Assembly (NCBI RefSeq): GCF_900107255.1
Contig: NZ_FNPH01000001.1
Coordinates: forward strand, 62,001-126,000
Direction of reading: 5' to 3'
Source of the DNA: Micromonospora pattaloongensis
GTDB taxonomy: Bacteria > Actinomycetota > Actinomycetes > Mycobacteriales > Micromonosporaceae
DNA length: 64,000 nucleotides
Made by a program: the position numbers and the translations under genes. Shown one piece after another: positions 1 through 64,000 of the stretch (its first letter is position 1; every line of letters begins with the position of its first letter). The notes below the pieces were generated by a model that saw nothing but the letters and a program-made list of their open reading frames with translations, ran no database searches and was not told the DNA's origin.

Positions 1-71
1 GGAACCGCCGGTTGCGACAGATTCCCGTCACTTCGGGGTGACAAGCGGAGCGGAGAATTACACGGAACGCA

Positions 72-113
72 ACGACAAACGGACGGGCCGTGACCGACCC
101 GTCCGTTTGTCGT
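72..113. terminator. Bidirectional hairpin terminator
   Basis: Two perfect 16-base arms (72-87 and 98-113) enclose a 10-base loop. The hairpin lies just beyond the stop codon of the VWA gene read on the minus strand, and would also end any gene entering from the left edge. Bases 1-71 hold no start codon with a recognisable product and may be the tail of a gene cut by the window edge. Confidence 0.75.
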
Positions 114-128
114 GCCCATGACCGCTGG

Positions 129-1907
129 TTACTTGGCCGGTGCCGGCCGCCGCGCGATCGCGTTCAGGAAGATGTCACCGATCTTCGTCGGGTCCTCCGC
201 GACGAACGCACCGCCGCCGGTGGCCTTCACGATGGACTCCAGCTCGGCCTTGTTGACCTCGTTGCCGATGCCGATCATGATCACCTGGATCGGGCGCTTC
301 GGGTCCTTGATCCGCTTCAGCTCGGCGAGCAGCCTGGCCTGGGTGAGGCCAGCCGGGTTCTCGTTCTTGCCGTCGGTCATCACCACGATCGAGTTGACCC
401 GGCCCGCCTGCCAGCCCTCCTGCGTCGTCTTGTACGCCGCGAGGACCGAGTCGTAGAGACCCGTGCTGCCGTTGCGCTTCGGCTTGATCGAGGCAAGGTT
501 CGCCGTCAGGGAGCTGCGCTGGGCGGTCAGCGGCCCGATCGCCGCCAACTCCCTGTACGGCTTGCTGCCGTCGAGTTCGGTCGAGAAGATCCAGAGACCG
601 ACGGCCCAGGAGTCGTCGAAGAGGGCCAGGCCACGCTGGGCCGCGTTGAGCGTCACCGCCATCCGGGTCGCGCCGCCGGCCGTCGGCACCGGCGTCTCCA
701 TCGAGCCGGAGACGTCGAGCACGGCGAGCATCCGGCCCGGCAGGGTGACCGCGGTCCAGGCCGAGATCGCCCGGTCGACGCTGGCCGGGTCCAGCCCACC
801 CGCGGCCTTGCCGCCGGCGTCCGGCGAAGCGGCCGGGGCGGACGTGCCGGCCGGGCTGGGCGCGCCCGGCGGCGCCGAGAAACCGGCGCCCCAGGTGCCG
901 TCGGGGGCGCGCAGCCCCCGCTCTCCCAGCCGGTTGCGGAAGGCACCGGTGCCGAGCACCTCGAAGAGCCCCTGCGCCGCGCCGGCCTTGGCCGGGTCGG
1001 TGCCGGGCATGACCGCGAACGGGTAGTCGAGCGACGGCGGTGCCGGCTCGAGGTAGAGCGCGGCCAGCGGGATCGGCGGCTTCGCCTTGTTGTACTCGAT
1101 CACGTCCTCTTCGGACAGCGGCGCGGCGCTGAGCGCGGAGGCGACCGCGGCGGCATCCGAGGAGCGCGGGAAGCGCGCGATGAGATCCTCGCGCAGCGCG
1201 GACTTACCGGTGGCGAGCGCCCGCAGCGCAGCCGTGCTCGCCTTCCCCACGGCCTCGGGGTTGCCGGCCTGCTGGGCGGCCGCGCTCAGCGCGAGCAGTC
1301 CGGAGAGGCCGGCCGCGTCGCGGCTCGGCTCGACGATGCCGGTGCGCAGGCTGGTGCCCTGCGTCACCTGGGTGAGCAGGTCCTTCCAACCCAACTGCTT
1401 GTTGGGCCAGCCCAGCGTGCCGGCGACCGGCTCGGGCATCGCGACCACCACGGGGCTGCGCGCGACGGAGCCGCCGTTGCTCGGGGCGAAGCCCGAGGCG
1501 GCCAGGCTCAGCCGGGCGAGCCAGGTCGTCGAGTCCGGGATCCACACGTCGGGCGCGACGGCGGTGCCGCTCGCCTGACCGACGCCCGCGAGCGCGATGC
1601 CATGCTGACCGGCCACCACGGCGGCGACGTCAACCGGGTCGCTCGCGGCCACCTGCACCGCGACGCAGACGCCGTCGACGGCTCCACCGTCGGCGCTCCA
1701 CTGCGTGGCGGCGGCCTGGACGGCGGGCGCGATCTCCGGCGCGGCGGCCACGGTCAGCGGTAACTGACCCTCGCAGCTCGGCCCGGCGAGTTGCCGGTAC
1801 CCGAACCACCCTCCTACCAACACGACAACAAGCGCCATCGCTGCTGCGATGGCGCCCATTCCCCCGAACCGACTACGTATGCGATGGCGGCCTGACACGG
1901 CACCCAT
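129..1907 (-). CDS. Membrane-anchored substrate-binding/VWA-domain protein
   Basis: A 592-residue surface protein. Residues about 17-38 form one membrane segment. Residues 45-330 resemble an extracellular solute-binding fold (start LTVAAAPEIAPAV), a Pro/Ala/Gly linker covers 340-372, and a von Willebrand A domain covers about 392-585. The metal-ion-dependent adhesion site is intact: DVSGS at 398-402, the conserved Thr in the STGLYDS stretch near 482, and TDG at 511-513. VWA domains bind protein partners through Mg2+. This binding-protein plus VWA architecture recurs in actinomycetes, but its ligand is unknown to me. No Cys lipobox is visible, so anchoring is by an uncleaved N-terminal helix. 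The ATG at 1907 has no clear ribosome binding site and an internal GTG a few codons on is possible. It stands alone between a terminator and a 190-bp AT-richer gap. Confidence 0.85.
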   Translation of the reverse strand: MGAVSGRHRIRSRFGGMGAIAAAMALVVVLVGGWFGYRQLAGPSCEGQLPLTVAAAPEIAPAVQAAATQWSADGGAVDGVCVAVQVAASDPVDVAAVVAGQHGIALAGVGQASGTAVAPDVWIPDSTTWLARLSLAASGFAPSNGGSVARSPVVVAMPEPVAGTLGWPNKQLGWKDLLTQVTQGTSLRTGIVEPSRDAAGLSGLLALSAAAQQAGNPEAVGKASTAALRALATGKSALREDLIARFPRSSDAAAVASALSAAPLSEEDVIEYNKAKPPIPLAALYLEPAPPSLDYPFAVMPGTDPAKAGAAQGLFEVLGTGAFRNRLGERGLRAPDGTWGAGFSAPPGAPSPAGTSAPAASPDAGGKAAGGLDPASVDRAISAWTAVTLPGRMLAVLDVSGSMETPVPTAGGATRMAVTLNAAQRGLALFDDSWAVGLWIFSTELDGSKPYRELAAIGPLTAQRSSLTANLASIKPKRNGSTGLYDSVLAAYKTTQEGWQAGRVNSIVVMTDGKNENPAGLTQARLLAELKRIKDPKRPIQVIMIGIGNEVNKAELESIVKATGGGAFVAEDPTKIGDIFLNAIARRPAPAK

Positions 1908-2096
1908 GATGCGGATTCGGAGGCCGGACTGCCAGGTACGTTCGGACGAAAGTTACGTAGGAGAAACACTTGATCTGGATTTGGCTACAGATTGTGACCC
2001 CACCATCCCGCTAAGTCCGAAAATCCGCGTTGGACGCTCCGCAAATTCGCCTAAGAGCCAATTAACCCTCGGGCCTAGTTCTAGGGCCGAACGCGG

Positions 2097-3140
2097 CTAT
2101 TCCGGCATAACGCACGTTGGACTCGGCGTATCGAACGGTGCACCCACCGCGACCGGCAGCCCGGTATCCGCGTCCAGCCGGAACACGCCGACCGAGTGCG
2201 ACCGCTCGTTCGCGACGTAGAGGTGCTCGCCGATGATCGCGAAGTGTCGCGGCCACCGCCCACCGGTCGGCACCTCGTCGACGTAGCGCGGCTGTTCGCC
2301 GTCCAACGCGAACACCGCCACCGTGTCGGGCCCGCGGTTGGCGACGTAGAGGAACCGGCCGTCGCCGCGGACCGCGATCTCCGACGGCTGCACGTGCCCC
2401 GCGGCGGCGCTCGCCGGCAGGCTGCCGCGCTCGTGCAGCACCCCCGCCCCGTCGATCTCGCAGACGGTCACCGTCGCGTCGAGCTCGCCGACCAGGAAAC
2501 ACCGCCGCCCGTCCGGGTGCCGGGCCAGATGCCGCGGCCCCGCGCTGGGGCGCTGCCACACCGGCCCGCCGTACGGGACCAGCCGCCCCGCGGCGGCGTC
2601 GAGGTCGTACCGGTAGACCGAGTCGGTGCCGAGGTCGACGGCGAGCAGCGACGCGCCGGAGGGATCGGGCGACACCATGTGCGGATGCGGGCCCGCCTGG
2701 CGCTCCGGGTCGACGCCGTGCCCCTCGTGCGCGAGCAGGTCGGTGCGCTCCCCCGGCGCGCCGGTCGCCGGTTCGAGCGGGTGCAGCGCCAGACTGCCGG
2801 TGCCGTAGTTGGCGACGACCAGGTGGCCGTCCCCCGGCGCGACCGCGGCGTGGCACGGCTCCGCGCCGCCGGTGGCCGCGCGGCCGAGCGCGACGAGTGA
2901 ACCCCCGTCGCCGATCGCCCACGCGCTGATCGCGCCGGCCTCGACCTCGTTCGTCGCGAAGAGCACCGGCAGCGTGGGGTGCCGGACCAGGAACGACGGC
3001 GACGGGGTGGCCGCGACCAGCCCGATCGGCTCCAGGCGGCCGTCGTCGGGCCGGCGGCGCGCCGCCACGATCCCCTCGCCCCGCCCGCCGCCGCTGGCCG
3101 GCGTGTAGCACCCGATAAAGACGATCGTGCCGTCAGCCAC
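2097..3140 (-). CDS. Lactonase-family beta-propeller protein
   Basis: A 347-residue protein of the 6-phosphogluconolactonase (Pgl)/lactonase beta-propeller family. It opens with VADGTIVFIGCYT and shows repeated propeller motifs such as GPRHLARHPDGRRCFLVGELDATV, SEIAVRGDGRFLYVANRGPDTVAVF and PRHFAIIGEHLYVANERSHSV, ending GAPFDTPSPTCV. GTG at 3140 is chosen because GGAGGTGG lies 4-12 bases upstream; the longer open frame has non-protein-like composition. No signal peptide is evident, so a cytoplasmic sugar-lactone hydrolase is the default. It is divergent from the GntR/lut genes and shares their intergenic operator, so control by that regulator is possible. The substrate is not deducible. Confidence 0.85.
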   Translation of the reverse strand: MADGTIVFIGCYTPASGGGRGEGIVAARRRPDDGRLEPIGLVAATPSPSFLVRHPTLPVLFATNEVEAGAISAWAIGDGGSLVALGRAATGGAEPCHAAVAPGDGHLVVANYGTGSLALHPLEPATGAPGERTDLLAHEGHGVDPERQAGPHPHMVSPDPSGASLLAVDLGTDSVYRYDLDAAAGRLVPYGGPVWQRPSAGPRHLARHPDGRRCFLVGELDATVTVCEIDGAGVLHERGSLPASAAAGHVQPSEIAVRGDGRFLYVANRGPDTVAVFALDGEQPRYVDEVPTGGRWPRHFAIIGEHLYVANERSHSVGVFRLDADTGLPVAVGAPFDTPSPTCVMPE

Positions 3141-3221
3141 CGCAGCTCCACCTCCGCGTTCCGCCACCTGTGATCCAACCAGAACGTCGGTGGCAGCGCC
3201 CGCCGTCGCTGACCGCCGCGA

Positions 3222-3235
3222 AATCCTATAGGATT
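3222..3235. promoter_or_regulatory. Palindromic GntR(FCD)-type operator
   Basis: AATCCTATAGGATT is a perfect 14-bp palindrome in the 147-bp gap between the divergent lactonase and GntR genes. FCD-type GntR regulators commonly bind short palindromes of this kind, so it is the probable site for autoregulation and control of lutABC. The assignment is inferred from form and place. Confidence 0.6.
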
Positions 3236-3287
3236 CGTTCCGGACGGCCACTCCCCGGCGAGGCGGCCCGGCGACGGAGGGAGAGCC

Positions 3288-3965
3288 ATGCGACCGGCGC
3301 GCCGGCTGACCCTCACCGACGACGTCTACGAATCGGTCCGGGCGCTGATCATGGATCACGCGGTCGCCCCTGGCGAGCGCGTCAACATCGACGCCCTCGC
3401 CCGCCAACTCCAGGTCTCGCCCACCCCGGTGCGGGAGGCGCTCGCCCGGCTGGAGTCCGACGGTCTGGTCCGCAAGCGGCCGCTCGCCGGCTACACCGCC
3501 GCGCCGCTGCTGACCCGCGCGGAGTTCGAAGAGCTGGTCGAGATGCGGCTGGTGTTGGAGACGGCCGCCGCGCGACGCTGCGCCACCCGCACCGCGGCGC
3601 GCGAAGGCGCGGACGGCGTCGACGTGGCGGCGTTGCGGCGCGAGGCGGACCTACCGGGCCCCACCGCCGACAGCGGGTACGCCGGCATCGCCGCCTTCAC
3701 CGCCCGGGACGCGCGCTTCCACAACCTGCTCGCCGAGTTCTCCGGCAACCGCATGCTGCACGAGGCCGTCGTGCGGCTCCGGCCGCACCTGCACCTGTTC
3801 CGGCTGCACTTCCCGACCACCCACCACGACACCAGCGCGCGCGAGCACCACCGGGTGGTCGACGCGGTCGCGGCCGGCGACCCGGACGGCGCCGACGCCG
3901 CGATGCGGGCCCATCTGCTGGCGGCCCGGGAACGGCACCTGCCGTACTTCACCGAGGAGGGCTGA
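3288..3965 (+). CDS. GntR-family (FCD) transcriptional regulator of the lut operon
   Basis: A 225-residue FadR-type GntR regulator. The winged helix-turn-helix occupies about residues 8-70 (TLTDDVYESVRALI, VSPTPVREALARLESDGLV) and an all-helical FCD ligand-binding domain covers about 80-215. Likely metal/ligand residues are the DxxFH in ARDARFHNLLAE and the His in EHHRVVDAVAAGD. The start ATG has GGAGGGAGAGCC just upstream. The stop is four bases before lutA, so it is the first gene of the lut operon. Lactate-utilisation operons in other bacteria often carry such a regulator (LutR/LldR type) that responds to lactate. The effector here is inferred from context. Confidence 0.9.
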   Translation: MRPARRLTLTDDVYESVRALIMDHAVAPGERVNIDALARQLQVSPTPVREALARLESDGLVRKRPLAGYTAAPLLTRAEFEELVEMRLVLETAAARRCATRTAAREGADGVDVAALRREADLPGPTADSGYAGIAAFTARDARFHNLLAEFSGNRMLHEAVVRLRPHLHLFRLHFPTTHHDTSAREHHRVVDAVAAGDPDGADAAMRAHLLAARERHLPYFTEEG

Positions 3966-3969
3966 CGCG

Positions 3970-4719
3970 ATGCGGATCGCGCTCTTCGTGACCTGCGTCA
4001 ACGACCTGATGTTCCCCCGCACCGGCCAGGCGGTGGTGCGGATCCTGGAGCGGCTCGGGCACCGGGTGGAGTTCCCGGAGGCGCAGAGCTGCTGCGGGCA
4101 GATGCACGCCAACAGCGGCTACCGGGCCGAGGCGCTGCCGCTGCTGCGCGGCTTCGTCGACACGTTCGCCCCGTACGACGCGGTGGTCGCGCCGTCGGGA
4201 TCGTGCGTGGCGATGGTGCGCGAGTCGTACCCCCGGTTGGCCGCCGGCGACGCGGAGCTGTCGGCGGCGGTCGCCGCGCTCGCCCCGCGCACGTACGAGC
4301 TCTCCGAGCTCCTCGTTGACGTGCTCGGCGTGACCGACGTCGGCGCGCACTTCCCGCACCGCGTCACCTACCACCCGACCTGTCACGGGCTGCGGATGCT
4401 GCGGCTCGGCGACCGTCCCCAGCGGCTGCTGCGGACGGTGCGCGGCCTTGAGCTGGTCGAGCTGCCGGGCGGCGAGGAGTGCTGCGGGTTCGGCGGCACG
4501 TTCGCGATGAAGAACGCGGACGTGTCGGCGGCGATGCTGGCCGACAAGTGCGCGGCGATCCGCGGCACCGGGGCCGGCTACGTCGCGGCGGCCGACAACT
4601 CGTGCCTGGCGCACATCGGCGGCGGCCTCTCCCGCGGCGGCGGTGGGGTGAGTGCGCTGCACTACGCGGAGATCCTCGCCGGCCTGGTCGACGGCGGGAA
4701 GACGGACGGCGCGGCATGA
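3970..4719 (+). CDS. lutA: Lactate utilisation protein A, (Fe-S)-binding CCG-domain subunit
   Basis: A 249-residue LutA/YkgE protein built of two cysteine-rich CCG domains (PF02754). Motifs are VTCVNDLMFP near the start, SCCGQMHANSGY at about 38, TYHPTCHGLRML at about 137 and ECCGFGGTFAMKN at about 177. Together these would ligate a non-cubane Fe-S cluster as in heterodisulfide reductase subunits. LutA works with LutB and LutC in cytoplasmic oxidation of L-lactate to pyruvate. Length matches the family. The stop codon overlaps the lutB start (ATGA), which indicates translational coupling. Confidence 0.95.
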   Translation: MRIALFVTCVNDLMFPRTGQAVVRILERLGHRVEFPEAQSCCGQMHANSGYRAEALPLLRGFVDTFAPYDAVVAPSGSCVAMVRESYPRLAAGDAELSAAVAALAPRTYELSELLVDVLGVTDVGAHFPHRVTYHPTCHGLRMLRLGDRPQRLLRTVRGLELVELPGGEECCGFGGTFAMKNADVSAAMLADKCAAIRGTGAGYVAAADNSCLAHIGGGLSRGGGGVSALHYAEILAGLVDGGKTDGAA

Positions 4720-6167
4720 GCGGCACCGGCAACATCGTCGCCCGGCTGCCCTTCCCCACCGCCGCCCGGAACGAGCTGGCCGACGCCCAGCTGCGGGCCA
4801 ACCTGCGCCGCGCCACCCACACCATCCGGGACAAGCGGCAGCGGGTGGTCGCCGAGGTGTCCGACTGGGAGGCGCTTCGGGTCGCGGGCGCCGCCATCAA
4901 GGACGACGTGCTGGCCCGGCTGCCCGAGCTGCTGGAGCAGTTCGAGGCGGCGGCGACCGCGGCCGGCGCGACCGTGCACTGGGCCCGGGACTCCGCCGAG
5001 GCGTGCGCGGTGGTCACCGAGCTGGTCCGGGCGACCGGGTCCACCGAGGTGGTCAAGGTGAAGTCGATGGCCACCCAGGAGATCGGGCTGAACGAGGCCC
5101 TGGCCCGGGCCGGCATCGCCGCCGTCGAGACCGACCTGGCGGAGCTGATCGTGCAGCTCGCCGACGACACCCCGTCGCACATCCTGGTGCCCGCGATCCA
5201 CTACAACCGCGGCCAGATCCGGGACATCTTCGCCCGGCGGATGCCCGGGGTCGACCTCGCGGCCCTCACCGACGAGCCCGCCGCGCTCGCCGAGGCGGCC
5301 CGCCGGCACCTGCGCGCCAAGTTCCTATCCGCGAAGGTGGCGATCTCCGGGGCGAACTTCGCGGTCGCCGAAACCGGCACGCTCGCGGTGGTGGAGTCCG
5401 AGGGGAACGGGCGGATGTGCCTGACGCTGCCCGAGACGCTGATCTCGGTGGTGGGGATCGAGAAGATCGTGCCGACCTTCCGCGACCTGGAGGTCTTCCT
5501 GCAGCTGCTGCCGCGGTCGTCGACCGGCGAGCGGATGAACCCCTACACCTCGCTCTGGACGGGCGTGACGCCCGGCGACGGGCCCCGGACGGTGCACATC
5601 GTCCTGGTCGACAACGGGCGCACGGACACGCTCGCGGATTCCGTGGGTCGGCAGGCGCTGCGCTGCATCCGCTGCTCGGCCTGCCTCAACGTCTGCCCGG
5701 TCTACGAACGCGTCGGCGGCCACGCCTACGGCTCGGTGTACCCCGGCCCGATCGGCGCGATCCTCTCGCCCCAGCTGACCGGTGCCGGCGCCAACCGCAC
5801 CCTGCCGTACGCCTCGACGCTCTGCGGGGCGTGCTTCGACGCCTGCCCGGTGCGGATCAACATTCCCGAGGTCCTCGTCCACCTGCGACAGTCCGGGGTG
5901 GACGCCGAGCGACGCCGCCCGTCGGCGGAACGCACCGCGATGCGGGCGATGTCCTGGGTGATGCGCGATCGCCGCCGGTACGCGGCGGCGCTGCGCGCCG
6001 CCCGGCGCGGATCGGCCCCGCTGCGGCTGGCCGCGGGCAGGCGCGGCGTCGTACGCCGGCTGCCGTGGCCGCTGTCGGCCTGGACGGCCAGCCGGGACGC
6101 CCCGCTGCCGCCGCAGCGGACGTTCCGGGAATGGTGGGCGGCCCGGGAAAGGGACAACACACCGTGA
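4716..6167 (+). CDS. lutB: Lactate utilisation protein B, LUD-domain iron-sulfur subunit
   Basis: A 483-residue LutB/YkgF protein. An N-terminal LUD domain spans about 60-290 (KSMATQEIGLNEAL, SGANFAVAETGTLAVVESEGN). It is followed by a ferredoxin-like double [4Fe-4S] region with CIRCSACLNVCP (Cys 317, 320, 323, 327) and CGACFDACP (Cys 370, 373, 377). A basic, Arg-rich C-terminal tail follows. It carries electrons in the LutABC lactate dehydrogenase complex. The ATG at 4716 is fixed by the ATGA overlap with lutA; the frame stays open upstream, but that part is out-of-frame lutA. Confidence 0.95.
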   Translation: MSGTGNIVARLPFPTAARNELADAQLRANLRRATHTIRDKRQRVVAEVSDWEALRVAGAAIKDDVLARLPELLEQFEAAATAAGATVHWARDSAEACAVVTELVRATGSTEVVKVKSMATQEIGLNEALARAGIAAVETDLAELIVQLADDTPSHILVPAIHYNRGQIRDIFARRMPGVDLAALTDEPAALAEAARRHLRAKFLSAKVAISGANFAVAETGTLAVVESEGNGRMCLTLPETLISVVGIEKIVPTFRDLEVFLQLLPRSSTGERMNPYTSLWTGVTPGDGPRTVHIVLVDNGRTDTLADSVGRQALRCIRCSACLNVCPVYERVGGHAYGSVYPGPIGAILSPQLTGAGANRTLPYASTLCGACFDACPVRINIPEVLVHLRQSGVDAERRRPSAERTAMRAMSWVMRDRRRYAAALRAARRGSAPLRLAAGRRGVVRRLPWPLSAWTASRDAPLPPQRTFREWWAARERDNTP

Positions 6168-6210
6168 GCGCGAGGAGTGAGCTTGCGAGCCCCGCAGTCG
6201 CGAACGAAGG
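6164..6210. repeat. Suspected dispersed intergenic repeat between lutB and lutC
   Basis: The 52-bp gap between lutB and lutC consists mostly of a GTGAGCGCGAGGAGTGAGC... segment which, read in frame, gives the peptide ARSELASPAVANEGRA. I recall this string as a recurrent intergenic/N-terminal oddity in Micromonospora-type genomes. There is only one copy in this window, so the repeat status cannot be checked here. Confidence 0.35.
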
Positions 6211-6219
6211 ACGGGCACC

Positions 6220-6840
6220 GTGAGCGCGCGCGACGAGATCCTGGGGCGGATCCGGGCCGCGCGGCCGGAGGGGCGCGTCGCGGTGCCGCGCGAGTACCGG
6301 ACAGTGCACGCCGCCGACACCGACCTGGTCGGGCTGCTGGTCGACCGACTGGTCGACTACCGCGCCACGGTGCGCCGGTGCGGCACCGACGAGGTGGCGG
6401 CCACGGTCGCCGAGCTGCTCGCCGGGGTGCCCCGGCTGGCGGTGCCGCCGGGCGTGCCGGAGGAGTGGCTCGCGGCGTACTCCGGCACGGTCGTGCGCGA
6501 CGGGACGCCCCGCCCCCTGACGGTCGCCGACCTGGACGCGCCGGGGCTGGCGGTGCTGACCGGCTGCGCGGTCGCGGTCGCGCAGACCGGGACGTTGCTG
6601 CTCGACGCCGGGCCCGACCAGGGCCGGCGGCTGCTGAGCCTCGTGCCCGACCACCATCTCTGCGTCGTCCACACCGGACAGGTCGTCGCCGGGGTGCCGC
6701 AGGCGTTGGCCCGGCTCGCCGACCCGACCCGGCCGCTGACGCTGGTCTCCGGGCCCTCGGCCACCAGCGACATCGAGCTCAACCGGGTGGAGGGCGTGCA
6801 CGGCCCGCGCCGCCTCGACGTGATCGTCGTGGACCGCTAG
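6220..6840 (+). CDS. lutC: Lactate utilisation protein C, LUD-domain subunit
   Basis: A 206-residue LutC/YkgG protein with a single LUD domain (PF02589). Features are the N-terminal SARDEILGRIRAA, VLTGCAVAVAQTGTLLLDAGPDQGRR at about 110-135, LVPDHHLCVVH and the C-terminal SGPSATSDIELNRVEGVHGPR, which is highly conserved in the family. It is the third component of the lactate oxidation complex. The start is GTG. The stop (TAG at 6838-6840) overlaps the stop of the convergent cvnD gene in a CTAG tetranucleotide, leaving no room for a terminator between them. Confidence 0.94.
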   Translation: MSARDEILGRIRAARPEGRVAVPREYRTVHAADTDLVGLLVDRLVDYRATVRRCGTDEVAATVAELLAGVPRLAVPPGVPEEWLAAYSGTVVRDGTPRPLTVADLDAPGLAVLTGCAVAVAQTGTLLLDAGPDQGRRLLSLVPDHHLCVVHTGQVVAGVPQALARLADPTRPLTLVSGPSATSDIELNRVEGVHGPRRLDVIVVDR

Positions 6841-7445
6841 GGCGCCGCGGCCGGGACCGGGTCGCCGCGGCGCTGGGCGACGTGCTCCACGAGCGCGATC
6901 AGCAGTTGCTTGCCCGACTCCCGCTCGCGCGCGTCGCAGAGCAGCACCGGCACGTCCGGGTCCAGGTCGAGCGCCGCGCGCACCGATTCCGGGCTGTAGC
7001 GCTGCGCGCCGTCGAAGCAGTTGACGCCGACCACGAACGGGGTGCCGCGCCGCTCGAAGTAGTCGACCGAGGGGAAGCAGTCGGCCAACCGCCGGGTGTC
7101 GGCGAGCACCACCGCCCCGAGCGCGCCGTATGCCAACTCGTCCCACAGGAACCAGAACCGGTCCTGGCCGGGCGTGCCGAACAGGTAGACCAGCACCTCG
7201 TCGTTGATGGTGATCCGCCCGAAGTCCATCGCCACCGTGGTCGTGCTCTTCGCCTCGACGCCCGAGATGTCGTCGGTGTCGACGCTGGCGGCGGTGAGCA
7301 CCTCCTCGGTCTGCAGCGGCCGGATCTCACTGACCGCCCCCACCATCGTCGTCTTGCCGGCGCCGAAGCCGCCGGCGACGAGGATCTTGAGCGCGAGCGG
7401 GACGCGTCGCCCCGCGGGGTCCGTGTCAGAGCGCACGGAGTCCAT
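6837..7445 (-). CDS. cvnD: Conservon GTPase (CvnD-type)
   Basis: A 202-residue Ras-like small GTP-binding protein. The P-loop is GGFGAGKTT (about 25-33), the switch region DFGRITI is at about 74, the G3-like GTPGQDRFWF at about 90, and VNCFDGAQRYSP takes the usual NKxD position. It is typical of the conservon GTPase that associates with a membrane sensor complex. ATG at 7445 is chosen because it overlaps the end of cvnC by 20 bp, as is normal in these loci; the longer reading lacks family-like sequence. In Streptomyces such complexes affect development and secondary metabolism. The signal here is unknown. Confidence 0.92.
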   Translation of the reverse strand: MDSVRSDTDPAGRRVPLALKILVAGGFGAGKTTMVGAVSEIRPLQTEEVLTAASVDTDDISGVEAKSTTTVAMDFGRITINDEVLVYLFGTPGQDRFWFLWDELAYGALGAVVLADTRRLADCFPSVDYFERRGTPFVVGVNCFDGAQRYSPESVRAALDLDPDVPVLLCDARERESGKQLLIALVEHVAQRRGDPVPAAAP

Positions 7446-7812
7446 CGACCACCGCCTTGAGGATTCTGTCGTCGGGAAGCTCCGCCGCGGCCGGCGGCTC
7501 GTACATCGCGATGAGGCCGGCGGAGAGCAGATCACCGAGGAGCACCCGGACAACCCCGACCGCCAGGTCGAGTTGGGACGCCACCTCGGCGACGGAGATC
7601 GGCTGCTGCGTGATCGCGAGGATCGTGTGGTGCTCCGGCTGCAGCGACGGCGGGAGCTGCGCGCCGCCGGGCGCGCCGGCCACCACGAACGCCATCAGGT
7701 CGAACCCGCCGCCGGCCGGCTGCACCCGGCCGGCGGTCATCGCGTACGGGCGCACCACCGGCCCGGCCTCGCCGTCCAGCCAGTCGTGGTGCGGCCCGGG
7801 CGCTTCACCCAT
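7426..7812 (-). CDS. cvnC: DUF742 conservon protein (CvnC-type)
   Basis: A 128-residue DUF742 protein with VVRPYAMTAGRVQP at about 19-32 and the core HHTILAITQQPISVAEVASQLDLAVGVVRVLLGDLLSAGLI, a winged-helix-like segment. It is the third conservon gene and overlaps cvnB by 8 bp upstream and cvnD by 20 bp downstream, so all four products should be made in coordinated amounts. It may have DNA- or protein-binding capacity, but the biochemical role of the family is not settled. Confidence 0.92.
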   Translation of the reverse strand: MGEAPGPHHDWLDGEAGPVVRPYAMTAGRVQPAGGGFDLMAFVVAGAPGGAQLPPSLQPEHHTILAITQQPISVAEVASQLDLAVGVVRVLLGDLLSAGLIAMYEPPAAAELPDDRILKAVVDGLRAL

Positions 7813-8224
7813 CGGACCGCGGTGTCGGCGGGCGATCCGGCGCGGTCAGGTTCTGCCCGACCCGCGTCACCAGCATCGCCATCTCGTACGCGATCAGGCC
7901 GATGTCGGAGTCCGCGCTGCTCAGCAGCGCCAGGCAGGCGCCCTGCCCCGCGGAGGTGACGAAGAGGTACGCGGACTCCATCTCCACCACGGTCTGCTGC
8001 ACCGGCCCCGCGTTGAAGTGCCGGCTGGCGCCCTTCGCCAGGCTCTGGAACCCGGCGGCCATCGCGGAGAGGTGCTCGGCGTCCTCCCGGCTGAGGTCCC
8101 GCGACGCCCCCATCAGCAGCCCGTCGGCGGAGAGCACCACCGCCTGTTGCGCGGCCGGCACCCGGTCGACGAGGTCGTCGAGGAGCCAGTCGAGATGTGC
8201 GGCCTGCCTCGTCGTCTGCACCAC
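7805..8224 (-). CDS. cvnB: Roadblock/LC7 conservon protein (CvnB-type)
   Basis: A 139-residue roadblock/LC7 fold protein with LDWLLDDLVDRVPAAQQAVVLSADGLLMGASRDLSR, a QTVVEMESAYLFVTSAGQGACLALL core and DIGLIAYEMAMLVTRVGQ. Roadblock proteins act as GTPase-activating or scaffold partners, which fits the neighbouring cvnD GTPase. The GTG start shares one base with the TAG stop of cvnA (TAGTG), a coupled arrangement. Length and order match the known conservon pattern. Confidence 0.93.
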   Translation of the reverse strand: MVQTTRQAAHLDWLLDDLVDRVPAAQQAVVLSADGLLMGASRDLSREDAEHLSAMAAGFQSLAKGASRHFNAGPVQQTVVEMESAYLFVTSAGQGACLALLSSADSDIGLIAYEMAMLVTRVGQNLTAPDRPPTPRSDG

Positions 8225-10887
8225 TACACGTCCCTCCCGGAATCGGTGGATCCCCCGTCGGAGGCGGGGACAGCATCAGCCGGCGCGGCGTGCCGCGGCG
8301 CCGGCACCACCGCGGGCGGGTCGGCGGCGCGCGGGGTGGTCGGCGGCGCGGCGGGCGCGGCGGCCGGCTCGGCGCCCGCGCGGGGACGGTCGCCGAGCGG
8401 GGCGGCTCCCGGCGGGGGTGCGTCGCCGAGCGGGACGGCGGCGTCGCGGCGGCCGCGGGCGGTGCCGTCCTGCAGCGCCGACATGATGGATCGGACCTGC
8501 TGCGGGGAGCGCAGCGAGGAGGCGCGGCCGCCCGGCTCGGGGGCGGGCGGCGGCGCGGCGGGCTGCCGCAACTGCGGGGCGAGGCTGCCCTGGCGGATCC
8601 GCCGGGGCAGCCCGTCGGGCCCCACCGGGATCTCCGAGGGGGCCGCGGAGCGCGCCGGTCCGCCCGGCGAGGCGGGGGTGGCGCCGGACCGGGCCGGGGC
8701 GGCCGGCGGCGCCGGGGTGGGATCGACCGGCGGGGCGGTCGTGGTCGGGTGGGCGCCGCCACGCAGCGGCAGCGAGCCGAGTCGGGATGCGGTGCGGATC
8801 CGCCGTTGCAGCTCGCCGCCGGGCCCGTCCGCGGGCAGCGGCGCGGTGACGCGCGGGATCTCCTGGGTGGCGCCGTCGTCCGGCACCGGCGGCACCGGCG
8901 GGAGCGTCGGCGTCGGGCGCGATCCGGCGACGGGCGTCGACGGGGGCTGCGCCGCGGCGGCGATCGCCGGCCCCGCCGGCGCGGTGGGCGGGACCGGTGT
9001 CGCCCCGGAGACCACCAGGTCCGCCGGCACCAGCACGACCGCGGTGATCCCGCCGTACGGGGAGACGCGCAGCGTCACCTGCACGCCGTGCCGGGCGCCG
9101 AGCTGGGCCACCACGAAGAGTCCGAGCTGCGCGCTGCGGGCCGGGTCGAAGTCGGGTGGCTCGACGAGCCGTCGGTTCGCGTCCTCGATCGCGTCCGGGG
9201 TCATCCCCAGCCCGCGGTCCTCGATCTCGATCGCGTAGCCGTTCGGCACGAGCTGCCCGGTCACCTGCACGCGGGTCTGCGGCGGGGAATACGCCGTGGC
9301 GTTCTCGATCAGCTCGGCGAGCAGGTGGATGACGTCGCCGACGGCGCGGCCGGCGACGGAGACGCTCTCCACCGCGGTCAGGTCGACCCGGGCGTAGTCC
9401 TCCACCTCCGAGATCGCGCCCCGGATCACGTCGACCATCGGCACCGGGTTGCGCCAACCGCGGCCCGGCGCCGCCCCGGCGAGGATGACCAGGTCCTCGG
9501 CGTGCCGCCGCATCCGGGTCGCCATGTGGTCGACGAGGAAGAGGTCGCGCAGCTCGGCGGGGTCCGTGGCCCGCCGCTCCATCTTGTCGAGCACCGCCAG
9601 CTGCCGGTGCAGCAGCGTCTGGCTGCGCCGCGCGATGTTGAGGAAGACCTCCTTCAGCCCGTGCCGGACCGTCGCCTCGTCCACCGCGGACTGCACGGCG
9701 GTCCGCTGCACCTCGCTGAACGCGTGACCGAGCTGGCCGATCTCGTCGGTGCCGTACTCCAGCGACGGGACCTCCGCCGCCACGTCCACGTCCTCGCCCC
9801 GGCGCAGCCGCCCGACCACGTCGGGCAGGCGCGCCCCGGCCAGGTCCAGGGCGGCGGCGCGCAGGCCGGTCAGCCGGCGGACCAGCGAGCGGCCGACGCG
9901 GACCGAGATGACGATCGCGGTGACGACGGCGGCGAAGCCGACCAGCCCGGCGAGCGCGAGCCGGGTCAGGACGGCGAACGCGACCGGCTTGCTCCGCTCG
10001 GCCAGGTCGTCGGCCATGCCCAGCTCGAACTGGCGCAGCTGCTCGTGCACCGAGTCGTACGTGACCTGCCATTGGCCCTGCGGCACCGGCGGCGGCGCGT
10101 TGTTGCGCCCGTTGAGCAGCAGCTGATCCTCCATCTCGCGTAGCGCGACGAAGTCGTCGCCCTCGCTCAGCCGCTGGTACGCCGAGCGGCCGTCCGCGGG
10201 CAGCTCGGCGATCGCGGACGCGTAGAGGAAGCGCTGGGTACCGATGACCTCCAGCAGCTCGTTGTACTCGCCCGGACCGAACCTGCCGGCGGTGAACGCC
10301 CCCGCCAGCAGCGCGTCGGTGCGCCCGAGCACCTCGCCGGCGACGCTCAGCTCGACCAGCGCGCGCGCCGCCCGGCTCAGCGCCTCGTCGGGGAGCACCG
10401 CGACCGCCGCGAACAACCGGAACCCGGAGTCGATGACGCCGTTGTAGAGGCCGATCGCACCACCGCGGTCCATCTCGCGGCGGTCGATGAACCCGCGCGC
10501 GGATGGGAGCGCCTCCAGCGCGGTCAGCATCTGGTCGAGGTGCGCGTTGACGAGGGCGGGGGCGGCGTCGCGGACGCCGGGGTCGGCGGCGCGTCGGCGC
10601 AGTCCGGCGATCGCCTCGTCGGTGCGGGCGCGCTGCTCGGCCATGGTCGGGACCTCGCCGTGGCCGGCGAGGTAGACGACCGCGAGGCGGCGCTCCTTCT
10701 GCAGCTCGGCGACGACGAGCTCGCCGGGGCGGACCAGCTCGTCGACCATGGTCTGGGCGGAGAGCAGGCGCAGCGCCGGGTCGACGGTCAGGGTGATGGC
10801 GAAGATCCAGAGCGCCAACAGGGCGGCGATCGGGACAGCCACCATCGCGACGATCTTCGATCGGATCGACCAGTTGCGGGTATTCAT
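8224..10887 (-). CDS. cvnA: Conservon nitrate/nitrite-sensor-domain histidine kinase (CvnA-type)
   Basis: An 887-residue membrane sensor kinase. TM1 is at about 9-35, with an extracytoplasmic NIT-type sensing domain to about 285, TM2 at about 305-332 and a HAMP-like segment to about 400. The HATPase_c domain has its N-box in HLLAELIENATAYSP (about 521-535) and G1 DRGLGM (about 557-562). From about 660 to the end there is a Pro/Ala/Arg-rich disordered tail. The usual H-box is not obvious, as in other conservon kinases. ATG at 10887 is chosen because GGCGAGG lies just upstream and it gives a normal short cytoplasmic N-terminus; an ORF extension of 41 residues is rejected. It is the first gene of cvnABCD. 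Confidence 0.92.
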   Translation of the reverse strand: MNTRNWSIRSKIVAMVAVPIAALLALWIFAITLTVDPALRLLSAQTMVDELVRPGELVVAELQKERRLAVVYLAGHGEVPTMAEQRARTDEAIAGLRRRAADPGVRDAAPALVNAHLDQMLTALEALPSARGFIDRREMDRGGAIGLYNGVIDSGFRLFAAVAVLPDEALSRAARALVELSVAGEVLGRTDALLAGAFTAGRFGPGEYNELLEVIGTQRFLYASAIAELPADGRSAYQRLSEGDDFVALREMEDQLLLNGRNNAPPPVPQGQWQVTYDSVHEQLRQFELGMADDLAERSKPVAFAVLTRLALAGLVGFAAVVTAIVISVRVGRSLVRRLTGLRAAALDLAGARLPDVVGRLRRGEDVDVAAEVPSLEYGTDEIGQLGHAFSEVQRTAVQSAVDEATVRHGLKEVFLNIARRSQTLLHRQLAVLDKMERRATDPAELRDLFLVDHMATRMRRHAEDLVILAGAAPGRGWRNPVPMVDVIRGAISEVEDYARVDLTAVESVSVAGRAVGDVIHLLAELIENATAYSPPQTRVQVTGQLVPNGYAIEIEDRGLGMTPDAIEDANRRLVEPPDFDPARSAQLGLFVVAQLGARHGVQVTLRVSPYGGITAVVLVPADLVVSGATPVPPTAPAGPAIAAAAQPPSTPVAGSRPTPTLPPVPPVPDDGATQEIPRVTAPLPADGPGGELQRRIRTASRLGSLPLRGGAHPTTTAPPVDPTPAPPAAPARSGATPASPGGPARSAAPSEIPVGPDGLPRRIRQGSLAPQLRQPAAPPPAPEPGGRASSLRSPQQVRSIMSALQDGTARGRRDAAVPLGDAPPPGAAPLGDRPRAGAEPAAAPAAPPTTPRAADPPAVVPAPRHAAPADAVPASDGGSTDSGRDV

Positions 10888-11068
10888 CAGACCTCGCCGG
10901 GGGAAGGTGGCAGGACTGACACCGAGGCCCCACCTGTTGTCCGGGCCAGGGCTCGCGACGGGGTGGGCGTCTGCGCCTACGGCAGGATACGTAATGGCGG
11001 GCCGGGACACTACCAGACGTCGCGCCGAAGCGGTTTTGGGCAGCTACGGCCGATAACGGTTGAAACGG

Positions 11069-11106
11069 GACGAGGCGCCCGTCCCGCCTGGGACGGACGC
11101 CTCGTC
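11069..11106. terminator. Hairpin terminator after the catalase gene
   Basis: Two 17-base arms (11069-11085 and 11090-11106) pair with one mismatch around a 4-base loop. It lies 16 bp beyond the catalase stop on the minus strand. Bases 10888-11068 hold the conservon promoter region, with no other gene seen. Confidence 0.7.
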
Positions 11107-11121
11107 GACGCGGCACGGCGG

Positions 11122-12603
11122 TCAGGAGACGGCGAGGCCGAGCCCCTCCGCCACCCGGCGGCCGTACTCCTCGTCGCACTGCGTGAAGTGGTGGACCATC
11201 TTCTCCTGGATGTGCTTGTCGCACTGCGACAGATTGTTCACCAGGTTCGTGATCAGGTCGTCGCGCTCGAAGTCGGTGAACGACCGGAACGTCTCACCGG
11301 CCTGCGCGTAGTTGTTCTGCCGCTCGATCGGCGCCTTCACGATGTGGCCGGAGACGAACGGGCGGTACTCGCGATAGGACTCGTCGGCCTCGCGCAGCCC
11401 GGCGATCGACGACGGCTCGTAGTTGACGTGCGGGTTGGCCCCCCGGTTGTCCACGCCGTACGACATCTGGCCGCCGCCCTGGTTCGTGCTGACCAGCACG
11501 TCCTCGCGCGGCCGGTTGATCGGCAGCTGCAGGTAGTTCGGGCCGACGCGGTAGCGCTGGGTGTCGGAGTACGAGAAGGTGCGGCCGACCAGCATCTTGT
11601 CGTCGGAGAAGTCGATGCCGTCGACCAGCACACCGGTGCCGAACGCGATCTGCTCGTTCTCGTTGTGGTGGTCGCTGATGTTGCGGTTGAGCGTCATCAT
11701 GCCGACCGGCAGGTAGGGGAACTGCTCGCGCGGCCAGATCTTGGTGTCGTCGAGCGGGTCGAAGTCCAGCTCCGGGTGCTCGTCGTCGCTCATGATCTGC
11801 ACGTTGAGCTCCCACTGTGGGTACTCGCCGCGCTCGATCGCCTCGTAGAGGTCCCTGGAGGCATGCCCGAGGTCGGTGGCCTGGATCTCCGCGGCCTGCG
11901 CCTCGGTCAGACCCTCCTCGCCCTGCTGGCTCAGCCAGTGGAACTTCACCAGCACGCCCTCACCCCGGTCGTTGACGAAGCGGTACGTGTTGACGCCCGA
12001 GCCGCGCATCGTGCGGTAGTTCTTCGGGATGCCGTACGGCGAGAACAGCCAGGTCAGCATGTGCATCGACTCCGGCGTGTTCGACATGAAGTCGAAGATC
12101 CGGTTGGGCTCCTGCCGGAAGGTGACCGGGTCCGGCTTGAGCGAGTGGATCACGTCCGGGAACTTGATCGCGTCGCGGATGAAGAAGACCTGCAGGTTGT
12201 TGCCCACCATGTCCCAGTTGCCGTCCTCGGTGCGGAACTTCACCGCGAAGCCGCGCGGGTCGCGCGCCGCCTCCGAGGAGTCCCGACCGCCGATGACGGT
12301 GGAGAACCGGATGGTGACCGGGGTCTTCTTGCCCTTGGTCTGGAAGAGCTTGGCCCGGGTGTACGTCGACGCCGGCTCGTCGCCGATCGTCCCGTACGCC
12401 TCGAACTCACCGTGCGCGACGAAGCCGCGCGCGTGCACGACGCGCTCCGGGATGCGCTCCCGGTCGAAATGGCTGATCTTCTCGAGGAAGTGGTAGTTCT
12501 CCAGCGTCGCCGGCCCGCGCGAGCCGACCGTGCGCTGCTGCTGGTTGTTGTGTACGGGGTGGCCCTGCCGCGTGGTGAGCGTGGGCTTGTCCGGGCTGCT
12601 CAT
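11122..12603 (-). CDS. Haem catalase (clade 3 type, small subunit)
   Basis: A 493-residue monofunctional catalase that disproportionates hydrogen peroxide. Catalytic His57 lies in RVVHARG, the distal Asn in [10 protein letters not shown] at about 135, and the proximal haem ligand Tyr345 in [12 protein letters not shown]. The signature [15 protein letters not shown] is complete and the length is that of small-subunit catalases. ATG at 12603 follows GGAGGAGAAGG; the open frame upstream is not coding. The protein is cytoplasmic. The 223-bp upstream gap carries no divergent furA/catR-like gene, so the regulator is elsewhere. Confidence 0.96.
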
Positions 12604-12826
12604 CCTTCTCCTCCTCGCATCCTGCTGGCACTCGGGGCGACCCCCGACAAGGTTCGCTCCGTCAAGCGAACCCCCGTATCTGGAATGAGTCAAGTTTTGA
12701 GCCGTGCCTTTTTGGCATTTCGCGGCGTGTCGGTCGATTCGGCCGGTGTCGCGGCGACATGGATCGCGGCGGGACCGGGAATAGGGAAGACGGACGAACG
12801 ACCACCCGACCCGAGGAGTCGCCGCC

Positions 12827-13108
12827 ATGCCCGAGCAGAACCAGCGACGCGGCGCCGAGCCGGTCACCGGCATCGCGCCCGAACGTGACGAACCGCCGTA
12901 CTACGAGCCGCCGGGGCCGCCGACCACCTTCGGCGCCACGACCGTCGGCGGGGCGGCGGCCGCGGCCGCGCTGGCCGGACCGCGCCGCCCCGTCAGGCTG
13001 GACCCGCGCGACGAGGACACCGTCGCCGACGGGGACGGCCCGGTCGACGAGGATCTGCCCGCCGTCGACCCGCGACACGCGGTCGCGCGGCATCGCCGGG
13101 ACCGCTGA
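12827..13108 (+). CDS. Small proline/acid-rich hypothetical protein
   Basis: A 93-residue protein of unknown function. It has an N-terminal [20 protein letters not shown] segment, an Ala run (AAAAAAL), then an acidic region [20 protein letters not shown] and a basic end. There is no signal peptide or membrane helix and it is probably disordered. GAGGAGTC precedes the ATG at a good distance, and codon use is GC3-rich as for real genes here. The next gene is similar in style (short, acidic, low-complexity), so the pair may be co-transcribed. Confidence 0.6.
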
Positions 13109-13170
13109 GCCGACCTGCGCATGGCCGCGCACGCCCGGGGTAGATGGACAGCCGAGGCGAGGAGGAGGCC

Positions 13171-13491
13171 ATGACCGATCGCGATCGGGCTGTCGCCCGA
13201 CCCCTGGAGGAGACGCCGGAGGCGGCCGCGGCCGTCGACGACGAGAGCACGGTGCCGCAGTTGCAGACCGGCGGCCAGCCGGACCGGGACACCCCGACGT
13301 TGATGTCGCCGCAGGACACCCGCGGCCCGATCGACAACCTGCGTGACGTGCGGACCGGCGCCGACCAGTCCTGGGACCCGGAGGACCTGGCGGTGGCCGA
13401 CGGACACGACCCGACGCCGCGCAACGTCGAGCGCGCGCGGCGGGAACTCGACCGGAACGGGCCGGCGGCGATCGAGAAGACCGTGCCGTAA
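13171..13491 (+). CDS. Small hydrophilic hypothetical protein
   Basis: A 106-residue, acidic, hydrophilic protein with no recognised domain (MTDRDRAVARPLEETPEAAAAVDDES..., ending RRELDRNGPAAIEKTVP). ATG at 13171 has GAGGAGG directly upstream and is preferred to an upstream in-frame ATG at 13144. It is likely intrinsically disordered. The function is unknown. Confidence 0.6.
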   Translation: MTDRDRAVARPLEETPEAAAAVDDESTVPQLQTGGQPDRDTPTLMSPQDTRGPIDNLRDVRTGADQSWDPEDLAVADGHDPTPRNVERARRELDRNGPAAIEKTVP

Positions 13492-13541
13492 CGCGCCGTC
13501 GGGCCGTCGCGGCGCACGACGGCACGGGTGCGCCGCGAAGA

Positions 13542-13583
13542 CGGGGCCTGGCGCGACCGCCGAAACGGTCGCCCCAGGCCCCG
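13542..13583. terminator. Bidirectional hairpin terminator
   Basis: An outer 10-bp stem (13542-13551 with 13574-13583) and an inner 7-bp stem (13553-13559 with 13566-13572) are closed by a GAAA-containing loop. It separates the convergent small gene ending at 13491 and the GH6 gene ending at 13610. Confidence 0.75.
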
Positions 13584-13609
13584 CAGTGCGAGCCGGGCGG
13601 GGATTACCC

Positions 13610-15400
13610 CTACAGCGGCGGGTACGCGTTCGCCATCAGCTCACGGAACTGCGCCGAGAACCACGCGCCCGAGATGGGGGCGTTGGCCAGCGCGCCCGTC
13701 ATGTTGTTGCCGTTGCGCTCGTTGCCGGTGTACGTCGGGTCGCACATCCGGTCGAAGCCCTTGCCGTCGTTGTTCGGGATCTCGCGGCTGGAACCGTCCG
13801 ACTCGCCCGGAGGCTTGACCCACACGTACGCGTCGATGCCGGACGCCGGCGCCGCCTTCGGCCGCTCGCCCAGGCCGGCCCCGCTCTGGTTGCACCAGTT
13901 TCCGGGGTGGATCCGGCGGTCGATCCGGCCGCCGTTGACGTAGGTGTCCACGTTGGTCGTCGCGCCCGGTCCGGTCGGCCGGGCGGAGCCGCCCCAGCCG
14001 TTGCGGGAGGTGTCGATCAGCATGCCGACGCTGGAGCTGAAGCCGGCCTGGATCAGCCGCTGGCGGAACGCCTGGGCGAACGACAGCTCGTCGACGTAGA
14101 AGTTCCAGTCAATCCACTTCGACTGCCGCACCGACGTGCCGTTCACGTTGTCCGTGATCTTGACGTACGGCTCGACCAGCGCGGAGTAGTTGGCCGTGTT
14201 GGTGATGAAGCCGTGCACGTTGTTCAGGGTGCTGCCCGAGGCGCGGGCGGCCGTGGCCATCATGTCGGCGCTGGGGCCGAAGTTGGTGTCCCAGCCGATC
14301 CAGCCGTGGTGGGCGGCGTCGATGTAGTTGTAGACGTTGGGGATCGCGCCCAGCTTGGCCAGGGCGTACCCGACACCGTCGACGTAACCGCCGTTCGACT
14401 TCATCGTGGCGCACTTGGCGATGTTGGTGTTGGTGACCAGGTTGGGCAGCGAGTCAATCTCGATGATCGCGATGATCCGCAGGTTGCGGTACTTCTGGTC
14501 GCCCATGATCGCCGCGATCGGGTCGATGTACTGGCTCTTGTAGCGCGGCAGCTCGTCGACGCCGAGCTCGCCGTTGGAGGCCAGCGCCGAGCAGTCCCGG
14601 CCGGGCAGGTTGTAGATGACGAACTGGGCGTAGCCGGCGCCCTGCGCCAGCGCGGCGTCCAGGTGGTCACGCAGCCCCATCGGGCCGTTCGACTCGCTGT
14701 CCGGCGTGCCCTCGATGGCGGCGATCCGGTCGAGCCAGACGGCCGTCGGGTTGTTCGAGACGCGGTTGCCGCCGGGCTCCGACTCGGCCTTGGCCTTCCA
14801 CTCCGGGTTGACGTAGCCGCGCACGCCCACGTACGGGTTGTCCACCCGGGTCCCCGACGGCGGGTTGGTGGGCGGGTTCGTCGGCGGGTTCGTCGGCGGG
14901 TTCGTCGGCGGGTTCGTCGGCGGGTTGGTCGGCGGGTTGGTCGGCGGGTTGGTGGGCGTCGTGCCGCCGTTGCAGGTCGTGCCGTTGAGCCGGAACGACG
15001 TCGGGGCGGTGTTGGTGCCCGAGTAGGTGGCCTGGAAGCCGACGCCTGTGCTCGCGTTGGTCGCGAGCGAGCCGTTCCACGACGCGTTCTTCAGCGTCAC
15101 GTGCCGGCCGGACTGGGTGTACGTGCTGCTCCAGGACTGCGTGACGGCCTGGTTGCCGGCGAAGTCCCACTCCAGGGTCCAGCCGCCGCTGATCGGGTCA
15201 CCGAGGTTGGTGATGTTGACGTTGGCGGTGAAACCGTTGGACCACTGGTTGACGGAGTAGTCGACCCTGCAACCGGCCGCGGCGTTGGCCTGGGTTGCCG
15301 CGACGACGACGACCCCGGAGCCGAGCAGCGCGGCGGCGGCCGCGGTCAGCCCGCGACGCCATCGCGCGCCCCCGGCGCCGTGGAGTGAATTCAGGTTCAT
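13610..15400 (-). CDS. Secreted GH6 cellobiohydrolase with N-terminal CBM2
   Basis: A 596-residue exported cellulase. The signal peptide spans about 1-41 (RRGLTAAAAALLGSG...ANA), a CBM2 cellulose-binding module about 44-143 bounded by two Cys (GCRVDYSVNQW...CNGG), an (NPPT)n linker about 148-186 and a GH6 catalytic domain from about 190. The GH6 signature appears as IIEIDSLPNLV; EID in place of EPD is characteristic of the bacterial exo-acting Cel6B group. The catalytic-acid region YNLPGRDCSALASNGEL is present. It would release cellobiose from non-reducing cellulose ends outside the cell. ATG at 15400 has AGGAGA upstream. A CebR-like operator lies 193 bp upstream, implying repression relieved by cello-oligosaccharide. 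Confidence 0.95.
   Translation of the reverse strand: MNLNSLHGAGGARWRRGLTAAAAALLGSGVVVVAATQANAAAGCRVDYSVNQWSNGFTANVNITNLGDPISGGWTLEWDFAGNQAVTQSWSSTYTQSGRHVTLKNASWNGSLATNASTGVGFQATYSGTNTAPTSFRLNGTTCNGGTTPTNPPTNPPTNPPTNPPTNPPTNPPTNPPTNPPSGTRVDNPYVGVRGYVNPEWKAKAESEPGGNRVSNNPTAVWLDRIAAIEGTPDSESNGPMGLRDHLDAALAQGAGYAQFVIYNLPGRDCSALASNGELGVDELPRYKSQYIDPIAAIMGDQKYRNLRIIAIIEIDSLPNLVTNTNIAKCATMKSNGGYVDGVGYALAKLGAIPNVYNYIDAAHHGWIGWDTNFGPSADMMATAARASGSTLNNVHGFITNTANYSALVEPYVKITDNVNGTSVRQSKWIDWNFYVDELSFAQAFRQRLIQAGFSSSVGMLIDTSRNGWGGSARPTGPGATTNVDTYVNGGRIDRRIHPGNWCNQSGAGLGERPKAAPASGIDAYVWVKPPGESDGSSREIPNNDGKGFDRMCDPTYTGNERNGNNMTGALANAPISGAWFSAQFRELMANAYPPL
14860..14955 (-). repeat. Short tandem DNA repeat coding the NPPT linker
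   Basis: About eight near-identical 12-base units (GGCGGGTTSGTC variants) encode the repeated Asn-Pro-Pro-Thr linker between the CBM2 and GH6 domains. It is a flexible spacer and a spot where copy number could change by slippage. It is not a CRISPR array. Confidence 0.85.
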
Positions 15401-15592
15401 GCGGAGTGTCTCCTCGGACAACTCTGGTCACCCGGCGAGAACGATGCCGCCGACGGTGACGGGGACCGGTGCTCGCCCGGCCGCGGCACGGTGGCCGTGG
15501 TGGACGTCGCGATCGCCGGTTCCGGTGCCCCGGGTGCCCTCGGCGACTCAGCTGCGCTGGCTCCGCTGCGCGAATTGACAGTCATCATGGCA

Positions 15593-15606
15593 TGGGAACG
15601 CTCCCA
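15593..15606. promoter_or_regulatory. CebR-like operator upstream of GH6 cellulase
   Basis: TGGGAACGCTCCCA matches the 14-bp CebR box known from Streptomyces (TGGGAGCGCTCCCA) at 13 of 14 positions. CebR is a LacI-family repressor released by cellobiose/cellotriose. The site lies in the gap between the divergent GH6 gene and the amidase gene; the GH6 gene is the expected target. An identical 14-mer occurs at 32650-32663. Confidence 0.8.
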
Positions 15607-15701
15607 CTGCAATGGACGACGATCGCTTCCACTCGATCGAAGGTTTCTTTCACGCCAATCAATGCGTACGGTACTTGTCGTCATCGATCGAGGGAGGCTC
15701 C

Positions 15702-16361
15702 ATGACACACCCCGCCCACCCGTCCCGGCGCCGGCTGCTCACCGGCGCTGCCGGCCTCACCGGCGGCCTGCTGATCGGCGGACTGATCCGGCCCGACGCC
15801 GCGCGCGCGGCCGTCACCCCGCCCCGCGTCTACACCCGCGCGGAATGGGGCGCCCGCCCCGCCACCGGCGCCATCCGCTACCTGGACCGACAGCCGGACC
15901 ACATCGTCGTGCACCACACCGCCGGCACGAACGTCACCGACTACTCGCTCGCGGCCGCGTACCGGTGTTCAAAGTGGATTCAGGATCTGCACATGGACCA
16001 GAACGGCTGGATCGACTCCGGCCAGCAGCTGACGATCAGCCGCGGCGGCTACGTGATGGAGGGCCGGCAGCTCAGCCTGCGGGCGATCCGGGAGGGGCAG
16101 CACGTCAGCGGCGCGCAGACCGCCGGCCACAACGACCACACCATCGGCATCGAGAACGAGGGCATCTACGTCTCGGCGCCGGTCCCGGCCGCGCTCTTCG
16201 GCTCACTGGTGCAGACCTGCGCCTGGCTCTGCCAGGTCTACGACCTCGACCCGTTCGCCGCGATCGTCGGCCACCGCGACTACGTCGCCACGCAGTGCCC
16301 CGGTGACGTGCTCTACGCGCGACTGCCGGAGCTGCGGCAGAAGGTCGCGGCGGCGCTCTGA
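15702..16361 (+). CDS. Secreted N-acetylmuramoyl-L-alanine amidase (PGRP type)
   Basis: A 219-residue exported peptidoglycan amidase. A twin-Arg-like signal (SRRRLLTGAAGLTGG, cleavage near ARAA) precedes a single amidase_2/PGRP domain from about 38. Zinc-ligand motifs are HIVVHHTAG, HNDHTIGIENEG and GHRDYVATQCPGD with the conserved Cys. It cuts the bond between muramic acid and the stem peptide. ATG at 15702 has GGGAGG upstream; the longer frame to 15612 is not needed. There is no extra wall-binding domain. It sits between polysaccharide-degrading enzymes, so cell-wall scavenging or predation-like lysis is possible besides self-turnover. Confidence 0.9.
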   Translation: MTHPAHPSRRRLLTGAAGLTGGLLIGGLIRPDAARAAVTPPRVYTRAEWGARPATGAIRYLDRQPDHIVVHHTAGTNVTDYSLAAAYRCSKWIQDLHMDQNGWIDSGQQLTISRGGYVMEGRQLSLRAIREGQHVSGAQTAGHNDHTIGIENEGIYVSAPVPAALFGSLVQTCAWLCQVYDLDPFAAIVGHRDYVATQCPGDVLYARLPELRQKVAAAL

Positions 16362-16466
16362 GCACCATCCCCCGTCCGTGTATGAAGAAATCTTTAGGTG
16401 GTATTGCGATCTTGGGCAGTTAACTTCAAAGATTGCTCTCAATCACCGCGATCCTGGGGAGGATTC

Positions 16467-17231
16467 ATGAGCACCACCGACAGCGGCGTCGGCCGCCGGT
16501 CCCTGCGCCGGCTGCTCACCGCCGGCCTCAGCCTGGTGGCCGCCGCCACCGCGATCGTCGCCGTGAACGCGGCGCCGGCCCAGGCCGCCACGACCGCCGG
16601 CATCGACATCTCGCACTACCAGGGCTCCATCAACTGGAGCAGCGTCCGCAGCGCCGGCATCGAGTTCGCGTTCATCAAGGCGACCGAGGGCACCAGCTAC
16701 AAGGACCCGCAGTTCAACACCAACTACGTCAACGCCTACAACGCCGGCGTCATCCGCGGGGCGTACCACTTCGCCCGCCCCGCGGCCTCCTCCGGCGCCG
16801 TCCAGGCCAACTACCTCGCCAGCAACGGCGGCGCCTGGTCCGCCGACGGCCGCACCCTGCCGGCCGCCCTCGACATCGAGAACAACCCGAGCGGCGCGCA
16901 GTGCTACGGCCTGAGCACCACGGCCATGCGCAACTGGATCCAGGACTTCCTGAACACCTACCGCTCGCGCACCGGCCGCTACGCCGTCATCTACACCACG
17001 ACCAACTTCTGGAACACCTGCACGGGCAACTGGACCGCCCCATGGGCCAACCACCCGCTCTGGGTCGCCCGCTGGTCCAGCACCGTCGGCGCCCTGCCCG
17101 CCGGCGCCTCCGTCTGGAGCTTCTGGCAGTACACCGCCACCGGCCGGGTCTCGGGCATCTCCGGCGACGTCGACCGCAACTACTGGAACGGCACCCGCGA
17201 CCGCCTGGTCGCCCTGGCCAACAACACCTGA
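16467..17231 (+). CDS. Secreted GH25 lysozyme (muramidase)
   Basis: A 254-residue GH25 muramidase, Cellosyl/Chalaropsis type. The signal peptide spans about 1-45 (RRSLRRLLTAGLSLVAAATAIVAV...AQA). The catalytic domain begins TTAGIDISHYQGSINW, with FAFIKATEGTSYKDP, GAYHFARP, ALDIENNP (the catalytic DxE pair) and YAVIYTTTNFW, ending GDVDRNYWNG. It hydrolyses the glycan strand of peptidoglycan. ATG at 16467 follows GGGGAGGA. A terminator follows directly, so it is monocistronic. It pairs functionally with the upstream amidase. Confidence 0.94.
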   Translation: MSTTDSGVGRRSLRRLLTAGLSLVAAATAIVAVNAAPAQAATTAGIDISHYQGSINWSSVRSAGIEFAFIKATEGTSYKDPQFNTNYVNAYNAGVIRGAYHFARPAASSGAVQANYLASNGGAWSADGRTLPAALDIENNPSGAQCYGLSTTAMRNWIQDFLNTYRSRTGRYAVIYTTTNFWNTCTGNWTAPWANHPLWVARWSSTVGALPAGASVWSFWQYTATGRVSGISGDVDRNYWNGTRDRLVALANNT

Positions 17232-17250
17232 TCCGCGTCTCCCCCGCCGA

Positions 17251-17282
17251 CCGGGAGGAGCCCTTGCCGGGGCTCCTCCCGG
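17251..17282. terminator. Hairpin terminator after GH25 gene
   Basis: Two perfect 13-base arms (17251-17263 and 17270-17282) around a 6-base loop, starting 20 bp beyond the GH25 stop codon. Confidence 0.8.
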
Positions 17283-17482
17283 TGGCGTCCGGGCCCTTGG
17301 CGGCCACGGTCGACACACAGGCGCAGGGGGCGGGGATAGCGCTTTCTCATTGACATTTGTAGATCGAACGTGTGACGCTCGGCTACGCAGTCGCAGGAGC
17401 CATGCAGGTGCGGGAGCAGGGGCAGCTTCCCGCGTACCCGATTCGTCCGCCGTGCCCGCGCACGGCGATGCCGGAGGCTCCG

Positions 17483-18574
17483 ATGTCATCTCTCCCCCAT
17501 GCCCGCAGACCCCTGACCCTGCGCGCGCTGGCCGTGGCCGCCACCGCGCTGGTCCTGTTGACCACCGTGCTCGCCGACGTGGCGTCCGCGCACGGCTCCG
17601 CGATCGAACCGCCGTCCCGCAACTACGGATGCTGGAAGCGGTGGGGCAACGACTTCCAGAACCCCGCGATGGCCACCGAGGACCCGATGTGCTGGCAGGC
17701 CTGGCAGGCCGACCCGAACGCGATGTGGAACTGGAACGGCCTCTACCGCGACGGCGTCGCCGGCAACCACCAGGCCGCCGTCCCGGACGGCCAGCTCTGC
17801 AGCGCCGGTCAGACCGGCGGCATTCGGTACGCCGCGTTGGACAACCCCGGACAGTGGCGGGCGCAGCAGGTGAACACCGACTTCGGCGTGACCGTGCACG
17901 ACCAGGCCCGGCACGGCGCGGACTACTTCCTGGTGTACGTGACGAAGCAGGGCTTCGACCCGACGCGGCAACGCCTGCGCTGGAGCGACCTGGAGCTGCG
18001 CACCCAGACCGGCCGCTACGCCCCCGGCGCGGGCACTCCGATCAACGACCCGGTGCTCAACGGCGTCTCCAACACCATCAGCGTCAGCGCGCCCGGCCGC
18101 ACCGGCCGGCACATCGTCTACACGATCTGGAAGGCCAGCCACTCCGACCAGACGTACTACTTCTGCAGCGACGTGACCTTCCCGGGCGGCTCGGGCGGCG
18201 GCACCCCGCCCACCACACCCCCGACGACGCCGCCGACCACCCCGCCCAGCACGCCGCCGACGACCCCGCCGACCGGCGGCTGCTCCGTCACGTACGCGGT
18301 GACCGGGCAGTGGTCGGGCGGCTTCCAGGCCGACGTCAAGGTGACGGCCGGATCGTCGGCGATCCGGGGCTGGACGATCAGCTGGACCTTCCCCAATGGA
18401 CAGCAGGTCGCCTCGGCGTGGGGCGCCACCGTGACGACCAGCGGGTCGACGGTCACCGCCCGCAACGTCGACTACAACGGCGGCCTCGCCGCGGGCGCGA
18501 GCACCAGCTTCGGCTTCATCGGGTCGTGGACGGGCAGCAACACCGCACCGACCCCGACCTGCGCGGCTTCCTGA
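17483..18574 (+). CDS. Secreted AA10 lytic polysaccharide monooxygenase with CBM2
   Basis: A 363-residue copper-dependent LPMO. The signal peptide ends ...ASA, so the mature protein starts with His37 (HGSAIEPPSRNYGCW), the obligatory N-terminal copper ligand. The second histidine-brace residue is probably His144 in QARHGADYFLVYVTKQ. The axial aromatic is in DQTYYFCSDVTF. A Pro/Thr linker spans about 241-265 and a C-terminal CBM2 about 266-363. The length, CBM2 and sequence flavour suggest a cellulose-active AA10 that cleaves glycosidic bonds oxidatively using an electron donor plus peroxide or oxygen. ATG at 17483 follows GGAGG. It complements the GH6 exo-cellulase 2 kb away. Confidence 0.94.
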   Translation: MSSLPHARRPLTLRALAVAATALVLLTTVLADVASAHGSAIEPPSRNYGCWKRWGNDFQNPAMATEDPMCWQAWQADPNAMWNWNGLYRDGVAGNHQAAVPDGQLCSAGQTGGIRYAALDNPGQWRAQQVNTDFGVTVHDQARHGADYFLVYVTKQGFDPTRQRLRWSDLELRTQTGRYAPGAGTPINDPVLNGVSNTISVSAPGRTGRHIVYTIWKASHSDQTYYFCSDVTFPGGSGGGTPPTTPPTTPPTTPPSTPPTTPPTGGCSVTYAVTGQWSGGFQADVKVTAGSSAIRGWTISWTFPNGQQVASAWGATVTTSGSTVTARNVDYNGGLAAGASTSFGFIGSWTGSNTAPTPTCAAS

Positions 18575-18583
18575 CCGTTCTCC

Positions 18584-18616
18584 GGGCCGGCGCGCGCGGC
18601 CGCCCCGCGCCGGCCC
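18584..18616. terminator. Hairpin terminator after the LPMO gene
   Basis: Two perfect 11-base arms (18584-18594 and 18606-18616) with an 11-base loop, 10 bp past the LPMO stop codon. Confidence 0.7.
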
Positions 18617-18651
18617 TTGACATCCCCGACCGGCCCACTAACAAATAGGCC

Positions 18652-19128
18652 ATGCCGAAGGAGCACAGCTACGAAGTCCGGGTGACCTGGACCGGGGCGG
18701 GCGGGACCGGAACCACCAACTACCGCGCGTACGGCCGCGACCACGAGGTGACGGCGGGCGGCCCGCCCGTCCTGCTCGGCTCCTCCGACCCGGCGTTCCG
18801 CGGCGACCCGCAGCGGTGGAACCCCGAACAGCTCCTCGTCGCCTCCCTCGCCCAGTGCCACCTGCTCTGGTACCTGCACCTCTGCGCCACCTCGGGCGTC
18901 GTGGTCACCGCCTACACCGACGCGCCGCGCGGCACGATGGCCGAGACCGCCGACGGCGGTGGGCACTTCACCGAGGTCGTGCTCCGACCGGAGGTCACGG
19001 TCGCCGCCGCGGAGATGGCGGAGAAGGCCGCCGCGCTGCACGAGGCCGCACACCGGCTCTGCTTCATCGCCAACTCGGTCAACTTCCCGGTACGCCACGA
19101 GCCCGCCATCCGCGTCGCCCCGGCCTGA
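18652..19128 (+). CDS. OsmC-family protein
   Basis: A 158-residue OsmC/Ohr-fold protein. Conserved features are LLGSSDPAFRGDP, EQLLVASLAQCHLLWYLHLCA with the first active-site Cys, and HRLCFIANSVNFPV with the second Cys. The two-Cys centre reduces organic or fatty-acid hydroperoxides in characterised members; the exact substrate cannot be told from sequence. It is cytoplasmic. It lies between terminators and looks monocistronic or co-transcribed with the following 51-residue gene. Confidence 0.88.
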   Translation: MPKEHSYEVRVTWTGAGGTGTTNYRAYGRDHEVTAGGPPVLLGSSDPAFRGDPQRWNPEQLLVASLAQCHLLWYLHLCATSGVVVTAYTDAPRGTMAETADGGGHFTEVVLRPEVTVAAAEMAEKAAALHEAAHRLCFIANSVNFPVRHEPAIRVAPA

Positions 19129-19192
19129 TCTAGGTGTAACCGTCAGCGGCCGGGGTAGATAGCACGGGACGACGATTGGGAGGTTGACGACG

Positions 19193-19348
19193 ATGGCGAT
19201 GACCGACCGGATCAAGGATTTCATGCAGAGCCCGCGCGGCAAGAAGATGATGGACCGCGGGCGCGCGCAGATGCAGAAGCCGCAGACGCAGCAGAAGCTG
19301 CGGGAGCTGGCCCAGCGCGTCACCGGCAAGACGGGACCGCACCGCTAG
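19193..19348 (+). CDS. Small basic hypothetical protein (51 aa)
   Basis: A short gene missed by length cut-offs. It encodes 51 residues (MAMTDRIKDFMQSPRGKKMM..., ending RELAQRVTGKTGPHR), Lys/Arg/Gln-rich and probably helical. GGGAGG is placed 9 bases before the ATG and the strong 17-bp hairpin at 19361-19417 starts 13 bp after the stop, so it behaves as a complete small transcription unit. Similar tiny basic proteins are common in actinomycetes. The function is unknown. Confidence 0.7.
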   Translation: MAMTDRIKDFMQSPRGKKMMDRGRAQMQKPQTQQKLRELAQRVTGKTGPHR

Positions 19349-19360
19349 CGGCGCGCCTGA

Positions 19361-19417
19361 TCGTGCCGCATCCCGGACGCAGTCGTGCACCGCGACTCGT
19401 TCCGGGATGCGGCACGA
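19361..19417. terminator. Strong bidirectional hairpin
   Basis: Perfect 17-base arms (19361-19377 and 19401-19417) enclose a 23-base loop. It separates the 51-residue gene (plus) from the XRE regulator gene (minus) and can serve both. Confidence 0.8.
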
Positions 19418-19447
19418 CTCCGGTCGGAACGACCGGGAAACCGCCGG

Positions 19448-20650
19448 TCAGCGTTCCTCCCCCCGGAGCGCGGCGTCCGGAGTAGACACCGCGCGCAACG
19501 CCTCGCCGAACTGCGCGGTCGCCACCTCGCGTGGATAACGGCGCTGCAGCTCCGCGTCCACCTCACCGGCCACCATCAGCAGCGACGGCAGCGACCTGCG
19601 CGCCGCACGGAACGCCACCACGCCCGTCGCCACCGCCTGCTCCAGTTCACCGGCTCGCGCGGCGACCGCCGCAAGCGTCAGCCGCGCCTCGGCCATCCGC
19701 ATCGGCGACGACTCGCCGCCGTCCGGGCGCACACCGAGGCGCAGCACTTCGCGCGCGTGGTGCTCGGCGAGACCGTCGTCCCCGGCCAGCCGGTACGCGT
19801 CCATCTCGTAGAATTCCCACTTGTCCGGGTCGACCACGAAGTGGTTGTCCGGTCGATCGGGTCGCGGCATGGCATCGAGCAGCACGCGGCCCCGATCGAG
19901 CGTTCTGCGTACTCCCTCCAGGTCGCCCATTCGGGCACGCGCCTTGGCCTCCTGCGCGATCAGCTGCACGCCGACCGACTCGCCCGGCGCGACCGTCTGC
20001 CCGGTCCGCGCGGCGGCGACCACTGCCGGGTAGCGGCCCTGCGTCAGCGCGAACCACGCCGACAGTTCCCACGCCCAGCCGATGATCCCCGGATGGCGGG
20101 CCTCCTCACCCAGCTGCCGCGCAGCGATCCGTGTCGTCTCGGCACTGGCCCGCATTCCCAGGTCGTACTCGACGCAGCCCACCAGGAGTGCCAGCCAGCC
20201 ACCACACACCAGCAGTTCCTGGTGTTCGCGCAGTCCGACCGGCCGGTGCAGTAGGCGCGCCAGCTCCCGCAGCCACGTCTGGCCCTCGGCGCGCAACTCG
20301 TAGGCGTCGCGCCACCCGTACTGACAGCACAGCTCCAGCACCGCGGCCTGAAGCCCCTCCAGCGTGGCCGGCGCGGTGTCGCTGGCCTGGATGCGCCGCA
20401 GCAGCTCCGCCGTTTCGCCGGGCCGCGTGTTGCGGGTCGCACTCGCGTCCAGATGCGCACACCCGATCAGATCGCCCCGCGCGCCCAGCACGGCATCCAG
20501 CCGCCGCGCGAGGGCTTCGGTGGGAGGCCGCCTGCCGGTCTCTACCCGCGACAGGTGGCCCTTGTCGCAGGGAACCGCGGTGGCGAGCGCGGTAAGCGTC
20601 ATGCCTCGCTCCTCGCGGAGCGCCCGAACACGTTTCCCAAAGGCGGACAC
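19448..20650 (-). CDS. XRE-family regulator with helical-repeat C-terminus
   Basis: A 400-residue regulator. The N-terminal Cro/CI helix-turn-helix (about 2-60) reads FGKRVRALREERGMTLTALA and DKGHLSRVETGRRPPT. The remaining 340 residues are all-helical with repeated Ala-rich TPR-like pairs (ATLEGLQAAVLELCCQYGW, HPGIIGWAWELSAWFALTQGRYPA, LTLAAVAARAGELEQA), as in peptide- or ligand-sensing XRE proteins of streptomycetes. GTG at 20650 is the likely start since the HTH begins there. The gene is divergent from a two-gene operon of small Cys-containing proteins (136 bp apart) and may control it. Confidence 0.88.
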   Translation of the reverse strand: MSAFGKRVRALREERGMTLTALATAVPCDKGHLSRVETGRRPPTEALARRLDAVLGARGDLIGCAHLDASATRNTRPGETAELLRRIQASDTAPATLEGLQAAVLELCCQYGWRDAYELRAEGQTWLRELARLLHRPVGLREHQELLVCGGWLALLVGCVEYDLGMRASAETTRIAARQLGEEARHPGIIGWAWELSAWFALTQGRYPAVVAAARTGQTVAPGESVGVQLIAQEAKARARMGDLEGVRRTLDRGRVLLDAMPRPDRPDNHFVVDPDKWEFYEMDAYRLAGDDGLAEHHAREVLRLGVRPDGGESSPMRMAEARLTLAAVAARAGELEQAVATGVVAFRAARRSLPSLLMVAGEVDAELQRRYPREVATAQFGEALRAVSTPDAALRGEER

Positions 20651-20785
20651 ATTGAGTCCCCTCGTTGCCCGTACGGCGGGAGCGTCGATGGCAAGGCGCA
20701 ACCAATCGACTGTGGCGAGCGTACCGCCGAGGCTGTGAGCCGGCGCACGTCTCGTGACGGAGCAATAACCGGAAGGTGCCCATCA

Positions 20786-20962
20786 ATGCGATGCGTTCAC
20801 CGCGTGGCCTGCGGCGCTTGCGCTGCGGAGCGGGCCTGCTTCGACCTCATCGAGGCCGAACGCGTCTTCGTCCGCCACCGACGACTGCCGGGGCGGACGC
20901 CAGGCTTGCCGGGTCGCACCGGACCGGATGGGCCATGCTTCGGATGGTTCCGGCAACGGTGA
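20786..20962 (+). CDS. Small Cys-containing hypothetical protein (58 aa)
   Basis: A 58-residue product starting MRCVHRVACGACAAERACF, with five Cys (four in the first 18 residues) and a basic Gly/Pro-rich tail. GGAAGG lies 10 bases before the ATG. The stop overlaps the next gene's start as GTGA, a classic coupled junction, which argues strongly for a real gene. The N-terminal Cys spacing (C-x5-C-x2-C-x5-C) suggests metal binding. I do not recognise the family. It is divergent from the XRE regulator. Confidence 0.55.
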   Translation: MRCVHRVACGACAAERACFDLIEAERVFVRHRRLPGRTPGLPGRTGPDGPCFGWFRQR

Positions 20963-21435
20963 GGCTGCCGTGGGATCTGCGGAACCCACCGGCCGAGCCG
21001 CCGGAGGGCTGCCGCGACGGACAGCGCTGGCGTACCGCGCATGCGTGGTACACCGAGCACCAGCTTGAAGACGCCGGTTCACGATGCGCATGCGGTGAGG
21101 TTTGGCCATGCACGGCGCGGCGACGGGCGATCCGCGCGCTGGTGACGGCGTTCCTGCAGGCCGGCCCGGTCATGGTGCCGCAGTCGACGAGGGAAACCAT
21201 CGCGTGCCGCTGGTGCGGTCGCGACGTCGTGCCGCATCCCGGCTACGGCTGGATCCACCCGTTCGACGGGCTGGTGACCTGCGATGTTCCGGATGACGAC
21301 CCGTTGTCGGTCAGCGTCGCCCGCCCGCGCCCCGGCCCACACGTCACGACCGAGCGCCGCCGCCAACGCATCGAGACGGCGGACAACCCGCGGGACGTCG
21401 CCGATGACAGAAGCGCCCAGGGGCGGCCCCGATGA
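20959..21435 (+). CDS. Hypothetical Cys-rich protein coupled to the 58-aa gene
   Basis: A 158-residue hypothetical protein. It begins VRLPWDLRNPPAEPPEGC and has HQLEDAGSRCACGEVWPC (a CxC-x5-C pattern seen in many small actinobacterial proteins) and ACRWCGRDVVPHPGYGWIH (CxxC followed by His), so a zinc site is likely. A disordered Arg/Pro-rich tail follows. GTG at 20959 is selected because of the 4-base GTGA overlap with the preceding gene; ATG at 20935 is the alternative. The terminator hairpin overlaps its stop codon. The function is unknown. Confidence 0.6.
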   Translation: MRLPWDLRNPPAEPPEGCRDGQRWRTAHAWYTEHQLEDAGSRCACGEVWPCTARRRAIRALVTAFLQAGPVMVPQSTRETIACRWCGRDVVPHPGYGWIHPFDGLVTCDVPDDDPLSVSVARPRPGPHVTTERRRQRIETADNPRDVADDRSAQGRPR

Positions 21436-21456
21436 AGGGGACCCCTGGGCGCTTCT
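21409..21456. terminator. Hairpin terminator overlapping a stop codon
   Basis: Perfect 15-base arms (21409-21423 and 21442-21456) with an 18-base loop that contains the stop codon of the upstream gene. It could also end minus-strand transcription of the fibronectin-III gene. Confidence 0.8.
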
Positions 21457-21547
21457 GGGACCGCTCCGGACGGCGGAGCCGCCCGGCGATCTTGCAGGTG
21501 GCGGTTACATTCGCGTGCCAAACTGCAAGATCGGCGCGGATCAGGTG

Positions 21548-23314
21548 TCAGGCCGCGAGGCGGCGCGGGCGGTAACCGATGGCGACCATGGCGACGCCGG
21601 CGACGACGAGCACCGCGCCGGAGAGCAGCATGGTCATGATGCCGGCGCCGGTCTTCGGCAGATCCGAGTCCCCGTCGGCGGCGGGCACGGTGACGGCGAG
21701 CTTCATCGCATGCGGTGCGCCGCTGGAGTCGACGCCCTGCGCGACCAGCGTGTGCGCGCCCGCCGGCAGGTCACTCGGGACCGTGACGGTCAGCTCGAAG
21801 TCGCCGTTGGCGTCGGCGGTCGCCGTACCCAGGTGGGTCGGGGTTGAGTAGATCGTGACGGTGACCGTCGAGTGCGGCGCGAAGCCGGTGCCGATCACGG
21901 TGATCGTGTCGCCCGGCGGGACCCTGTCGATCACACCACGGTCGGTGGTCAACGTCAGGTCGGTCGCCGGCGGGGCGGCCGGCGCGACCGGCGCGGACGG
22001 GATCACCGGCAGGGACGCGGCGCTCGCGGGCGAGACCTTGCCGTCGGCCGCGTGGGCGACGACCGTGACCGTGTACGGCGTGCCGGCGACCGCCCCGAGC
22101 ACGCAGCTGGTGCCGGTGGTGGTGCAGGTGGCCGGGCCCGGGTTCGCGGTCACGGTGTAGCGGGTGATGCCGGCGCCGACGTTGCTCGGCGGCGTCCAGC
22201 TCGCCTCGATCGACGAGACCCCGGCGGCGGCGGTCACGCCGGTCGGCGCACCCGGCGCACCCGGCGCCGGCAGGGGCGGCACGGGGAACACGGGCGGCAC
22301 GGGGATCACGGGCGGCACGGGCGGCGCGGCGGCAAGCGGGGTGCCGGTGACCGCGTCACTGCCGACCCTGGTGACGTCTTCCTTGTCGTAGGCGTAGACC
22401 CGGACCGTGTACTCCTGGCCATTCGTGAGGTTGGCGAGATCGCAGCTGCCCACGTCCGGGTCGCTGATCACGCACTCCGACTCGCCCGGGGCGGCGGTCA
22501 CCAGGTAACCGCCGATGCCGTCGCCCCGGCTGACCGGCTCGGTCCAGGCCACGTGCAGCGACCGGTCGCCGGCAGTGACGGTCGGCGTGCCCGGCTTGCT
22601 CGGGGCCAGCGGCCCCGGCCGGGTGCTCGCCGAGGCGACCGTCGCGCCACCGCTGTCGTTCATCGCGGTCACGGTGACGGTGTACGTGTTGGCATAGTTG
22701 AGCGCGTCGAGGACGCAGCTCAGGTCCGAGATGGGCCCACACTCGATCTTGGCGTCGGTCTGGTCGTTCGTCGCGAACACCTCGTAGGCGTCCACGGCTC
22801 CGCCGGTGGCCGGCGCCGCCCAGCTCACCGCCAGGCTGCGCGGCTGCCGCTGCAGCTGAAGGTTCGTCGGTTGGCCGGGTGCCGAAACCGGGGCGGCAGC
22901 GACCGTGAACGGGTAGAACTCGGTACAGTAGCCGCCCTCCGAGGAGGTCACGCACACCCAGGCGTTGTAGTTGCCGGCGTCGAGGGTGACCGGGACGTTG
23001 TGCGAGCGCACCTCGGGCCCCACGTACTCCAGGCCAAGGGTGTCCATGCCCGACGCGTCGGCGATCCCGACCTCGTACTGCGTCACGCCCTCTGAGGGAG
23101 ACGGGTCCCACGCGACGGTGACGTATCCGGACGCCGGCGTGACGGAGGTGATGACCGCCGGCGCGTTCACCTGAACCCGGACCGGCCCCGGCTCGGCGAG
23201 CGCGGCCTGCGGGCTCGCGGCGATCGGCAGCACGGCGGCCAGGAGTACGGCCGCGCCGATCGCGCGCCATCCTCGTCTGCGCACCCGTTCGGGCGCGGAG
23301 GAAACGTCAGTCAT
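21548..23314 (-). CDS. LPXTG-like surface protein with fibronectin type III repeats
   Basis: A 588-residue exported protein. The signal peptide spans about 1-42 (RRGWRAIGAAVLLAAVLPIAASPQAALA). At least four fibronectin-III-type domains follow, recognisable by PGQPTNLQLQRQPRSLAVSWAAP, PSKPGTPTVTAGDRSLHVAWTEP, GAPTGVTAAAGVSSIEASWTPPS and repeated YTVTVTA strands. An Ig-like domain (TITVIGTGFAPHSTVTVTIYS) comes next, then DSDLPKTGAG, a hydrophobic segment and the RPRRLAA tail, i.e. a sortase-type LPKTG sorting signal. It is probably wall-attached and involved in adhesion. A Pro/Val-rich hinge lies in the middle. ATG at 23314 follows AGGGG. Confidence 0.88.
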   Translation of the reverse strand: MTDVSSAPERVRRRGWRAIGAAVLLAAVLPIAASPQAALAEPGPVRVQVNAPAVITSVTPASGYVTVAWDPSPSEGVTQYEVGIADASGMDTLGLEYVGPEVRSHNVPVTLDAGNYNAWVCVTSSEGGYCTEFYPFTVAAAPVSAPGQPTNLQLQRQPRSLAVSWAAPATGGAVDAYEVFATNDQTDAKIECGPISDLSCVLDALNYANTYTVTVTAMNDSGGATVASASTRPGPLAPSKPGTPTVTAGDRSLHVAWTEPVSRGDGIGGYLVTAAPGESECVISDPDVGSCDLANLTNGQEYTVRVYAYDKEDVTRVGSDAVTGTPLAAAPPVPPVIPVPPVFPVPPLPAPGAPGAPTGVTAAAGVSSIEASWTPPSNVGAGITRYTVTANPGPATCTTTGTSCVLGAVAGTPYTVTVVAHAADGKVSPASAASLPVIPSAPVAPAAPPATDLTLTTDRGVIDRVPPGDTITVIGTGFAPHSTVTVTIYSTPTHLGTATADANGDFELTVTVPSDLPAGAHTLVAQGVDSSGAPHAMKLAVTVPAADGDSDLPKTGAGIMTMLLSGAVLVVAGVAMVAIGYRPRRLAA

Positions 23315-23607
23315 GGGGGCCCCTAATCGCCATCCGCAATGTGTGAGTAACAGCAAGGGAGATCGGTCGGCCCGTCCGGTTTCTTTGGGGAAAACCCAAC
23401 TGCGGGGATCCTGCACCTGGTTCGCTACCCGCGGTCCTTACGCTGCCGCCCTTGCGATTGGCCGCCCGCGCGAGCCGCCTCGCGCAAAAGGGGCCCCGAT
23501 CCGGCGATGCGGCTGGATCCGACCATGCGGGCGAGCGCGACGGCACCTGTCCGAATGAGTCAAGGCCGCTCACCGAGGCGGCATAGCGGAGCCCTCTACC
23601 ATTGCGG

Positions 23608-24177
23608 TCACGGAACGATCGGTAGGAGATCGTCGTCGAGTCCGGTCTGGGGTAGTCCAGCGGCTGCGACGATGGCCTCGACGGCTTCCTCCATCGTGGT
23701 GGGCTCTGGGAGGACGAGTTCGTCGGGCCAGCCGAGGACATCGTGGGTGGCGTACCAGCTGCTCATGTCCTCGGCGGTGAACTCGGTGGCCTGCGGGCGC
23801 GTGAGGTGCCGGCGGAGGGTCTCGGGCAGGGACACGTCGAGGTAGCAGAACAGCGATCGCCCCCGGTGACCGTCACGCAGACCGGTGAGCATGCTGCGGT
23901 AACGGCTGCTGTGCATGATGCCCTCCAGCACCACGTGGTAGCCGTGGTCGAGCGCGAACCGGACGGTCTGCGCAATCAAAGCGGGTGCGGCGCCGCCGGG
24001 CCTGTCCCGCTCGCGCAGCACGATGCGGCGCAGGTAGTCCTGCTCGACCAGGGCGCAGCCCCGGCCGTGGCGACGCCGTAGCTCCCGCGCGATGCTGCTC
24101 TTACCCGAGCCGGAGTTGCCGCGGACGCAGACGAGGATCGTGTCCGGACTGCCAACGGGGATGGGTGCAGCGGGCAC
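23608..24177 (-). CDS. P-loop kinase (AAA_33/zeta-toxin-like)
   Basis: A 189-residue nucleotide-binding protein. The Walker A is GNSGSGKSSIARELRRR (about 20-36), the region LVEQDYLRR supplies the usual acceptor Asp, HVVLEGIMHSSRY follows, and the lid includes LSLPETLRRHLTRPQ-like sequence with FTAEDMSSWY. It resembles small AAA_33 kinases, a group with polynucleotide/uridine-kinase-like and zeta-toxin-like members; the substrate cannot be assigned. A zeta-epsilon toxin pair would need an antitoxin neighbour, and none is recognisable. The GTG start follows GAGGAGG. It is possibly co-transcribed with the small gene at 24241-24417. Confidence 0.8.
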   Translation of the reverse strand: MPAAPIPVGSPDTILVCVRGNSGSGKSSIARELRRRHGRGCALVEQDYLRRIVLRERDRPGGAAPALIAQTVRFALDHGYHVVLEGIMHSSRYRSMLTGLRDGHRGRSLFCYLDVSLPETLRRHLTRPQATEFTAEDMSSWYATHDVLGWPDELVLPEPTTMEEAVEAIVAAAGLPQTGLDDDLLPIVP

Positions 24178-24240
24178 GGTGCCTCCTCGGGGTCAGTCGT
24201 TGCGCCGGCTCCCCTGCCACAGTGATGAGGTCAATGCCGT

Positions 24241-24417
24241 TCACGACGAGGACTCCTCGGTATCGACTGCCGTGGTTGTCGCGATGCGGTACGCGTCGGT
24301 GTGCCGGGCAGGCCAGCCGAGGAACCGGTCGAAAATCTCAGCGGTGCTGCTCGCCTCACTGGGGTTAAGCCGGTGCAGATCGTCGATCGCATCATGCAGG
24401 CAGCCAGCTGCCCACAT
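24241..24417 (-). CDS. Possible small hypothetical protein upstream of the kinase
   Basis: A 58-residue minus-strand frame (MWAAGCLHDAIDDLHRLNPS..., with EIFDRFLGWPARHTDAYRI) has protein-like composition, unlike the competing frames here. It ends 63 bp before the kinase start. A ribosome site is not clear, so it may be the C-terminal remnant of a longer gene. No family is recognised. Confidence 0.4.
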   Translation of the reverse strand: MWAAGCLHDAIDDLHRLNPSEASSTAEIFDRFLGWPARHTDAYRIATTTAVDTEESSS

Positions 24418-24546
24418 CTGTTGCAGTCGGCACGGTCCGGTGCGCCGAGAGGCGACGCTGCTGCCCCGTCACCGGCGAACGCCCTCTCTAGGAGCACCCA
24501 ACCGACCTGATGGGGGAACCCATGATCGCCGATATACGATCCGCCG

Positions 24547-24927
24547 GTGAATCGATCTTTCGCCGCCAGCCTGCTGGGCGCCACCCTCCTTCTTCCCGCT
24601 TGCGGCGACGACAAGCCGGAGGCAAGCCGGCCCAGCCCTGACCAGCACGGCCGCGGTGGTTGTGTTTTGCTGGCGCAACGGCTGGAGAAGAATGATCATG
24701 GCTGGATCCTGAACCTCGGTGTCGCGAGCCGGGCAGTTCATTCGACGGACCCCGCTGTCAGCGCCGCGGGCCACGAGTTCATGTTGGTCCTGAAGGAGGC
24801 TGGCGACCTGGATACAAGCACCGACGGCAAGGCGGACATGACGCAGGCCGAGGTGCGGATCGCCGACGCTCAGCAGAAGCTGATGACGGCGTGCCGTGAT
24901 CTGCTGGGCGAACCGCCCTGGTCCTGA
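24547..24927 (+). CDS. Small putative lipoprotein
   Basis: A 126-residue product with a lipoprotein signal (NRSFAASLLGATLLLPACGDD, lipobox LLPAC, lipidated Cys at about 20), followed by a 100-residue hydrophilic domain of helical character (GHEFMLVLKEAGDLDTSTDGKADMTQAEVRIADAQQKLMTAC). The start is GTG. No family is recognised. It is presumably attached to the outer face of the membrane. Confidence 0.7.
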   Translation: MNRSFAASLLGATLLLPACGDDKPEASRPSPDQHGRGGCVLLAQRLEKNDHGWILNLGVASRAVHSTDPAVSAAGHEFMLVLKEAGDLDTSTDGKADMTQAEVRIADAQQKLMTACRDLLGEPPWS

Positions 24928-25029
24928 CCAGCGCCGCCCCTGCCCTTTCCCCCCCCCACCGCCACGGACGGTCATCGCCCGCGAGCAGGTGCGGGCCGAT
25001 CGAGAAGATCCAGGACGCGCTCGGGCACC

Positions 25030-25125
25030 TCGGACGGCTGGGGTGTGGAGAAGCCGTCGGCCGCGATCTTCGACCGAATGATCACCGAGGCGGGATGCCC
25101 GGCTGACCACCGGATCCGGGTTTAA
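25030..25125 (+). pseudogene. HAD-hydrolase fragment
   Basis: Reading from 25030, SDGWGVEKPSAAIFDRMITEAGCPADHRIRV then stop matches the motif-III region of haloacid-dehalogenase-type phosphatases (GVEKPxPxxFDRxxxEAG). Nothing before or after it in frame continues the domain, so it is a remnant. The rest of the 205-bp gap (24928-25132) has no gene; it includes a run of nine Cs at about 24950-24958. Confidence 0.55.
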
Positions 25126-25132
25126 TGGCGCA

Positions 25133-26398
25133 ATGTTGATACGCCGAGCGCCGGCGGTTGCGACCTTCATCGCCGCGGCGGCCCTTGTCATCGTCGCCGC
25201 GCAGGCGCCCGGCTGGCTCGCCGCGCACCACGACGCGGCCCCCGCCGCGGTCGTCCCGAGCCGGGTGCGAGACCCGTGGCTGTGGCAGGCGACCGTCGGC
25301 CAGCACCCAGTCGGCCCGGCCTCGGTGCTCTTCTTCACCGCGCACACCCGCTATTTCGAGTCCACAGGGGTCGTGGTCGGCCGGGACGGCGGCTACCGGC
25401 TGCTGCCAATCGGCGTGGGCGAGGGGCATGGGCTGCTCTCCCCTGACGGCCAGTGGTACCTGCGTCCCGGCACCGGAAGCCTTGTCGACCTGCGCACCGG
25501 CGACGAACGGCCTACGCATCGGCCGCGCCTGCACCCCCTGGCCTGGTCCCCGGACGGAAGACGGGTGCTCGCCACCCGGGACAACGACGACGCCGTGATC
25601 ACGTACGGGCCGGACAATCACCAGCTCAACGACCCGTCGAAGCCGGACGATCTCCTCGCCGTCGACCCATGGACTGGCGTGGAACGGGTGTTGCCGGTCG
25701 GCACCTTCGCCAGCCACAGCGCGGCGGCCTGGTCCCCCGACGGGTCACTGCTCGCCGTGGCGGGCCCGGCGGACCCGGCCGCCCAGATCGCCGAGCGGGA
25801 ACGGCTGGTGATGGCCGACCCCGCCGGGGGTGGGGTGCGCTGGCAAGTCGAGCTGGGCGAGCGGCGACGGCTGGCCGGCCGGAGCGCCTGGAGCCCCGAC
25901 GGGCGACGGATCGCTCTGCTGGCATACGACGGCTGCGCCACCCGCTGCGCCGACACTGCCGAGATGCTCCGGCGCTCCTGGCGGATCGAGTTCCTTGACG
26001 CGGCCACCGGCCGCCCAGTCGGCGACGCAATCCCGGTCTCCGGCTCAGCAGTAGAGCTGGTCACCTGGCGAAGCGGCGACCCGGTAGTGAAGCGGCAGTC
26101 GCCGGAGGCGGACCACGAGAAGCGGCACACCGCTCTCACGGCGGTCTCCGCCCTCGGCGGGGAGCAGGTGCTACTGACCGCTCCAAACGGCGTCAGCGAC
26201 CTTGTGGTGCCTGGCGACCTGCTGGACCGGGCCGCGTTCGGCGGTCCGGAGCCCCGTCCGTCTCCATTCGCCGCGCCACCGTGGATGTACGCCACGCTCG
26301 CGGTACCGCTGCCGCTCGCCGTCCTGGCGCTGGTGAGTTGGCAGCGCCGACGCTCAGCCAGCGACGGTGGAGATCGGGGACCGACGCACCGTTCTTGA
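25133..26398 (+). CDS. Membrane-anchored WD40/TolB-like beta-propeller protein
   Basis: A 421-residue protein with an N-terminal hydrophobic segment (about 8-30), an extracytoplasmic beta-propeller marked by repeated LAWSPDGRRVLA, AAWSPDGSLLAVAG and SAWSPDGRRIALLA blades, and a C-terminal membrane helix (about 385-405, MYATLAVPLPLAVLALVSW) ending in a basic tail. The WSPDG repeats are typical of PD40/TolB-like propellers. It is probably a surface sensor or scaffold; no enzyme signature is seen. ATG at 25133 lies just after the HAD remnant. The following 284 bp (26399-26682) hold no gene except the MerR promoter at their right end. Confidence 0.78.
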   Translation: MLIRRAPAVATFIAAAALVIVAAQAPGWLAAHHDAAPAAVVPSRVRDPWLWQATVGQHPVGPASVLFFTAHTRYFESTGVVVGRDGGYRLLPIGVGEGHGLLSPDGQWYLRPGTGSLVDLRTGDERPTHRPRLHPLAWSPDGRRVLATRDNDDAVITYGPDNHQLNDPSKPDDLLAVDPWTGVERVLPVGTFASHSAAAWSPDGSLLAVAGPADPAAQIAERERLVMADPAGGGVRWQVELGERRRLAGRSAWSPDGRRIALLAYDGCATRCADTAEMLRRSWRIEFLDAATGRPVGDAIPVSGSAVELVTWRSGDPVVKRQSPEADHEKRHTALTAVSALGGEQVLLTAPNGVSDLVVPGDLLDRAAFGGPEPRPSPFAAPPWMYATLAVPLPLAVLALVSWQRRRSASDGGDRGPTHRS

Positions 26399-26643
26399 AT
26401 TCATGAGCAGGCGCTATCTCTGCGATTAGGGGCACCGGGCGGTATCCGGCGTACCGGCCGACTCGTCCGTCGGCCACCAGGCCAACCGGTTATTACATGG
26501 CGGCTGGCCTGCTGTTTCTTCGGGTGCCGCCGGTCGTCATCGGTCATCTTTGGTCGTCCTTCGACGCCCAGTCACGGCCCTTGGCCTTGTCCGACCTCTG
26601 ACGACCTGACGACGGCCTGGGTATTTTTCCGCTGGCCTGAGGC

Positions 26644-26674
26644 TTGCATCTGGTACCTAGGTACGGGCTTACCG
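26644..26674 (+). promoter_or_regulatory. MerR-type promoter with central dyad
   Basis: -35 TTGCAT (26644-26649) and -10 TTACCG (26669-26674) are separated by 19 bp. The perfect palindrome GTACCTAGGTAC (26653-26664) is centred in that spacer. The over-long spacer with a dyad is the hallmark of promoters activated by MerR-family regulators through DNA distortion. Transcription would begin within a few bases of the ATG at 26683, so the message is nearly leaderless. Confidence 0.75.
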
Positions 26675-26682
26675 TCGTGGTT

Positions 26683-27039
26683 ATGAGCGACCGACACGTC
26701 ACGACGGATGACTCCTGGGTGCCCGATGCATGCACCCTGCCGACAGCTGAGCAGCCGCTGCGGCTCGCTGAGTTCGATCAGTTCTTCCGCGATGCGGTCC
26801 GGGGTGCCGACCGGCTGTCGGCACAGCATCTGCGGTTGCACCTCGACGCCGCGCAGCAGGTGGAGGAGACGGCGCGGGATCTGACGGCCCGTGAATCGTC
26901 CTGCTGCTCGTTCTTCGCTTTCGACGTCGCACGGCCTGACCCGGATTCCCTGACGCTGGACGTTCGGGTACCGGCGGCACACGTCGTCGTGCTCGATGCC
27001 CTCGCCGAGCGGGCGAGCTCTGCCCGGGTGCAGAGATGA
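26683..27039 (+). CDS. Hypothetical protein of the MerR-controlled operon (CCSFF motif)
   Basis: A 118-residue soluble protein of unknown function, first gene of the metal-type operon. It has a helical core (FDQFFRDAVRGADRLSAQHLRLHLDAAQQVEETARDLTARE) followed by SSCCSFFAFDV, a paired-Cys motif that could bind a thiophilic metal, then VPAAHVVVLDALAERA. ATG at 26683 is set by the MerR promoter just upstream. The stop overlaps the merR start (ATGA). It resembles short proteins often found next to actinobacterial MerR genes. The role is unproven. Confidence 0.7.
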   Translation: MSDRHVTTDDSWVPDACTLPTAEQPLRLAEFDQFFRDAVRGADRLSAQHLRLHLDAAQQVEETARDLTARESSCCSFFAFDVARPDPDSLTLDVRVPAAHVVVLDALAERASSARVQR

Positions 27040-27485
27040 CCGGATCGGGACTGCGCAGCGGCCAGGTCGCTGAGGCGGCCGGGGTCAACTTGCAGACGCT
27101 GCGCTACTACGAGCGGCGGGGACTGCTCGCCTCCCCGCAGCGGTCGCCGGGCGGGCATCGGCTCTACCCGTCCGACACCGTCACCTTGCTGCGGGTCATC
27201 AAGACCGCGCAACGCCTCGGCTTCACTCTCAACGAGGTCGCCGATCTGCTCGACGCCGGCCGACACCAGCACGGCGGCCGACCCGACAGCGGCCTGCAGG
27301 CACGGGCCAAGGAGAAGCTCGTCGAGGTGGAACAGAGGTTGGCCGACCTCACCGTCATCCGTGACACCCTGCGCGCCGCCATCTCTGCCGGCTGCGACGA
27401 CCTGGTCGCCTGCGCCGGCAGCTCCTGCTGCCCCCTGCCGTTCGCTGAACTCGCCGAAAGGACCAACTGTGCCGACACCTGTTAA
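27036..27485 (+). CDS. MerR-family metal-responsive regulator
   Basis: A 149-residue MerR-type activator. The winged helix is at 6-40 (RSGQVAEAAGVNLQTLRYYERRGLL), with SPGGHRLYPSDTV, the dimerisation helix about 82-115 and a Cys-rich C-terminus (Cys 120, 126, 131, 132, 145, 149). The C-terminal CDDLVACAGSSCC layout resembles thiol metal sensors. The Cys expected near position 82 of mercury-type MerR (with 117 and 126) is absent, since this region reads GRHQHGGR. The metal may therefore not be Hg(II), or the site is built differently. It overlaps both neighbours and most likely controls the promoter at 26644-26674. Confidence 0.85.
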   Translation: MTGSGLRSGQVAEAAGVNLQTLRYYERRGLLASPQRSPGGHRLYPSDTVTLLRVIKTAQRLGFTLNEVADLLDAGRHQHGGRPDSGLQARAKEKLVEVEQRLADLTVIRDTLRAAISAGCDDLVACAGSSCCPLPFAELAERTNCADTC

Positions 27486-27777
27486 CCGGCTGCGCCGCCT
27501 GCTCCCCTCCGGCATGACCGGACTCGCAGGAGCCGCCTGCACCGCCTGCTGCGTCCTGCCACCGCTGCTGGCCGCCGGGGTACTTGGTGGCGCCGGCTGG
27601 GCCGCAGCCAACCGATTCATGCCTGTCGTCGCCGTCGCTCTGGCCGTGCTCGCCGGCCTTTCCTGGTGGTGGGCCAGCAAGCGCCGCCACACGACCGGCT
27701 GCGCCGGCGGCAACTGCTCCTGCGGGCAAGGCGACCAGAAGGAGCGCGAAGTGGTCACGGTACGGTCCGACGCATGA
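27469..27777 (+). CDS. MerT-like small membrane protein
   Basis: A 102-residue protein with two membrane helices (about 12-38 and 47-66). The first contains [15 protein letters not shown], a Cys-pair in a helix as in mercuric transport proteins. The cytoplasmic tail has a second Cys cluster ([10 protein letters not shown]). By analogy it would pass thiophilic metal ions across the membrane. The start is GTG at 27469 with GAAAGG upstream, overlapping the end of the merR gene by 17 bp; the stop overlaps the next start (ATGA). The metal is not determined. Confidence 0.65.
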
Positions 27778-28109
27778 CGGTTGCCCGCTCAATCCTGCTA
27801 TTCCTGCTCGCCGCGCTCGCCGAAATCGGCGGTGCCTGGCTGGTCTGGCAGGGCTGGCGGGAGAACCGCGGGCTGCTCTGGATCGCGGCCGGAGTCATAG
27901 CCCTCGGCTTCTACGGCTTCGTCGCCACCTTCCAACCCGACCCGAACTTCGGCCGCATCCTGGCCGCCTACGGCGGCATCTTCGTCGCCGGCTCCCTCGC
28001 CTGGGGCATGGTCGTCGACAAATTCCGCCCCGACCGTTACGACCTCATCGGCGCAGCCATCTGCCTCGCCGGCGTCGCCGTCATCATGTACGCACCGCGC
28101 GCCAGCTAG
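27774..28109 (+). CDS. YnfA/UPF0060 family membrane protein
   Basis: A 111-residue, four-helix inner-membrane protein of the UPF0060 (YnfA) family, distantly SMR-like. Recognisable motifs are [54 protein letters not shown] and [23 protein letters not shown]. Its ATG overlaps the preceding stop (ATGA), so it is the last gene of the MerR operon. In other actinomycetes YnfA often travels with metal resistance genes; direct transport activity is uncertain. A 244-bp gap follows with nothing recognisable. Confidence 0.9.
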
Positions 28110-28353
28110 GCGCCGCGCCTGGCGGAACGTATCGCCGCGAACCGTTCAGCAGGTTCACGCGGTGCTGCGCGCAATGCCCAGTCAGGCTGTTCGTGAGGAT
28201 CGGTGATAGCGGGTCACGCAGATGCTTCCCTGGTCAGCCCGTCTGCCGTTGTCGGGGGCGTCGGCGTCAGCGGGTGGTACGGCTGTATGGCTGGCTGTAC
28301 AGCCGAAGCTGGCTGGGGCGGCGCATGTCACACCCGGTCGATAGGAAGGACAC

Positions 28354-28923
28354 ATGAACGGGCAGCCGGGCAACCCACTCTGGTATCGGGCGGCACGGGT
28401 TCAGGTTCAGATGTACGACCCGAGCTGGCCCGAGCGCTATGCCGAGGAAGCCGAGCTGCTGACGCGCACACTTGCGGACTCGTTGCTTGCGGTAGAGCAC
28501 GTCGGGAGTACAGCGGTGCCGGGCCTGGCGGCAAAGCCCGTTATCGACATCCTCGCGGCTGTCCGGGACTTCAACGGTTTCCCGGCGCTGGTGGAGCGCC
28601 TACAGGAGATCGGCTACACCTACACGTCTGAGTCCGAGGCAGACGACCCGAGCCGCCGTGTCTTCCGAAAGGGGCCAGGAGACGTCACCCGTCTCCGCTC
28701 GCATCACCTGCATGTCACTCAGCAGGGCAGCCACTACTGGCGTCGTGTGATCGCCTTCCGTGACTACCTTCGCGCGCACCCGGAAGACGCCGCCGCCTAC
28801 GTCAGTCTGAAACGGGGCCTCGCTGCCCGACATGCCGCTGACCCTGGTCGCTACACGAGGGACAAGCGGGACTTCGTGAGGGAGATCGAGCGGAAAGCCG
28901 CTATTTTGCCCCCATCCTCTTGA
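28354..28923 (+). CDS. GrpB/UPF0157 nucleotidyltransferase-fold protein
   Basis: A 189-residue GrpB-domain protein, a branch of the nucleotidyltransferase superfamily. Motifs are VQMYDPSWPERYAEEAELL, VEHVGSTAVPGLAAKPVIDILAAV (the GS and D-x-D region), LRSHHLHVTQQGSHYWRRVIAFRDYLRAHPEDAAAY and LKRGLAARHAADPGRYTRDKRDFV. All family blocks are present. Biological substrates of the family are poorly known. GGAAGGA precedes the ATG. It is monocistronic and part of the accessory zone. Confidence 0.9.
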   Translation: MNGQPGNPLWYRAARVQVQMYDPSWPERYAEEAELLTRTLADSLLAVEHVGSTAVPGLAAKPVIDILAAVRDFNGFPALVERLQEIGYTYTSESEADDPSRRVFRKGPGDVTRLRSHHLHVTQQGSHYWRRVIAFRDYLRAHPEDAAAYVSLKRGLAARHAADPGRYTRDKRDFVREIERKAAILPPSS

Positions 28924-29079
28924 TAGGTGCCAAAGACTGCGGCGCTCGGTCGGGGTCCAGGGTGGCCGTAGGCCATCGGCGTGCCGACGCGCAGCGCCCT
29001 GCCGTCCATAGCGGCGAGGCCCTAGTCTCCGCCGGCCGTCGAACTGGATGAGCTGGTCGCCGTGGCGTAGGTTGCCGAT

Positions 29080-29535
29080 GTGGCGTTGATCGACATCACC
29101 ACGGTGGTCCGGGCGCCGGTGGAACACGTCTTCGACCTCTCCCTGGACGTCGACGCGCACACCGCCTCCATGTCTTCAGCCGGAGAGCAGGCAGTGGATG
29201 GCGTCCGGTCCGGTCGAATGGCCTTTGGCGAGACGGTTACCTGGGCCGCTCGGCACTTCGGTATCCGCTGGCGGATGACCTCCAGGATCAGCGCATACGA
29301 TCGTCCCCACCGGTTCGTCGACGAGCAGGTCGCCGGGCCATTCCGCCGTTGGCACCACGAGCACATCTTCACTTGGGATGAGGCGAGTCAGGCCACGATC
29401 ATGCGTGACGTCATAGACTTCGCCGCCCCATTCGGCGTGCTTGGGTGGCTGGTCACCAAGATCTTCTTGCTGCGGTACATGCACCGGTTGATCGAGGACC
29501 GAAACTCCTACCTTGTCAGGTCCCTCGCCAGCTAA
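29080..29535 (+). CDS. SRPBCC-family protein
   Basis: A 151-residue START/SRPBCC-fold protein (polyketide-cyclase/dehydrase-like). It opens ALIDITTVVRAPVEHVFDLSLDVDAH and continues GRMAFGETVTWAARHFGIRWRMTSRISAYDRPHRFVDEQVAGPFRRWHHEHIF, closing with the long C-terminal helix MHRLIEDRNSYLVRSL. It is likely a ligand-binding protein. The exact role is unknown. The start is GTG. The 294 bp after it (29536-29829) show no credible gene. Confidence 0.82.
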   Translation: MALIDITTVVRAPVEHVFDLSLDVDAHTASMSSAGEQAVDGVRSGRMAFGETVTWAARHFGIRWRMTSRISAYDRPHRFVDEQVAGPFRRWHHEHIFTWDEASQATIMRDVIDFAAPFGVLGWLVTKIFLLRYMHRLIEDRNSYLVRSLAS

Positions 29536-29829
29536 GCCGACTTGCTCTGGCTTCGGACCTTGCACGACGCCGGCTCACGGGTTGACGGAAATAGGAGCGT
29601 CCACCTGCCGGCTGCCGGCCGTGTCGTACTCCACATGACGCGTCACGTCGTGGTTCCTCTTGGAGCGTGACACCCCGGTCCGGCTGTTGGTTACCCGCCG
29701 TGAACGCGGGCGAGCGGACGCGCTGGCGCATCCGCCTCTGCCAATGAGCGGATGCCTAATCTTGATGACCCACTTGCCAAACGATCGGTCGCGGCGGTCA
29801 CACGGTCGCTGTGGGCCGTGTGCGCCAGG

Positions 29830-30381
29830 TCAGTCGCCGCTGTACCCCACGAAGTAGATCGCGTGCGGCACGTCGCCGTCATACCCGATCACGTAGCGGC
29901 CGCGCCATCGTTCAAGGCCAGTGAGCGCACTGTTCTCGATTGCTTCGGCAACCGTGGTCGCGGCCGGTCGCCGTGTACCGAACAGCTCGTCCAGTTCCTC
30001 GACTGGCACCGGTGCCACCATGTGCGGTGCCGAGGTGGCCGAGACCCCGGTCATGTCGATGATCGAGTGGGTGCCGGAGAACGGCTGCGACGCCAGCAGG
30101 GAATCTGGGTCTGTCACCTCAATCTGCGCAGCGCGCCACGCCGCTCGGGACATGCTGTCGTCCGGTTCCCAGCCGTCGTCCCCGAACGCATCGGCAATGC
30201 TCTCTCGAATGGCGGCAAGATCCGATGCGACATAGTCTTCTTCGCTCATCGACCGGGCCTGCCTGTTCGGCTCTTCGCGATAGAACGAGCCCCGCGCGTA
30301 CGCCTCACGACGAGCTTGCTGCAACGCACGACCAAGATCCTGCTGATACGGCACCTGCCAGCTCCACGCCGATGCGCCCAC
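29830..30381 (-). CDS. Hypothetical protein
   Basis: A 183-residue hydrophilic protein with no recognised domain. It starts MGASAWSWQVPYQQDLGRALQQARREAYARGSF, has an acidic middle, and ends with the strand-rich ALTGLERWRGRYVIGYDGDVPHAIYFVGYSGD. Similar proteins with an N-terminal SWQVPY-type opening occur singly in actinomycetes. Composition is less GC-rich than the core genes, in line with the accessory zone. Confidence 0.6.
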   Translation of the reverse strand: MGASAWSWQVPYQQDLGRALQQARREAYARGSFYREEPNRQARSMSEEDYVASDLAAIRESIADAFGDDGWEPDDSMSRAAWRAAQIEVTDPDSLLASQPFSGTHSIIDMTGVSATSAPHMVAPVPVEELDELFGTRRPAATTVAEAIENSALTGLERWRGRYVIGYDGDVPHAIYFVGYSGD

Positions 30382-30566
30382 GCTGTCCCCTTCGTCTTGT
30401 CACCGGGCAGGGAGCGTACTGGTACTGCCGCTCAGCCAACCTGTCATGCCGCTGACTACGCGCCTCTGACGGACCGTCGAATCCCCAGCGTCCAGCCGAG
30501 TAGTAACTCTGTGTAGCAGCGGCAGCCCATCGTGCGGGAACGCGTCACGCGTCACGTGAAGCCGAT

Positions 30567-30788
30567 GTGTCACGCATCAAGTGGAGCCCGACATGCCGGC
30601 ACACCTGCGCGACGCTGCTGCTGGCGGCGGGCGTGTCTCCACGAGTCGTCATGGACATCCTCGGCCACTCGCAGATCGCGGTGACCATGAACATCTACGG
30701 GCATGTCATGCCGGCCATTCAACAAGAGGTCGCAGGACACATGGACGCGGCGCTGGCCGAGCCCGAGACGCGTGACGACGTTGGCTAG
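30567..30788 (+). pseudogene. Tyrosine recombinase (integrase) C-terminal fragment
   Basis: About 65 residues of a phage-type integrase catalytic domain. RHTCATLLLAAGVSPRVVMDILGHSQ carries the Arg-His motif and the LGHS His, and VTMNIYGHVMPAIQQ holds the nucleophilic Tyr. The N-terminal three quarters, including the core DNA-binding and first Arg, are missing; homology stops abruptly just before RHT, so the gene is broken. It ends 88 bp before a partial tRNA-Lys sequence, the normal position of an integrase next to its attachment site. Confidence 0.88.
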
Positions 30789-30876
30789 TGACACCGTTGC
30801 TGTCGCCGTTGTTGTCACTCCCGCCGAAACGACATCCGGGCACCCACCTGTGATAGGTGAACGCCCAGAGGATTGT

Positions 30877-30920
30877 TGGTGCGCCGCCAGGAACTCGAAC
30901 CCGAAACCGCGGATTAAGAG
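30877..30920. other. Partial tRNA-Lys copy A (degenerate attachment-site remnant)
   Basis: 44 bp match the 3' half of the tRNA-Lys(CTT) gene at 34661-34736 (from the CCA end to the anticodon loop), with two substitutions and one deletion. It adjoins the integrase fragment. The rest of the tRNA is absent, so it is not a functional gene. It is best read as an old att site left by an element that integrated at tRNA-Lys. Confidence 0.8.
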
Positions 30921-31135
30921 GACACGCGCACCGCCTTGGCCTGTCGCCACCTCGGAAGCCGTCCCCTGCTGGGTTGGCTCGCTGTATCACGTCGCTCGAA
31001 CAGCACACTGACGCCCGCCAGCGTGAGCCACGCGCATCTGCCCGCTTCGTTCCGATCACCACACCAACGTACGGTGACGATGATCGGGTGTCATGCGGCG
31101 TCGGGTGGCGGTCGTCCACACAATGGCCCGGGAAT

Positions 31136-31174
31136 GATTGACGTGCACAGGGGAATGCCCTATGCACGTCAATC
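31136..31174. terminator. Long hairpin downstream of the small secreted protein
   Basis: A perfect 12-bp stem (31136-31147 with 31163-31174), prolonged by a mismatch and four more pairs, lies 52 bp past the 31226-31609 gene on the minus strand. It may be a terminator although no T run follows. The stretch 30921-31135 between this hairpin and copy A shows no gene I can support. Confidence 0.45.
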
Positions 31175-31225
31175 GAATTGTTCCCGCTACGCCGTTTCTA
31201 TGTAAGGAAACCGGAAGGGATTACC

Positions 31226-31609
31226 TCATCGGCCGGAAATCCATTCTTCGCTCGTGCACTTTTCGTTCGTGCCACCGGTCTGGATGGAACAGACCTGGTA
31301 GCTCGTGATGACGTACGGCCCGACGTTCGCCACACCGCAGCCGCCCGAGGAGCCGTCGGTGTCCCGCAGCGTGTGCTGCCGTCCGTCGTTCGGGTTGCTG
31401 GTGACGTACCGGACGAAGACGCCGCGGTCGTTCGCTGACGTGTCGCACGCGGAAACCGCCTGGTGGCCGCTTTCCACGCGCCCGTATCCGCCGCCGTCCG
31501 GCGGCGACATCTGGTGGGCGGACGCGAACGCGGGCGCGGCGGGCGCGGCCGCGATGAGCGCCGAAAATGCCGCGACGGTGGCCATTCGTTTTGCTGATCG
31601 GGTCTTCAT
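31226..31609 (-). CDS. Small secreted Cys-containing protein
   Basis: A 127-residue exported protein. A Sec signal peptide (MKTRSAKRMATVAAFSALIAAAPAAPAFA, cleavage about 29-31) precedes a mature part of about 95 residues with four Cys (SACDTS, GGCGVAN, YQVCSI, EKCTSEE) that can form two disulfides, and many Gly/Ser/Thr. No family is recognised. ATG at 31609 follows GGGGAG. It lies between tRNA-Lys copies A and B and so is probably cargo of an integrated element. Confidence 0.65.
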   Translation of the reverse strand: MKTRSAKRMATVAAFSALIAAAPAAPAFASAHQMSPPDGGGYGRVESGHQAVSACDTSANDRGVFVRYVTSNPNDGRQHTLRDTDGSSGGCGVANVGPYVITSYQVCSIQTGGTNEKCTSEEWISGR

Positions 31610-31835
31610 GTCTCCCCAGGTGATGAGCACGCGATATGTGGCGACGCTGGCGATAACCGCCGTGCTGCAGCAGTCAAAACCCTAAGCCGTACGGTTCACA
31701 CGAGTCAATCCGGTCACATCTGCGGCCCTTCTTCGCGCCCTCTGCCGTCGTCTTAACCTGCATAAACAATTGGCGTACGACTATCAGAGTGAAACAGGTC
31801 ACATTGACAGTGGTGGCGGCTCCTACTGAGCGTGG

Positions 31836-32330
31836 TCACGGAATGCACTGGTGCCTCACGATGCGTAGACGCATCCGGCGCTGTCGGTGAGGATCCTGTG
31901 CGTCCGCGACGTGCGCTGCGATTCTGAACAGCTTTCCCAGGCCGAGATCGGCGCGCGCGTGCCAACGGTGGATCAACGAGGAGCAGCGGGACGAGCGAGT
32001 TCGCCTACCTGACGACCGTGGGCCGGCGCGGCAGATGGTGTGCGGTCCGGGAGGCGTCGGTTGGGGCTCGGTGCCGGCGTAACCGAGGGCGACCTTGACC
32101 ATGACGAGGAAGCCGAGCGCGGGCACGGCCGCGGCGATCCAGCCGATCGGAGACGGTTCGGTCTCCACGACCTGCGCGGCGAGAGACAGCGTGACCGCGC
32201 ATGCCAGCACACTCGCGGGAAACACCGTCGAGGTGCGGGCGCGTTTGCGGCGGCGCAGCTCCAGGCCGGAGGCGATGGACATCAGTTCGAGGACGACCGT
32301 GCCGGCCCAGGCCAGCCATCCGGGGTCCAA
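31836..32330 (-). pseudogene. DUF2637-like membrane protein fragment truncated at repeat B
   Basis: The first 85 residues of this frame (WLAWAGTVVLELMSIASGLELRRRKR..., VTLSLAAQVVETEPSPIGWIAAAVPALGFLVMVKVALG) look like the C-terminal half of a DUF2637 membrane protein, a family often carried by actinobacterial plasmids and integrative conjugative elements. The N-terminal half is missing: the coding similarity starts exactly where the duplicated tRNA-flank repeat begins (32323). The remaining C-terminal 75 residues are not protein-like. It is probably destroyed by the recombination that created the repeat. Confidence 0.6.
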
Positions 32331-32458
32331 CCGCTCCCGAGCACCCGGCCACCGGCGGGGACACGAAAAAGGCCCCGACCCAGCGTGAAACGCCAGGTCA
32401 GGGCCTTAATTGCTGGTGCGCCGCCAGGGACTCGAACCCCGAACCCGCGGATTAAGAG
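32323..32458. repeat. Direct repeat B: partial tRNA-Lys plus its terminator
   Basis: 136 bp that duplicate 34557-34706: a shared 20-mer start (GGGTCCAACCGCTCCCGAGC), the tRNA terminator hairpin (about 32369-32409), and the 3' half of tRNA-Lys (32413-32458) without a mismatch in the 42-bp tRNA part. A 14-bp length difference and a few substitutions separate the copies. The tRNA 5' half is absent. It is interpreted as an attachment-site duplication from integration at tRNA-Lys. Confidence 0.88.
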
Positions 32459-32621
32459 CCGCGTTGATCGATTTGCTCGTGTCTGTTGTGGTCCCAAGAA
32501 TCCACGCGTCGCTAGATGTCGCAGGTTCTACTGCCCGCGCGTACCGCGCAGTCCATCCGAAGCCGAGTTTCGTCCATCGCGGCCGAGCACCCGTCGAGCG
32601 CCCTTCCGTCGCCGGCTCCAG

Positions 32622-32663
32622 TTGGACATTGATCGATGTTGATGTATTGTGGGAACGCTCCCA
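32622..32663 (+). promoter_or_regulatory. Promoter with CebR-like operator upstream of sugar dehydrogenase
   Basis: -35 TTGGAC (32622-32627), 17-bp spacer, -10 TATTGT (32645-32650), immediately followed by TGGGAACGCTCCCA (32650-32663), the same 14-mer as at 15593-15606. An operator covering the -10/+1 region would block transcription when a CebR-type LacI repressor is bound. The 372-bp gap 32331-32702 otherwise holds repeat B and no gene. Confidence 0.78.
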
Positions 32664-32702
32664 GATTGCGTCCCCACTTCACCTGCTCAAGGAGCTGAAA
32701 AC

Positions 32703-33947
32703 ATGCCGCGACGGGGTTGTCGCCCGGCCCACCTGCTGGCCGGGCTCCTCCTTCTGGCCCTGCCTGTGTTCCTGTTGCCACCGGCCTCGGTGGCCGGCAC
32801 CGCCACGGCCGGCACCTCCCGCACCAGCGCGGTGCCACTCACCGAGCTGACCGTGGTAACCGAACGGGTGGCTTTCGGTCTACAGCGTCCGATCGCGCTC
32901 ACCGGGCTGCCGGACGGCCGGATGCTGATCGCGGAGAAAAACGGCACCGTCCGCGCCTACCACCCCGACACCGGCTTGGCGGCTGCCCCGGTGCTCGACC
33001 TGACCGCCCGGATCGACACGTCGGACAACGAGCGTGGCCTTCTCGGCATCACGCCTGCGCCGAACTTCGCGCGGACCGGGCTTCTCTACGTGGCCTACAC
33101 GAGCCTACCGGCCGGCGCGCTGACCCTGGCGCGAGTGCCCATCGGCGCTCCTGAGCGGGTGCAGGTGCTGCTCACCCAGGAGCACGCCGAGTATGGCAAC
33201 CACAACGGCGGACAGGTGGCGTTCGGCCGCGACGGCTACCTCTACTGGTCCCTCGGCGACGGCGGCCACGCGAACGACCCGTTCAAGGCCGGTCAGAACC
33301 TCGGCACCCTGCTCGGCAAGATCGTGCGGATCGACGTCAACCGCACCTGCGGGGCGAAGCCCTACTGCGTGCCCTCCGACAACCCGTTCGTCCGCACGCG
33401 CGGCGCGCGGCCGGAGATCTGGGTCTACGGACTGCGCAACCCGTGGCGGTTCTCCGTCGACCCGGTCGACGGCTCGCTGTGGATCGGTGACGTCGGCCAG
33501 GGCCTGGTCGAGGAGATCAATCACATCCGCCCGTGGCAGCGGGGGGCGAACCTCGGCTGGTCGTGCCGGGAGGGCACCCCGGTTTTCGACCCAGAGCAAT
33601 GCCGGCCGGGCGTGCGGTACACCGATCCGGTCTTCGAGTACGAACATTTCATGACGGAGAACTGCTCGGTGACCGGCGGCGTTGTGTACCGAGGGTCCGC
33701 CACCCCGGAGGCATGGGGGACCTACATCGCGAGCGACTACTGCTCGACTCTCGCCTTCGCCGTGCGTCCCAAACCCGGGGGCGGCTACGAGACCGCCACG
33801 ATCGGCAACTTCCCGACCCAGCCAACCGCGATCGACGCCGACGTGCACGGCGAGCTGTACGTGCTCAGTGACCTCCCGGGATGGCTGAGCCGGGTGCGGT
33901 TCGAGCGGGTCCAGCCAGCCTCCGGCGGCGGGGCGGCGAACCGCTGA
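32703..33947 (+). CDS. Secreted PQQ-type sugar dehydrogenase (GSDH family)
   Basis: A 414-residue exported six-bladed beta-propeller of the glucose/sorbosone dehydrogenase family (PF07995). The signal peptide spans about 1-33 (HLLAGLLLLALPVFLLPPASVAG). Family motifs are QRPIALTGLPDGRMLIAEKNGTVR, ERGLLGITPAPNFARTGLLYVAYT, YGNHNGGQVAFGRDGYLYWSLGDGG (with the catalytic-base His region), RPEIWVYGLRNPWRFSVDPVDGSLWIGDVGQ and GANLGWSCREG. It would oxidise aldoses outside the cell with pyrroloquinoline quinone and calcium. ATG at 32703 follows AAGGAG. No CBM or cytochrome is fused. It is controlled by the CebR-like operator and is a potential electron source for the AA10 LPMO. Confidence 0.88.
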   Translation: MPRRGCRPAHLLAGLLLLALPVFLLPPASVAGTATAGTSRTSAVPLTELTVVTERVAFGLQRPIALTGLPDGRMLIAEKNGTVRAYHPDTGLAAAPVLDLTARIDTSDNERGLLGITPAPNFARTGLLYVAYTSLPAGALTLARVPIGAPERVQVLLTQEHAEYGNHNGGQVAFGRDGYLYWSLGDGGHANDPFKAGQNLGTLLGKIVRIDVNRTCGAKPYCVPSDNPFVRTRGARPEIWVYGLRNPWRFSVDPVDGSLWIGDVGQGLVEEINHIRPWQRGANLGWSCREGTPVFDPEQCRPGVRYTDPVFEYEHFMTENCSVTGGVVYRGSATPEAWGTYIASDYCSTLAFAVRPKPGGGYETATIGNFPTQPTAIDADVHGELYVLSDLPGWLSRVRFERVQPASGGGAANR

Positions 33948-34019
33948 AATCCGGGCAATCCGTTCGCATCCGCAATACCCCTCGGGACGGCCGCGTCCGG
34001 ACGGCCGTGCCCGGCTTAC

Positions 34020-34150
34020 GGGCTCATATTCGTGTTCGACGGCGGGGTGCTGACGGCGGACCAGATCGCGGCCATTCGGCTGTGCCCGGACGAGTTCGAC
34101 AGCTTTGAGTTCGTCGAGTCGGAGCGCCTGGGCGAGGTGCTGATCCCGGC
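34020..34150 (+). pseudogene. NUDIX hydrolase C-terminal fragment
   Basis: LIFVFDGGVLTADQIAAIRL followed by DEFDSFEFVESERLGEVLIPA matches the C-terminal part of actinobacterial NUDIX hydrolases (after the NUDIX box). The catalytic box itself and everything upstream are missing. It directly precedes another broken gene. Confidence 0.6.
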
Positions 34151-34224
34151 TGGCTCGGCGGGTCACCGCGGTGATTGCCGCGATCGGACCGCGGCGGCGT
34201 CTACTTCAGAAACGGGCCGCGACC

Positions 34225-34530
34225 AGATAGTTGGCCGGACGAGCCGTGTCCGGCATGCCAAGGGTGACGTGCTGTTCTTCGTGGACTCCGACGTCGCGCT
34301 CGACCGGGACGCGGTCGAGCGGGCGGTCGAACATCTGCGGACCGAACCGCAACTCGGCGCGATCCGCGGCGTACCGGGCCGAGCCGACGTTCCCCGACAG
34401 CCTGGTCAAGCGCTACGGCGCCATCCAGCAGTACGTCTGGTTCTGCAAGGTCGAGGGCACCATCCCGGCCTACACTCGACGCTCTTCGCGATGAAGAAGG
34501 AGACGTTTCAAGAGCTGACATCCACCAGCG
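34225..34530 (+). pseudogene. Glycosyltransferase family 2 fragment with two frameshifts
   Basis: HAKGDVLFFVDSDVALDRDA...EPQLGAI in one frame (with the DxD motif DSD) continues as EPTFPDSLVKRYGAIQQYVWFCKVEGTIP in a second frame from about 34376, and returns to the first frame as GLHSTLFAMKKETFQEL from about 34470. Each piece is typical of GT2 enzymes and the order is right. The N-terminal and C-terminal domains are gone, so it is a decayed gene next to the tRNA-Lys repeat C. Confidence 0.75.
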
Positions 34531-34556
34531 CGGCACCCCGTCCAGGACGCCCGAAT

Positions 34557-34706
34557 GGGTCCAACCGCTCCCGAGCGCCCCCCGAGCACCCGGTCCCTTT
34601 GGCAAGGACACGAAAAAGGCCCCGACCCAGCATAAGACGCCAGGTCAGGGCCTTGCTCGGTGGTGCGCCGCCAGGGACTCGAACCCCGAACCCGCGGATT
34701 AAGAGT
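34557..34706. repeat. Direct repeat C: flank, terminator and 3' half of intact tRNA-Lys
   Basis: 150-bp counterpart of repeat B (32323-32458). It includes the tRNA terminator (34613-34653; 12-bp stem AAGGCCCTGACC/GGTCGGGGCCTT on the minus strand followed by T5) and runs into the intact tRNA-Lys gene up to its anticodon loop, the usual limit of attB identity segments. Confidence 0.85.
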
Positions 34707-34736
34707 CCGCTGCTCTGCCAGTTGAGCTAGCGGCGC
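34661..34736 (-). tRNA. tRNA-Lys (anticodon CTT)
   Basis: A complete 76-nt cloverleaf with encoded CCA. Acceptor GCGCCGC/GCGGCGC, anticodon stem GCGGA/TCCGC with loop CTCTTAA (anticodon CTT), T-loop TTCGAGT. It is transcribed leftward into the hairpin at 34613-34653. Its 3' half is repeated at 32413-32458 and, degenerate, at 30877-30920, marking it as an integration target. Confidence 0.96.
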
Positions 34737-34921
34737 TCGCTGACAACGGGGAGAACACTAGCACGCACTCACGATCGGCTGCCAATCGGTTCCCCGGCCG
34801 CGTCACACCCCGGCATCCGTCCCCAAATCCGCCGTTTCGTCGTTCCCATCCGAGCGGGGCACGAACGTGGCCCCGGTGGTGCACCATGTCATCCAGGTTT
34901 CAAGCGAACGGGGTAGCGGGG

Positions 34922-36166
34922 ATGGGCCGGGTCAGAGGCGCGCGGGTGATGGTGGCCGCGCTGGTGATGGTTGCGCCGCTGGCGCTGGTCGGGTGCGCCA
35001 CCAGGTCCGCTCCACGCTTCGTCACGCCGAGTCCGGTCACACCCAGCCAGCCGGCGGAGCCGTTCGAGCTCGCCATCACCCCGGCCGAGGACGCGAAGAA
35101 CGTTCCGGCGAGCGCGGAGGTCGGCGCGACGGTCCGGGGCGGAAAGATCACTTCGGTACGCCTGGCGGAGGTCGGCGGCCCGACGGTGCGCGGGCAGTGG
35201 CGCGAGGACGGCTCGTCGTGGGTGCCGGCCGTCCCGCTCAAGCACGCGAAGCGGTACGCCGCGACGGTGACCGCGACGAGCAGCGCCGGCGAGACGGTGA
35301 CGAAGACCACCACGTTCAGCACGATGGCCCGTCCGTCCTCGCTGACCGGCACGGGCCTCTACCTGCACGACGGTGGCACGTACGGGGTGGCGATGCCGGT
35401 CGTCGTGGAGTTCGTCCCGGGTGTCCCGGCGAAGCAGCGCGCCGCGGTGCAGAAGCGGCTCTTCGTCACCACCGACCCACCGCAGCCCGGCGCCTGGCAC
35501 TGGGTGGCGAACGGCACCCAGGTCTACTACCGCGCCCCCGAGTTCTGGCGTCCGGGCACGAAGCTGAGCGTCCGGGTCGCGGTCGGCGGGCACCCGACCG
35601 GCAGCGGCCGGTACGGCGACACGGACCGCAGCGCGACCGCGGAGATCGGCGAGAAGCTGGTCATGACCGTCGACAACGCCACCAAGAAAATGTCGGTCTA
35701 CCGGGGCGACAAGCTGGTCCGGACGATGCCGGTGAGCCTCGGCAAGCCGAAGACCCCCTCGTCGAGCGGGACGATGGTGGTGATGGAGAAGAAGACCAAA
35801 ACGGTCTTCGACACCTTCGCCGAGCTGGGCCCGGAGGAGGGCTACCGGACCAACATCGAATACGCGCAGCGTCTGACCTGGGGCGGGGAGTTCATCCATG
35901 CGGCGCCGTGGTCGGTCGGCGACCAGGGGGTCCGCAACGTCTCACACGGCTGCGTGAACCTCTCGGTCGCCAACGCGGCGTGGCTGTTCAACCAGACGAA
36001 GGTCGGCGACCCGATCACCGTCAAGGGCACCGAGGTCAAGCTGGTGGCGGGCAACGGCTGGACGGCGTGGAACCTGCCGTGGGACGAGTTCGTCAAGGGC
36101 AGCGCGCTCCCCGTGACGGTGCGGGCCGAGCCGGCACCGGGCGCATCCGGTTCGACTACGCCGTAA
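34922..36166 (+). CDS. L,D-transpeptidase lipoprotein, copy 1
   Basis: A 414-residue exported cell-wall cross-linking enzyme. Lipoprotein signal with lipobox LVGC (Cys at about 25), two Ig-like domains (about 45-125 and 130-235, the first with NVPASAEVGATV) and a YkuD catalytic domain from about 240 (EKLVMTVDNATKKMSVYRGDKLVRTMPVSLGKPKTPSSSGTM). The catalytic motif is NVSHGCVNLS with the preceding His in FIHAAPWS. It forms 3-3 cross-links, as LdtMt2 of mycobacteria. The start is uncertain: ATG at 34922 or 34886. The next gene is a close paralogue in the same orientation. Confidence 0.92.
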   Translation: MGRVRGARVMVAALVMVAPLALVGCATRSAPRFVTPSPVTPSQPAEPFELAITPAEDAKNVPASAEVGATVRGGKITSVRLAEVGGPTVRGQWREDGSSWVPAVPLKHAKRYAATVTATSSAGETVTKTTTFSTMARPSSLTGTGLYLHDGGTYGVAMPVVVEFVPGVPAKQRAAVQKRLFVTTDPPQPGAWHWVANGTQVYYRAPEFWRPGTKLSVRVAVGGHPTGSGRYGDTDRSATAEIGEKLVMTVDNATKKMSVYRGDKLVRTMPVSLGKPKTPSSSGTMVVMEKKTKTVFDTFAELGPEEGYRTNIEYAQRLTWGGEFIHAAPWSVGDQGVRNVSHGCVNLSVANAAWLFNQTKVGDPITVKGTEVKLVAGNGWTAWNLPWDEFVKGSALPVTVRAEPAPGASGSTTP

Positions 36167-36341
36167 ATGCCCGAAATTGCGATCTAAGGATAGATCAGCT
36201 ACAAAGCCCTGGCCGAAAGGTCACTATTTTCCGGCATACCGGCCAACGCTGGGAGTGTTCCTCTTCACGCCATGAAACCAGAGTTTGCCGTGAGGCGTCT
36301 TTGGTGGACGATGGGCATCGGAGTGGAATTGTGAGGGGATC

Positions 36342-37631
36342 ATGCGAACGAGCCAAGATCACCTGACGCGGCCTGCCGGTAGGCCGCGACGGACCACGGT
36401 GGCGCGGGTCTTCGCGGCCTCCGCACTCGCCGCCGTGTTGGCGCTCACCGGCGCGTGCACGCGGGGCAACGGGGACCAGTCACCATCATGGCAGGGCAAT
36501 GCGGCCTCACCCACCGAACCGCCGTCAAAGGCCTCGGCGACCATCACCGGCCCGGCCGCCGACGCCAGGAACGTGCCGGCCTCGGCCGAGATCACGTTCA
36601 GCACCAAGGACGCCGCGAAGACCGTCGTGCAGCTCAAGGACGCCGACGGCAAGGCCGTCAAGGGCGCACTGAGCAAGGACGGCGACAGCTGGCTGCCGAG
36701 CGGCCAGCTCGACTACGGCACTGCGTACACGGCGACCGTGACGGTCACCGACGACGAGGGCAAGCCCGCCACCACCACCAGCAGCTTCACCACCATGAAG
36801 AAGCCGGCCAACCTGGTGCAGGTGAGCAGCTTCCTGGGTGACGGCGCCGTGGTCGGGGTCGGGATGCCGCTGATCGTCCGGTTCGGCCGCGCCGTGCCGG
36901 AGGGGGTCCGCGACGACGTGCAGCGCCGGATGACGGTGAAGTCGACGCCGGCCCAGGAGGGCATCTGGAGCTGGATCAGCCCGACCGAGGTGCAGTACCG
37001 CCCGAAGCAGTACTGGAAGGCCGGCACGAAGATCAGCTACAAGGTGCAGACCGGCGGCCTGCCGATGGGCGGCAACTGGTACGGCCAATCCGACTTCACC
37101 GTCGACCTCAGCATCGGCGCCGCCACGATCATGACCGTCGACAATGCCAGCAAGAGCATGACGGTCCGGCGGAACGGCAAGGTCATCAGGACCATCCCGG
37201 TCAGCCTCGGCAAGCCCAAGACCCCGTCGTCGAGCGGCACGATGATCGTGATGGAGAAACTCCGCAAAACGATCTTCGACACCTTCCGGGAGTTGGGCCC
37301 CGAGGAGGGCTACCGGACGAAGATCGAGTACGCCCAGCGGCTGACCTGGGGTGGCGAGTTCATCCACGCCGCGCCCTGGTCGGTCGCCCAGCAGGGCCGC
37401 ACCAACGTCTCGCACGGCTGCGTCAACATGTCCACCGCGAACGCCGCCTGGCTGTTCAACCAGACGTTGATCGGCGACCCGATCACGGTCAAGGGCACCG
37501 AGGTCAAGCTGCAGAACGGCAACGGCTGGACGGTCTGGAACATGAGCTGGGACCAGTTCGTCAAGGGCAGCGCGATCCCGTTCGAGCCATCGTCGGCCGC
37601 CTCGGGCGACGACACCTCCACCACGCCCTGA
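36342..37631 (+). CDS. L,D-transpeptidase lipoprotein, copy 2
   Basis: A 429-residue paralogue of the preceding gene, with the same plan: lipobox LTGAC (Cys at about 39), two Ig-like domains (again with NVPASAEITF), a linker and a YkuD domain with VSHGCVNMS. The catalytic domains are nearly identical (SLGKPKTPSSSGTM, ELGPEEGYRT, IEYAQRLTWGGEFIHAAPWSV), while the N-terminal domains have diverged. This indicates an old tandem duplication. GAGGGG precedes the ATG. The 175-bp gap between the copies is AT-richer and holds a separate promoter. The terminator at 37644-37679 ends the unit. Confidence 0.94.
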   Translation: MRTSQDHLTRPAGRPRRTTVARVFAASALAAVLALTGACTRGNGDQSPSWQGNAASPTEPPSKASATITGPAADARNVPASAEITFSTKDAAKTVVQLKDADGKAVKGALSKDGDSWLPSGQLDYGTAYTATVTVTDDEGKPATTTSSFTTMKKPANLVQVSSFLGDGAVVGVGMPLIVRFGRAVPEGVRDDVQRRMTVKSTPAQEGIWSWISPTEVQYRPKQYWKAGTKISYKVQTGGLPMGGNWYGQSDFTVDLSIGAATIMTVDNASKSMTVRRNGKVIRTIPVSLGKPKTPSSSGTMIVMEKLRKTIFDTFRELGPEEGYRTKIEYAQRLTWGGEFIHAAPWSVAQQGRTNVSHGCVNMSTANAAWLFNQTLIGDPITVKGTEVKLQNGNGWTVWNMSWDQFVKGSAIPFEPSSAASGDDTSTTP

Positions 37632-37643
37632 GCGACGCACGAG

Positions 37644-37679
37644 GGAAGGGCCGGTCAGCACCCGCTGGCCGGCCCTTCC
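37644..37679. terminator. Hairpin terminator after the second L,D-transpeptidase
   Basis: An 11-bp perfect stem (37644-37654 with 37669-37679) extended by four further inner pairs after a wobble, 12 bp beyond the stop codon. Confidence 0.75.
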
Positions 37680-37742
37680 GCTTGTCCGATGCCGCTCGCG
37701 GGCCCTGCGGGACCCCGGAAACGCGTCGTACCCCGGAAACGC

Positions 37743-37772
37743 GTCAGGGCCGGTCCGAAGACCGGCCCTGAC
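37743..37772 (-). terminator. Terminator of tRNA-His with UUCG-type loop
   Basis: A 13-bp perfect stem (37743-37755 with 37760-37772), loop TTCG on the minus strand, placed 6 bp beyond the tRNA-His CCA end. Confidence 0.8.
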
Positions 37773-37778
37773 GGCTGC

Positions 37779-37855
37779 TGGGGTGACTGAAGGGATTTGA
37801 ACCCTCGACACCCGGGACCACAACCCGGTGCTCTGCCAACTGAGCTACAGCCACC
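37779..37855 (-). tRNA. tRNA-His (anticodon GTG)
   Basis: A cloverleaf on the minus strand: acceptor GTGGCTG/CAGTCAC with discriminator C73, encoded CCA, an extra encoded G at position -1 (37855) as required for histidyl-tRNA synthetase, and anticodon loop TTGTGGT (anticodon GTG). Confidence 0.96.
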
Positions 37856-37962
37856 ATGCGGATCAGCACCCGGGGCGCACCCCGCGTGCCGTGCCGACCA
37901 ATGATAGCCACATCCTGGCGGTCATCGTCGAGCGGGTTACCGTCGGCGTTGCGCGACCCCGC

Positions 37963-38553
37963 TCACAGCTCGGCGGCGATGGCCTTCGCGGTCTCCACGT
38001 CCGGGCCGGGCAGCGGCACGAAGACCGTCCGCCGGTAGTACTCCAGCTCGCGGATGCTCTCCCGGATGTCGGCCAGCGCGCGGTGCGCCAGCCCCTTCGG
38101 CGGCTGCCCGAAATACACCCGCGGGTACCAGCGCCGGCAGAGCTCCTTGATCGACGAAACGTCGATCATCCGGTAGTGCAGGTACGCGTCGAGGCGCGGC
38201 ATGTCGCGGGCGATGAAGCCACGGTCGGTGGCGATCGAGTTGCCGCAGAGCGGCGCGGAGCGCGGGTCCTTCACCAGGCTGGTGACGTACTCCAGGATCC
38301 GCTCCTCGGCCTCGGCCAGCGTCACCGTCGAGCGCCGGACCTCCTCGGTCAAACCGGACTTCTCGTGCATCGTCCGGACCACCTCGGGCATCCCGGCGAG
38401 CGTCTCCTCGTCGGCGGAAATGACCAGGTCGACGCCGTCGCCCAGCACGTTCAGGTTCGAGTCGGTGACCAGCGCCGCGACCTCGATCAGGGCGTCCTTG
38501 CCCAGGTCGAGGCCGGTCATCTCACAATCGATCCAGACAAGAAGATCAGCCAC
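37963..38553 (-). CDS. orn: Oligoribonuclease
   Basis: A 196-residue DEDDh 3'-5' exoribonuclease that degrades short oligoribonucleotides, including pGpG from cyclic-di-GMP turnover. ExoI motif [10 protein letters not shown] (Asp/Glu metal ligands) at about 7-16, ExoII region [11 protein letters not shown], and Exo[16 protein letters not shown] with the catalytic His/Asp. Length is normal. GTG at 38553 is used because the conserved start [13 protein letters not shown] follows directly. It is a housekeeping gene, alone between tRNA-His and the GT87 gene. Confidence 0.95.
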
Positions 38554-38614
38554 GGCCACAGCGTACGCGTCGCCCGTCCCGATACGCCTCAACGCGGCTG
38601 TGACACGACACCGT

Positions 38615-38630
38615 TAGGGTTGCCGTCGTG
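38615..38630 (+). promoter_or_regulatory. Putative leaderless promoter -10 (TAGGGT)
   Basis: TAGGGT (38615-38620) is followed seven bases later by the GTG start of the GT87 gene and no ribosome binding site exists, which matches the TANNNT-N6-7-start layout of actinobacterial leaderless mRNAs. Confidence 0.5.
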
Positions 38631-39953
38631 CCAGCCGTGCCCGCCGGAACCCCCACACCGGCCCCGACGACGACGCGCGCTCCGCGATCGACGGGGCGCT
38701 GGTTCGCCGTACTCGTCGCGCTCGCCGTCGCCGGGGACGCCCTCGTCTACCGGTTCGGCAACCACCACGACTTCTTCGATCTGCGCATCTACATCAGCGC
38801 GTTGCGCTGGTGGGCGGAGGGCAACCCGCTCTACGACTACGCCCAGTCCGACCGCGTCCAGGGCGAGCTCTACTTCACGTACCCGCCGTTCGCCGCGCTG
38901 CTGCTGCGGCCGTTCGCCGCGCTTCCGCTCGGCGTGACGATCACCGCCTTCACGATCGGCACCCTGGTCGCCATCGCCGTCACCACCCGCTGGCTGGTGA
39001 TCCCGCTCGCCGACCGGCGCGGCATCTCCCGGTGGTGGATGGTGGCGCTGGCCGTGCCGCTGGTCGTGCTGATCGAGCCGTCCCGGGAGACGATCAACTT
39101 CGGCCAGATCAACATGCTGCTGGTCGTGCTGATCCTCGCCGACCTGCTCTTCGCCGTACCCCGGAAATCGCGCTGGGCCGGCGTCGGCATCGGGCTGGCG
39201 ACGGCGCTCAAGCTCTTCCCGGGGATCTTCATCGTCTACCTGCTGGTCACGCGCCGCTGGCGGGCCGCGATGACCGCGGCCGGCGCGGCCGCCGCGGCGA
39301 CGCTGCTCGCGGCGGCGTTCGCGCCGCGCGACTCGTGGCAGTTCTGGACGCACTCGCTCTGGGCGACCGAGCGGGTCGGCCGCACCGACTACACCGGCAA
39401 CCAGTCGCTGCAGGGGCTGCTGAGCCGGCTCGTCGCCCCCGAGCCGCCCAACCGGTTGATCTGGCTCGCGCTGGTCGCTCTCGTGCTCGGGTACGGGCTG
39501 TGGCGGGCGGGCCGGGCCGCGCGCGCCGGCGACGAGGTGGCCGCCCTGACGCTCACCGGGCTGGTCGGCGCGCTGGTCAGCCCGATCACCTGGACGCACC
39601 ACATCTTCTGGTTCGTGCCGGCGCTGGTCGTGCTGGCGGACGCCGCGCTGCCACCGCCCGCCGACCGGCGGGCCCCGCTGCCACCGCCCGCCGACCGGCG
39701 CGCCGCGCTCGACCGCCGCCGGCGGGCCGCGCTGCTCGCGCTGGCGACGCTGGTGTACGTCGGGATCGGCTACGGCGTGGTGTCGTTCCACGACTGGGGC
39801 GCCGCGCCCGTGCCGACGGACTCGCCGGTGGAGTTCGTGCTCCGCAACGTCTACGTGCTGCTCGCCCTGGCGCTGCTCGTGCTGCTGCCGGTTCGGGGAC
39901 GGCACGACGCGGCCGAGCGGGACGCGACCCCGGCGCCGGGCGCCCAGCAATAG
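38628..39953 (+). CDS. GT87-type membrane mannosyltransferase
   Basis: A 441-residue polytopic membrane protein of the GT87 (alpha-1,2-mannosyltransferase, PimE-like) family, with about ten helices. Asp-rich external loop HHDFFDLRIYISALRWWAEGNPLYDY, YFTYPPFAALLLRPFAALPLG and the later GIGLATALKLFPGIFIVYLLVTRRWRAA are family signatures. It would transfer mannose from polyprenyl-phosphate-mannose to a lipid or glycan on the outer face. In actinomycetes such enzymes build phosphatidylinositol mannosides or lipomannan. A 25-bp tandem repeat adds a duplicated ALPPPADRR to a loop. GTG start, apparently leaderless. Confidence 0.88.
   Translation: MPAVPAGTPTPAPTTTRAPRSTGRWFAVLVALAVAGDALVYRFGNHHDFFDLRIYISALRWWAEGNPLYDYAQSDRVQGELYFTYPPFAALLLRPFAALPLGVTITAFTIGTLVAIAVTTRWLVIPLADRRGISRWWMVALAVPLVVLIEPSRETINFGQINMLLVVLILADLLFAVPRKSRWAGVGIGLATALKLFPGIFIVYLLVTRRWRAAMTAAGAAAAATLLAAAFAPRDSWQFWTHSLWATERVGRTDYTGNQSLQGLLSRLVAPEPPNRLIWLALVALVLGYGLWRAGRAARAGDEVAALTLTGLVGALVSPITWTHHIFWFVPALVVLADAALPPPADRRAPLPPPADRRAALDRRRRAALLALATLVYVGIGYGVVSFHDWGAAPVPTDSPVEFVLRNVYVLLALALLVLLPVRGRHDAAERDATPAPGAQQ
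39646..39700 (+). repeat. 25-bp tandem repeat within the GT87 gene
   Basis: A 25-base unit at 39646-39670 recurs identically at 39676-39700 (30-bp period), coding a duplicated LPPPADRR in a hydrophilic loop. It is a probable slippage or recombination product without frame change. Confidence 0.85.
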
Positions 39954-40050
39954 CAGATGTTGCACTAAATGGACAGATCTAGTCAGTACGCACGGATACC
40001 ACTAATCTGGCGTTAACGGTTACGCCTCTCCGCACCGATCCCCGGTGAAG

Positions 40051-40085
40051 AGTGGCCCTCCGCGTCGGCAGCGCGGAGGGCCACT
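40051..40085. terminator. Bidirectional hairpin terminator
   Basis: Perfect 14-base arms (40051-40064 and 40072-40085) with a 7-base loop lie between the convergent GT87 gene and the Pro/Ala-rich protein gene. Confidence 0.8.
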
Positions 40086-40146
40086 CGCGAGCCGCTGCCC
40101 CTGGCGGCTTGCGGCGGGACGCCCTCACCGGCCGCACCGGTCGAGG

Positions 40147-42018
40147 CTAACTTCTGGGCGCGTTCCCGGACGCCGATTCGCCGCCCTTCGCGACCGTGCC
40201 CGACTTCGCCGCGTTCCGCCGGCGGCTCTGGCCGCCGCGCGGCAGCACGACGTTCATCGGCGGCACGTTGAGCGGCGGGACGATGATCGGCAGCACGTCC
40301 GGGGCCGGCAGCCCGCCCGCGGTTTTGCGGCGGCGCTTCGCGGGTGCCGCCGCCGGAGTCCCGGCCAGCCCAGGCGTCCCCGGCGCCGCGGAAGTCCCCG
40401 CCAGCCCAGGCGCCCCCGGCGCCGCGGAAGTCCCCGCCAGCCCAGGCGTCGCCGACGACGGCGGCTGGTGCGACACCACCGGCAGGGCCGGGGTCTGCGC
40501 CAGCGCCGCGGCCCGCGCCTCCCCCGCCGGCAGCGTCGCCCGCCGCGCCTCCGCGGTCGGACCGGCCAGCGCGTCGGCGGAGTCCGGCCGGCGCCCCGGC
40601 GTCGGCTCCGCGGTCGCCGCGTCGTCGTTGGCGCGCCGCTGCCGCGTCGCGGCGGCGACCTCGCGGACGGGGGTGCGCGGCGCGTCGGGCCGTGGGCCGC
40701 CGCGCCAGGTCGCGGGCGGCAGCGGCAGCGCGTTCCGGGATGCCGCCGCCGGTTCGGTGGGCGCGGCCGGATCACCGTCGTGCGTCGGCGCCGCGTGCCG
40801 GCCCTCGGTGCCCGACCCGGACTCCGGAGCGGCCGCGGTGGCCGTGGCGGGTGCGGTGGGCGCGGCGTGGCGGCCCGGCGTCGCCGGCGCGACCGCCCTC
40901 GTGGCGACCGTCTCCGCCGCGCCGTTGTGCGTGGGCGCGGCGTCCGACGCCGGCGTGCCCGCGACGGCGTCCGGCGCCGGCGGCCAGGCCAGTGTCGGGG
41001 TCACCGGCGGCCGGACCGGACCGGGCCGGACCGGACCGGGCCGGACCTCGTCGCCGGCGCGGCCGGACGGCACGGCGGGCGACCCGGTCGCGGACGGGTT
41101 CGACGGGGACGCGTCGGTGGTGTCCGCGAGCGTCGCCGGTCGCGTCGACGGGGCGGGCCAGGCCGGCGGGGCCTGCGCCGCGGAGCCGGGCGCGGACGGA
41201 GACGGCAGGGTCTGCGCCGCGGAGCCGGGCGCGGACGGAGACGGCAGCGCCGTTCCGGCCGGGACGGTGGCGTCGCGGCCGATGCCGTTGAGCGTCTGGA
41301 GCCCGAGGCGGGCGGCGAGCGCGGGCACCTGGTCGGGTTCGACGACGATGACGACCTCGCGGGGCCGGGTCGGCCAGGCCAGCACGGCCGTGCCGGCGGC
41401 GATCGCGAGGGCGCCGAGGGCGAGCAGGCCCCAGCTGGTCGGGTCGAGCCAGCCCGGCCGGACCTCGGCGCGCAGCTCCACGCCGGCCGCGAGCCGGCCG
41501 TCGGGGCGCATGATGACCAGCGCCACCTCCTGCCCGCGCAGCTCGGCGGGGGTCAGGTCGAGCGCGCCGACGCCCTGGCGCAGCCAGAACGACTGCGTGG
41601 CGGGCTCGGCGGCGGGCACGGGCTCGACACCGCCCCGGGGGACCCGGGTCAGCTGCACGGGCAGCGGCCCGCGCGCCACCCCGACCGCGTCGACGCGGGC
41701 GTGCGGCAGGCCGGCGAGGTAGCTGGTCACCAGGGCGCTGGGCGCGATGCCGACGAAGGACGGCCCGGCCTCGGTCTGGGCGGTGATCCGCAGGGTGGTG
41801 CGGTCGTCGCGGGTGAAGGGCGCGTCCCGGGCCAGCAGGGCGTCGAGGTCGGGCACCACGACGGCGCTGCCGGTCCGCTCGAGCCGCTGCATGGAGCCGC
41901 TGAACGCGCCGCCGGCGTCGCGGTGCTGCGCGGCCATCCAGAGGGCACCGCCGACAAAGAACGTCGGCACCCCGACGGTGAGCAGCAGCATCCCGACGAT
42001 CGCGCGAACGACCCGCAT
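40147..42018 (-). CDS. Membrane protein with long Pro/Ala/Gly-rich C-terminal region
   Basis: A 623-residue protein of unknown function. TM1 spans about 5-30; a 160-residue extracytoplasmic domain follows (FSGSMQRLERTGSAVVVPDLDALLAR, FVGIAPSALVTSYLAGLPHARVDAV); TM2 is at about 193-215 (WGLLALGALAIAAGTAVLAW). Next comes a segment PREVVIVVEPDQVPALAARLGLQT and 370 low-complexity cytoplasmic residues rich in Pro, Ala, Thr with internal repeats (LPSPSAPGSAAQ twice; GLAGTSAAPG-type three times), ending in a Lys/Arg-rich tail. It resembles actinobacterial proteins with a 'photosystem-like two-TM' plan of unknown role. RBS GGAGGGA precedes the ATG. Confidence 0.75.
   Translation of the reverse strand: MRVVRAIVGMLLLTVGVPTFFVGGALWMAAQHRDAGGAFSGSMQRLERTGSAVVVPDLDALLARDAPFTRDDRTTLRITAQTEAGPSFVGIAPSALVTSYLAGLPHARVDAVGVARGPLPVQLTRVPRGGVEPVPAAEPATQSFWLRQGVGALDLTPAELRGQEVALVIMRPDGRLAAGVELRAEVRPGWLDPTSWGLLALGALAIAAGTAVLAWPTRPREVVIVVEPDQVPALAARLGLQTLNGIGRDATVPAGTALPSPSAPGSAAQTLPSPSAPGSAAQAPPAWPAPSTRPATLADTTDASPSNPSATGSPAVPSGRAGDEVRPGPVRPGPVRPPVTPTLAWPPAPDAVAGTPASDAAPTHNGAAETVATRAVAPATPGRHAAPTAPATATAAAPESGSGTEGRHAAPTHDGDPAAPTEPAAASRNALPLPPATWRGGPRPDAPRTPVREVAAATRQRRANDDAATAEPTPGRRPDSADALAGPTAEARRATLPAGEARAAALAQTPALPVVSHQPPSSATPGLAGTSAAPGAPGLAGTSAAPGTPGLAGTPAAAPAKRRRKTAGGLPAPDVLPIIVPPLNVPPMNVVLPRGGQSRRRNAAKSGTVAKGGESASGNAPRS
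40358..41247 (-). repeat. Three sets of tandem DNA repeats inside one gene
   Basis: Within the low-complexity part of the 623-residue protein gene: a 36-bp unit, about 2.5 copies (40358-40448); two 15-bp units CCGGACCGGACCGGG (41011-41040); and a 39-bp unit in nearly two copies (41172-41247). All keep the reading frame. This suggests length variation of a disordered region. Confidence 0.85.
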
Positions 42019-42114
42019 CGCGTCCCTCCTAGATCACCGTACGGCTCGACCATACCGACGGTGATCAGGTGGACACGTGATGCAGTGCGTCGCCGCGCCG
42101 ACGGAGTGGAAAAA

Positions 42115-42149
42115 CCGCTGACCCGCCGGTCGATCCGGCGGGTCAGCGG
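42115..42149 (-). terminator. Rho-independent terminator after ycnI
   Basis: A perfect 15-bp stem (42115-42129 with 42135-42149), 5-base loop, followed on the minus strand by a T run (complement of AAAA at 42111-42114). Confidence 0.85.
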
Positions 42150-42161
42150 CGAGGCGACACC

Positions 42162-42905
42162 TCAGGCCGTGGGGGTCCCGGCCGTCCGGCGGGTACGGGC
42201 GAACGCCAGGCCGCCCAGCGCCAGCCCGCCCAGCCCCGCGACCAGACCGGCGATGCCCAGCCCCAGCGCGACCGAGTCGCTCTCGGACTCGTCGTCGCGG
42301 TCATCGTCGTCCCCGGCCGCAGCGGCGGCCGGCGAGGTCGCCGGCGTCGCACCCGCCGGCAGCACCTTCAGCACGGGCGCCGGGTGCTCCGGCTCCTCGC
42401 CACCGGCGGCCGGCGGCTCCTCGATCCAGCGCGAGATGTTGCCGTCGGAGTAGGTCTGCAGCGTCTTGAACACCATCGTGTCGACCTTCGGCAGCGGGCC
42501 CATCGACACCGGGAACTCCTGGAACTGCCCCGGCTTCACGCCGGCGTCGGCGCTCGCCGTCCAGGTGATCTTCGAGATGGCCTCGGTGACCTGACTGCCG
42601 TGCACCTCCAGCGGCGGGTCGACCTTGCGCTTTTCGGTCGTCACGGTCCAACCCGGCACCGGCATGGTGGAGACCGACGCCACCGGCGCGTTCTCCGGCA
42701 GCACCACCTCCACCTTCGTGGTGGAGGCCGTGTCGCTCTCGTTCGGCACCCGGAACGCCAGCCGGGCGTACCCGCCCTGCGTCGCCTCCTTCGGGTTGAC
42801 CGAGACGTGCGCGGACGCGGGCGCGGCGAAGCCGAGCACGCCGACGAGGGCTGCGCCGAGGGCGAGAGCTGCCGCGGTCGTCGCGGAGCGCCGGTGACGG
42901 AACAT
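42162..42905 (-). CDS. YcnI-type (DUF1775) copper-binding protein
   Basis: A 247-residue exported protein. The signal peptide spans about 1-32 (HRRSATTAAALALGAALVGVLGFAAPASA); the mature N-terminus starts with His33 (HVSVNPKEATQGGYARLAFRVPNES), the family's copper-binding His. The DUF1775 domain spans about 33-170 with WTASADAGVKPGQFQEFPVSMG and a Trp near RWIEEP. An acidic stalk (DDDDRDDESESD) and a C-terminal membrane helix with basic tail (about 215-240) follow. ATG at 42905 has GAGGAAGG upstream, 14 bp after copCD, so the two form a copper-handling operon. Confidence 0.93.
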   Translation of the reverse strand: MFRHRRSATTAAALALGAALVGVLGFAAPASAHVSVNPKEATQGGYARLAFRVPNESDTASTTKVEVVLPENAPVASVSTMPVPGWTVTTEKRKVDPPLEVHGSQVTEAISKITWTASADAGVKPGQFQEFPVSMGPLPKVDTMVFKTLQTYSDGNISRWIEEPPAAGGEEPEHPAPVLKVLPAGATPATSPAAAAAGDDDDRDDESESDSVALGLGIAGLVAGLGGLALGGLAFARTRRTAGTPTA

Positions 42906-42919
42906 GTACGGACCTTCCT

Positions 42920-44584
42920 CTAGGTGATGGGCACGGTGGCGGTCACCGTGGCCTGATCGATGTCGGAGATGCGGACGGTGAGTCGCAGCTGCCACTCGCC
43001 CGCGGCGGGCAGGTTGATCTCCCCGGTGACGTGGTTGTCGGTGAGCGGCAGCAGCGGGATGTCGACCGGCTCCACCCCGCTGGCGGGCAGCGCCGCGGTC
43101 GCCTTCCACTCCACGACCGGCAGCGGCTTGTTGTCCCGGGTGTACGAGTACACGTGGATTGTGTTGTTCCCCCGCTTCGCGGGATCGATCTCGACCTGCA
43201 GCGAGTAGATGCTGCTGTCGAGCCGGGTGGAGAAGTAGCCCGGACCGGCGCGCTCGGTCTGCCCGATCGCGGTCCGGGCCGGCGTGATCTGCACCAACGC
43301 CGCGGAGACCGCGAGCACGACCGCGGTGATGGCGAGCTCGGCGAGCACCGCCCCTCGCATCCGGCCCGGCCCCTCCCCCGCGACGGCCCGGCGCACGAGC
43401 TGCCGGGAGTACGCCGCGACCGCGATCACCACGACGAAGAGCGCGATCTTGGCGATGATCATCCGCCCGTACGTGGTGCCGGTGAGCGCGCCCAGCGTGC
43501 CGACCTCGATCAGCGCCTGCACCGTGCCGGCGAGCAGCAACGCCGTCACGGCCAGCGTGGCCCAGCGCGACCAGATCGGCAGGATCGCCGAGAGTTCCCG
43601 CTGGTCCGCCCGCCGGAGCAGAAAGGCGACGAGCATCAGCAGCCCGCCCAGCCACACCGCCATGCTGGCCAGGTGCACGGTGTCGACCACGACCGAGACG
43701 GGCGGCACCGGAGAGGCGGCCGGGTGCCCGGCCAGCGGCCAGGTGGCCAGCCCCGCCACCGCCAGGATGGCCAGCAACGGCCGGTCGACGCGCCCCTCGG
43801 TGCCGGCGAGCACCGGGCGCAGCAGCAGCGCCGCGGCCAGCAGGATCCCGATCCGCACCAGGTGCGCGGTGCCGAACGGACTGCTCAGCACCGAGCTCAA
43901 CCCGGCGACGTCGACGTCGAACAGCCCGCCACCCATCGTGTAGGGCACCTGCAGCCAGAAGCCCGCGAGGGTCGAGAACGCGACCAGCCCGACCCCGGCC
44001 CAGGCCAGTCGGGCGGGGCCGCCGCGCGGCAGCCGCCGCGGCCAGAGCAGGCTCAGCACCAGCACCGGGCCGACCAGCAGCACCAGGCCGGCGTACCCGA
44101 GGAACTTGGCCACCGGGATCGCGGCCGTGACCGCCGTGTCGGCCCGGTCCGCGGTCTCGGAGTCGGCGGGCGCGACGGTGCGCTCGCCCACCGAGTAGGT
44201 GTAGCCGCCGGGCACCGGATGGCTGTCGGCCGAGATCACGCGGTAGCTGACCAGGTACGTGCCGCGCGGGGCGCCCTGGTCGACGGTGATCGTGACGGTG
44301 GTGCCGTTGAACGCCGGTTCGCCCCGGTCGACGCGCTTGCCGTCCGGGCCGATCACCCGGATCTTGCCGGGCACCTCCCGGACCGGCTCGGAGAAGGTGA
44401 GCACCACCTGAGCGGGCGCCGCCGGCACCACGGTCTCCGGGGCGGGGCTGCTGCTCACCAGCACGGCGTGCGCGAACGCCGGCGCGGCGGGCGCCAGCAA
44501 CGCGGCGAGGACGGCGAGCAGCAACCCGACCAGTACGGTCGACCGCGCCGCGGCCCGGTTCATCACGGCAGTCATGCCGGACAT
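42920..44584 (-). CDS. CopC-CopD fusion, copper transport protein
   Basis: A 554-residue fusion. The signal peptide is followed by a CopC domain starting with His (HAVLVSSSPAPETVVPAAPAQVVLTFSEPV) and containing SYRVISADSHPVPGGYTYSVG, the second copper-site region. CopD then gives about eight membrane helices (from about 135), with VDTVHLASMAVWLGGLLML and YGRMIIAKIALFVVVIAVAAYSRQ as family motifs. A C-terminal extracytoplasmic beta-domain (about 450-554) resembles the YtkA-like domain. It binds and imports copper, feeding periplasm-side cuproenzymes. Several Met starts (44584, 44575, 44563) are possible. The LPMO and the copper-type neighbours give it a plausible purpose. Confidence 0.92.
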   Translation of the reverse strand: MSGMTAVMNRAAARSTVLVGLLLAVLAALLAPAAPAFAHAVLVSSSPAPETVVPAAPAQVVLTFSEPVREVPGKIRVIGPDGKRVDRGEPAFNGTTVTITVDQGAPRGTYLVSYRVISADSHPVPGGYTYSVGERTVAPADSETADRADTAVTAAIPVAKFLGYAGLVLLVGPVLVLSLLWPRRLPRGGPARLAWAGVGLVAFSTLAGFWLQVPYTMGGGLFDVDVAGLSSVLSSPFGTAHLVRIGILLAAALLLRPVLAGTEGRVDRPLLAILAVAGLATWPLAGHPAASPVPPVSVVVDTVHLASMAVWLGGLLMLVAFLLRRADQRELSAILPIWSRWATLAVTALLLAGTVQALIEVGTLGALTGTTYGRMIIAKIALFVVVIAVAAYSRQLVRRAVAGEGPGRMRGAVLAELAITAVVLAVSAALVQITPARTAIGQTERAGPGYFSTRLDSSIYSLQVEIDPAKRGNNTIHVYSYTRDNKPLPVVEWKATAALPASGVEPVDIPLLPLTDNHVTGEINLPAAGEWQLRLTVRISDIDQATVTATVPIT

Positions 44585-44618
44585 GCTCGCCGACCCGGAC
44601 GTCCGGGCGCGACCCACC

Positions 44619-45272
44619 TCACCCGCGTCCCGCGGCGGCCGCGGTCGACACCGGCCCCGCGCGGCCGCCGCTGACCCGCCCCAGCGCCCAGAGCAGAACG
44701 GCCTGCACCACCGCGGCCAGATGTCCGATCTCGTGCACCAGCAGCGTCGTGGAGTTGGCGATGTCCACCGCGCTGGTGCCGGCGAGGCAGACGGCGAGCA
44801 CGAAGGCGACCGGCACGAACGCCTGCGCCCGCTCCGGGCGGTACGCGGCGAGCGCGAAACCGACCGCGAGCGCGACATCGAACGAGGCCATCTCCCGGCT
44901 GGTGTGCGGATCGACGGCGACACCGAAGCCGGCGAGCAGGATCGGCAGCGCGACCGCGAGCTGGGCGACGGCCGCCACCGCCACCGCGACCCGCAGGATC
45001 TGCCGGCGCCCCCGCGCGGCCGCGGCCGCCCGGCGCCGGGCCGCGGCCGGGCCCCGCGGGTCGGCCGCCACGGCGGCGAGCACCGCGGCGGTCAGGTCCG
45101 GCACCTCGGCCGGCTGCACCCGCACCGCGCGGGTCACCTGCTCGGCCCGCGCCAGCCAGACCCGGCAGGCGGCGCAGCCCGCCAGGTGCCCGTCCAGCCG
45201 GGCCGCCGGCGCCTGCGGGTCCTCGCCGTCCAGCCGCGCCGACAGCGCGATCCGAATCTCGTCGCACGTCAT
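44619..45272 (-). CDS. Zinc-finger (zf-HC2) membrane anti-sigma factor-like protein
   Basis: A 217-residue protein beginning MTCDEIRIALSARLDGEDPQ with the HC2 zinc motif RLDGHLAGCAACRVWLA (His-x3-Cys-x2-Cys), then an anti-sigma-like helix LTAAVLAAVAADPRG. From about 90 it has four predicted membrane helices (RVAVAVAAVAQLAVALPILLA, VALAVGFALAAY, AFVPVAFVLAVCLAGTSAVDIA, LAAVVQAVLLWALG), more than typical single-TM anti-sigma proteins. ATG at 45272 fits a leaderless message from the ECF-type promoter just upstream. It is divergent from, not downstream of, the sigma gene. Confidence 0.85.
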   Translation of the reverse strand: MTCDEIRIALSARLDGEDPQAPAARLDGHLAGCAACRVWLARAEQVTRAVRVQPAEVPDLTAAVLAAVAADPRGPAAARRRAAAAARGRRQILRVAVAVAAVAQLAVALPILLAGFGVAVDPHTSREMASFDVALAVGFALAAYRPERAQAFVPVAFVLAVCLAGTSAVDIANSTTLLVHEIGHLAAVVQAVLLWALGRVSGGRAGPVSTAAAAGRG

Positions 45273-45279
45273 GCGGGGA

Positions 45280-45307
45280 TAGTCGGTCGCCGGGCGGAAA
45301 AAGTTCC
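45280..45307 (-). promoter_or_regulatory. ECF-type promoter for the anti-sigma gene
   Basis: On the minus strand GGAACTT (45301-45307) and CGACTA (45280-45285) are 15 bp apart, close to the GGAAC-N15/16-CGTC pattern of ECF sigma promoters. The predicted start lies about at the ATG (45272), so the transcript would be leaderless. This suggests that the adjacent sigma factor activates its own anti-sigma gene. Confidence 0.55.
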
Positions 45308-45370
45308 CGGCAGCTGCGGGCCGCGACGGGGGACACACCGATCGACGCCCGCCGCGTACCCTGGGTTGCC

Positions 45371-45973
45371 GTGATCCCGGCTCCGCGTGACGCACGGGTC
45401 GGCGTGGGCGACGGCGAGGGCGCCGACGCGCCGGCCGGCTTTGTGCTGGACGACGCCACGCACTGGGCGCTCGCCGCCCGCGACGGCGACGCCGTGGCCC
45501 CGGCCGCCTTCGTGCGGGCCACCCAGGCCGAGCTGTGGCGCTTCGTGGCCGCCCTGGTCGACACCAACAGCGCCGACGACCTGACCCAGGAGACCTATCT
45601 GCGCGCGTTCCGGGCGCTGCCCTCGTTCGAGGGGCGCGCGACCGCCCGCACCTGGCTGCTCGGCATCGCCCGGCGCGCCTGCGCCGACCACCTGCGGACG
45701 GTGGTCCGGCGCCGGGAGCTCGACCGGCGCCTCGCGGCGCACGCCGACGCCGAGATCGGGCACCCCGACCCCGCGCTGCACCTCGGCGCCACCGACCTGC
45801 TGCGCCGGCTCCCCGACGAGCGCCGCGCCGCCTTCGTGCTCACCCAGGTGCTGGGGCTGTCCTACGCCGAGGCCGCGACGATCGAGGACGTGCCGGTCGG
45901 CACGATCCGCTCCCGGGTCGCGCGGGCCCGCGCCGACCTGGTCACCGCCGTCGGCGAGGCGCTCGCCAGCTGA
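45371..45973 (+). CDS. ECF RNA polymerase sigma factor
   Basis: A 200-residue group-4 sigma factor. Region 2 (about 45-110): ELWRFVAALVDTNSADDLTQETYLRAFRALPSFEGRATARTWLLGIARRACADHLR, with the DDLTQETYLRAF core. Region 4 (about 140-195): LLRRLPDERRAAFVLTQVLGLSYAEAATIEDVPVGTIRSRVARARADLV. A short non-conserved N-terminal extension precedes region 2. The GTG start has TACCCT eight bases upstream, a leaderless -10. Nearby copper (CopCD, YcnI) and redox genes (DsbA-like) suggest an envelope or copper/oxidative stress regulon; this is inferred only from context. Confidence 0.94.
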   Translation: MIPAPRDARVGVGDGEGADAPAGFVLDDATHWALAARDGDAVAPAAFVRATQAELWRFVAALVDTNSADDLTQETYLRAFRALPSFEGRATARTWLLGIARRACADHLRTVVRRRELDRRLAAHADAEIGHPDPALHLGATDLLRRLPDERRAAFVLTQVLGLSYAEAATIEDVPVGTIRSRVARARADLVTAVGEALAS

Positions 45974-46025
45974 TTAACCCGGACGAAAAGCGGAACTCCG
46001 TCCGCGACCCGAACGACTAACGATC

Positions 46026-46511
46026 GTGACGGAGCGCATGTCCCGGTGGCGGACGGTCCAACCCTGGCTCGGCACCGCGGCGCGGATGGGGCTCGCCGCG
46101 GTGTGGCTCTACGCCGGCGCGACGAAGGTCGGCGACCTGGCCGCCTCCGGGCGGGCCGTCAACGCCTACCGCGTCATGCCGTACGAGCTGGCGCGCGTGA
46201 TCGGCGCCGCGCTGCCCTTCGTGGAGATCGCGCTCGGCGTACTCCTGCTGCTGGGCCTCGCGACCCGCCTGGTCGCCGGCGTCTCCGCGGCGTTGCTGCT
46301 GGTCTTCATCGCCGGCATCGCCTCGGCCTGGGTCCGCGGGCTGGCGATCGACTGCGGCTGCTTCGGCACCGGCGGCGAGCTGCCGGCCGGGCAGAGCCCG
46401 AGCTACGGCCCGGAGCTGCTGCGCGACCTGGGCTTCCTGCTGCTCGCCGCGTTCCTCCTGGGCTGCCCCCGCACCCGACTGTCCGTAGATTCCTTCCTCG
46501 ACCGGCGGTGA
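46026..46511 (+). CDS. MauE/DoxX-family membrane protein
   Basis: A 161-residue, four-helix membrane protein of the MauE family: AARMGLAAVWLYAGATKVGDLAASGRAVNAYRVMP, FVEIALGVLLLLGLATRLVAGVSAALLLVFIAGIASAWVRGLAIDCGCFG. The CGCFG motif is characteristic and could cycle thiols with a thioredoxin-like partner, which is encoded next (46519). MauE proteins help mature disulfide-containing exported enzymes. The start is GTG. Confidence 0.9.
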   Translation: MTERMSRWRTVQPWLGTAARMGLAAVWLYAGATKVGDLAASGRAVNAYRVMPYELARVIGAALPFVEIALGVLLLLGLATRLVAGVSAALLLVFIAGIASAWVRGLAIDCGCFGTGGELPAGQSPSYGPELLRDLGFLLLAAFLLGCPRTRLSVDSFLDRR

Positions 46512-46518
46512 GCACCCG

Positions 46519-47229
46519 ATGAGCAAACGAACCGGCCAGAAGGCGGCCGCCCGGATGGTGCGCGATGAGATCGCGCGGGAGCGCCGACGCAGGCGCACCC
46601 TCTGGACCTCGGTCGTCGCGGTGATCGCGCTGGCGATCGCGGGCATGATCGGGTACGTCGTCTACTCCAATCAGCGCCCGCACACGTACACCGCGCCGCC
46701 GGGGGCCGTCGACGACGCCTCGGGCATCGCCGTCGGCACCGGGCCGGTCAAGCTCGACCTGTACGAGGACTTCATCTGCCCGGCGTGCCGGCAGTTCGAG
46801 CAGCAGGGCGGTGCGACCGTCGACCAGCTGATCGCCGCCAACAAGGTGACGTTGATCTACCACCCGGTCGCCTACCTCGACCGGTTCTCCAGCACCCGCT
46901 ACTCGACGCGCTCGTCCGCGGCCTCCGCCTGCGCCGCGGAGGGCGGCAAATACCGGGAGTACGCCAGGGCGCTCTTCGAACGGCAGCCCCCCGAGGGCGG
47001 GGCCGGGCTCTCCGACGACGAGCTCATCTCGATCGGCAGTGGCATCGGGCTGGGAGATACCTTCGGTCGGTGCGTACGCGACGGAAAGTACACGGCATGG
47101 ACGGCACACGTCACCGACGCGGCCAGCAAGCGGGGCGTGATCGGCACCCCGAGCGCGTACGTCAACGGCAAGCCGACCGACAGCAACCCGCAGGCCATCA
47201 CGGCCGCGGTCGACGCGGCGGGCAAGTGA
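46519..47229 (+). CDS. DsbA-like membrane-anchored thiol-disulfide oxidoreductase
   Basis: A 236-residue protein with a basic cytoplasmic N-terminus, one membrane helix (about 28-48) and an extracytoplasmic thioredoxin fold of DsbA_4 type. DLYEDFICPACRQFEQQ has the active-site CPAC; the cis-Pro loop is GVIGTPSAYVNGKP. It would form or isomerise disulfides in exported proteins, of which this region has several (GH6, LPMO, CBM2). It lies 7 bp after the mauE gene and overlaps the next gene (GTGA), so it is part of a three-gene operon. Confidence 0.92.
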   Translation: MSKRTGQKAAARMVRDEIARERRRRRTLWTSVVAVIALAIAGMIGYVVYSNQRPHTYTAPPGAVDDASGIAVGTGPVKLDLYEDFICPACRQFEQQGGATVDQLIAANKVTLIYHPVAYLDRFSSTRYSTRSSAASACAAEGGKYREYARALFERQPPEGGAGLSDDELISIGSGIGLGDTFGRCVRDGKYTAWTAHVTDAASKRGVIGTPSAYVNGKPTDSNPQAITAAVDAAGK

Positions 47230-48386
47230 TCGGGCGCGCCCTCGCGGCCGTCGTCGCCGGCGTCGTCGCCGCGCTCGCCGGTGCCGCCCCGGCCGCCGCG
47301 CACGGGGCCGACGCCCCCGACGGCACCGACTACCGCACCGCGGTGACCGAGGTGACCCCGCCGGTCGCCGGGCTCACCGTGCGCGCGGTCGAGGCCGGCG
47401 CCCGCATCGAGGTCAGCAACCGCACCGGCCGCACCATCGAGGTGCTCGGCTACGAGGGCGAGCCCTACCTGGAGCTGCGCCCCGACGGCGTCTATCAGAA
47501 CCAGCGCTCCCCCGCCGCGTACCTGAACGAGACCCTCGCCGGTGACACCCAGCCGCCGGCCACCGCCGACCCGACCCTGCCGCCGCTCTGGGAACGCGTC
47601 GCGACCGAGCCGGTGGTGCGCTGGCACGACCACCGCACCCACTGGATGAGCGCCACCCCGCCGCCCGCGGTCAGCGCCGATCCCGGCCGCGAACACCGCG
47701 TCCGCGACTGGGTGGTGCCGCTGCGCGACGGCGTCGCCGCCATCGAGGTGCACGGGACGCTGGACTGGGTGCCGCCGCCCAGCCCGGGCCTCTGGTGGGC
47801 GGTCAGCCTGCTCGGCGCGCTCGCCGTCGGCGCGCTCGGGCTGCTGCCCGCGCCGTCCCGGGCCGGCCGGGCCGGCACCGTCGCGCTCGCCGCGCTCGGC
47901 ACCGCCGCCGGCCTGCTCGCCGTCGGCTATGCCGTCGGCCGCGAACTCGATGCCGGGGCGGAGACGCTCGGCGCGATCCTGCAGGGGCTGCTCGTCGGCC
48001 AGATCTGGCCGGTGCTGACCGGGCTCGGGGCGCTCGCCGCCGCGGCGTACGCCCTCGCCCGACGCCCGGCCACCGACTTCGCGCTCGCGCTGGCCGGCGC
48101 CTGCCTGGGCATCTTCGGCGGCGCCGCGAACGCCGCGGTCTTCACCCGGGCGATCGCCCCGGTCCCGTGGCCGGCCGGCACGGCACGGACCGTGATCGTC
48201 GTGGTCATCGCCACCGGGGCCGGCATGGCGCTCGCCGGCGCGCTGCGGATGCACGCCGCCTCCCGCGCACCCCGCGATGATCCGCGTGATCAGGGGCCCG
48301 TCTCACGGCACGCCGACGACTCGCCCGAATCACTCCCTGATCACGCGGATCAGTGGGGGGCGGGGAGTGGCGGGGTGAAGCCGTAG
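47226..48386 (+). CDS. Exported/membrane protein with C-terminal helix bundle
   Basis: A 386-residue protein of a family common in actinomycetes, lacking a firm function. The signal peptide spans about 1-26 (ending PAAAHGAD), an extracytoplasmic beta-domain about 27-180 has several His (WERVATEPVVRWHDHRTHWMS), and six membrane helices follow (about 183-345). An acidic, His-containing cytoplasmic tail ends the protein. The mature N-terminal His and HDHRTHW cluster hint at metal binding. The GTG start overlaps the dsbA-like stop. The 3' end overlaps the convergent cbiO gene by 37 bp. Confidence 0.75.
   Translation: MIGRALAAVVAGVVAALAGAAPAAAHGADAPDGTDYRTAVTEVTPPVAGLTVRAVEAGARIEVSNRTGRTIEVLGYEGEPYLELRPDGVYQNQRSPAAYLNETLAGDTQPPATADPTLPPLWERVATEPVVRWHDHRTHWMSATPPPAVSADPGREHRVRDWVVPLRDGVAAIEVHGTLDWVPPPSPGLWWAVSLLGALAVGALGLLPAPSRAGRAGTVALAALGTAAGLLAVGYAVGRELDAGAETLGAILQGLLVGQIWPVLTGLGALAAAAYALARRPATDFALALAGACLGIFGGAANAAVFTRAIAPVPWPAGTARTVIVVVIATGAGMALAGALRMHAASRAPRDDPRDQGPVSRHADDSPESLPDHADQWGAGSGGVKP
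48278..48352. terminator. 18-bp inverted repeat in the overlapping 3' ends of convergent genes
   Basis: Arms TGATCCGCGTGATCAGGG (48278-48295) and its exact complement (48335-48352) flank a 39-base spacer. It lies inside the last codons of the plus-strand membrane protein gene and touches the cbiO stop. It is probably a bidirectional terminator; a mobile REP-like unit is the alternative. Confidence 0.6.
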
Positions 48387-49126
48387 GGGAGTTCTAGGCG
48401 GTGCCGGGCCAGCAGCGGGGGGTCGGTTAGGAGGTGGGGGGTGGGGGCGTCGGCGACGATGCGGCCCGCGTCGAGGATGACGGAGCGCTCGCAGAGCTCC
48501 AGCGCGTACGGCAGGTCGTGGGTGACCATGAGCAGGGTCACCGGCAGCGCCCGGAGGATCCCGGCGAGCTCGCGGCGCGAGGCCGGGTCGAGGTTGGACG
48601 AGGGCTCGTCCAACACCAGGATCTCCGGACGCATCGCCAGCACGGTGGCGACCGCCACCCGGCGGCGCTGCCCGAACGACAGGTGGTGCGGGGCCCGGTC
48701 ACGGTGCTCCGTCATGCCGACCGCCGCCAGCGCCTCGTCGACCCGCGCCGCCAGCTCCGCGCCGCGCAGCCCGAGATTCGCCGGGCCGAACGCGACATCC
48801 TCCCCCACCGTCGGCAGGAAGAGCTGATCGTCGGGGTCCTGGAAGACGATCCCCACCCGGCGCCGGATCTCCGCGAGCGTGCGCCGGTCCCGGTCGACGG
48901 TGAGCCCGGCCACCGATACGACGCCGCCGCCACCGCCCAGGACGCCGTTCAGGTGCAGGACCAGCGTGGTCTTGCCGGCGCCGTTTGGGCCCAGCAACGC
49001 GACCCGCTCGCCGCGGGCCACGGTCAGATCGACCCCGTCCAGCGCGACGTGCCCGTCGGGGTAGGCGTAGCGCACCCCGCGCACGTCCAGGGACGGGGTG
49101 GTCCCCCCGGCGAGCTCCACGCCCAT
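48350..49126 (-). CDS. cbiO: Cobalt/nickel ECF transporter ATPase
   Basis: A 258-residue ABC ATPase of the energy-coupling-factor type. Walker A is LLGPNGAGKTT, the Q-loop VFQDPDDQLF (DDQLF is typical of CbiO), the signature HLSFGQRRRVAVATVLA, Walker B ILVLDEPSSNLD and the switch His MVTHD. ATG at 49126 follows GGGAG; ATG at 49141 is an alternative. It is the last gene of the cbiM-N-Q-O operon and would energise import of Ni2+ or Co2+. The Nur box upstream of cbiM favours nickel. Confidence 0.94.
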   Translation of the reverse strand: MGVELAGGTTPSLDVRGVRYAYPDGHVALDGVDLTVARGERVALLGPNGAGKTTLVLHLNGVLGGGGGVVSVAGLTVDRDRRTLAEIRRRVGIVFQDPDDQLFLPTVGEDVAFGPANLGLRGAELAARVDEALAAVGMTEHRDRAPHHLSFGQRRRVAVATVLAMRPEILVLDEPSSNLDPASRRELAGILRALPVTLLMVTHDLPYALELCERSVILDAGRIVADAPTPHLLTDPPLLARHRLELPYGFTPPLPAPH

Positions 49127-49167
49127 CGCTGCTCCCGTCATGTCAGGACGGCCGTCGGCGCGGCGGC

Positions 49168-49953
49168 TCAGCGGAGAACCGTCGCCGCGACGGCGATCGT
49201 CGCCGCGGCGAGCGGTACGACCGCCGCGGCGACCCATTGTCCCGCGGTCGCGACGCCGGTCGCGTGCCAGGCCGCCGGCATCCGACCGTCGTACCCCCGC
49301 GAGACCATCGCCAGGTAGACCCGCTCGCCCCGCTCGAACGCGCGCAGGAACAGCGCACCCACCCCGGCCGCGAAGCCGCGCAGCTGCCACAGGAACCGCG
49401 GGTCGTCGCCGCGGGAGATCCGCGCCACCCGCATCCGCCGCGCCTCAGCGGCGAGCACGTCGAGATAACGCAGCATGAAGGTGGCGATCTGGGTGAGGAT
49501 CTGGGGGCACCGCAGCCGGTCCAGCCCGACGATCAGGTCGCGGGACGTGGTGGTGGCGGCCAGGATCAGCGACGCCAGCACCCCGAGCGTCCCCTTCGCC
49601 AGGATGTTCCAGCCGCCGTACAGCCCCTCGACCGACAGCCGCAGCCCGAGCCAGTCGACCCGCTCGCCGCCGGCCAGGAACGGCAGCGCCAGCGCGAACA
49701 CGACGAACGGCAGCTCGATCAGGGCGCGCTTCGCCAGCCAGCCGGCCGGGATCCGGCCGAGCGCCGCGACCGCGACGATCAGCGCGGCGTAGCCGGCGAA
49801 GGCCCAGAGCGCCTCCCGCGGGGTGACGACCACCACGAGGGTGTACGCCGCCATCGCCGCGATCTTCACCTCGGGCGGCAGCCGGTGCAGCACGCCGTCG
49901 CGTTCCAGGTGCAGCACGTGCGCGTGCCCCTGCCCCGTCTCCGCAGCTCCCAT
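49168..49953 (-). CDS. cbiQ: Cobalt/nickel ECF transporter transmembrane protein
   Basis: A 261-residue T-component of an ECF transporter. It has membrane helices at the N-terminal half (VKIAAMAAYTLVVVVTPREALWAFAGYAALIVAVAAL, RALIELPFVVFALALPFLAGG) and the coupling-helix motifs ARRMRVARISRG and ERGERVYLAMVSRGYDGR (the Ala-Arg-Gly type signatures that dock on CbiO). An N-terminal HAHVLHLERDGVLHRLPPE segment is His-rich. It lies between cbiN-like and cbiO genes. Confidence 0.93.
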   Translation of the reverse strand: MGAAETGQGHAHVLHLERDGVLHRLPPEVKIAAMAAYTLVVVVTPREALWAFAGYAALIVAVAALGRIPAGWLAKRALIELPFVVFALALPFLAGGERVDWLGLRLSVEGLYGGWNILAKGTLGVLASLILAATTTSRDLIVGLDRLRCPQILTQIATFMLRYLDVLAAEARRMRVARISRGDDPRFLWQLRGFAAGVGALFLRAFERGERVYLAMVSRGYDGRMPAAWHATGVATAGQWVAAAVVPLAAATIAVAATVLR

Positions 49954-49958
49954 CGACG

Positions 49959-50306
49959 CTATTCCGGCGTCGGCGTGCGGCGGCCGCGCGCCAACCAGAA
50001 GACGCCGCCGCCGACCGCGAAGGTGAGCAGCACGCCGGCCACGCCGGAGATCGCCGTGGCGAGGTACGGGTTCTGCACGCCGCGCAGCGCGTAGTCGGCG
50101 AACGGGCTGTCGCCCAGCTCATGATCCTTCGCGTTGCTCGCCATGCACGTCCCGCCGGTGATCTCGCCGTGCGCGTCGACCGTGCAGCCCTTCGTGGACG
50201 CCGAGTCGAGCCCGTCCGGCGAGCCGGAGGCGAAGTTGCTCACCACGCCGGCGAGCAGGAGCGACACCAGCAGGCCGCTCAGGACGAACCACGTCGTGCG
50301 CTTCAC
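49959..50306 (-). CDS. CbiN-like PDGLE-domain protein of the nickel/cobalt transporter
   Basis: A 115-residue protein with two membrane helices (about 5-25 and 80-105) flanking an extracytoplasmic loop containing SPDGLDSAS, the PDGLE-type motif, and a Cys pair (GCTVDAHGEITGGTCMAS). In Ni/Co ECF transporters this part (CbiN or the NikN/PDGLE unit) activates the CbiM subunit. Here it is separate from cbiM, overlapping it by 4 bp. Confidence 0.88.
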   Translation of the reverse strand: MKRTTWFVLSGLLVSLLLAGVVSNFASGSPDGLDSASTKGCTVDAHGEITGGTCMASNAKDHELGDSPFADYALRGVQNPYLATAISGVAGVLLTFAVGGGVFWLARGRRTPTPE

Positions 50307-51037
50307 GCCACACCTCCGGGCGTCGGCACCGGGCGCGCCGGCGCGGGCGGGGCGACCGCGTCGCGGCGCAGGCCGCGCAGCGCGTACACCAGGTCGGGGC
50401 GGGTCCTGGCGACCGTGACCACCGTGGTCGCGGCGATCAGCCCCTCGCCGATGCCGATCAGCGTGTGGGTGCCGGCCATCGCCATCGCGATCTCGCCGAG
50501 GCCGTAGCTCTCCAGCCGGGTGGTGCCGCCGAGGGCGTACTGCACGACGAAGCTCAGCGACGCGGCGACCACGCTGACCACCGACGCGGCGAAGGCGGTG
50601 ACCGCCAGGCCGGTCGGGGTGCGCGGCAGGACCCGCAGCAAGAGCGCGATCAGCGCGTACGCCGCCGCGGTGCCGACCAGCGCCATGTTGGTGACGTTCG
50701 GGCCGATCGCGGTGACCCCGCCGTCGGCGAAGACCAGTGCCTGCACGATCAGCACCACCGACACGCAGAGCGCGCCGACCCAGGGCCCGACCAGCAGCGC
50801 GGCCAGCGCCCCGCCGACCAGGTGGCCGCTGACGCCGGGCAGCACCGGGAAGTTGAGCATCTGGACGGCGAAGATGAAGGCCGCGACCAGTCCGGCCATC
50901 GGCGCGAGCCGATCGTCGAGGTCACGCCGGCCGCGGACCACGCAGAAGCCGAAGGTGACGGCGGCGAGCACGGCGTACCCGAGGCTGACGGGGGCGTCGA
51001 GCACCCCGTTCTGGATGTGTAGCGCGAGCTCGTTCAC
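50303..51037 (-). CDS. cbiM: Cobalt/nickel ECF transporter substrate-binding subunit
   Basis: A 244-residue S-component. It begins MNELALHIQNGVLDAPVSLG; His at position 7 (with Met1) is the N-terminal metal-binding element of CbiM/NikM. It continues with AFIFAVQMLNFPVLPGVSGHLVGGALAALLVGP (the conserved SGHLVGG), AIGPNVTNMALVGT and a C-terminal Pro/Ala-rich tail. About seven helices. It is first in the operon; the Nur-type box at 51094-51110 lies 57 bp upstream, so repression by nickel-bound Nur is expected. Confidence 0.94.
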   Translation of the reverse strand: MNELALHIQNGVLDAPVSLGYAVLAAVTFGFCVVRGRRDLDDRLAPMAGLVAAFIFAVQMLNFPVLPGVSGHLVGGALAALLVGPWVGALCVSVVLIVQALVFADGGVTAIGPNVTNMALVGTAAAYALIALLLRVLPRTPTGLAVTAFAASVVSVVAASLSFVVQYALGGTTRLESYGLGEIAMAMAGTHTLIGIGEGLIAATTVVTVARTRPDLVYALRGLRRDAVAPPAPARPVPTPGGVA

Positions 51038-51093
51038 TGGCCCCTCCCCTGGCGTTCCCGACCGATCGTCAGCCTATTTCCCCACGCTCGTTG

Positions 51094-51110
51094 TTGCCAA
51101 GTTATTGCAA
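51094..51110. promoter_or_regulatory. Nur (nickel uptake regulator) box
   Basis: TTGCCA-N5-TTGCAA (51094-51099 and 51105-51110) matches the Nur consensus TTGCAA-N5-TTGCAA of streptomycetes in 11 of 12 fixed positions. It sits in the 127-bp gap between the cbiM operon and the divergent peroxiredoxin gene; nickel transporter control is the natural reading. Confidence 0.75.
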
Positions 51111-51152
51111 TAAGCCGGATGCCCGTCCCCGAACGCCCGCCGCACGCGCCGG

Positions 51153-51167
51153 TAGGGTTTGCGCATG
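51153..51167 (+). promoter_or_regulatory. Putative leaderless promoter -10 of the peroxiredoxin gene
   Basis: TAGGGT at 51153-51158 stands six bases before ATG 51165 and no ribosome binding site is present, the same layout as at 38615. Confidence 0.5.
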
Positions 51168-51632
51168 ACCCGACTCGCGCCCGGCGACCCCGCGCCCGAC
51201 TTCTCGCTCCCCACCGACACCGGCGAGACGCTCTCCCTCAAGGAACTGCGCGGCCGCAAGGTCGTGCTCTACGCGTACCCGGCCGCGATGACCCCCGGCT
51301 GCACCAAGCAGGCCTGCGACTTCCGCGACTCGCTCGCCTCGCTGCAGGCCTCCGGGTACGAGGTCGTCGGCATCTCCCCCGACAAGCCCGCGAAGCTGGC
51401 GACGTTCCGGGAGCGCGACGCGCTGACCTTCCCGCTCGTCTCCGACGCCGACAAGGCGGTGCTGACCGCGTACGGGGCGTTCGGCGAGAAGCAGCTCTAC
51501 GGCAAGACGGTGACCGGGGTGATCCGCTCGACCTTCGTGATCGACGAGGACGGGAAGATCGAGAAGGCGCTGTACAACGTCAAGGCCACCGGGCACGTCG
51601 CCAAGCTCCGCCGGGACCTGGGCCTGGACTGA
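51165..51632 (+). CDS. bcp: Peroxiredoxin (Bcp/PrxQ type)
   Basis: A 155-residue thioredoxin-dependent peroxiredoxin. PGDPAPDFSLPTDTGETLSLKELRGRKVVLYAYPAAMTPGCTKQACDFRD contains the peroxidatic Cys in TPGCT and the resolving Cys five residues later (CTKQAC), the PrxQ arrangement. GISPDKPAKLATF and the conserved Arg (VIRSTFVID) follow. It reduces hydroperoxides in the cytoplasm. ATG at 51165 is favoured by the -10 element just before it. Confidence 0.95.
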   Translation: MTRLAPGDPAPDFSLPTDTGETLSLKELRGRKVVLYAYPAAMTPGCTKQACDFRDSLASLQASGYEVVGISPDKPAKLATFRERDALTFPLVSDADKAVLTAYGAFGEKQLYGKTVTGVIRSTFVIDEDGKIEKALYNVKATGHVAKLRRDLGLD

Positions 51633-51699
51633 CCGCGCCGCTCGTCGGCGGCTCGGCGGTCAACCGGTCTCGGCCGACACGCTCTAGACTTTCCCCCAC

Positions 51700-51781
51700 G
51701 CGGGAGTGGCGGAATTGGCAGACGCGCGGGATTTAGGTTCCCGTGCCTTCGGGCGTAGGGGTTCAAGTCCCCTCTTCCGCA
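51700..51781 (+). tRNA. tRNA-Leu (anticodon TAG)
   Basis: An 82-nt class II tRNA: acceptor GCGGGAG/CTTCCGC, anticodon loop TTTAGGT (anticodon TAG), long variable arm (GTGCCTTCGGGCGTA) as required for Leu, T-loop TTCAAGT. CCA is not encoded. The hairpin at 51793-51833 follows. Confidence 0.95.
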
Positions 51782-51792
51782 CGACGACGCAC

Positions 51793-51833
51793 CGGCCCGG
51801 CCGAACGATCCGCACGATCCTCCGGCCGGGCCG
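51793..51833 (+). terminator. Terminator of tRNA-Leu
   Basis: Perfect 11-base arms CGGCCCGGCCG/CGGCCGGGCCG (51793-51803 and 51823-51833) with a 19-base loop, 11 bp past the tRNA end. Confidence 0.7.
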
Positions 51834-51906
51834 CGCGTTGTTAGGTGCGACACGGATGACCGCGACCGCCGTGGTTGCGTCCGCTGTGCGGTGAAGGATG
51901 GCGGGC

Positions 51907-52425
51907 ATGGAGCTGCGATTCGTCCTCGATCCCGAGCTCACCGTCGATCTGCGGGAGCAGATCATCTCGCTGTGGACCGACGTGACCAACGCCGGCGGGG
52001 CCGTCGGCTTCGTCGCGCCGGTCACCCGGGACGAGGTGCGGGTCACCGCCGACGCCACGTTCGCGGGCGTCGCGGAGGGGCACGACCGCCTGCTGATCGG
52101 GTACGAGGACGGCCGGCTCGTCGCGCTGCTCTTCTTCACCGGCAACCGGTTCGCGCTCAAGGAGCACTTCTGCGTCCTCAAGCGCGTGATGGTGCACCCC
52201 GACTGCCAGGGGCGCGGGTACGGCGTCGCGCTGATGCGGGAGGCCGAGCGCCTCGCGCGCGGCTTCGGGTTGGCGGCGCTGCACATCACGGCGCGCGGCG
52301 GGCTCGGCCTGGAGGCGTTCTACGAGCGCTGCGGCTACAAGGAGGTCGGCCGGCTGCCGGGGGCGCTGCGGGTGGCGCCCGGCGACGACCGCGACGAGGT
52401 GCTGATGTGGCTGGCGCTGGCCTGA
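51907..52425 (+). CDS. GNAT-family N-acetyltransferase
   Basis: A 172-residue acetyltransferase. Motif A VLKRVMVHPDCQGRGYGVALMREAERLARGFG gives the acetyl-CoA pyrophosphate loop (Q-x-x-G-x-G/A), followed by ALHITARGGLGLEAFYERCGYKEVGRLPGAL, the usual C-terminal strand and LxxFYERxGY motif. The N-terminal half (LREQIISLWTDVTNAGGAVGF) resembles GNATs annotated with broad substrate range. The acceptor is unknown. ATG at 51907 has AAGGA at proper distance; 51898 is an alternative. Confidence 0.9.
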   Translation: MELRFVLDPELTVDLREQIISLWTDVTNAGGAVGFVAPVTRDEVRVTADATFAGVAEGHDRLLIGYEDGRLVALLFFTGNRFALKEHFCVLKRVMVHPDCQGRGYGVALMREAERLARGFGLAALHITARGGLGLEAFYERCGYKEVGRLPGALRVAPGDDRDEVLMWLALA

Positions 52426-52456
52426 GCCGGGTCCGCGCAACCGATCGGAGACAGAA

Positions 52457-53272
52457 CTAGGGCTGCGGCTCCAGGGGGTCGCCGACCGCGATCGGGCCGG
52501 TGCCGTCGGGAATGAGGTAGAGGCCGAACATCAGGTCCTGGTCGACGTTGCGGTGCTCGCCCAGGACGCGCAGCGGCTGCCGCCCCCGCTCGCCGGTCTC
52601 CTGGTCGGTGGTGGTCACGACGCAGCGATCGCACGGCTTGACCGCGCGGAACAGCACGTCACCGATCCGCAGCCGCCGGCCCACCCAGTCGTCCTCGGCC
52701 CACGGCGCCGCCCCGGCGACCACGACGTTGGGGCGGAACCGGGTCATCGGCAGCGGCCCTTCGACGTCGCCCGACTCGAACAGCCAGCCGTTGAGCGCGT
52801 CGAGCGAGGCGGCGTTGCCGAGCAGCAGCGGGTAGCTGTCGGCGAAGCTGACCCGGTCGGTCGGCCCGCTGTACGCCGGGTCGATGGGGCGGCGGGTCGG
52901 GTCGTGGAGCCAGACCAGCCGCACCGGCCGACCGAGCAGCGCGCTGAACCACTCGTCGGCGGCGGCCCCGGCGCGGGTCGCGGCCAGCGTGGACGACCAG
53001 ACCGTCACGTCGATCAGGTCGCCGTCGTCGGGGCGCGGCACGCGCAGCTCCGGCCGGCCGCCGGCGTGGACGGCCAGGCCGCCGTCCGGCTGCGGCACCG
53101 GCTGGATCCGGGCCAGCAGCGGGATGTCGCGCTGCGTCAGCGCGCGCCCGTCGGGCCGCACCAGCAGCCACCGCCGGTCGCCCGCCAGGCCCCACGGCTC
53201 CACCTGCGCGCCGTCGTGGTCGAGCCGGTGACAGCCCTTGATCGGGTAGGTGTGCAGCGACTCGATCCGCAT
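52457..53272 (-). CDS. MOSC-domain protein (molybdenum-cofactor sulfurase C-terminal type)
   Basis: A 271-residue protein with an N-terminal MOSC_N beta-barrel (MRIESLHTYPIKGCHRLDHDGAQVEPWGLAGDRRWLLVRPDG) and a MOSC domain (about 125-265): SFADSYPLLLGNAASLDALN, RFRPNVVVAG, FRAVKPCDRCVVTTTDQETGERGRQPLRVLGEHR. Cys in VKPCDRCVV is the conserved residue that binds molybdenum cofactor or sulfur in mARC/YcbX-like proteins. It probably acts in reduction of N-hydroxylated compounds or in Moco handling. GAGGGGG precedes ATG 53272. It overlaps no neighbour but lies 13 bp after the methyltransferase gene. Confidence 0.9.
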   Translation of the reverse strand: MRIESLHTYPIKGCHRLDHDGAQVEPWGLAGDRRWLLVRPDGRALTQRDIPLLARIQPVPQPDGGLAVHAGGRPELRVPRPDDGDLIDVTVWSSTLAATRAGAAADEWFSALLGRPVRLVWLHDPTRRPIDPAYSGPTDRVSFADSYPLLLGNAASLDALNGWLFESGDVEGPLPMTRFRPNVVVAGAAPWAEDDWVGRRLRIGDVLFRAVKPCDRCVVTTTDQETGERGRQPLRVLGEHRNVDQDLMFGLYLIPDGTGPIAVGDPLEPQP

Positions 53273-53285
53273 CTCGCCGGCCCCC

Positions 53286-54119
53286 TCACCAGGCCAGGCC
53301 GATGCCGTCGCCCGGGAACCAGTGGCGGGCCGGGGTCTCGCGGTAGGCGAGGAAGCGGCGGCCGGTCCGCTCGGCGTGCTGACCGAGCACGTTGGTGACC
53401 GTGACGTTGTCGGTGAGCAGGAGGGCGTCGGGCGCGAGCTTCGGCTCGATCGCCTCGAACTCGCGGCGTTCGTGCGCGACGCTGTGGTCACTGTCGTGCA
53501 GGAACATGTCGACCGGGCGGTCGAGCGCCCCGATCGAGGCGATCGAGTCGCCGATGACCAGGTCGACGACGTCGCTCCACGGGCTGGCCTTGGCGAGGTA
53601 CCCGGCCTCGGGGTTGATGTCCAGCGACGTGACCCGCCCCGGATGCCCCTCGGCGGCGTTGCGCAGCAGGGCGGCGGCGAGCACGCAGCTGCCGAGCCCC
53701 TTGTCGACGCCGGTCTCGACGACGTGGGCGGGGCGCTTGGCCCGCACGATGGCGTACCAGCCGATCCGGCGGGCGTACCGGACGTGGCGGTCGGCGAGGC
53801 CGCGGCGGGCGGAGTTCGCGGTGGTCTGCTCGATGTGCGCGCGCAGCTCGGCGTTCTGCTCGATCTCGGCGAAGTAGCCGCGCACCTGCTTGACGGGGAC
53901 GTCACAGGTGACGCTGACGAACCAGGCCAGGTGTTCGCGGCTGAGGCCGGTCAGGTCGTACGTGTAGTTGTGGTGCTCGCGGGAGGTGAAGAGCCAGCGG
54001 GCAGAGGCCCGGAGCACGCGCGCGTCGTGCCGGGCCACCCGGGCCAGCCGCTTGGGGAAGGCGGCGACCGGAGCGAGGGGGGTGCGCGCGATGGTGCGCC
54101 GGAAGTTGGTCGCGGTCAC
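53286..54119 (-). CDS. Class I SAM-dependent methyltransferase (CmcI-like)
   Basis: A 277-residue protein. A helical N-terminal region (REHHNYTYDLTGLSREHLAWFVSVTCDVP) precedes a Rossmann methyltransferase domain: PAHVVETGVDKGLGSCVLAAALL (motif I, ExGxxxG), VTSLDINPEAGYLA (motif II acidic), LVIGDSIASI, DMFLHDSDHSVAHERREFEAIEPKL (HDxxH-like metal or acid region as in cephalosporin/rhamnosyl O-methyltransferases). The substrate is unknown. It is first in a two-gene unit with the MOSC gene. Confidence 0.85.
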   Translation of the reverse strand: MTATNFRRTIARTPLAPVAAFPKRLARVARHDARVLRASARWLFTSREHHNYTYDLTGLSREHLAWFVSVTCDVPVKQVRGYFAEIEQNAELRAHIEQTTANSARRGLADRHVRYARRIGWYAIVRAKRPAHVVETGVDKGLGSCVLAAALLRNAAEGHPGRVTSLDINPEAGYLAKASPWSDVVDLVIGDSIASIGALDRPVDMFLHDSDHSVAHERREFEAIEPKLAPDALLLTDNVTVTNVLGQHAERTGRRFLAYRETPARHWFPGDGIGLAW

Positions 54120-54186
54120 TGGGCCGTTTTATCACGAACAGCGCGGGACATTGCACCCTGAATGAGTTCATGCATAGAGTCAGCGC

Positions 54187-55047
54187 GTGAATGACAACGG
54201 CGTCATGGCGGATGGGCAGGTGGAACGCGTCCTCGACCTCTTCCAGGGCGCGCGCCTGACCCCGACGCAGCGCCGGATCGCGCAGAGCCTGGTACGGCAC
54301 GCCGGCGCTGCCGCCTTCATGTCCGCCGCCGAGGTCGCCGAGCTGGCCGAGGTCAGCCAGCCGTCGGTGACCCGGTTCGCGATGGCGCTCGGCTACGACG
54401 GGTTCCCGGCGCTGCGCCGGCGGCTCCGCGACGTCGTCACCCAGGCGCCGCCCGCCGAGGGCGCGGCCGCCGGCAACGAACTGCAGCGGGCGGTTCGGGC
54501 CGAGGTCGCGAACCTGCGACACCTGGCCGACCAGCTCGCCGACCGGGAGCGGGTGGCCGCCGCCGGGGCGCTGCTCGCCGCGAGCCGCCCGCTGCCGGTG
54601 CTCGGGCTGCGCGCCGCCGCGCCGCTGGCCGCGTACTTCGCGTACTTCGCGGCCAAGGTCCACCCCGACGTGCGGGTGCTCGACTCCGGCGGCAGCCTGC
54701 TCGCCGACCGCCTCGACCAGGCCCGCGCCGCCGGGGCGGGCGCGCTGCTCGCCATCGTGCTGCCGCGGTACCCGCGGGAGGCGATCGAGGCGCTGCGCGA
54801 GGCGCGGGACGCCGGGCTCGCCATCGTCGCCATCACCGACTCGGCGATCAGCCCCGCCGCCGAACTGGCCGACATCGCGTTGCCGGCCGCGGTCGGCGCC
54901 CAGCTCGTCTTCGACCTGCACACCGCGCCGATGACGCTGTCGATGGTGCTGCTGCAGGCCATCTGCGACGCCGCACCGGCCGAGGCGCAGCACCGCCTCG
55001 AGGAGTTCGAGCGCTCCGCCAACCGACGACACGTCTTCGTCAACTAG
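54187..55047 (+). CDS. MurR/RpiR-family regulator of the hut operon
   Basis: A 286-residue RpiR regulator: N-terminal HTH_6 (LTPTQRRIAQSLVRHAGAAAFMSAAEVAELAEVSQPSVTRFAMALGYDGFPALRRRLRDVV) and a C-terminal SIS-type sugar-isomerase fold (about 125-270; LLAIVLPRYPREAIEALREARDAGLAIVAITDSAISPAAELADIAL). It lies 9 bp upstream of hutU in the same direction, so it is probably the operon's regulator; RpiR proteins next to hut genes are common in actinomycetes. The effector may be urocanate or a phosphate intermediate, not determined. The start is GTG. Confidence 0.9.
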   Translation: MNDNGVMADGQVERVLDLFQGARLTPTQRRIAQSLVRHAGAAAFMSAAEVAELAEVSQPSVTRFAMALGYDGFPALRRRLRDVVTQAPPAEGAAAGNELQRAVRAEVANLRHLADQLADRERVAAAGALLAASRPLPVLGLRAAAPLAAYFAYFAAKVHPDVRVLDSGGSLLADRLDQARAAGAGALLAIVLPRYPREAIEALREARDAGLAIVAITDSAISPAAELADIALPAAVGAQLVFDLHTAPMTLSMVLLQAICDAAPAEAQHRLEEFERSANRRHVFVN

Positions 55048-55056
55048 GAGATCGCC

Positions 55057-56706
<1,650 letters not shown>

Positions 56707-56709
56707 GGC

Positions 56710-57909
56710 GTGTTCCGGGAGCTGTGGGACGAGATCGCGCCGATCGGGCGGGACCCGCGCACCGGCGGCTACCTGCGGCTGGCGTGGACCGAGCCGGAGC
56801 GGGAGCTGCGCGAGTGGTTCGCGGCCCAGGCGGCCCGGCGCGGCATGCCGGTGACCGACGACGGCAACGGCAACCTCTTCGCCTGGCTGGGCGACCCGGC
56901 CGACGGCGGCGCCGTGCTGACCGGCAGCCACTTCGACTCGGTGCCGCAGGGCGGCGGATACGACGGGCCGCTCGGCATCGTCAGCGCGTTCCTCGCCGTG
57001 GACACGCTGCTCGCCCGGGACGCGCGGCCGCGCCGACCGATCGGCGTCGTCGCGTTCGCCGAGGAGGAGGGCGGGCGCTTCGGGGTGCCGTGTCTCGGGT
57101 CGCGGCTGCTGACCGGGGCGCTCGATCCGGACCGGGCGGCGGCGCTGGTCGACCGGGACGGGGTGACGCTCGCGGCGGCGCTCGGCGCCCGACCGGCCGG
57201 CGCCGACCCGGACCTGCTGGGGAAGATCGGCGCGTTCGTCGAGCTCCACGTCGAGCAGGGGCGCGCGCTGGCCGAGGTTGACGCCCCGGTCGGGGTGGCG
57301 AGCGCGATCTGGCCGCACGGCCGCTGGCGGCTGGACTTCACCGGCGAGGGCAACCACGCCGGCACGACCCTGATGGCCGACCGCCGCGACCCGATGCTGA
57401 CGTACGCGTTCACGGTGCTGGCCGCGAACAAGGAGGCCCGGCTGCGGGGCGCACACGCCACGATGGGGCGGGTCGAGGTGACGCCGAACGCGACGAACGC
57501 GGTCCCGTCGCTGGTGCGCGGCTGGCTCGACGCCCGCGCGGCCGACGCCGCCACGCTCGACGCGCTGCTCGGCGGGGTCACCGCGAAGGCGCGGGACCGG
57601 GCCGGCCGCGACGGCACCGCGGTCAGCGTGACCCAGGAGTCGCTGACGCCGGTCGTGGAGTTCGACAACGCCCTGCGCGGCCGGCTCGGCGCCGCGGTCG
57701 CCGCCCGGACCGGGCTGCGCGTCCCGGTGCTGCCGACCGGGGCCGGGCACGACGCCGGGGTGCTCTCCGGGCACCTGCCCACCGCGATGCTCTTCGTGCG
57801 CAACCCGACCGGGGTGTCGCACTCCCCCGCCGAGACGGCCGGCGACGACGACTGCGTCGCCGGTGTCGAGGCGCTCGCCGCCGCGCTCGGGGAGCTGGCA
57901 TGCGACTGA
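56710..57909 (+). CDS. M20-family amidohydrolase (allantoate/carbamoylase type) in the hut operon
   Basis: A 399-residue di-metal M20 hydrolase: [26 protein letters not shown] (His and Asp metal ligands), [17 protein letters not shown] (Glu pair), [15 protein letters not shown] (His-x-Glu) and the C-terminal [28 protein letters not shown] (His). Relatives act on N-carbamoyl-amino acids or allantoate. Its place between hutU and hutF, and the lack of a hutG-type N-formylglutamate deformylase, suggest it removes the formyl group of N-formyl-L-glutamate, the product of HutF. GTG start 3 bp after hutU; it overlaps hutF by 10 bp. Confidence 0.85.
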
Positions 57910-59231
57910 GTCGGTGGCACGCCGAGTACGCCTGGCTGGGCCGGCCGGGGCCCGCCGCCGACGTGCTGATCGAGGTCACCGACGGCCGCTTCACCGCCGT
58001 GACCGCCGGGGTCACCCCCGCGCCCGCCGACGCCACCCGGCTGGCCGGGCTCACCCTGCCCGGCCTGGCCAACGCGCACTCGCACGCCTTCCACCGGGCG
58101 CTGCGCGGGCGCACCCACGCCGAACGCGGGACGTTCTGGACGTGGCGGGACCGGATGTACGAGGTGGCCGCCCGGCTCACCCCGGACCGCTACCTCGCGC
58201 TGGCCCGCGCCACGTACGCGGAGATGGCGCTCGCCGGGATCACCTGCGTCGGCGAGTTCCACTACCTGCACCACGACGCCGACGGAGCCCGCTACGCCGA
58301 CCCGAACGCGATGGGCAGCGCCCTCGTCGAGGCCGCCGCCGCGGCCGGCATCCGGCTGACGCTGCTCGACACCGCCTACCTCACGGCCGGTGTGGACGGC
58401 GCGCCCCTGGCCGGCCCGCAACGCCGGTTCGGCGACGGGGACGCGGCGCGCTGGGCGGAACGGGTCGACGCGTTCGCCCCGGCCGGCGCGCACGTCCGAC
58501 GCGGGGCCGCGATCCACAGTGTCCGGGCGGTCCCGGCCGGGCAGCTGCCCGAGGTCGTCGGGTGGGCGCGCCGGCGGCACGCTCCGCTGCACGTGCACCT
58601 GTCGGAGCAGCGCGCCGAGAACGACGCCTGTGTGGCGTACCACGGGAAGACCCCGACCCGGCTGCTCGCCGACGCCGGCGCGCTCGGCCCGGCCACGACG
58701 GCGGTGCACGCCACCCACCTGACCGGCGACGACCTGGCGGCGCTCGGCGGCAGCGGCACCGGGGTGTGCCTCTGTCCCACCACCGAGCGGGACCTCGCGG
58801 ACGGCATCGGGCCGGCGCGCGGGCTGGCCGACGCGGGCAGCCCGCTCAGCCTCGGCAGCGACAGCCACGCGGTGATCGACATGTTCGAGGAGGCGCGCGC
58901 GGTCGAGCTGGACGAGCGGCTGCGCACGCAGCAGCGCGGCCACTTCACCCCGGACGAGCTGCTGGGCGCGGCGACCGCGGCCGGGCACGCCGCGCTCGGC
59001 TGGGCCGATGCGGGGCGGATCGCGGTCGGCCAGCGCGCCGACCTGGTCACGGTCCGGCTGGACACCGCGCGCACCGCCGGCACCGACCCGGCCGGCGCGG
59101 TCTTCGCGGCGACCGCCGCCGACGTCGCGCACGTCGTCGTCGACGGCCGGACCGTGGTCGCCGACGGCCGGCACGTCTCGATCGACGTGCCCCGCGCGCT
59201 CCGGCACGCGATCGCGGAGGTGATGCGATGA
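57900..59231 (+). CDS. hutF: Formimidoylglutamate deiminase
   Basis: A 443-residue amidohydrolase-superfamily enzyme that turns N-formimino-L-glutamate into N-formyl-L-glutamate plus ammonia. It has the zinc site [83 protein letters not shown] and [23 protein letters not shown], all highly diagnostic for HutF. Overlaps with both neighbours show coupling. Its presence sets the five-step pathway via formylglutamate rather than direct hutG hydrolysis to formamide. Confidence 0.96.
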
Positions 59232-60403
59232 CCCTGCTGATCGACAACATCGGCGAGCTGGTGACCAATGTGGTCGGCGCCGGTGACGGCGGGCCGCTCG
59301 GGATCCGGCGCGACGCCGCGCTGCTGATCGAGGAGGGCCGCGTCGCCTGGGTCGGGGCGGCCGCCGACGCGCCCGCCGCCGACCGCCGGATCGACGCGCG
59401 GGGGGCCGCCGCGCTGCCCGGTTTCGTCGACAGCCACGCCCACCTGGTCTTCGCCGGCGACCGCGCCGCCGAGTTCGTCGCCCGGATGGCCGGACAGCCG
59501 TACACCGGCGGCGGCATCCGCACCACGGTCGCCGCGACCCGCGCCGCCACCGACGGCCAGCTGCGCCGCACCGTCGGGCGTCTGCGCGCCGAGGCGCTGC
59601 GGCAGGGCACCACCACGATCGAGATCAAGAGTGGGTACGGCCTGAACGTCGCCGAGGAGGCGCGTGCGCTGCGGATCGCGCGGGAGTTCACCGACGAGAC
59701 CACGTTCCTCGGCGCGCACGTCGTGCCGGTCGAGTACACCGACCGCCCCGACGACTACGTCGGGCTGATCTGCGGGCCGATGCTGGCCGCCGCCCGGCCG
59801 CACGCGCGCTGGATCGACGTGTTCTGCGAGCGGGGCGCCTTCGACGTCGACCACGCCCGGGCGATCCTGGCCTGCGGCCAGGCCGCAGGGCTGGGCGTAC
59901 GGGTGCACGCCAACCAGCTCGGCCCCGGGCCGGGCGTCCAGCTCGGCGTCGAGCTCGGGGCGGCCAGCGTCGACCACTGCACCCACCTGAGCGACGCCGA
60001 CGTTGACGCCCTCGCCGACGCGCCGACCGTCGCGACCCTGCTGCCCGGCGCCGAGTTCTCGACCCGGTCGCCGTACCCGGAGGCCCGGCGGCTGCTCGAC
60101 GCCGGCGTGACCGTCGCGCTGGCGACCGACTGCAACCCGGGCTCGTCGTACACCTCGTCGATGTCGTTCTGCATCGCGCTGGCGGTGCGCGAGATGGGGA
60201 TGACCCCGGCGGAGGCGGTGTGGGCCGCGACCGCGGGGGGCGCGCGGGCGCTGCGCCGCGACGACATCGGGGTGCTGCGCCCCGGCGCCCGCGCCGACCT
60301 GATCCTGCTCGACGCCCCGTCCCACCTGCACCTGGCCTACCGGCCGGGCGTACCCCTGGTAACCCACGTCCTGCACAACGGAGTCCCGCAATGCCAACCG
60401 TGA
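59228..60403 (+). CDS. hutI: Imidazolonepropionase
   Basis: A 391-residue zinc amidohydrolase hydrolysing 4-imidazolone-5-propionate to formiminoglutamate. Motifs are [113 protein letters not shown] and [17 protein letters not shown] at 59228 overlaps the hutF stop (ATGA), and the frame's upstream extension is a shadow of hutF. Third step of the pathway. Confidence 0.97.
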
Positions 60404-61929
60404 CCGTCCAGCCCACCGGGGTGTCCCCGGCCGACGTCCTCGCCGTCGCCCGCGGCGACGCACAGGTCCTGCTCGCCGACTCCACCGTCGCCGCAATGGC
60501 GGCCAGCCGGGCCATCGTGGACGGCATCGAGCGCGCCGGGCGCCCCGTCTACGGCGTCTCCACCGGATTCGGGGCGCTGGCCAACACGTCGATCGCGCCG
60601 GAGCGCCGCTCGGAGCTGCAGCACGCGCTGATCCGGTCGCACGCCGCCGGCGTCGGCGCGCCGATGCCGCGCGAGGTGGTGCGCGCGATGATGCTGCTGC
60701 GGGCGCGGTCCCTGGCGCTCGGCCACTCCGGGGTCCGCCCGGTGGTCGCGCAGGCGCTGGTCGACCTGCTCAACCACGACATCACGCCGTGGGTGCCCGA
60801 ACACGGCTCGCTCGGCGCGTCCGGCGACCTCGCGCCGCTGGCGCACTGCGCGATGGTGCTGCTCGGCGAGGGGTGGGTGCTGGACAAGTCCGGAGCGCGG
60901 CACGACGGCGGCGAGGCGCTGCGACGAGCAGGACTGAGGCCGCTGGAGCTGGCCGCCAAGGAGGGGCTGGCGCTGATCAACGGCACCGACGGGATGCTCG
61001 GCATGCTGCTGCTCGCCATCCACGACGCCGCGCACCTGTTCACGATGGCCGACGTGACCGCGGCGCTCGGCATCGAGGCGATGCTCGGCTCGGACCGGCC
61101 GTTCCGGCCGGAGCTGCACAGCATCCGGCCGCACCCCGGGCAGGCGGTCTCGGCTGCCAACATCCACCGGCTGCTGCAATCCTCGTCCATCATGGACTCG
61201 CACCGCGACGACCTGGCGCACGCGGTGCAGGACGCCTACTCGATGCGGTGCGCCCCGCAGGTCGCCGGCGCGGCCCGGGACACCCTGTCGTTCGCCGAGT
61301 CGGTCGCCGGCCGGGAACTGGTGAGCGTGGTGGACAACCCGGTGGTGCTCCCCGACGGCCGGGTCGAGTCGACCGGCAACTTCCACGGCGCGCCGCTCGG
61401 CTTCGCCGCGGACTTCCTGGCCATCGCCGCCGCCGAGGTGGGGGCGATCGCCGAACGCCGCGTCGACCGGCTGCTCGACGTCTGCCGCTCCCGCGAGCTG
61501 CCCGCGTTCCTCTCCCCCGACCCCGGCGTCAACTCCGGGCTGATGATCGCGCAGTACACGGCCGCCGGGATCGTGGCGGAGAACCGCCGCCTCGCCTCGC
61601 CGGCCTCCGTGGACTCGGTGCCGACCTCCGGGATGCAGGAGGACCACGTCTCGATGGGCTGGGCCGCGGCGCGCAAGCTGCGTACCGTGCTGGACAACCT
61701 CACCAGCCTGCTCGCGGTCGAGCTGCTCGCCGCGGTCCGGGGCCTGCAGCTGCGCGCGCCGCTCACCCCGTCGCCGGCCGGCCGGGCCGCCGTCGAGACC
61801 GTCGCGCGGTTCGCCGGCGAGCCGGGCCCGGACATCTTCCTCGCCCCCGCGATGGAGGCGGCCCGCGCCGTCGTCGCCGGCCGCGACCTCCGCGCCGCCA
61901 TCGAGTCCGAAGTGGGGCCGCTGGCGTGA
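60391..61929 (+). CDS. hutH: Histidine ammonia-lyase
   Basis: A 512-residue histidase producing urocanate and ammonia. The MIO prosthetic group forms from Ala-Ser-Gly in [17 protein letters not shown]; other hallmarks are [48 protein letters not shown] and [22 protein letters not shown]. Length is standard. ATG at 60391 overlaps hutI by 13 bp. First enzyme of the pathway but last gene of the operon. Convergent with rdgB, whose stop is 7 bp away, with no terminator between. Confidence 0.97.
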
Positions 61930-61936
61930 CGACGGG

Positions 61937-62596
61937 CTAGCCGCGCGGCACCAGCACCTTCGCGATCACCGTGGCCAGGGCGCGGAACGCCTTGCCGCGG
62001 TGGCTGATCGCGTCCTTCTCCGCCGGCGACAGCTCGGCGTTCGTCCGGGTCTGCCCGTCACCGAGGAAGATCGGGTCGTACCCGAATCCGCCGGCGCCGC
62101 GCGGCGCGCGCAGCAGCCGCCCGGTCTGCCGGCCGTCCACCAGGTGCTCTTTGCCGCCCGGGAAAGTGTCGTTCGGCAGCACCAGCGCCGCCGCACACAC
62201 GAACGACGCGCCGCGGTGCTCGTCGGGAACGTCGGCGGTCTGCCCGAGCAGCAGCTCCAGGTTCGCCCGGTCGTCGCCGTGCCGCCCCGCCCACCGGGCG
62301 CTGAACACGCCCGGCATCCCGTTCAGGGCGTCGACCGCGATCCCCGAGTCGTCGGCCACCGTCGGCAGCCCGGTGTGGCGGACGCCCTCCCGCGCCTTCA
62401 GCAGCGCGTTCTCGCCGAACGTCAGGCCCGTCTCCGGCGCCTCCGGATACTCCGGTACGTCGTTCAGCCCGACCAGCTCCACCCGGTGCCCGCCGAGCGC
62501 GGCGTCGAGGATGCGCTGCAGCTCGACCAGCTTCTTGGCGTTGCGGGTGGCCAGCAGCAGCCGGGTCGGCAGCACTCCGGCGTCGGCGGCGCTCAT
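61937..62596 (-). CDS. rdgB: XTP/dITP diphosphatase (RdgB/HAM1)
   Basis: A 219-residue non-canonical purine NTP pyrophosphatase that cleanses ITP/XTP pools. Motifs are [105 protein letters not shown]. Full length. The ATG overlaps the rph stop by 4 bp; the rph-rdgB pair is conserved across actinomycetes. Confidence 0.96.
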
Positions 62597-63321
62597 CCGG
62601 CCAACGCCGTCCGCTGCGCCTCGGCGAGCTGCGCGCAGCCGGCCACGCCGAGGTCGAGCAGCGCGTTCAGCTGCTCGCGGGGGAACACATTCGCCTCACC
62701 CGTGCCCTGCACCTCGACGAAGTCGCCCTCGCCGGTGCACACCACGTTCATGTCCACCTCCGCCGCGACGTCCTCGAGATAGCACAGGTCCGACCGCGCC
62801 TCGCCCTCGATGATGCCGACGCTGACCGCGGCGACCGAGCGGTGGATCGCCTGCGCCGGCTTGCCGACGAGCAGCTTGCGCCCGGCCATCCAGGTGACCG
62901 CGTCGTGCAGCGCGACGTACGCGCCGGTGATCGCCGCGGTACGCGTCCCACCGTCGGCCTGCAGCACGTCGCAGTCCAGCACGATGGAGTTCTCGCCGAG
63001 CGCCTTGAGGTTGACGCAGGCCCGCAGGCTGCGCCCGATCAGGCGGGAGATCTCATGCGTACGCCCGCCGATGCGGCCCTTGACGCTCTCCCGGTCGGAG
63101 CGGGTCGTGGTCGCGCGGGGCAGCATCGAGTACTCGGCGGTGATCCAGCCCAGCCCCGAACCCTTGCGCCAGCGCGGCACCCCCTCGGTGACGCTCGCGG
63201 TGCACAGCACCTTGGTGTCGCCGAACGCCACCAAAACCGAGCCCTCGGGATGGATGCTCCAGTGCCGGGTCAGGGTCACCGGCCGTAGCTGGTCGGGCTG
63301 TCGCCCATCGGGTCGTGCCAT
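62593..63321 (-). CDS. rph: Ribonuclease PH
   Basis: A 242-residue phosphorolytic 3'-5' exoribonuclease that trims tRNA 3' ends. Starts [44 protein letters not shown]; contains [73 protein letters not shown] and a C-terminal [31 protein letters not shown]. All catalytic Arg/Asp positions look intact. It is co-transcribed with rdgB. Confidence 0.96.
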
Positions 63322-63388
63322 GGACGAAGCCTAAGTGCTCCCCGCGGCGGGCCGACCCGGGGTGTCCGCCAACGCCCGACCGCAGTGG

Positions 63389-64000
63389 TCAGACCTCGTA
63401 GCGCGCGCCGGGCCGGACTATCTCGACCGGGCCGGTGAACGTGGACGCCGCCGCCTCGTGCGTCTCCGACTCGCTGCCCCACGCCGCGACCAGATGCGTC
63501 AGCAGCAGCTTCCCGACACCCGCCTTCGCCGCGATCTCGCCCGCCTCCCGGCCGGTCAGGTGCAGGTCCGGCGGGTTCGCCACGCCGTCGAGGTAGCTCG
63601 CCTCACACAGGAACAGGTCCGCGCCCTGCGCCAGACGCAGCAGCGCCTCGCACGGCGCGGTGTCCGAGGAGTAGACCAGCACGCGCCCCTGGTGTTCCAC
63701 CCGCACGCCGTACGTCTCGACGGGGTGATTGACGCGGTCGACGCTCACCGAGAACGGACCGATCGGGAAGGTGCCCGGCTGCAGCCCGTAGAAGGTGTAG
63801 ACGTCGTCGACCGGACCCTCCGCCGGGCTGTAGGCGCTGGCGATCCGGTCCGGCGCACCGGCCGGGGCGTAGACCGGCAACGGCGGGTACGGCCCGTCCG
63901 GCGCGTAGCGCCGGACAACCACGTACGTGCAGGCGTCGAGCATGTGGTCACAGTGCAGGTGCGTCAGCAGGATCGCGTCGACGGCGTGCAGCCCGGCGTA
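63389..64000 (-). CDS. MBL-fold metal-dependent hydrolase, N-terminus beyond the window
   Basis: 204 codons of a metallo-beta-lactamase-fold protein open to the right edge. The most upstream part reads LHAVDAILLTHLHCDHMLD, the HxHxDH zinc motif, followed by PVETYGVRVEHQGRVLVYSSDTAPCEALLRLAQGADLFLCEASYLDG (third ligand Asp region) and LHLTGREAGEIAAKAGVGKLLLTHLVAAW (final His). The pattern with SSDTAP and LTGREAGEIA fits the RNase Z/YhfI-like MBL group often found beside rph and rdgB. About 50 N-terminal residues are outside the window. Confidence 0.92.
   Translation of the reverse strand, partial: YAGLHAVDAILLTHLHCDHMLDACTYVVVRRYAPDGPYPPLPVYAPAGAPDRIASAYSPAEGPVDDVYTFYGLQPGTFPIGPFSVSVDRVNHPVETYGVRVEHQGRVLVYSSDTAPCEALLRLAQGADLFLCEASYLDGVANPPDLHLTGREAGEIAAKAGVGKLLLTHLVAAWGSESETHEAAASTFTGPVEIVRPGARYEV

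Follow-up and report, generated by a model that had tools for sequence, protein, structure and literature searches.

The locus studied here raises the question of how an intact tRNA-Lys(CTT) gene came to stand beside two truncated copies of its own 3' half. It lies in a 64-kb stretch of DNA (the window) from a genome of 5.35 Mb in 28 contigs. We conclude with high confidence that tyrosine-integrase elements accumulated in tandem at the 3' end of the tRNA-Lys(CTT) gene and have since decayed; the array records at least three sequential integrations, four being the likely number.

The target tRNA gene and its truncated copies

The intact tRNA-Lys(CTT) gene, the integration target, was located at 34661-34736 on the minus strand by ARAGORN and Rfam, in agreement with the earlier note on this DNA, and no RNA genes other than tRNAs were found in the window at Rfam gathering scores. 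Its 3' flank (34558-34660, minus strand) contains an 18-pair terminator hairpin at 34616-34654. Copy 2, a displaced tRNA-Lys 3' half at 32414-32458 (minus strand), was identical to the gene at 45 of 45 positions of the tRNA part, as the earlier note had claimed, with the start now refined to 32414. Its likeness to the tRNA locus continued across the terminator hairpin (88% over 130 bp); the copy 2 flank (32324-32412, minus strand) carries this terminator at 32369-32407 and, when aligned to relatives, reached 32324, where its left edge is a deletion joint. Copy 1, the older displaced 3' half at 30877-30920 (minus strand), was 93% identical to the intact tRNA, and its two mismatches and one-base gap bear out its description as the more degenerate copy. 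Both copies were cut at the same anticodon-loop base, equivalent to 34705.

The 20-base core CGCCGCCAGGGACTCGAACC, with up to three mismatches allowed, occurred at three sites in 64 kb, against 0.04 expected from shuffling. With up to two mismatches allowed, CCGCGGATTAAGAG also occurred at three sites, all of them exact and all at those three tRNA-Lys places (0.39 expected). A search of the window with an att profile, built from 25 copies of relatives and the window's own two, returned three sites with E values of 7e-17, 7e-17 and 4e-13, the next best being 0.3. This profile detected no further degenerate att copy left of the integrase in the window or in the contig's first 60 kb, which lie left of the window (E <= 10 there). 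The distal copy that belonged to element A, described below, was not found in these same stretches, an observation that counts against reading the locus as an array.

Upstream of the tRNA are LD-transpeptidases, tRNA-His and a gene that we take to be oligoribonuclease-like, an arrangement common to many relatives. The downstream side varies from genome to genome, and some genes recur there. A 3' flank similar to the window's was found at tRNA-Lys in 46 of the 79 named relatives' loci that have the gene, so the block 34558-34660 alone marks no element, and it was dropped as an element marker.

The cut point was compared across Micromonosporaceae loci, which yielded 35 distinct truncated tRNA-Lys matches, including the window's two. 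Among the other 33, 23 ended at 34705 and four at 34706 (27/33), and the remaining six ended at 34697, 34699 (twice), 34700, 34708 and 34713; many of these loci had been selected for carrying truncated matches, so the set of 33 gives no prevalence. The earlier statement that the copies end at the anticodon loop thus holds for the window and for most of these other copies. A second set consisted of the 80 best-related loci fetched via the LD-transpeptidase gene beside the tRNA, and not via att; their named genera are presumably all Micromonosporaceae, one record being so titled. Within about 10 kb per locus, a truncated copy ended at 34705 in four of the 80 and at 34699 or 34700 in two, and one further locus gave a weak terminator-only match. 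An integrase C-terminus facing the tRNA within 500 bp was detected with a custom HMM in 10 of the 80 loci, two of these integrases scoring low, near 39 bits. The tRNA-Lys(CTT) gene also serves many relatives as an insertion site.

The site was found both empty and occupied in relatives. The occupied locus in G352 (L227) consists of the tRNA, a 5.4-kb insert whose start is integrase sequence, and then a flanked distal copy, and Micromonospora sp. U21 (L139) has one uninterrupted stretch where G352 has the insert. Positions 1-6073 and 6066-9203 of L227 matched L139 down to 9764, and L227 14613-14783, 15025-15092 and 15300-15563 continued L139 in order. Tandem accretion at a tRNA gene is thus marked here by direct repeats ending at one crossover point, by an element end (integrase side or arm) at each repeat, and by empty and occupied sites in relatives, the last from the G352/U21 pair. 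No genome of the window's own genus was among the 40 relatives compared, and the whole scar seen in the window was present in no other genome examined. Several loci proved to be duplicates (L215 and L216 of L145, L220 of L185, L224 of L149, L230 of L153, L251 of L156, L105 of L168, L232 of L130, and L233 of L133).

Element remnants left of copy 1 and between the copies

Element A is represented by an integrase C-terminal remnant at 30597-30788 (plus strand; frame 30567-30785, PF00589, E 4.5e-9), followed by a spacer between integrase and att at 30789-30876, which contains a hairpin at 30835-30869. A second remnant of the same integrase gene, corresponding to amino acids 167-191, lies 2.4 kb away at 28126-28200 (plus strand). 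The integrase fragment that the earlier note had placed before the oldest copy is therefore real and has a second piece; its element, however, lay left of copy 1. Window 30597-30920 aligned without a break to Micromonospora globispora (L147) and M. phytophila (L145), the alignment starting in integrase codons, crossing the spacer and entering the tRNA, with 83-85% DNA identity over 325-328 bp. At 30920 both relatives continue into an intact tRNA, whereas the window does not. Twelve of 13 rows of integrase-region matches (some rows being one genome twice) began at 30586-30598, indicating that about 30597, the left edge of the remnant, is a deletion joint.

The remnant of element A shows the tyrosine integrase adjoining an att site in a tRNA 3' end that is expected of an AICE, and no Rep or FtsK-type Tra gene of element A was recognised among the 18 window frames scanned. 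Element A is the remnant of a pSAM2-type AICE and is not an AICE now. Genes of the pSAM2 type (int-xis-RepSA, FtsK) are carried by relatives: G304 has an integrase, HTH_17 and a partial RepSA together with three att copies, and the G110 element comprises integrase, RepSA, FtsK and GntR, its integrase being 71.5% identical over 397 amino acids, with tRNA-Lys about 90 bp away and, at a distance of about 16 kb, a weakly matching att copy (43 bp, E 0.002). Unlike such elements, the window retains only integrase pieces and att. M. phytophila contains two integrase-att ends within one array, and three-copy arrays occur in both M. phytophila and G304. Other relatives of the element A integrase adjoin tRNA-Thr(CGT), tRNA-Arg(TCT) and other tRNAs. 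Covariation in 13 sequences, which are kin, supports the spacer hairpin: changes on both sides were seen in four of 15 pairs, a value as high being reached in none of 500 shuffles. Further pair types, however, were equalled by 162 of 500 shuffles and showed no excess, and eight of the 15 pairs were invariant.

Copy 1 is joined on its other side to the distal arm of an M. sicca-type element (30921-30985). This arm matched the M. sicca arm (L134) with a z of 12, none of 200 shuffles scoring as high, and the second-best among 27 relatives' arms reached a z of 2.4; L256 (G311) is the same contig as L134, and the two were counted as one piece of evidence. The arms of M. globispora-type elements gave z < 2 for L226, L228 and L102, and those of L215 and L227 fell outside the best 12 matches. 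Because M. globispora-type elements have other arms, element A and the M. sicca-type arm are read as two different tandem elements. The joint of A-type spacer, tRNA half and M. sicca-type arm occurs twice in G272. One occurrence (L252, 83% identity over window 30820-30980) adjoins an intact tRNA-Lys and is preceded by an integrase fragment that shares 91% identity with its M. sicca counterpart, and the other (L253, 74% over window 30723-30980) has no tRNA within the 20 kb fetched. The joint at copy 1 itself thus recurs elsewhere. A query from copy 1 to 31230 matched at least six of 354 genomes, including the window's own (E <= 1e-12, at most two candidates scored per genome), and no match in another genome extended beyond 30985; in G156, G243 and G352 the arm was matched without most of the tRNA half. 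Single-linkage grouping put 19 of 29 arms in one group, and arm classes were therefore not counted from it.

Nearer to copy 2 lies a DUF2637 gene fragment at 32017-32324 (minus strand), corresponding to amino acids 26-106 of 305 at 89%. DNA matches to it were found in nine genomes, all ending at 32324. The fragment alone gave no PF10935 match, and the full-length L247 DUF2637 protein did. Since the arm and the gene belong to different kinds of element, the interval probably represents two elements fused by deletion; an arm of one kind with genes of another implies that one att copy was lost or that the element was a hybrid. No Pfam family was matched by the frames 31229-31630 and 29833-30381.

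Copy 2 is in turn joined to the distal arm of element C (32459-32603), which recurs in relatives. This arm matched nine of 27 relatives' arms with z >= 6.0, and copy 2 together with the arm was found joined in at least eight other genomes (G236, G088, G324, G104, where it occurs twice, G309, G282, G245 and G001) at 73-78% over 186-208 bp, a lower bound among the matches listed, with two candidates scored per genome. A narrower arm query (L130:5395-5545) matched at least six of 354 genomes, the window's own not among them (two candidates scored per genome), and proved too specific, the query of copy plus arm having found more. In G282, G236 and G309, the arm end is followed by a 490-aa-type integrase and DUF2637.

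The remainder of interval C is a mosaic. An open frame for a GSDH-family (glucose/sorbosone dehydrogenase) gene occupies 32649-33947 (plus strand, PF07995), followed by the C-terminal piece of a NUDIX gene at 34019-34248 (plus strand; amino acids 135-172 of 206, 84%, E 9e-18), a relic of a third element family, and by a glycosyltransferase family 2 fragment at 34250-34507 (plus strand; PF00535; 90-91% to L213 and L214). Seven homologous DNA matches to the NUDIX piece begin at 34019. The piece alone gave no Pfam match, and its assignment from the frame as a glycosyltransferase was rejected, homologues having the NUDIX C-terminal part there and glycosyltransferase similarity beginning only at about 34206-34250. 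The GSDH gene was 92.7% identical in DNA to that of L112, 93.5% to L181, 93.2% to L185 and 87.9% to L140, whereas the LD-transpeptidase beside the tRNA in these four loci was 69-71% identical to the window's; two Plantactinospora loci compared with each other gave 92.7 for GSDH and 85.9 for LD-transpeptidase. This discord between sequence identities suggests that the GSDH gene was horizontally transferred, a slow-evolving gene being the alternative. GSDH is frequent elsewhere in the family, and among the matches listed several genomes had no tRNA-Lys copy nearby in the 20 kb viewed (two candidates scored per genome; counts are lower bounds). G301 has the same succession, from an arm-like stretch through GSDH, the NUDIX piece and the flank to a displaced tRNA copy; the left end of its interval shows no tRNA copy.

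Two integrase queries and a scan of the frames detected no integrase in the intervals 30921-32323 and 32459-34557, each of which has att at both ends and no recombination genes. The earlier view of the DNA between the copies as what remains of the cargo stands insofar as element relics are present; the intervals are nonetheless mosaics that include the horizontally shared-looking GSDH gene and deletion joints.

A third element family at tRNA-Lys(CTT)

A search at E <= 1e-150 located the 490-aa-type integrase in at least 32 of 354 genomes, spread over at least 10 of 44 genera, and gave no match in the window's own genome at that threshold. Of these 32 matches, 29 were 85-100% identical to the query, one being the query itself, and three were at 63%; in the 28 genomes besides the query's own, the identity was 85-96%. 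Four candidates were scored per genome, and the counts are lower bounds. G236 and G282 were found to carry Replic_Relax and NUDIX, and the best 25 of 29 families of the third element comprised Replic_Relax, DUF2637, NUDIX, regulators and metabolic genes; no phage structural family was among these 25. At least 15 genomes had a tRNA-Lys match running into the arm on the same contig as the integrase, at a distance of 4-36 kb, and in at least eight of those 15 the integrase sits between truncated-type and intact-type tRNA-Lys matches. Truncation was inspected in six of the 15 (G001, G003, G236, G245, G282 and G309), and the other nine come from the alignment alone. G001 is an exception: only 35 kb separate its copy from the integrase, but by contig coordinates the intact tRNA is 4.08 Mb away from them. 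By sequence comparison, the DUF2637 and NUDIX fragments of the window are relics of this Int-DUF2637-Replic_Relax family.

Tentatively, and with slightly less than even confidence, we propose that tRNA-Lys(CTT) may be a Micromonosporaceae-wide hub, at which three or more lineages of integrase use the same anticodon-loop base, each bringing a terminator of its own, that the 490-aa lineage may be an undescribed integrative family, and that the window array may be a fossil of all three. The lineages in question are the M. globispora type, the M. sicca type and the 490-aa type. The 490-aa family has DUF2637 and Replic_Relax, an integrase located kilobases from att, and no recognised transfer gene among the families seen.

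Origin of the array

The copies, their common crossover base, the continuity of integrase and att, the recurrence of both arms beside truncated tRNA-Lys and the sharp joints are direct observations. The element ends on both sides of the copies point to at least three, probably four, integrations, followed by large deletions. In the proposed mechanism, the attP of each element would include its own version of the tRNA 3' half with a terminator hairpin behind it, and crossover in the anticodon loop, presumably by the integrase, would rebuild a working tRNA at each insertion, shifting the earlier 3' half and the earlier element downstream (to the left). Position and the decay of copy 1 suggest that the oldest arrival lies on the left. 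Element A, of the int-xis-RepSA type, would have arrived first, leaving the integrase remnant, spacer and copy 1. The interval between copies 1 and 2, with its M. sicca-type arm (30921), DUF2637 relic, flank and copy 2, would have come next, probably as two elements later fused by deletion. Element C, with the arm at 32459, GSDH, the NUDIX relic, the flank and the present tRNA end, would have been the last. Deletions with sharp joints (about 30597, 32324 and 34019) would have removed the integrases and most genes. The array would now be immobile on its own, and copy 2 and the tRNA might still serve a helper integrase. Besides the missing distal copy of element A, several observations weigh against this reading: the mixed kinds of arm and genes between copies 1 and 2, the lack of an integrase match in either interval, the GSDH genes of other genomes that have no tRNA-Lys copy nearby in the 20 kb viewed, the single strong match to the arm of copy 1 and its matches without most of the tRNA half, the left end of the G301 interval, and the hairpin pairs that are invariant or show no excess of pair types.

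We considered whether integration was confined to the elements left of copy 2, with interval C as native DNA and copy 2 as the product of a rearrangement. In favour of this, Plantactinospora endophytica (L112) has GSDH at a distance of about 320 bp from tRNA-Lys and shows no truncated copy within the 10 kb viewed, and the gene is present in many genomes of the family. However, copy 2 continues into an arm found attached to tRNA-Lys halves in at least eight other genomes, interval C holds the NUDIX relic of a tRNA-Lys element family, G301 has GSDH, the NUDIX piece, the flank and a displaced tRNA copy in that order, and the GSDH gene is far closer to its counterparts in L112, L181, L185 and L140 than is the LD-transpeptidase, all of which make a native interval C rather unlikely. 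A second alternative is that the tRNA region was duplicated locally in tandem, or underwent homologous recombination, with no integrase involved. Of the 79 named loci that have the gene, 18 hold complete tRNA-Lys(CTT) duplicates, which indicate that the region duplicates by other means too. The many copies cut at one base, the attachment of the integrase to copy 1 in the manner of other elements, and the arms at both copies nevertheless leave this alternative extremely unlikely, its plain form being refuted by the arms. The relatives also differ from the picture that the earlier note had associated with ancient duplication, namely the same copies in all relatives with no mobile genes: matches were found in at least six of 354 genomes, and the relatives carry integrases.

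The elements might instead have been prophages, and not integrative elements of the AICE or another type, since phages just as typically have tyrosine integrases and att sites at tRNA 3' ends. We consider this very unlikely, since RepSA, FtsK or Xis-like genes occur in the relatives of element A and no phage structural family was among the best 25 of 29 families of the third element. The decayed tandem array remains our preferred reading. Serial integration, as the earlier note had proposed, is upheld by the crossover base, the integrase-att join, the arms and the empty and occupied sites, although the count is at least three rather than two, and the copies, described as nested, are strictly in tandem. 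The comparison of the locus in relatives that it had called for provided the empty site in U21, the occupied site in G352 and the common crossover base.

For ICESt1-related elements, Pavlovic et al. reportedly put forward in 2004 a model of CIMEs and tandem accretion. The intervals of the window resemble CIMEs in that both are bounded by att, lack recombination genes and occupy a common site; unlike in the CIME model, no complete helper element was found beside the array. In Streptomyces, AICEs with different integrases accrete at tRNA-Arg and then decay, with a conserved remnant also present (PMC9513070). The window resembles that array in having several elements in one tRNA gene, direct repeats and decayed elements, and differs in that the Streptomyces array at tRNA-Arg includes functional elements (PMC9513070), whereas the window's array is at tRNA-Lys(CTT), belongs to Micromonosporaceae and consists of relics only. 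Frankia provides another parallel, the tandem AICEs Fean5518 and Fean5534 in a tRNA-Lys gene, which excise (PMC3218068); unlike that excising pair, the window's elements are remnants of more than one element family. Tandem accretion and decay at a tRNA gene are thus already known, and the window array is a new instance. No title or abstract on the tRNA-Lys site in Micromonosporaceae was found in short lists of open-licence PMC papers.

The array shows legibly how a single site acquired genes again and again, and also that arms and att joints suffice for reading the scars of old elements. With complete elements and empty sites present in relatives, the crossover base and the element-borne terminators are directly testable.

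Genes and blocks to the left of the truncated tRNA copies

The left part of the window contains an AAA/zeta-toxin-like P-loop gene (23611-24177). Of the 80 named loci of relatives, 13 contain matches to this gene, at 14 places in total. Beside it, a block of ~185 bp (24223-24408) is repeated downstream of tRNA-Lys in several relatives, including L130, L133, L140 (twice), L143, L149 and L183; searching this block against Rfam at gathering score returned no match. Further right lie a MerR regulator and a YnfA/UPF0060 gene (26641-28099), and the YnfA part shares 83.6-85.4% identity with the copies of Micromonospora trifolii, alfalfae and saelicesensis, which are likewise located downstream of tRNA-Lys. 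The two integrase pieces (28126-28200 and 30597-30788) of element A, probably the oldest element, are separated by a 2.4-kb segment (28200-30596), which occupies the place expected for ~510 bp of the integrase gene, has a lower G+C content (65%) and contains a GrpB-family gene and a Polyketide_cyc2 gene.

The intervals between the copies and tRNA-Lys

Between truncated copies 1 (30877-30920) and 2 (32414-32458), an open frame encodes a small secreted-looking protein (31229-31630), and a Pfam scan of this frame gave no match. Upstream of the glucose/sorbosone dehydrogenase-family gene that follows copy 2, we found the palindrome TGGGAACGCTCCCA (32650-32663), which resembles the CebR operator. 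When 29 homologous upstream regions were compared, with some genomes represented twice, 18 contained the palindrome, and one further site is present in the window, at 15593.

Distant copies, whole-gene duplicates and integrase targets

In genome G001, the contig coordinates place the intact tRNA-Lys 4.08 Mb away from a truncated copy with its arm (the adjoining element end; C1:5451853-5452149) and from a 490-aa-type integrase (C1:5486992-5488455). These may be an array that has moved, or may mark a second site. Matches to the copy 1 arm in G156 and G352 (L254:9103-9181 and L255:9347-9433) retain no more of the tRNA half than its final 11-19 bases, and perhaps represent another site.

Of the 79 named loci in which tRNA-Lys(CTT) is present, 18 carry a tandem pair of complete genes, with 0.1-7.7 kb between the two (L131, L135, L142, L144, L151, L152, L154, L155, L162-L165, L167, L171, L174, L175, L186 and L189). 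Integration at the 3' half does not account for such whole-gene duplication.

Relatives of the element-A integrase (L073-L101) adjoin tRNA-Thr(CGT), tRNA-Arg(TCT) and other tRNAs, and therefore tRNA targets have been switched within this integrase family.
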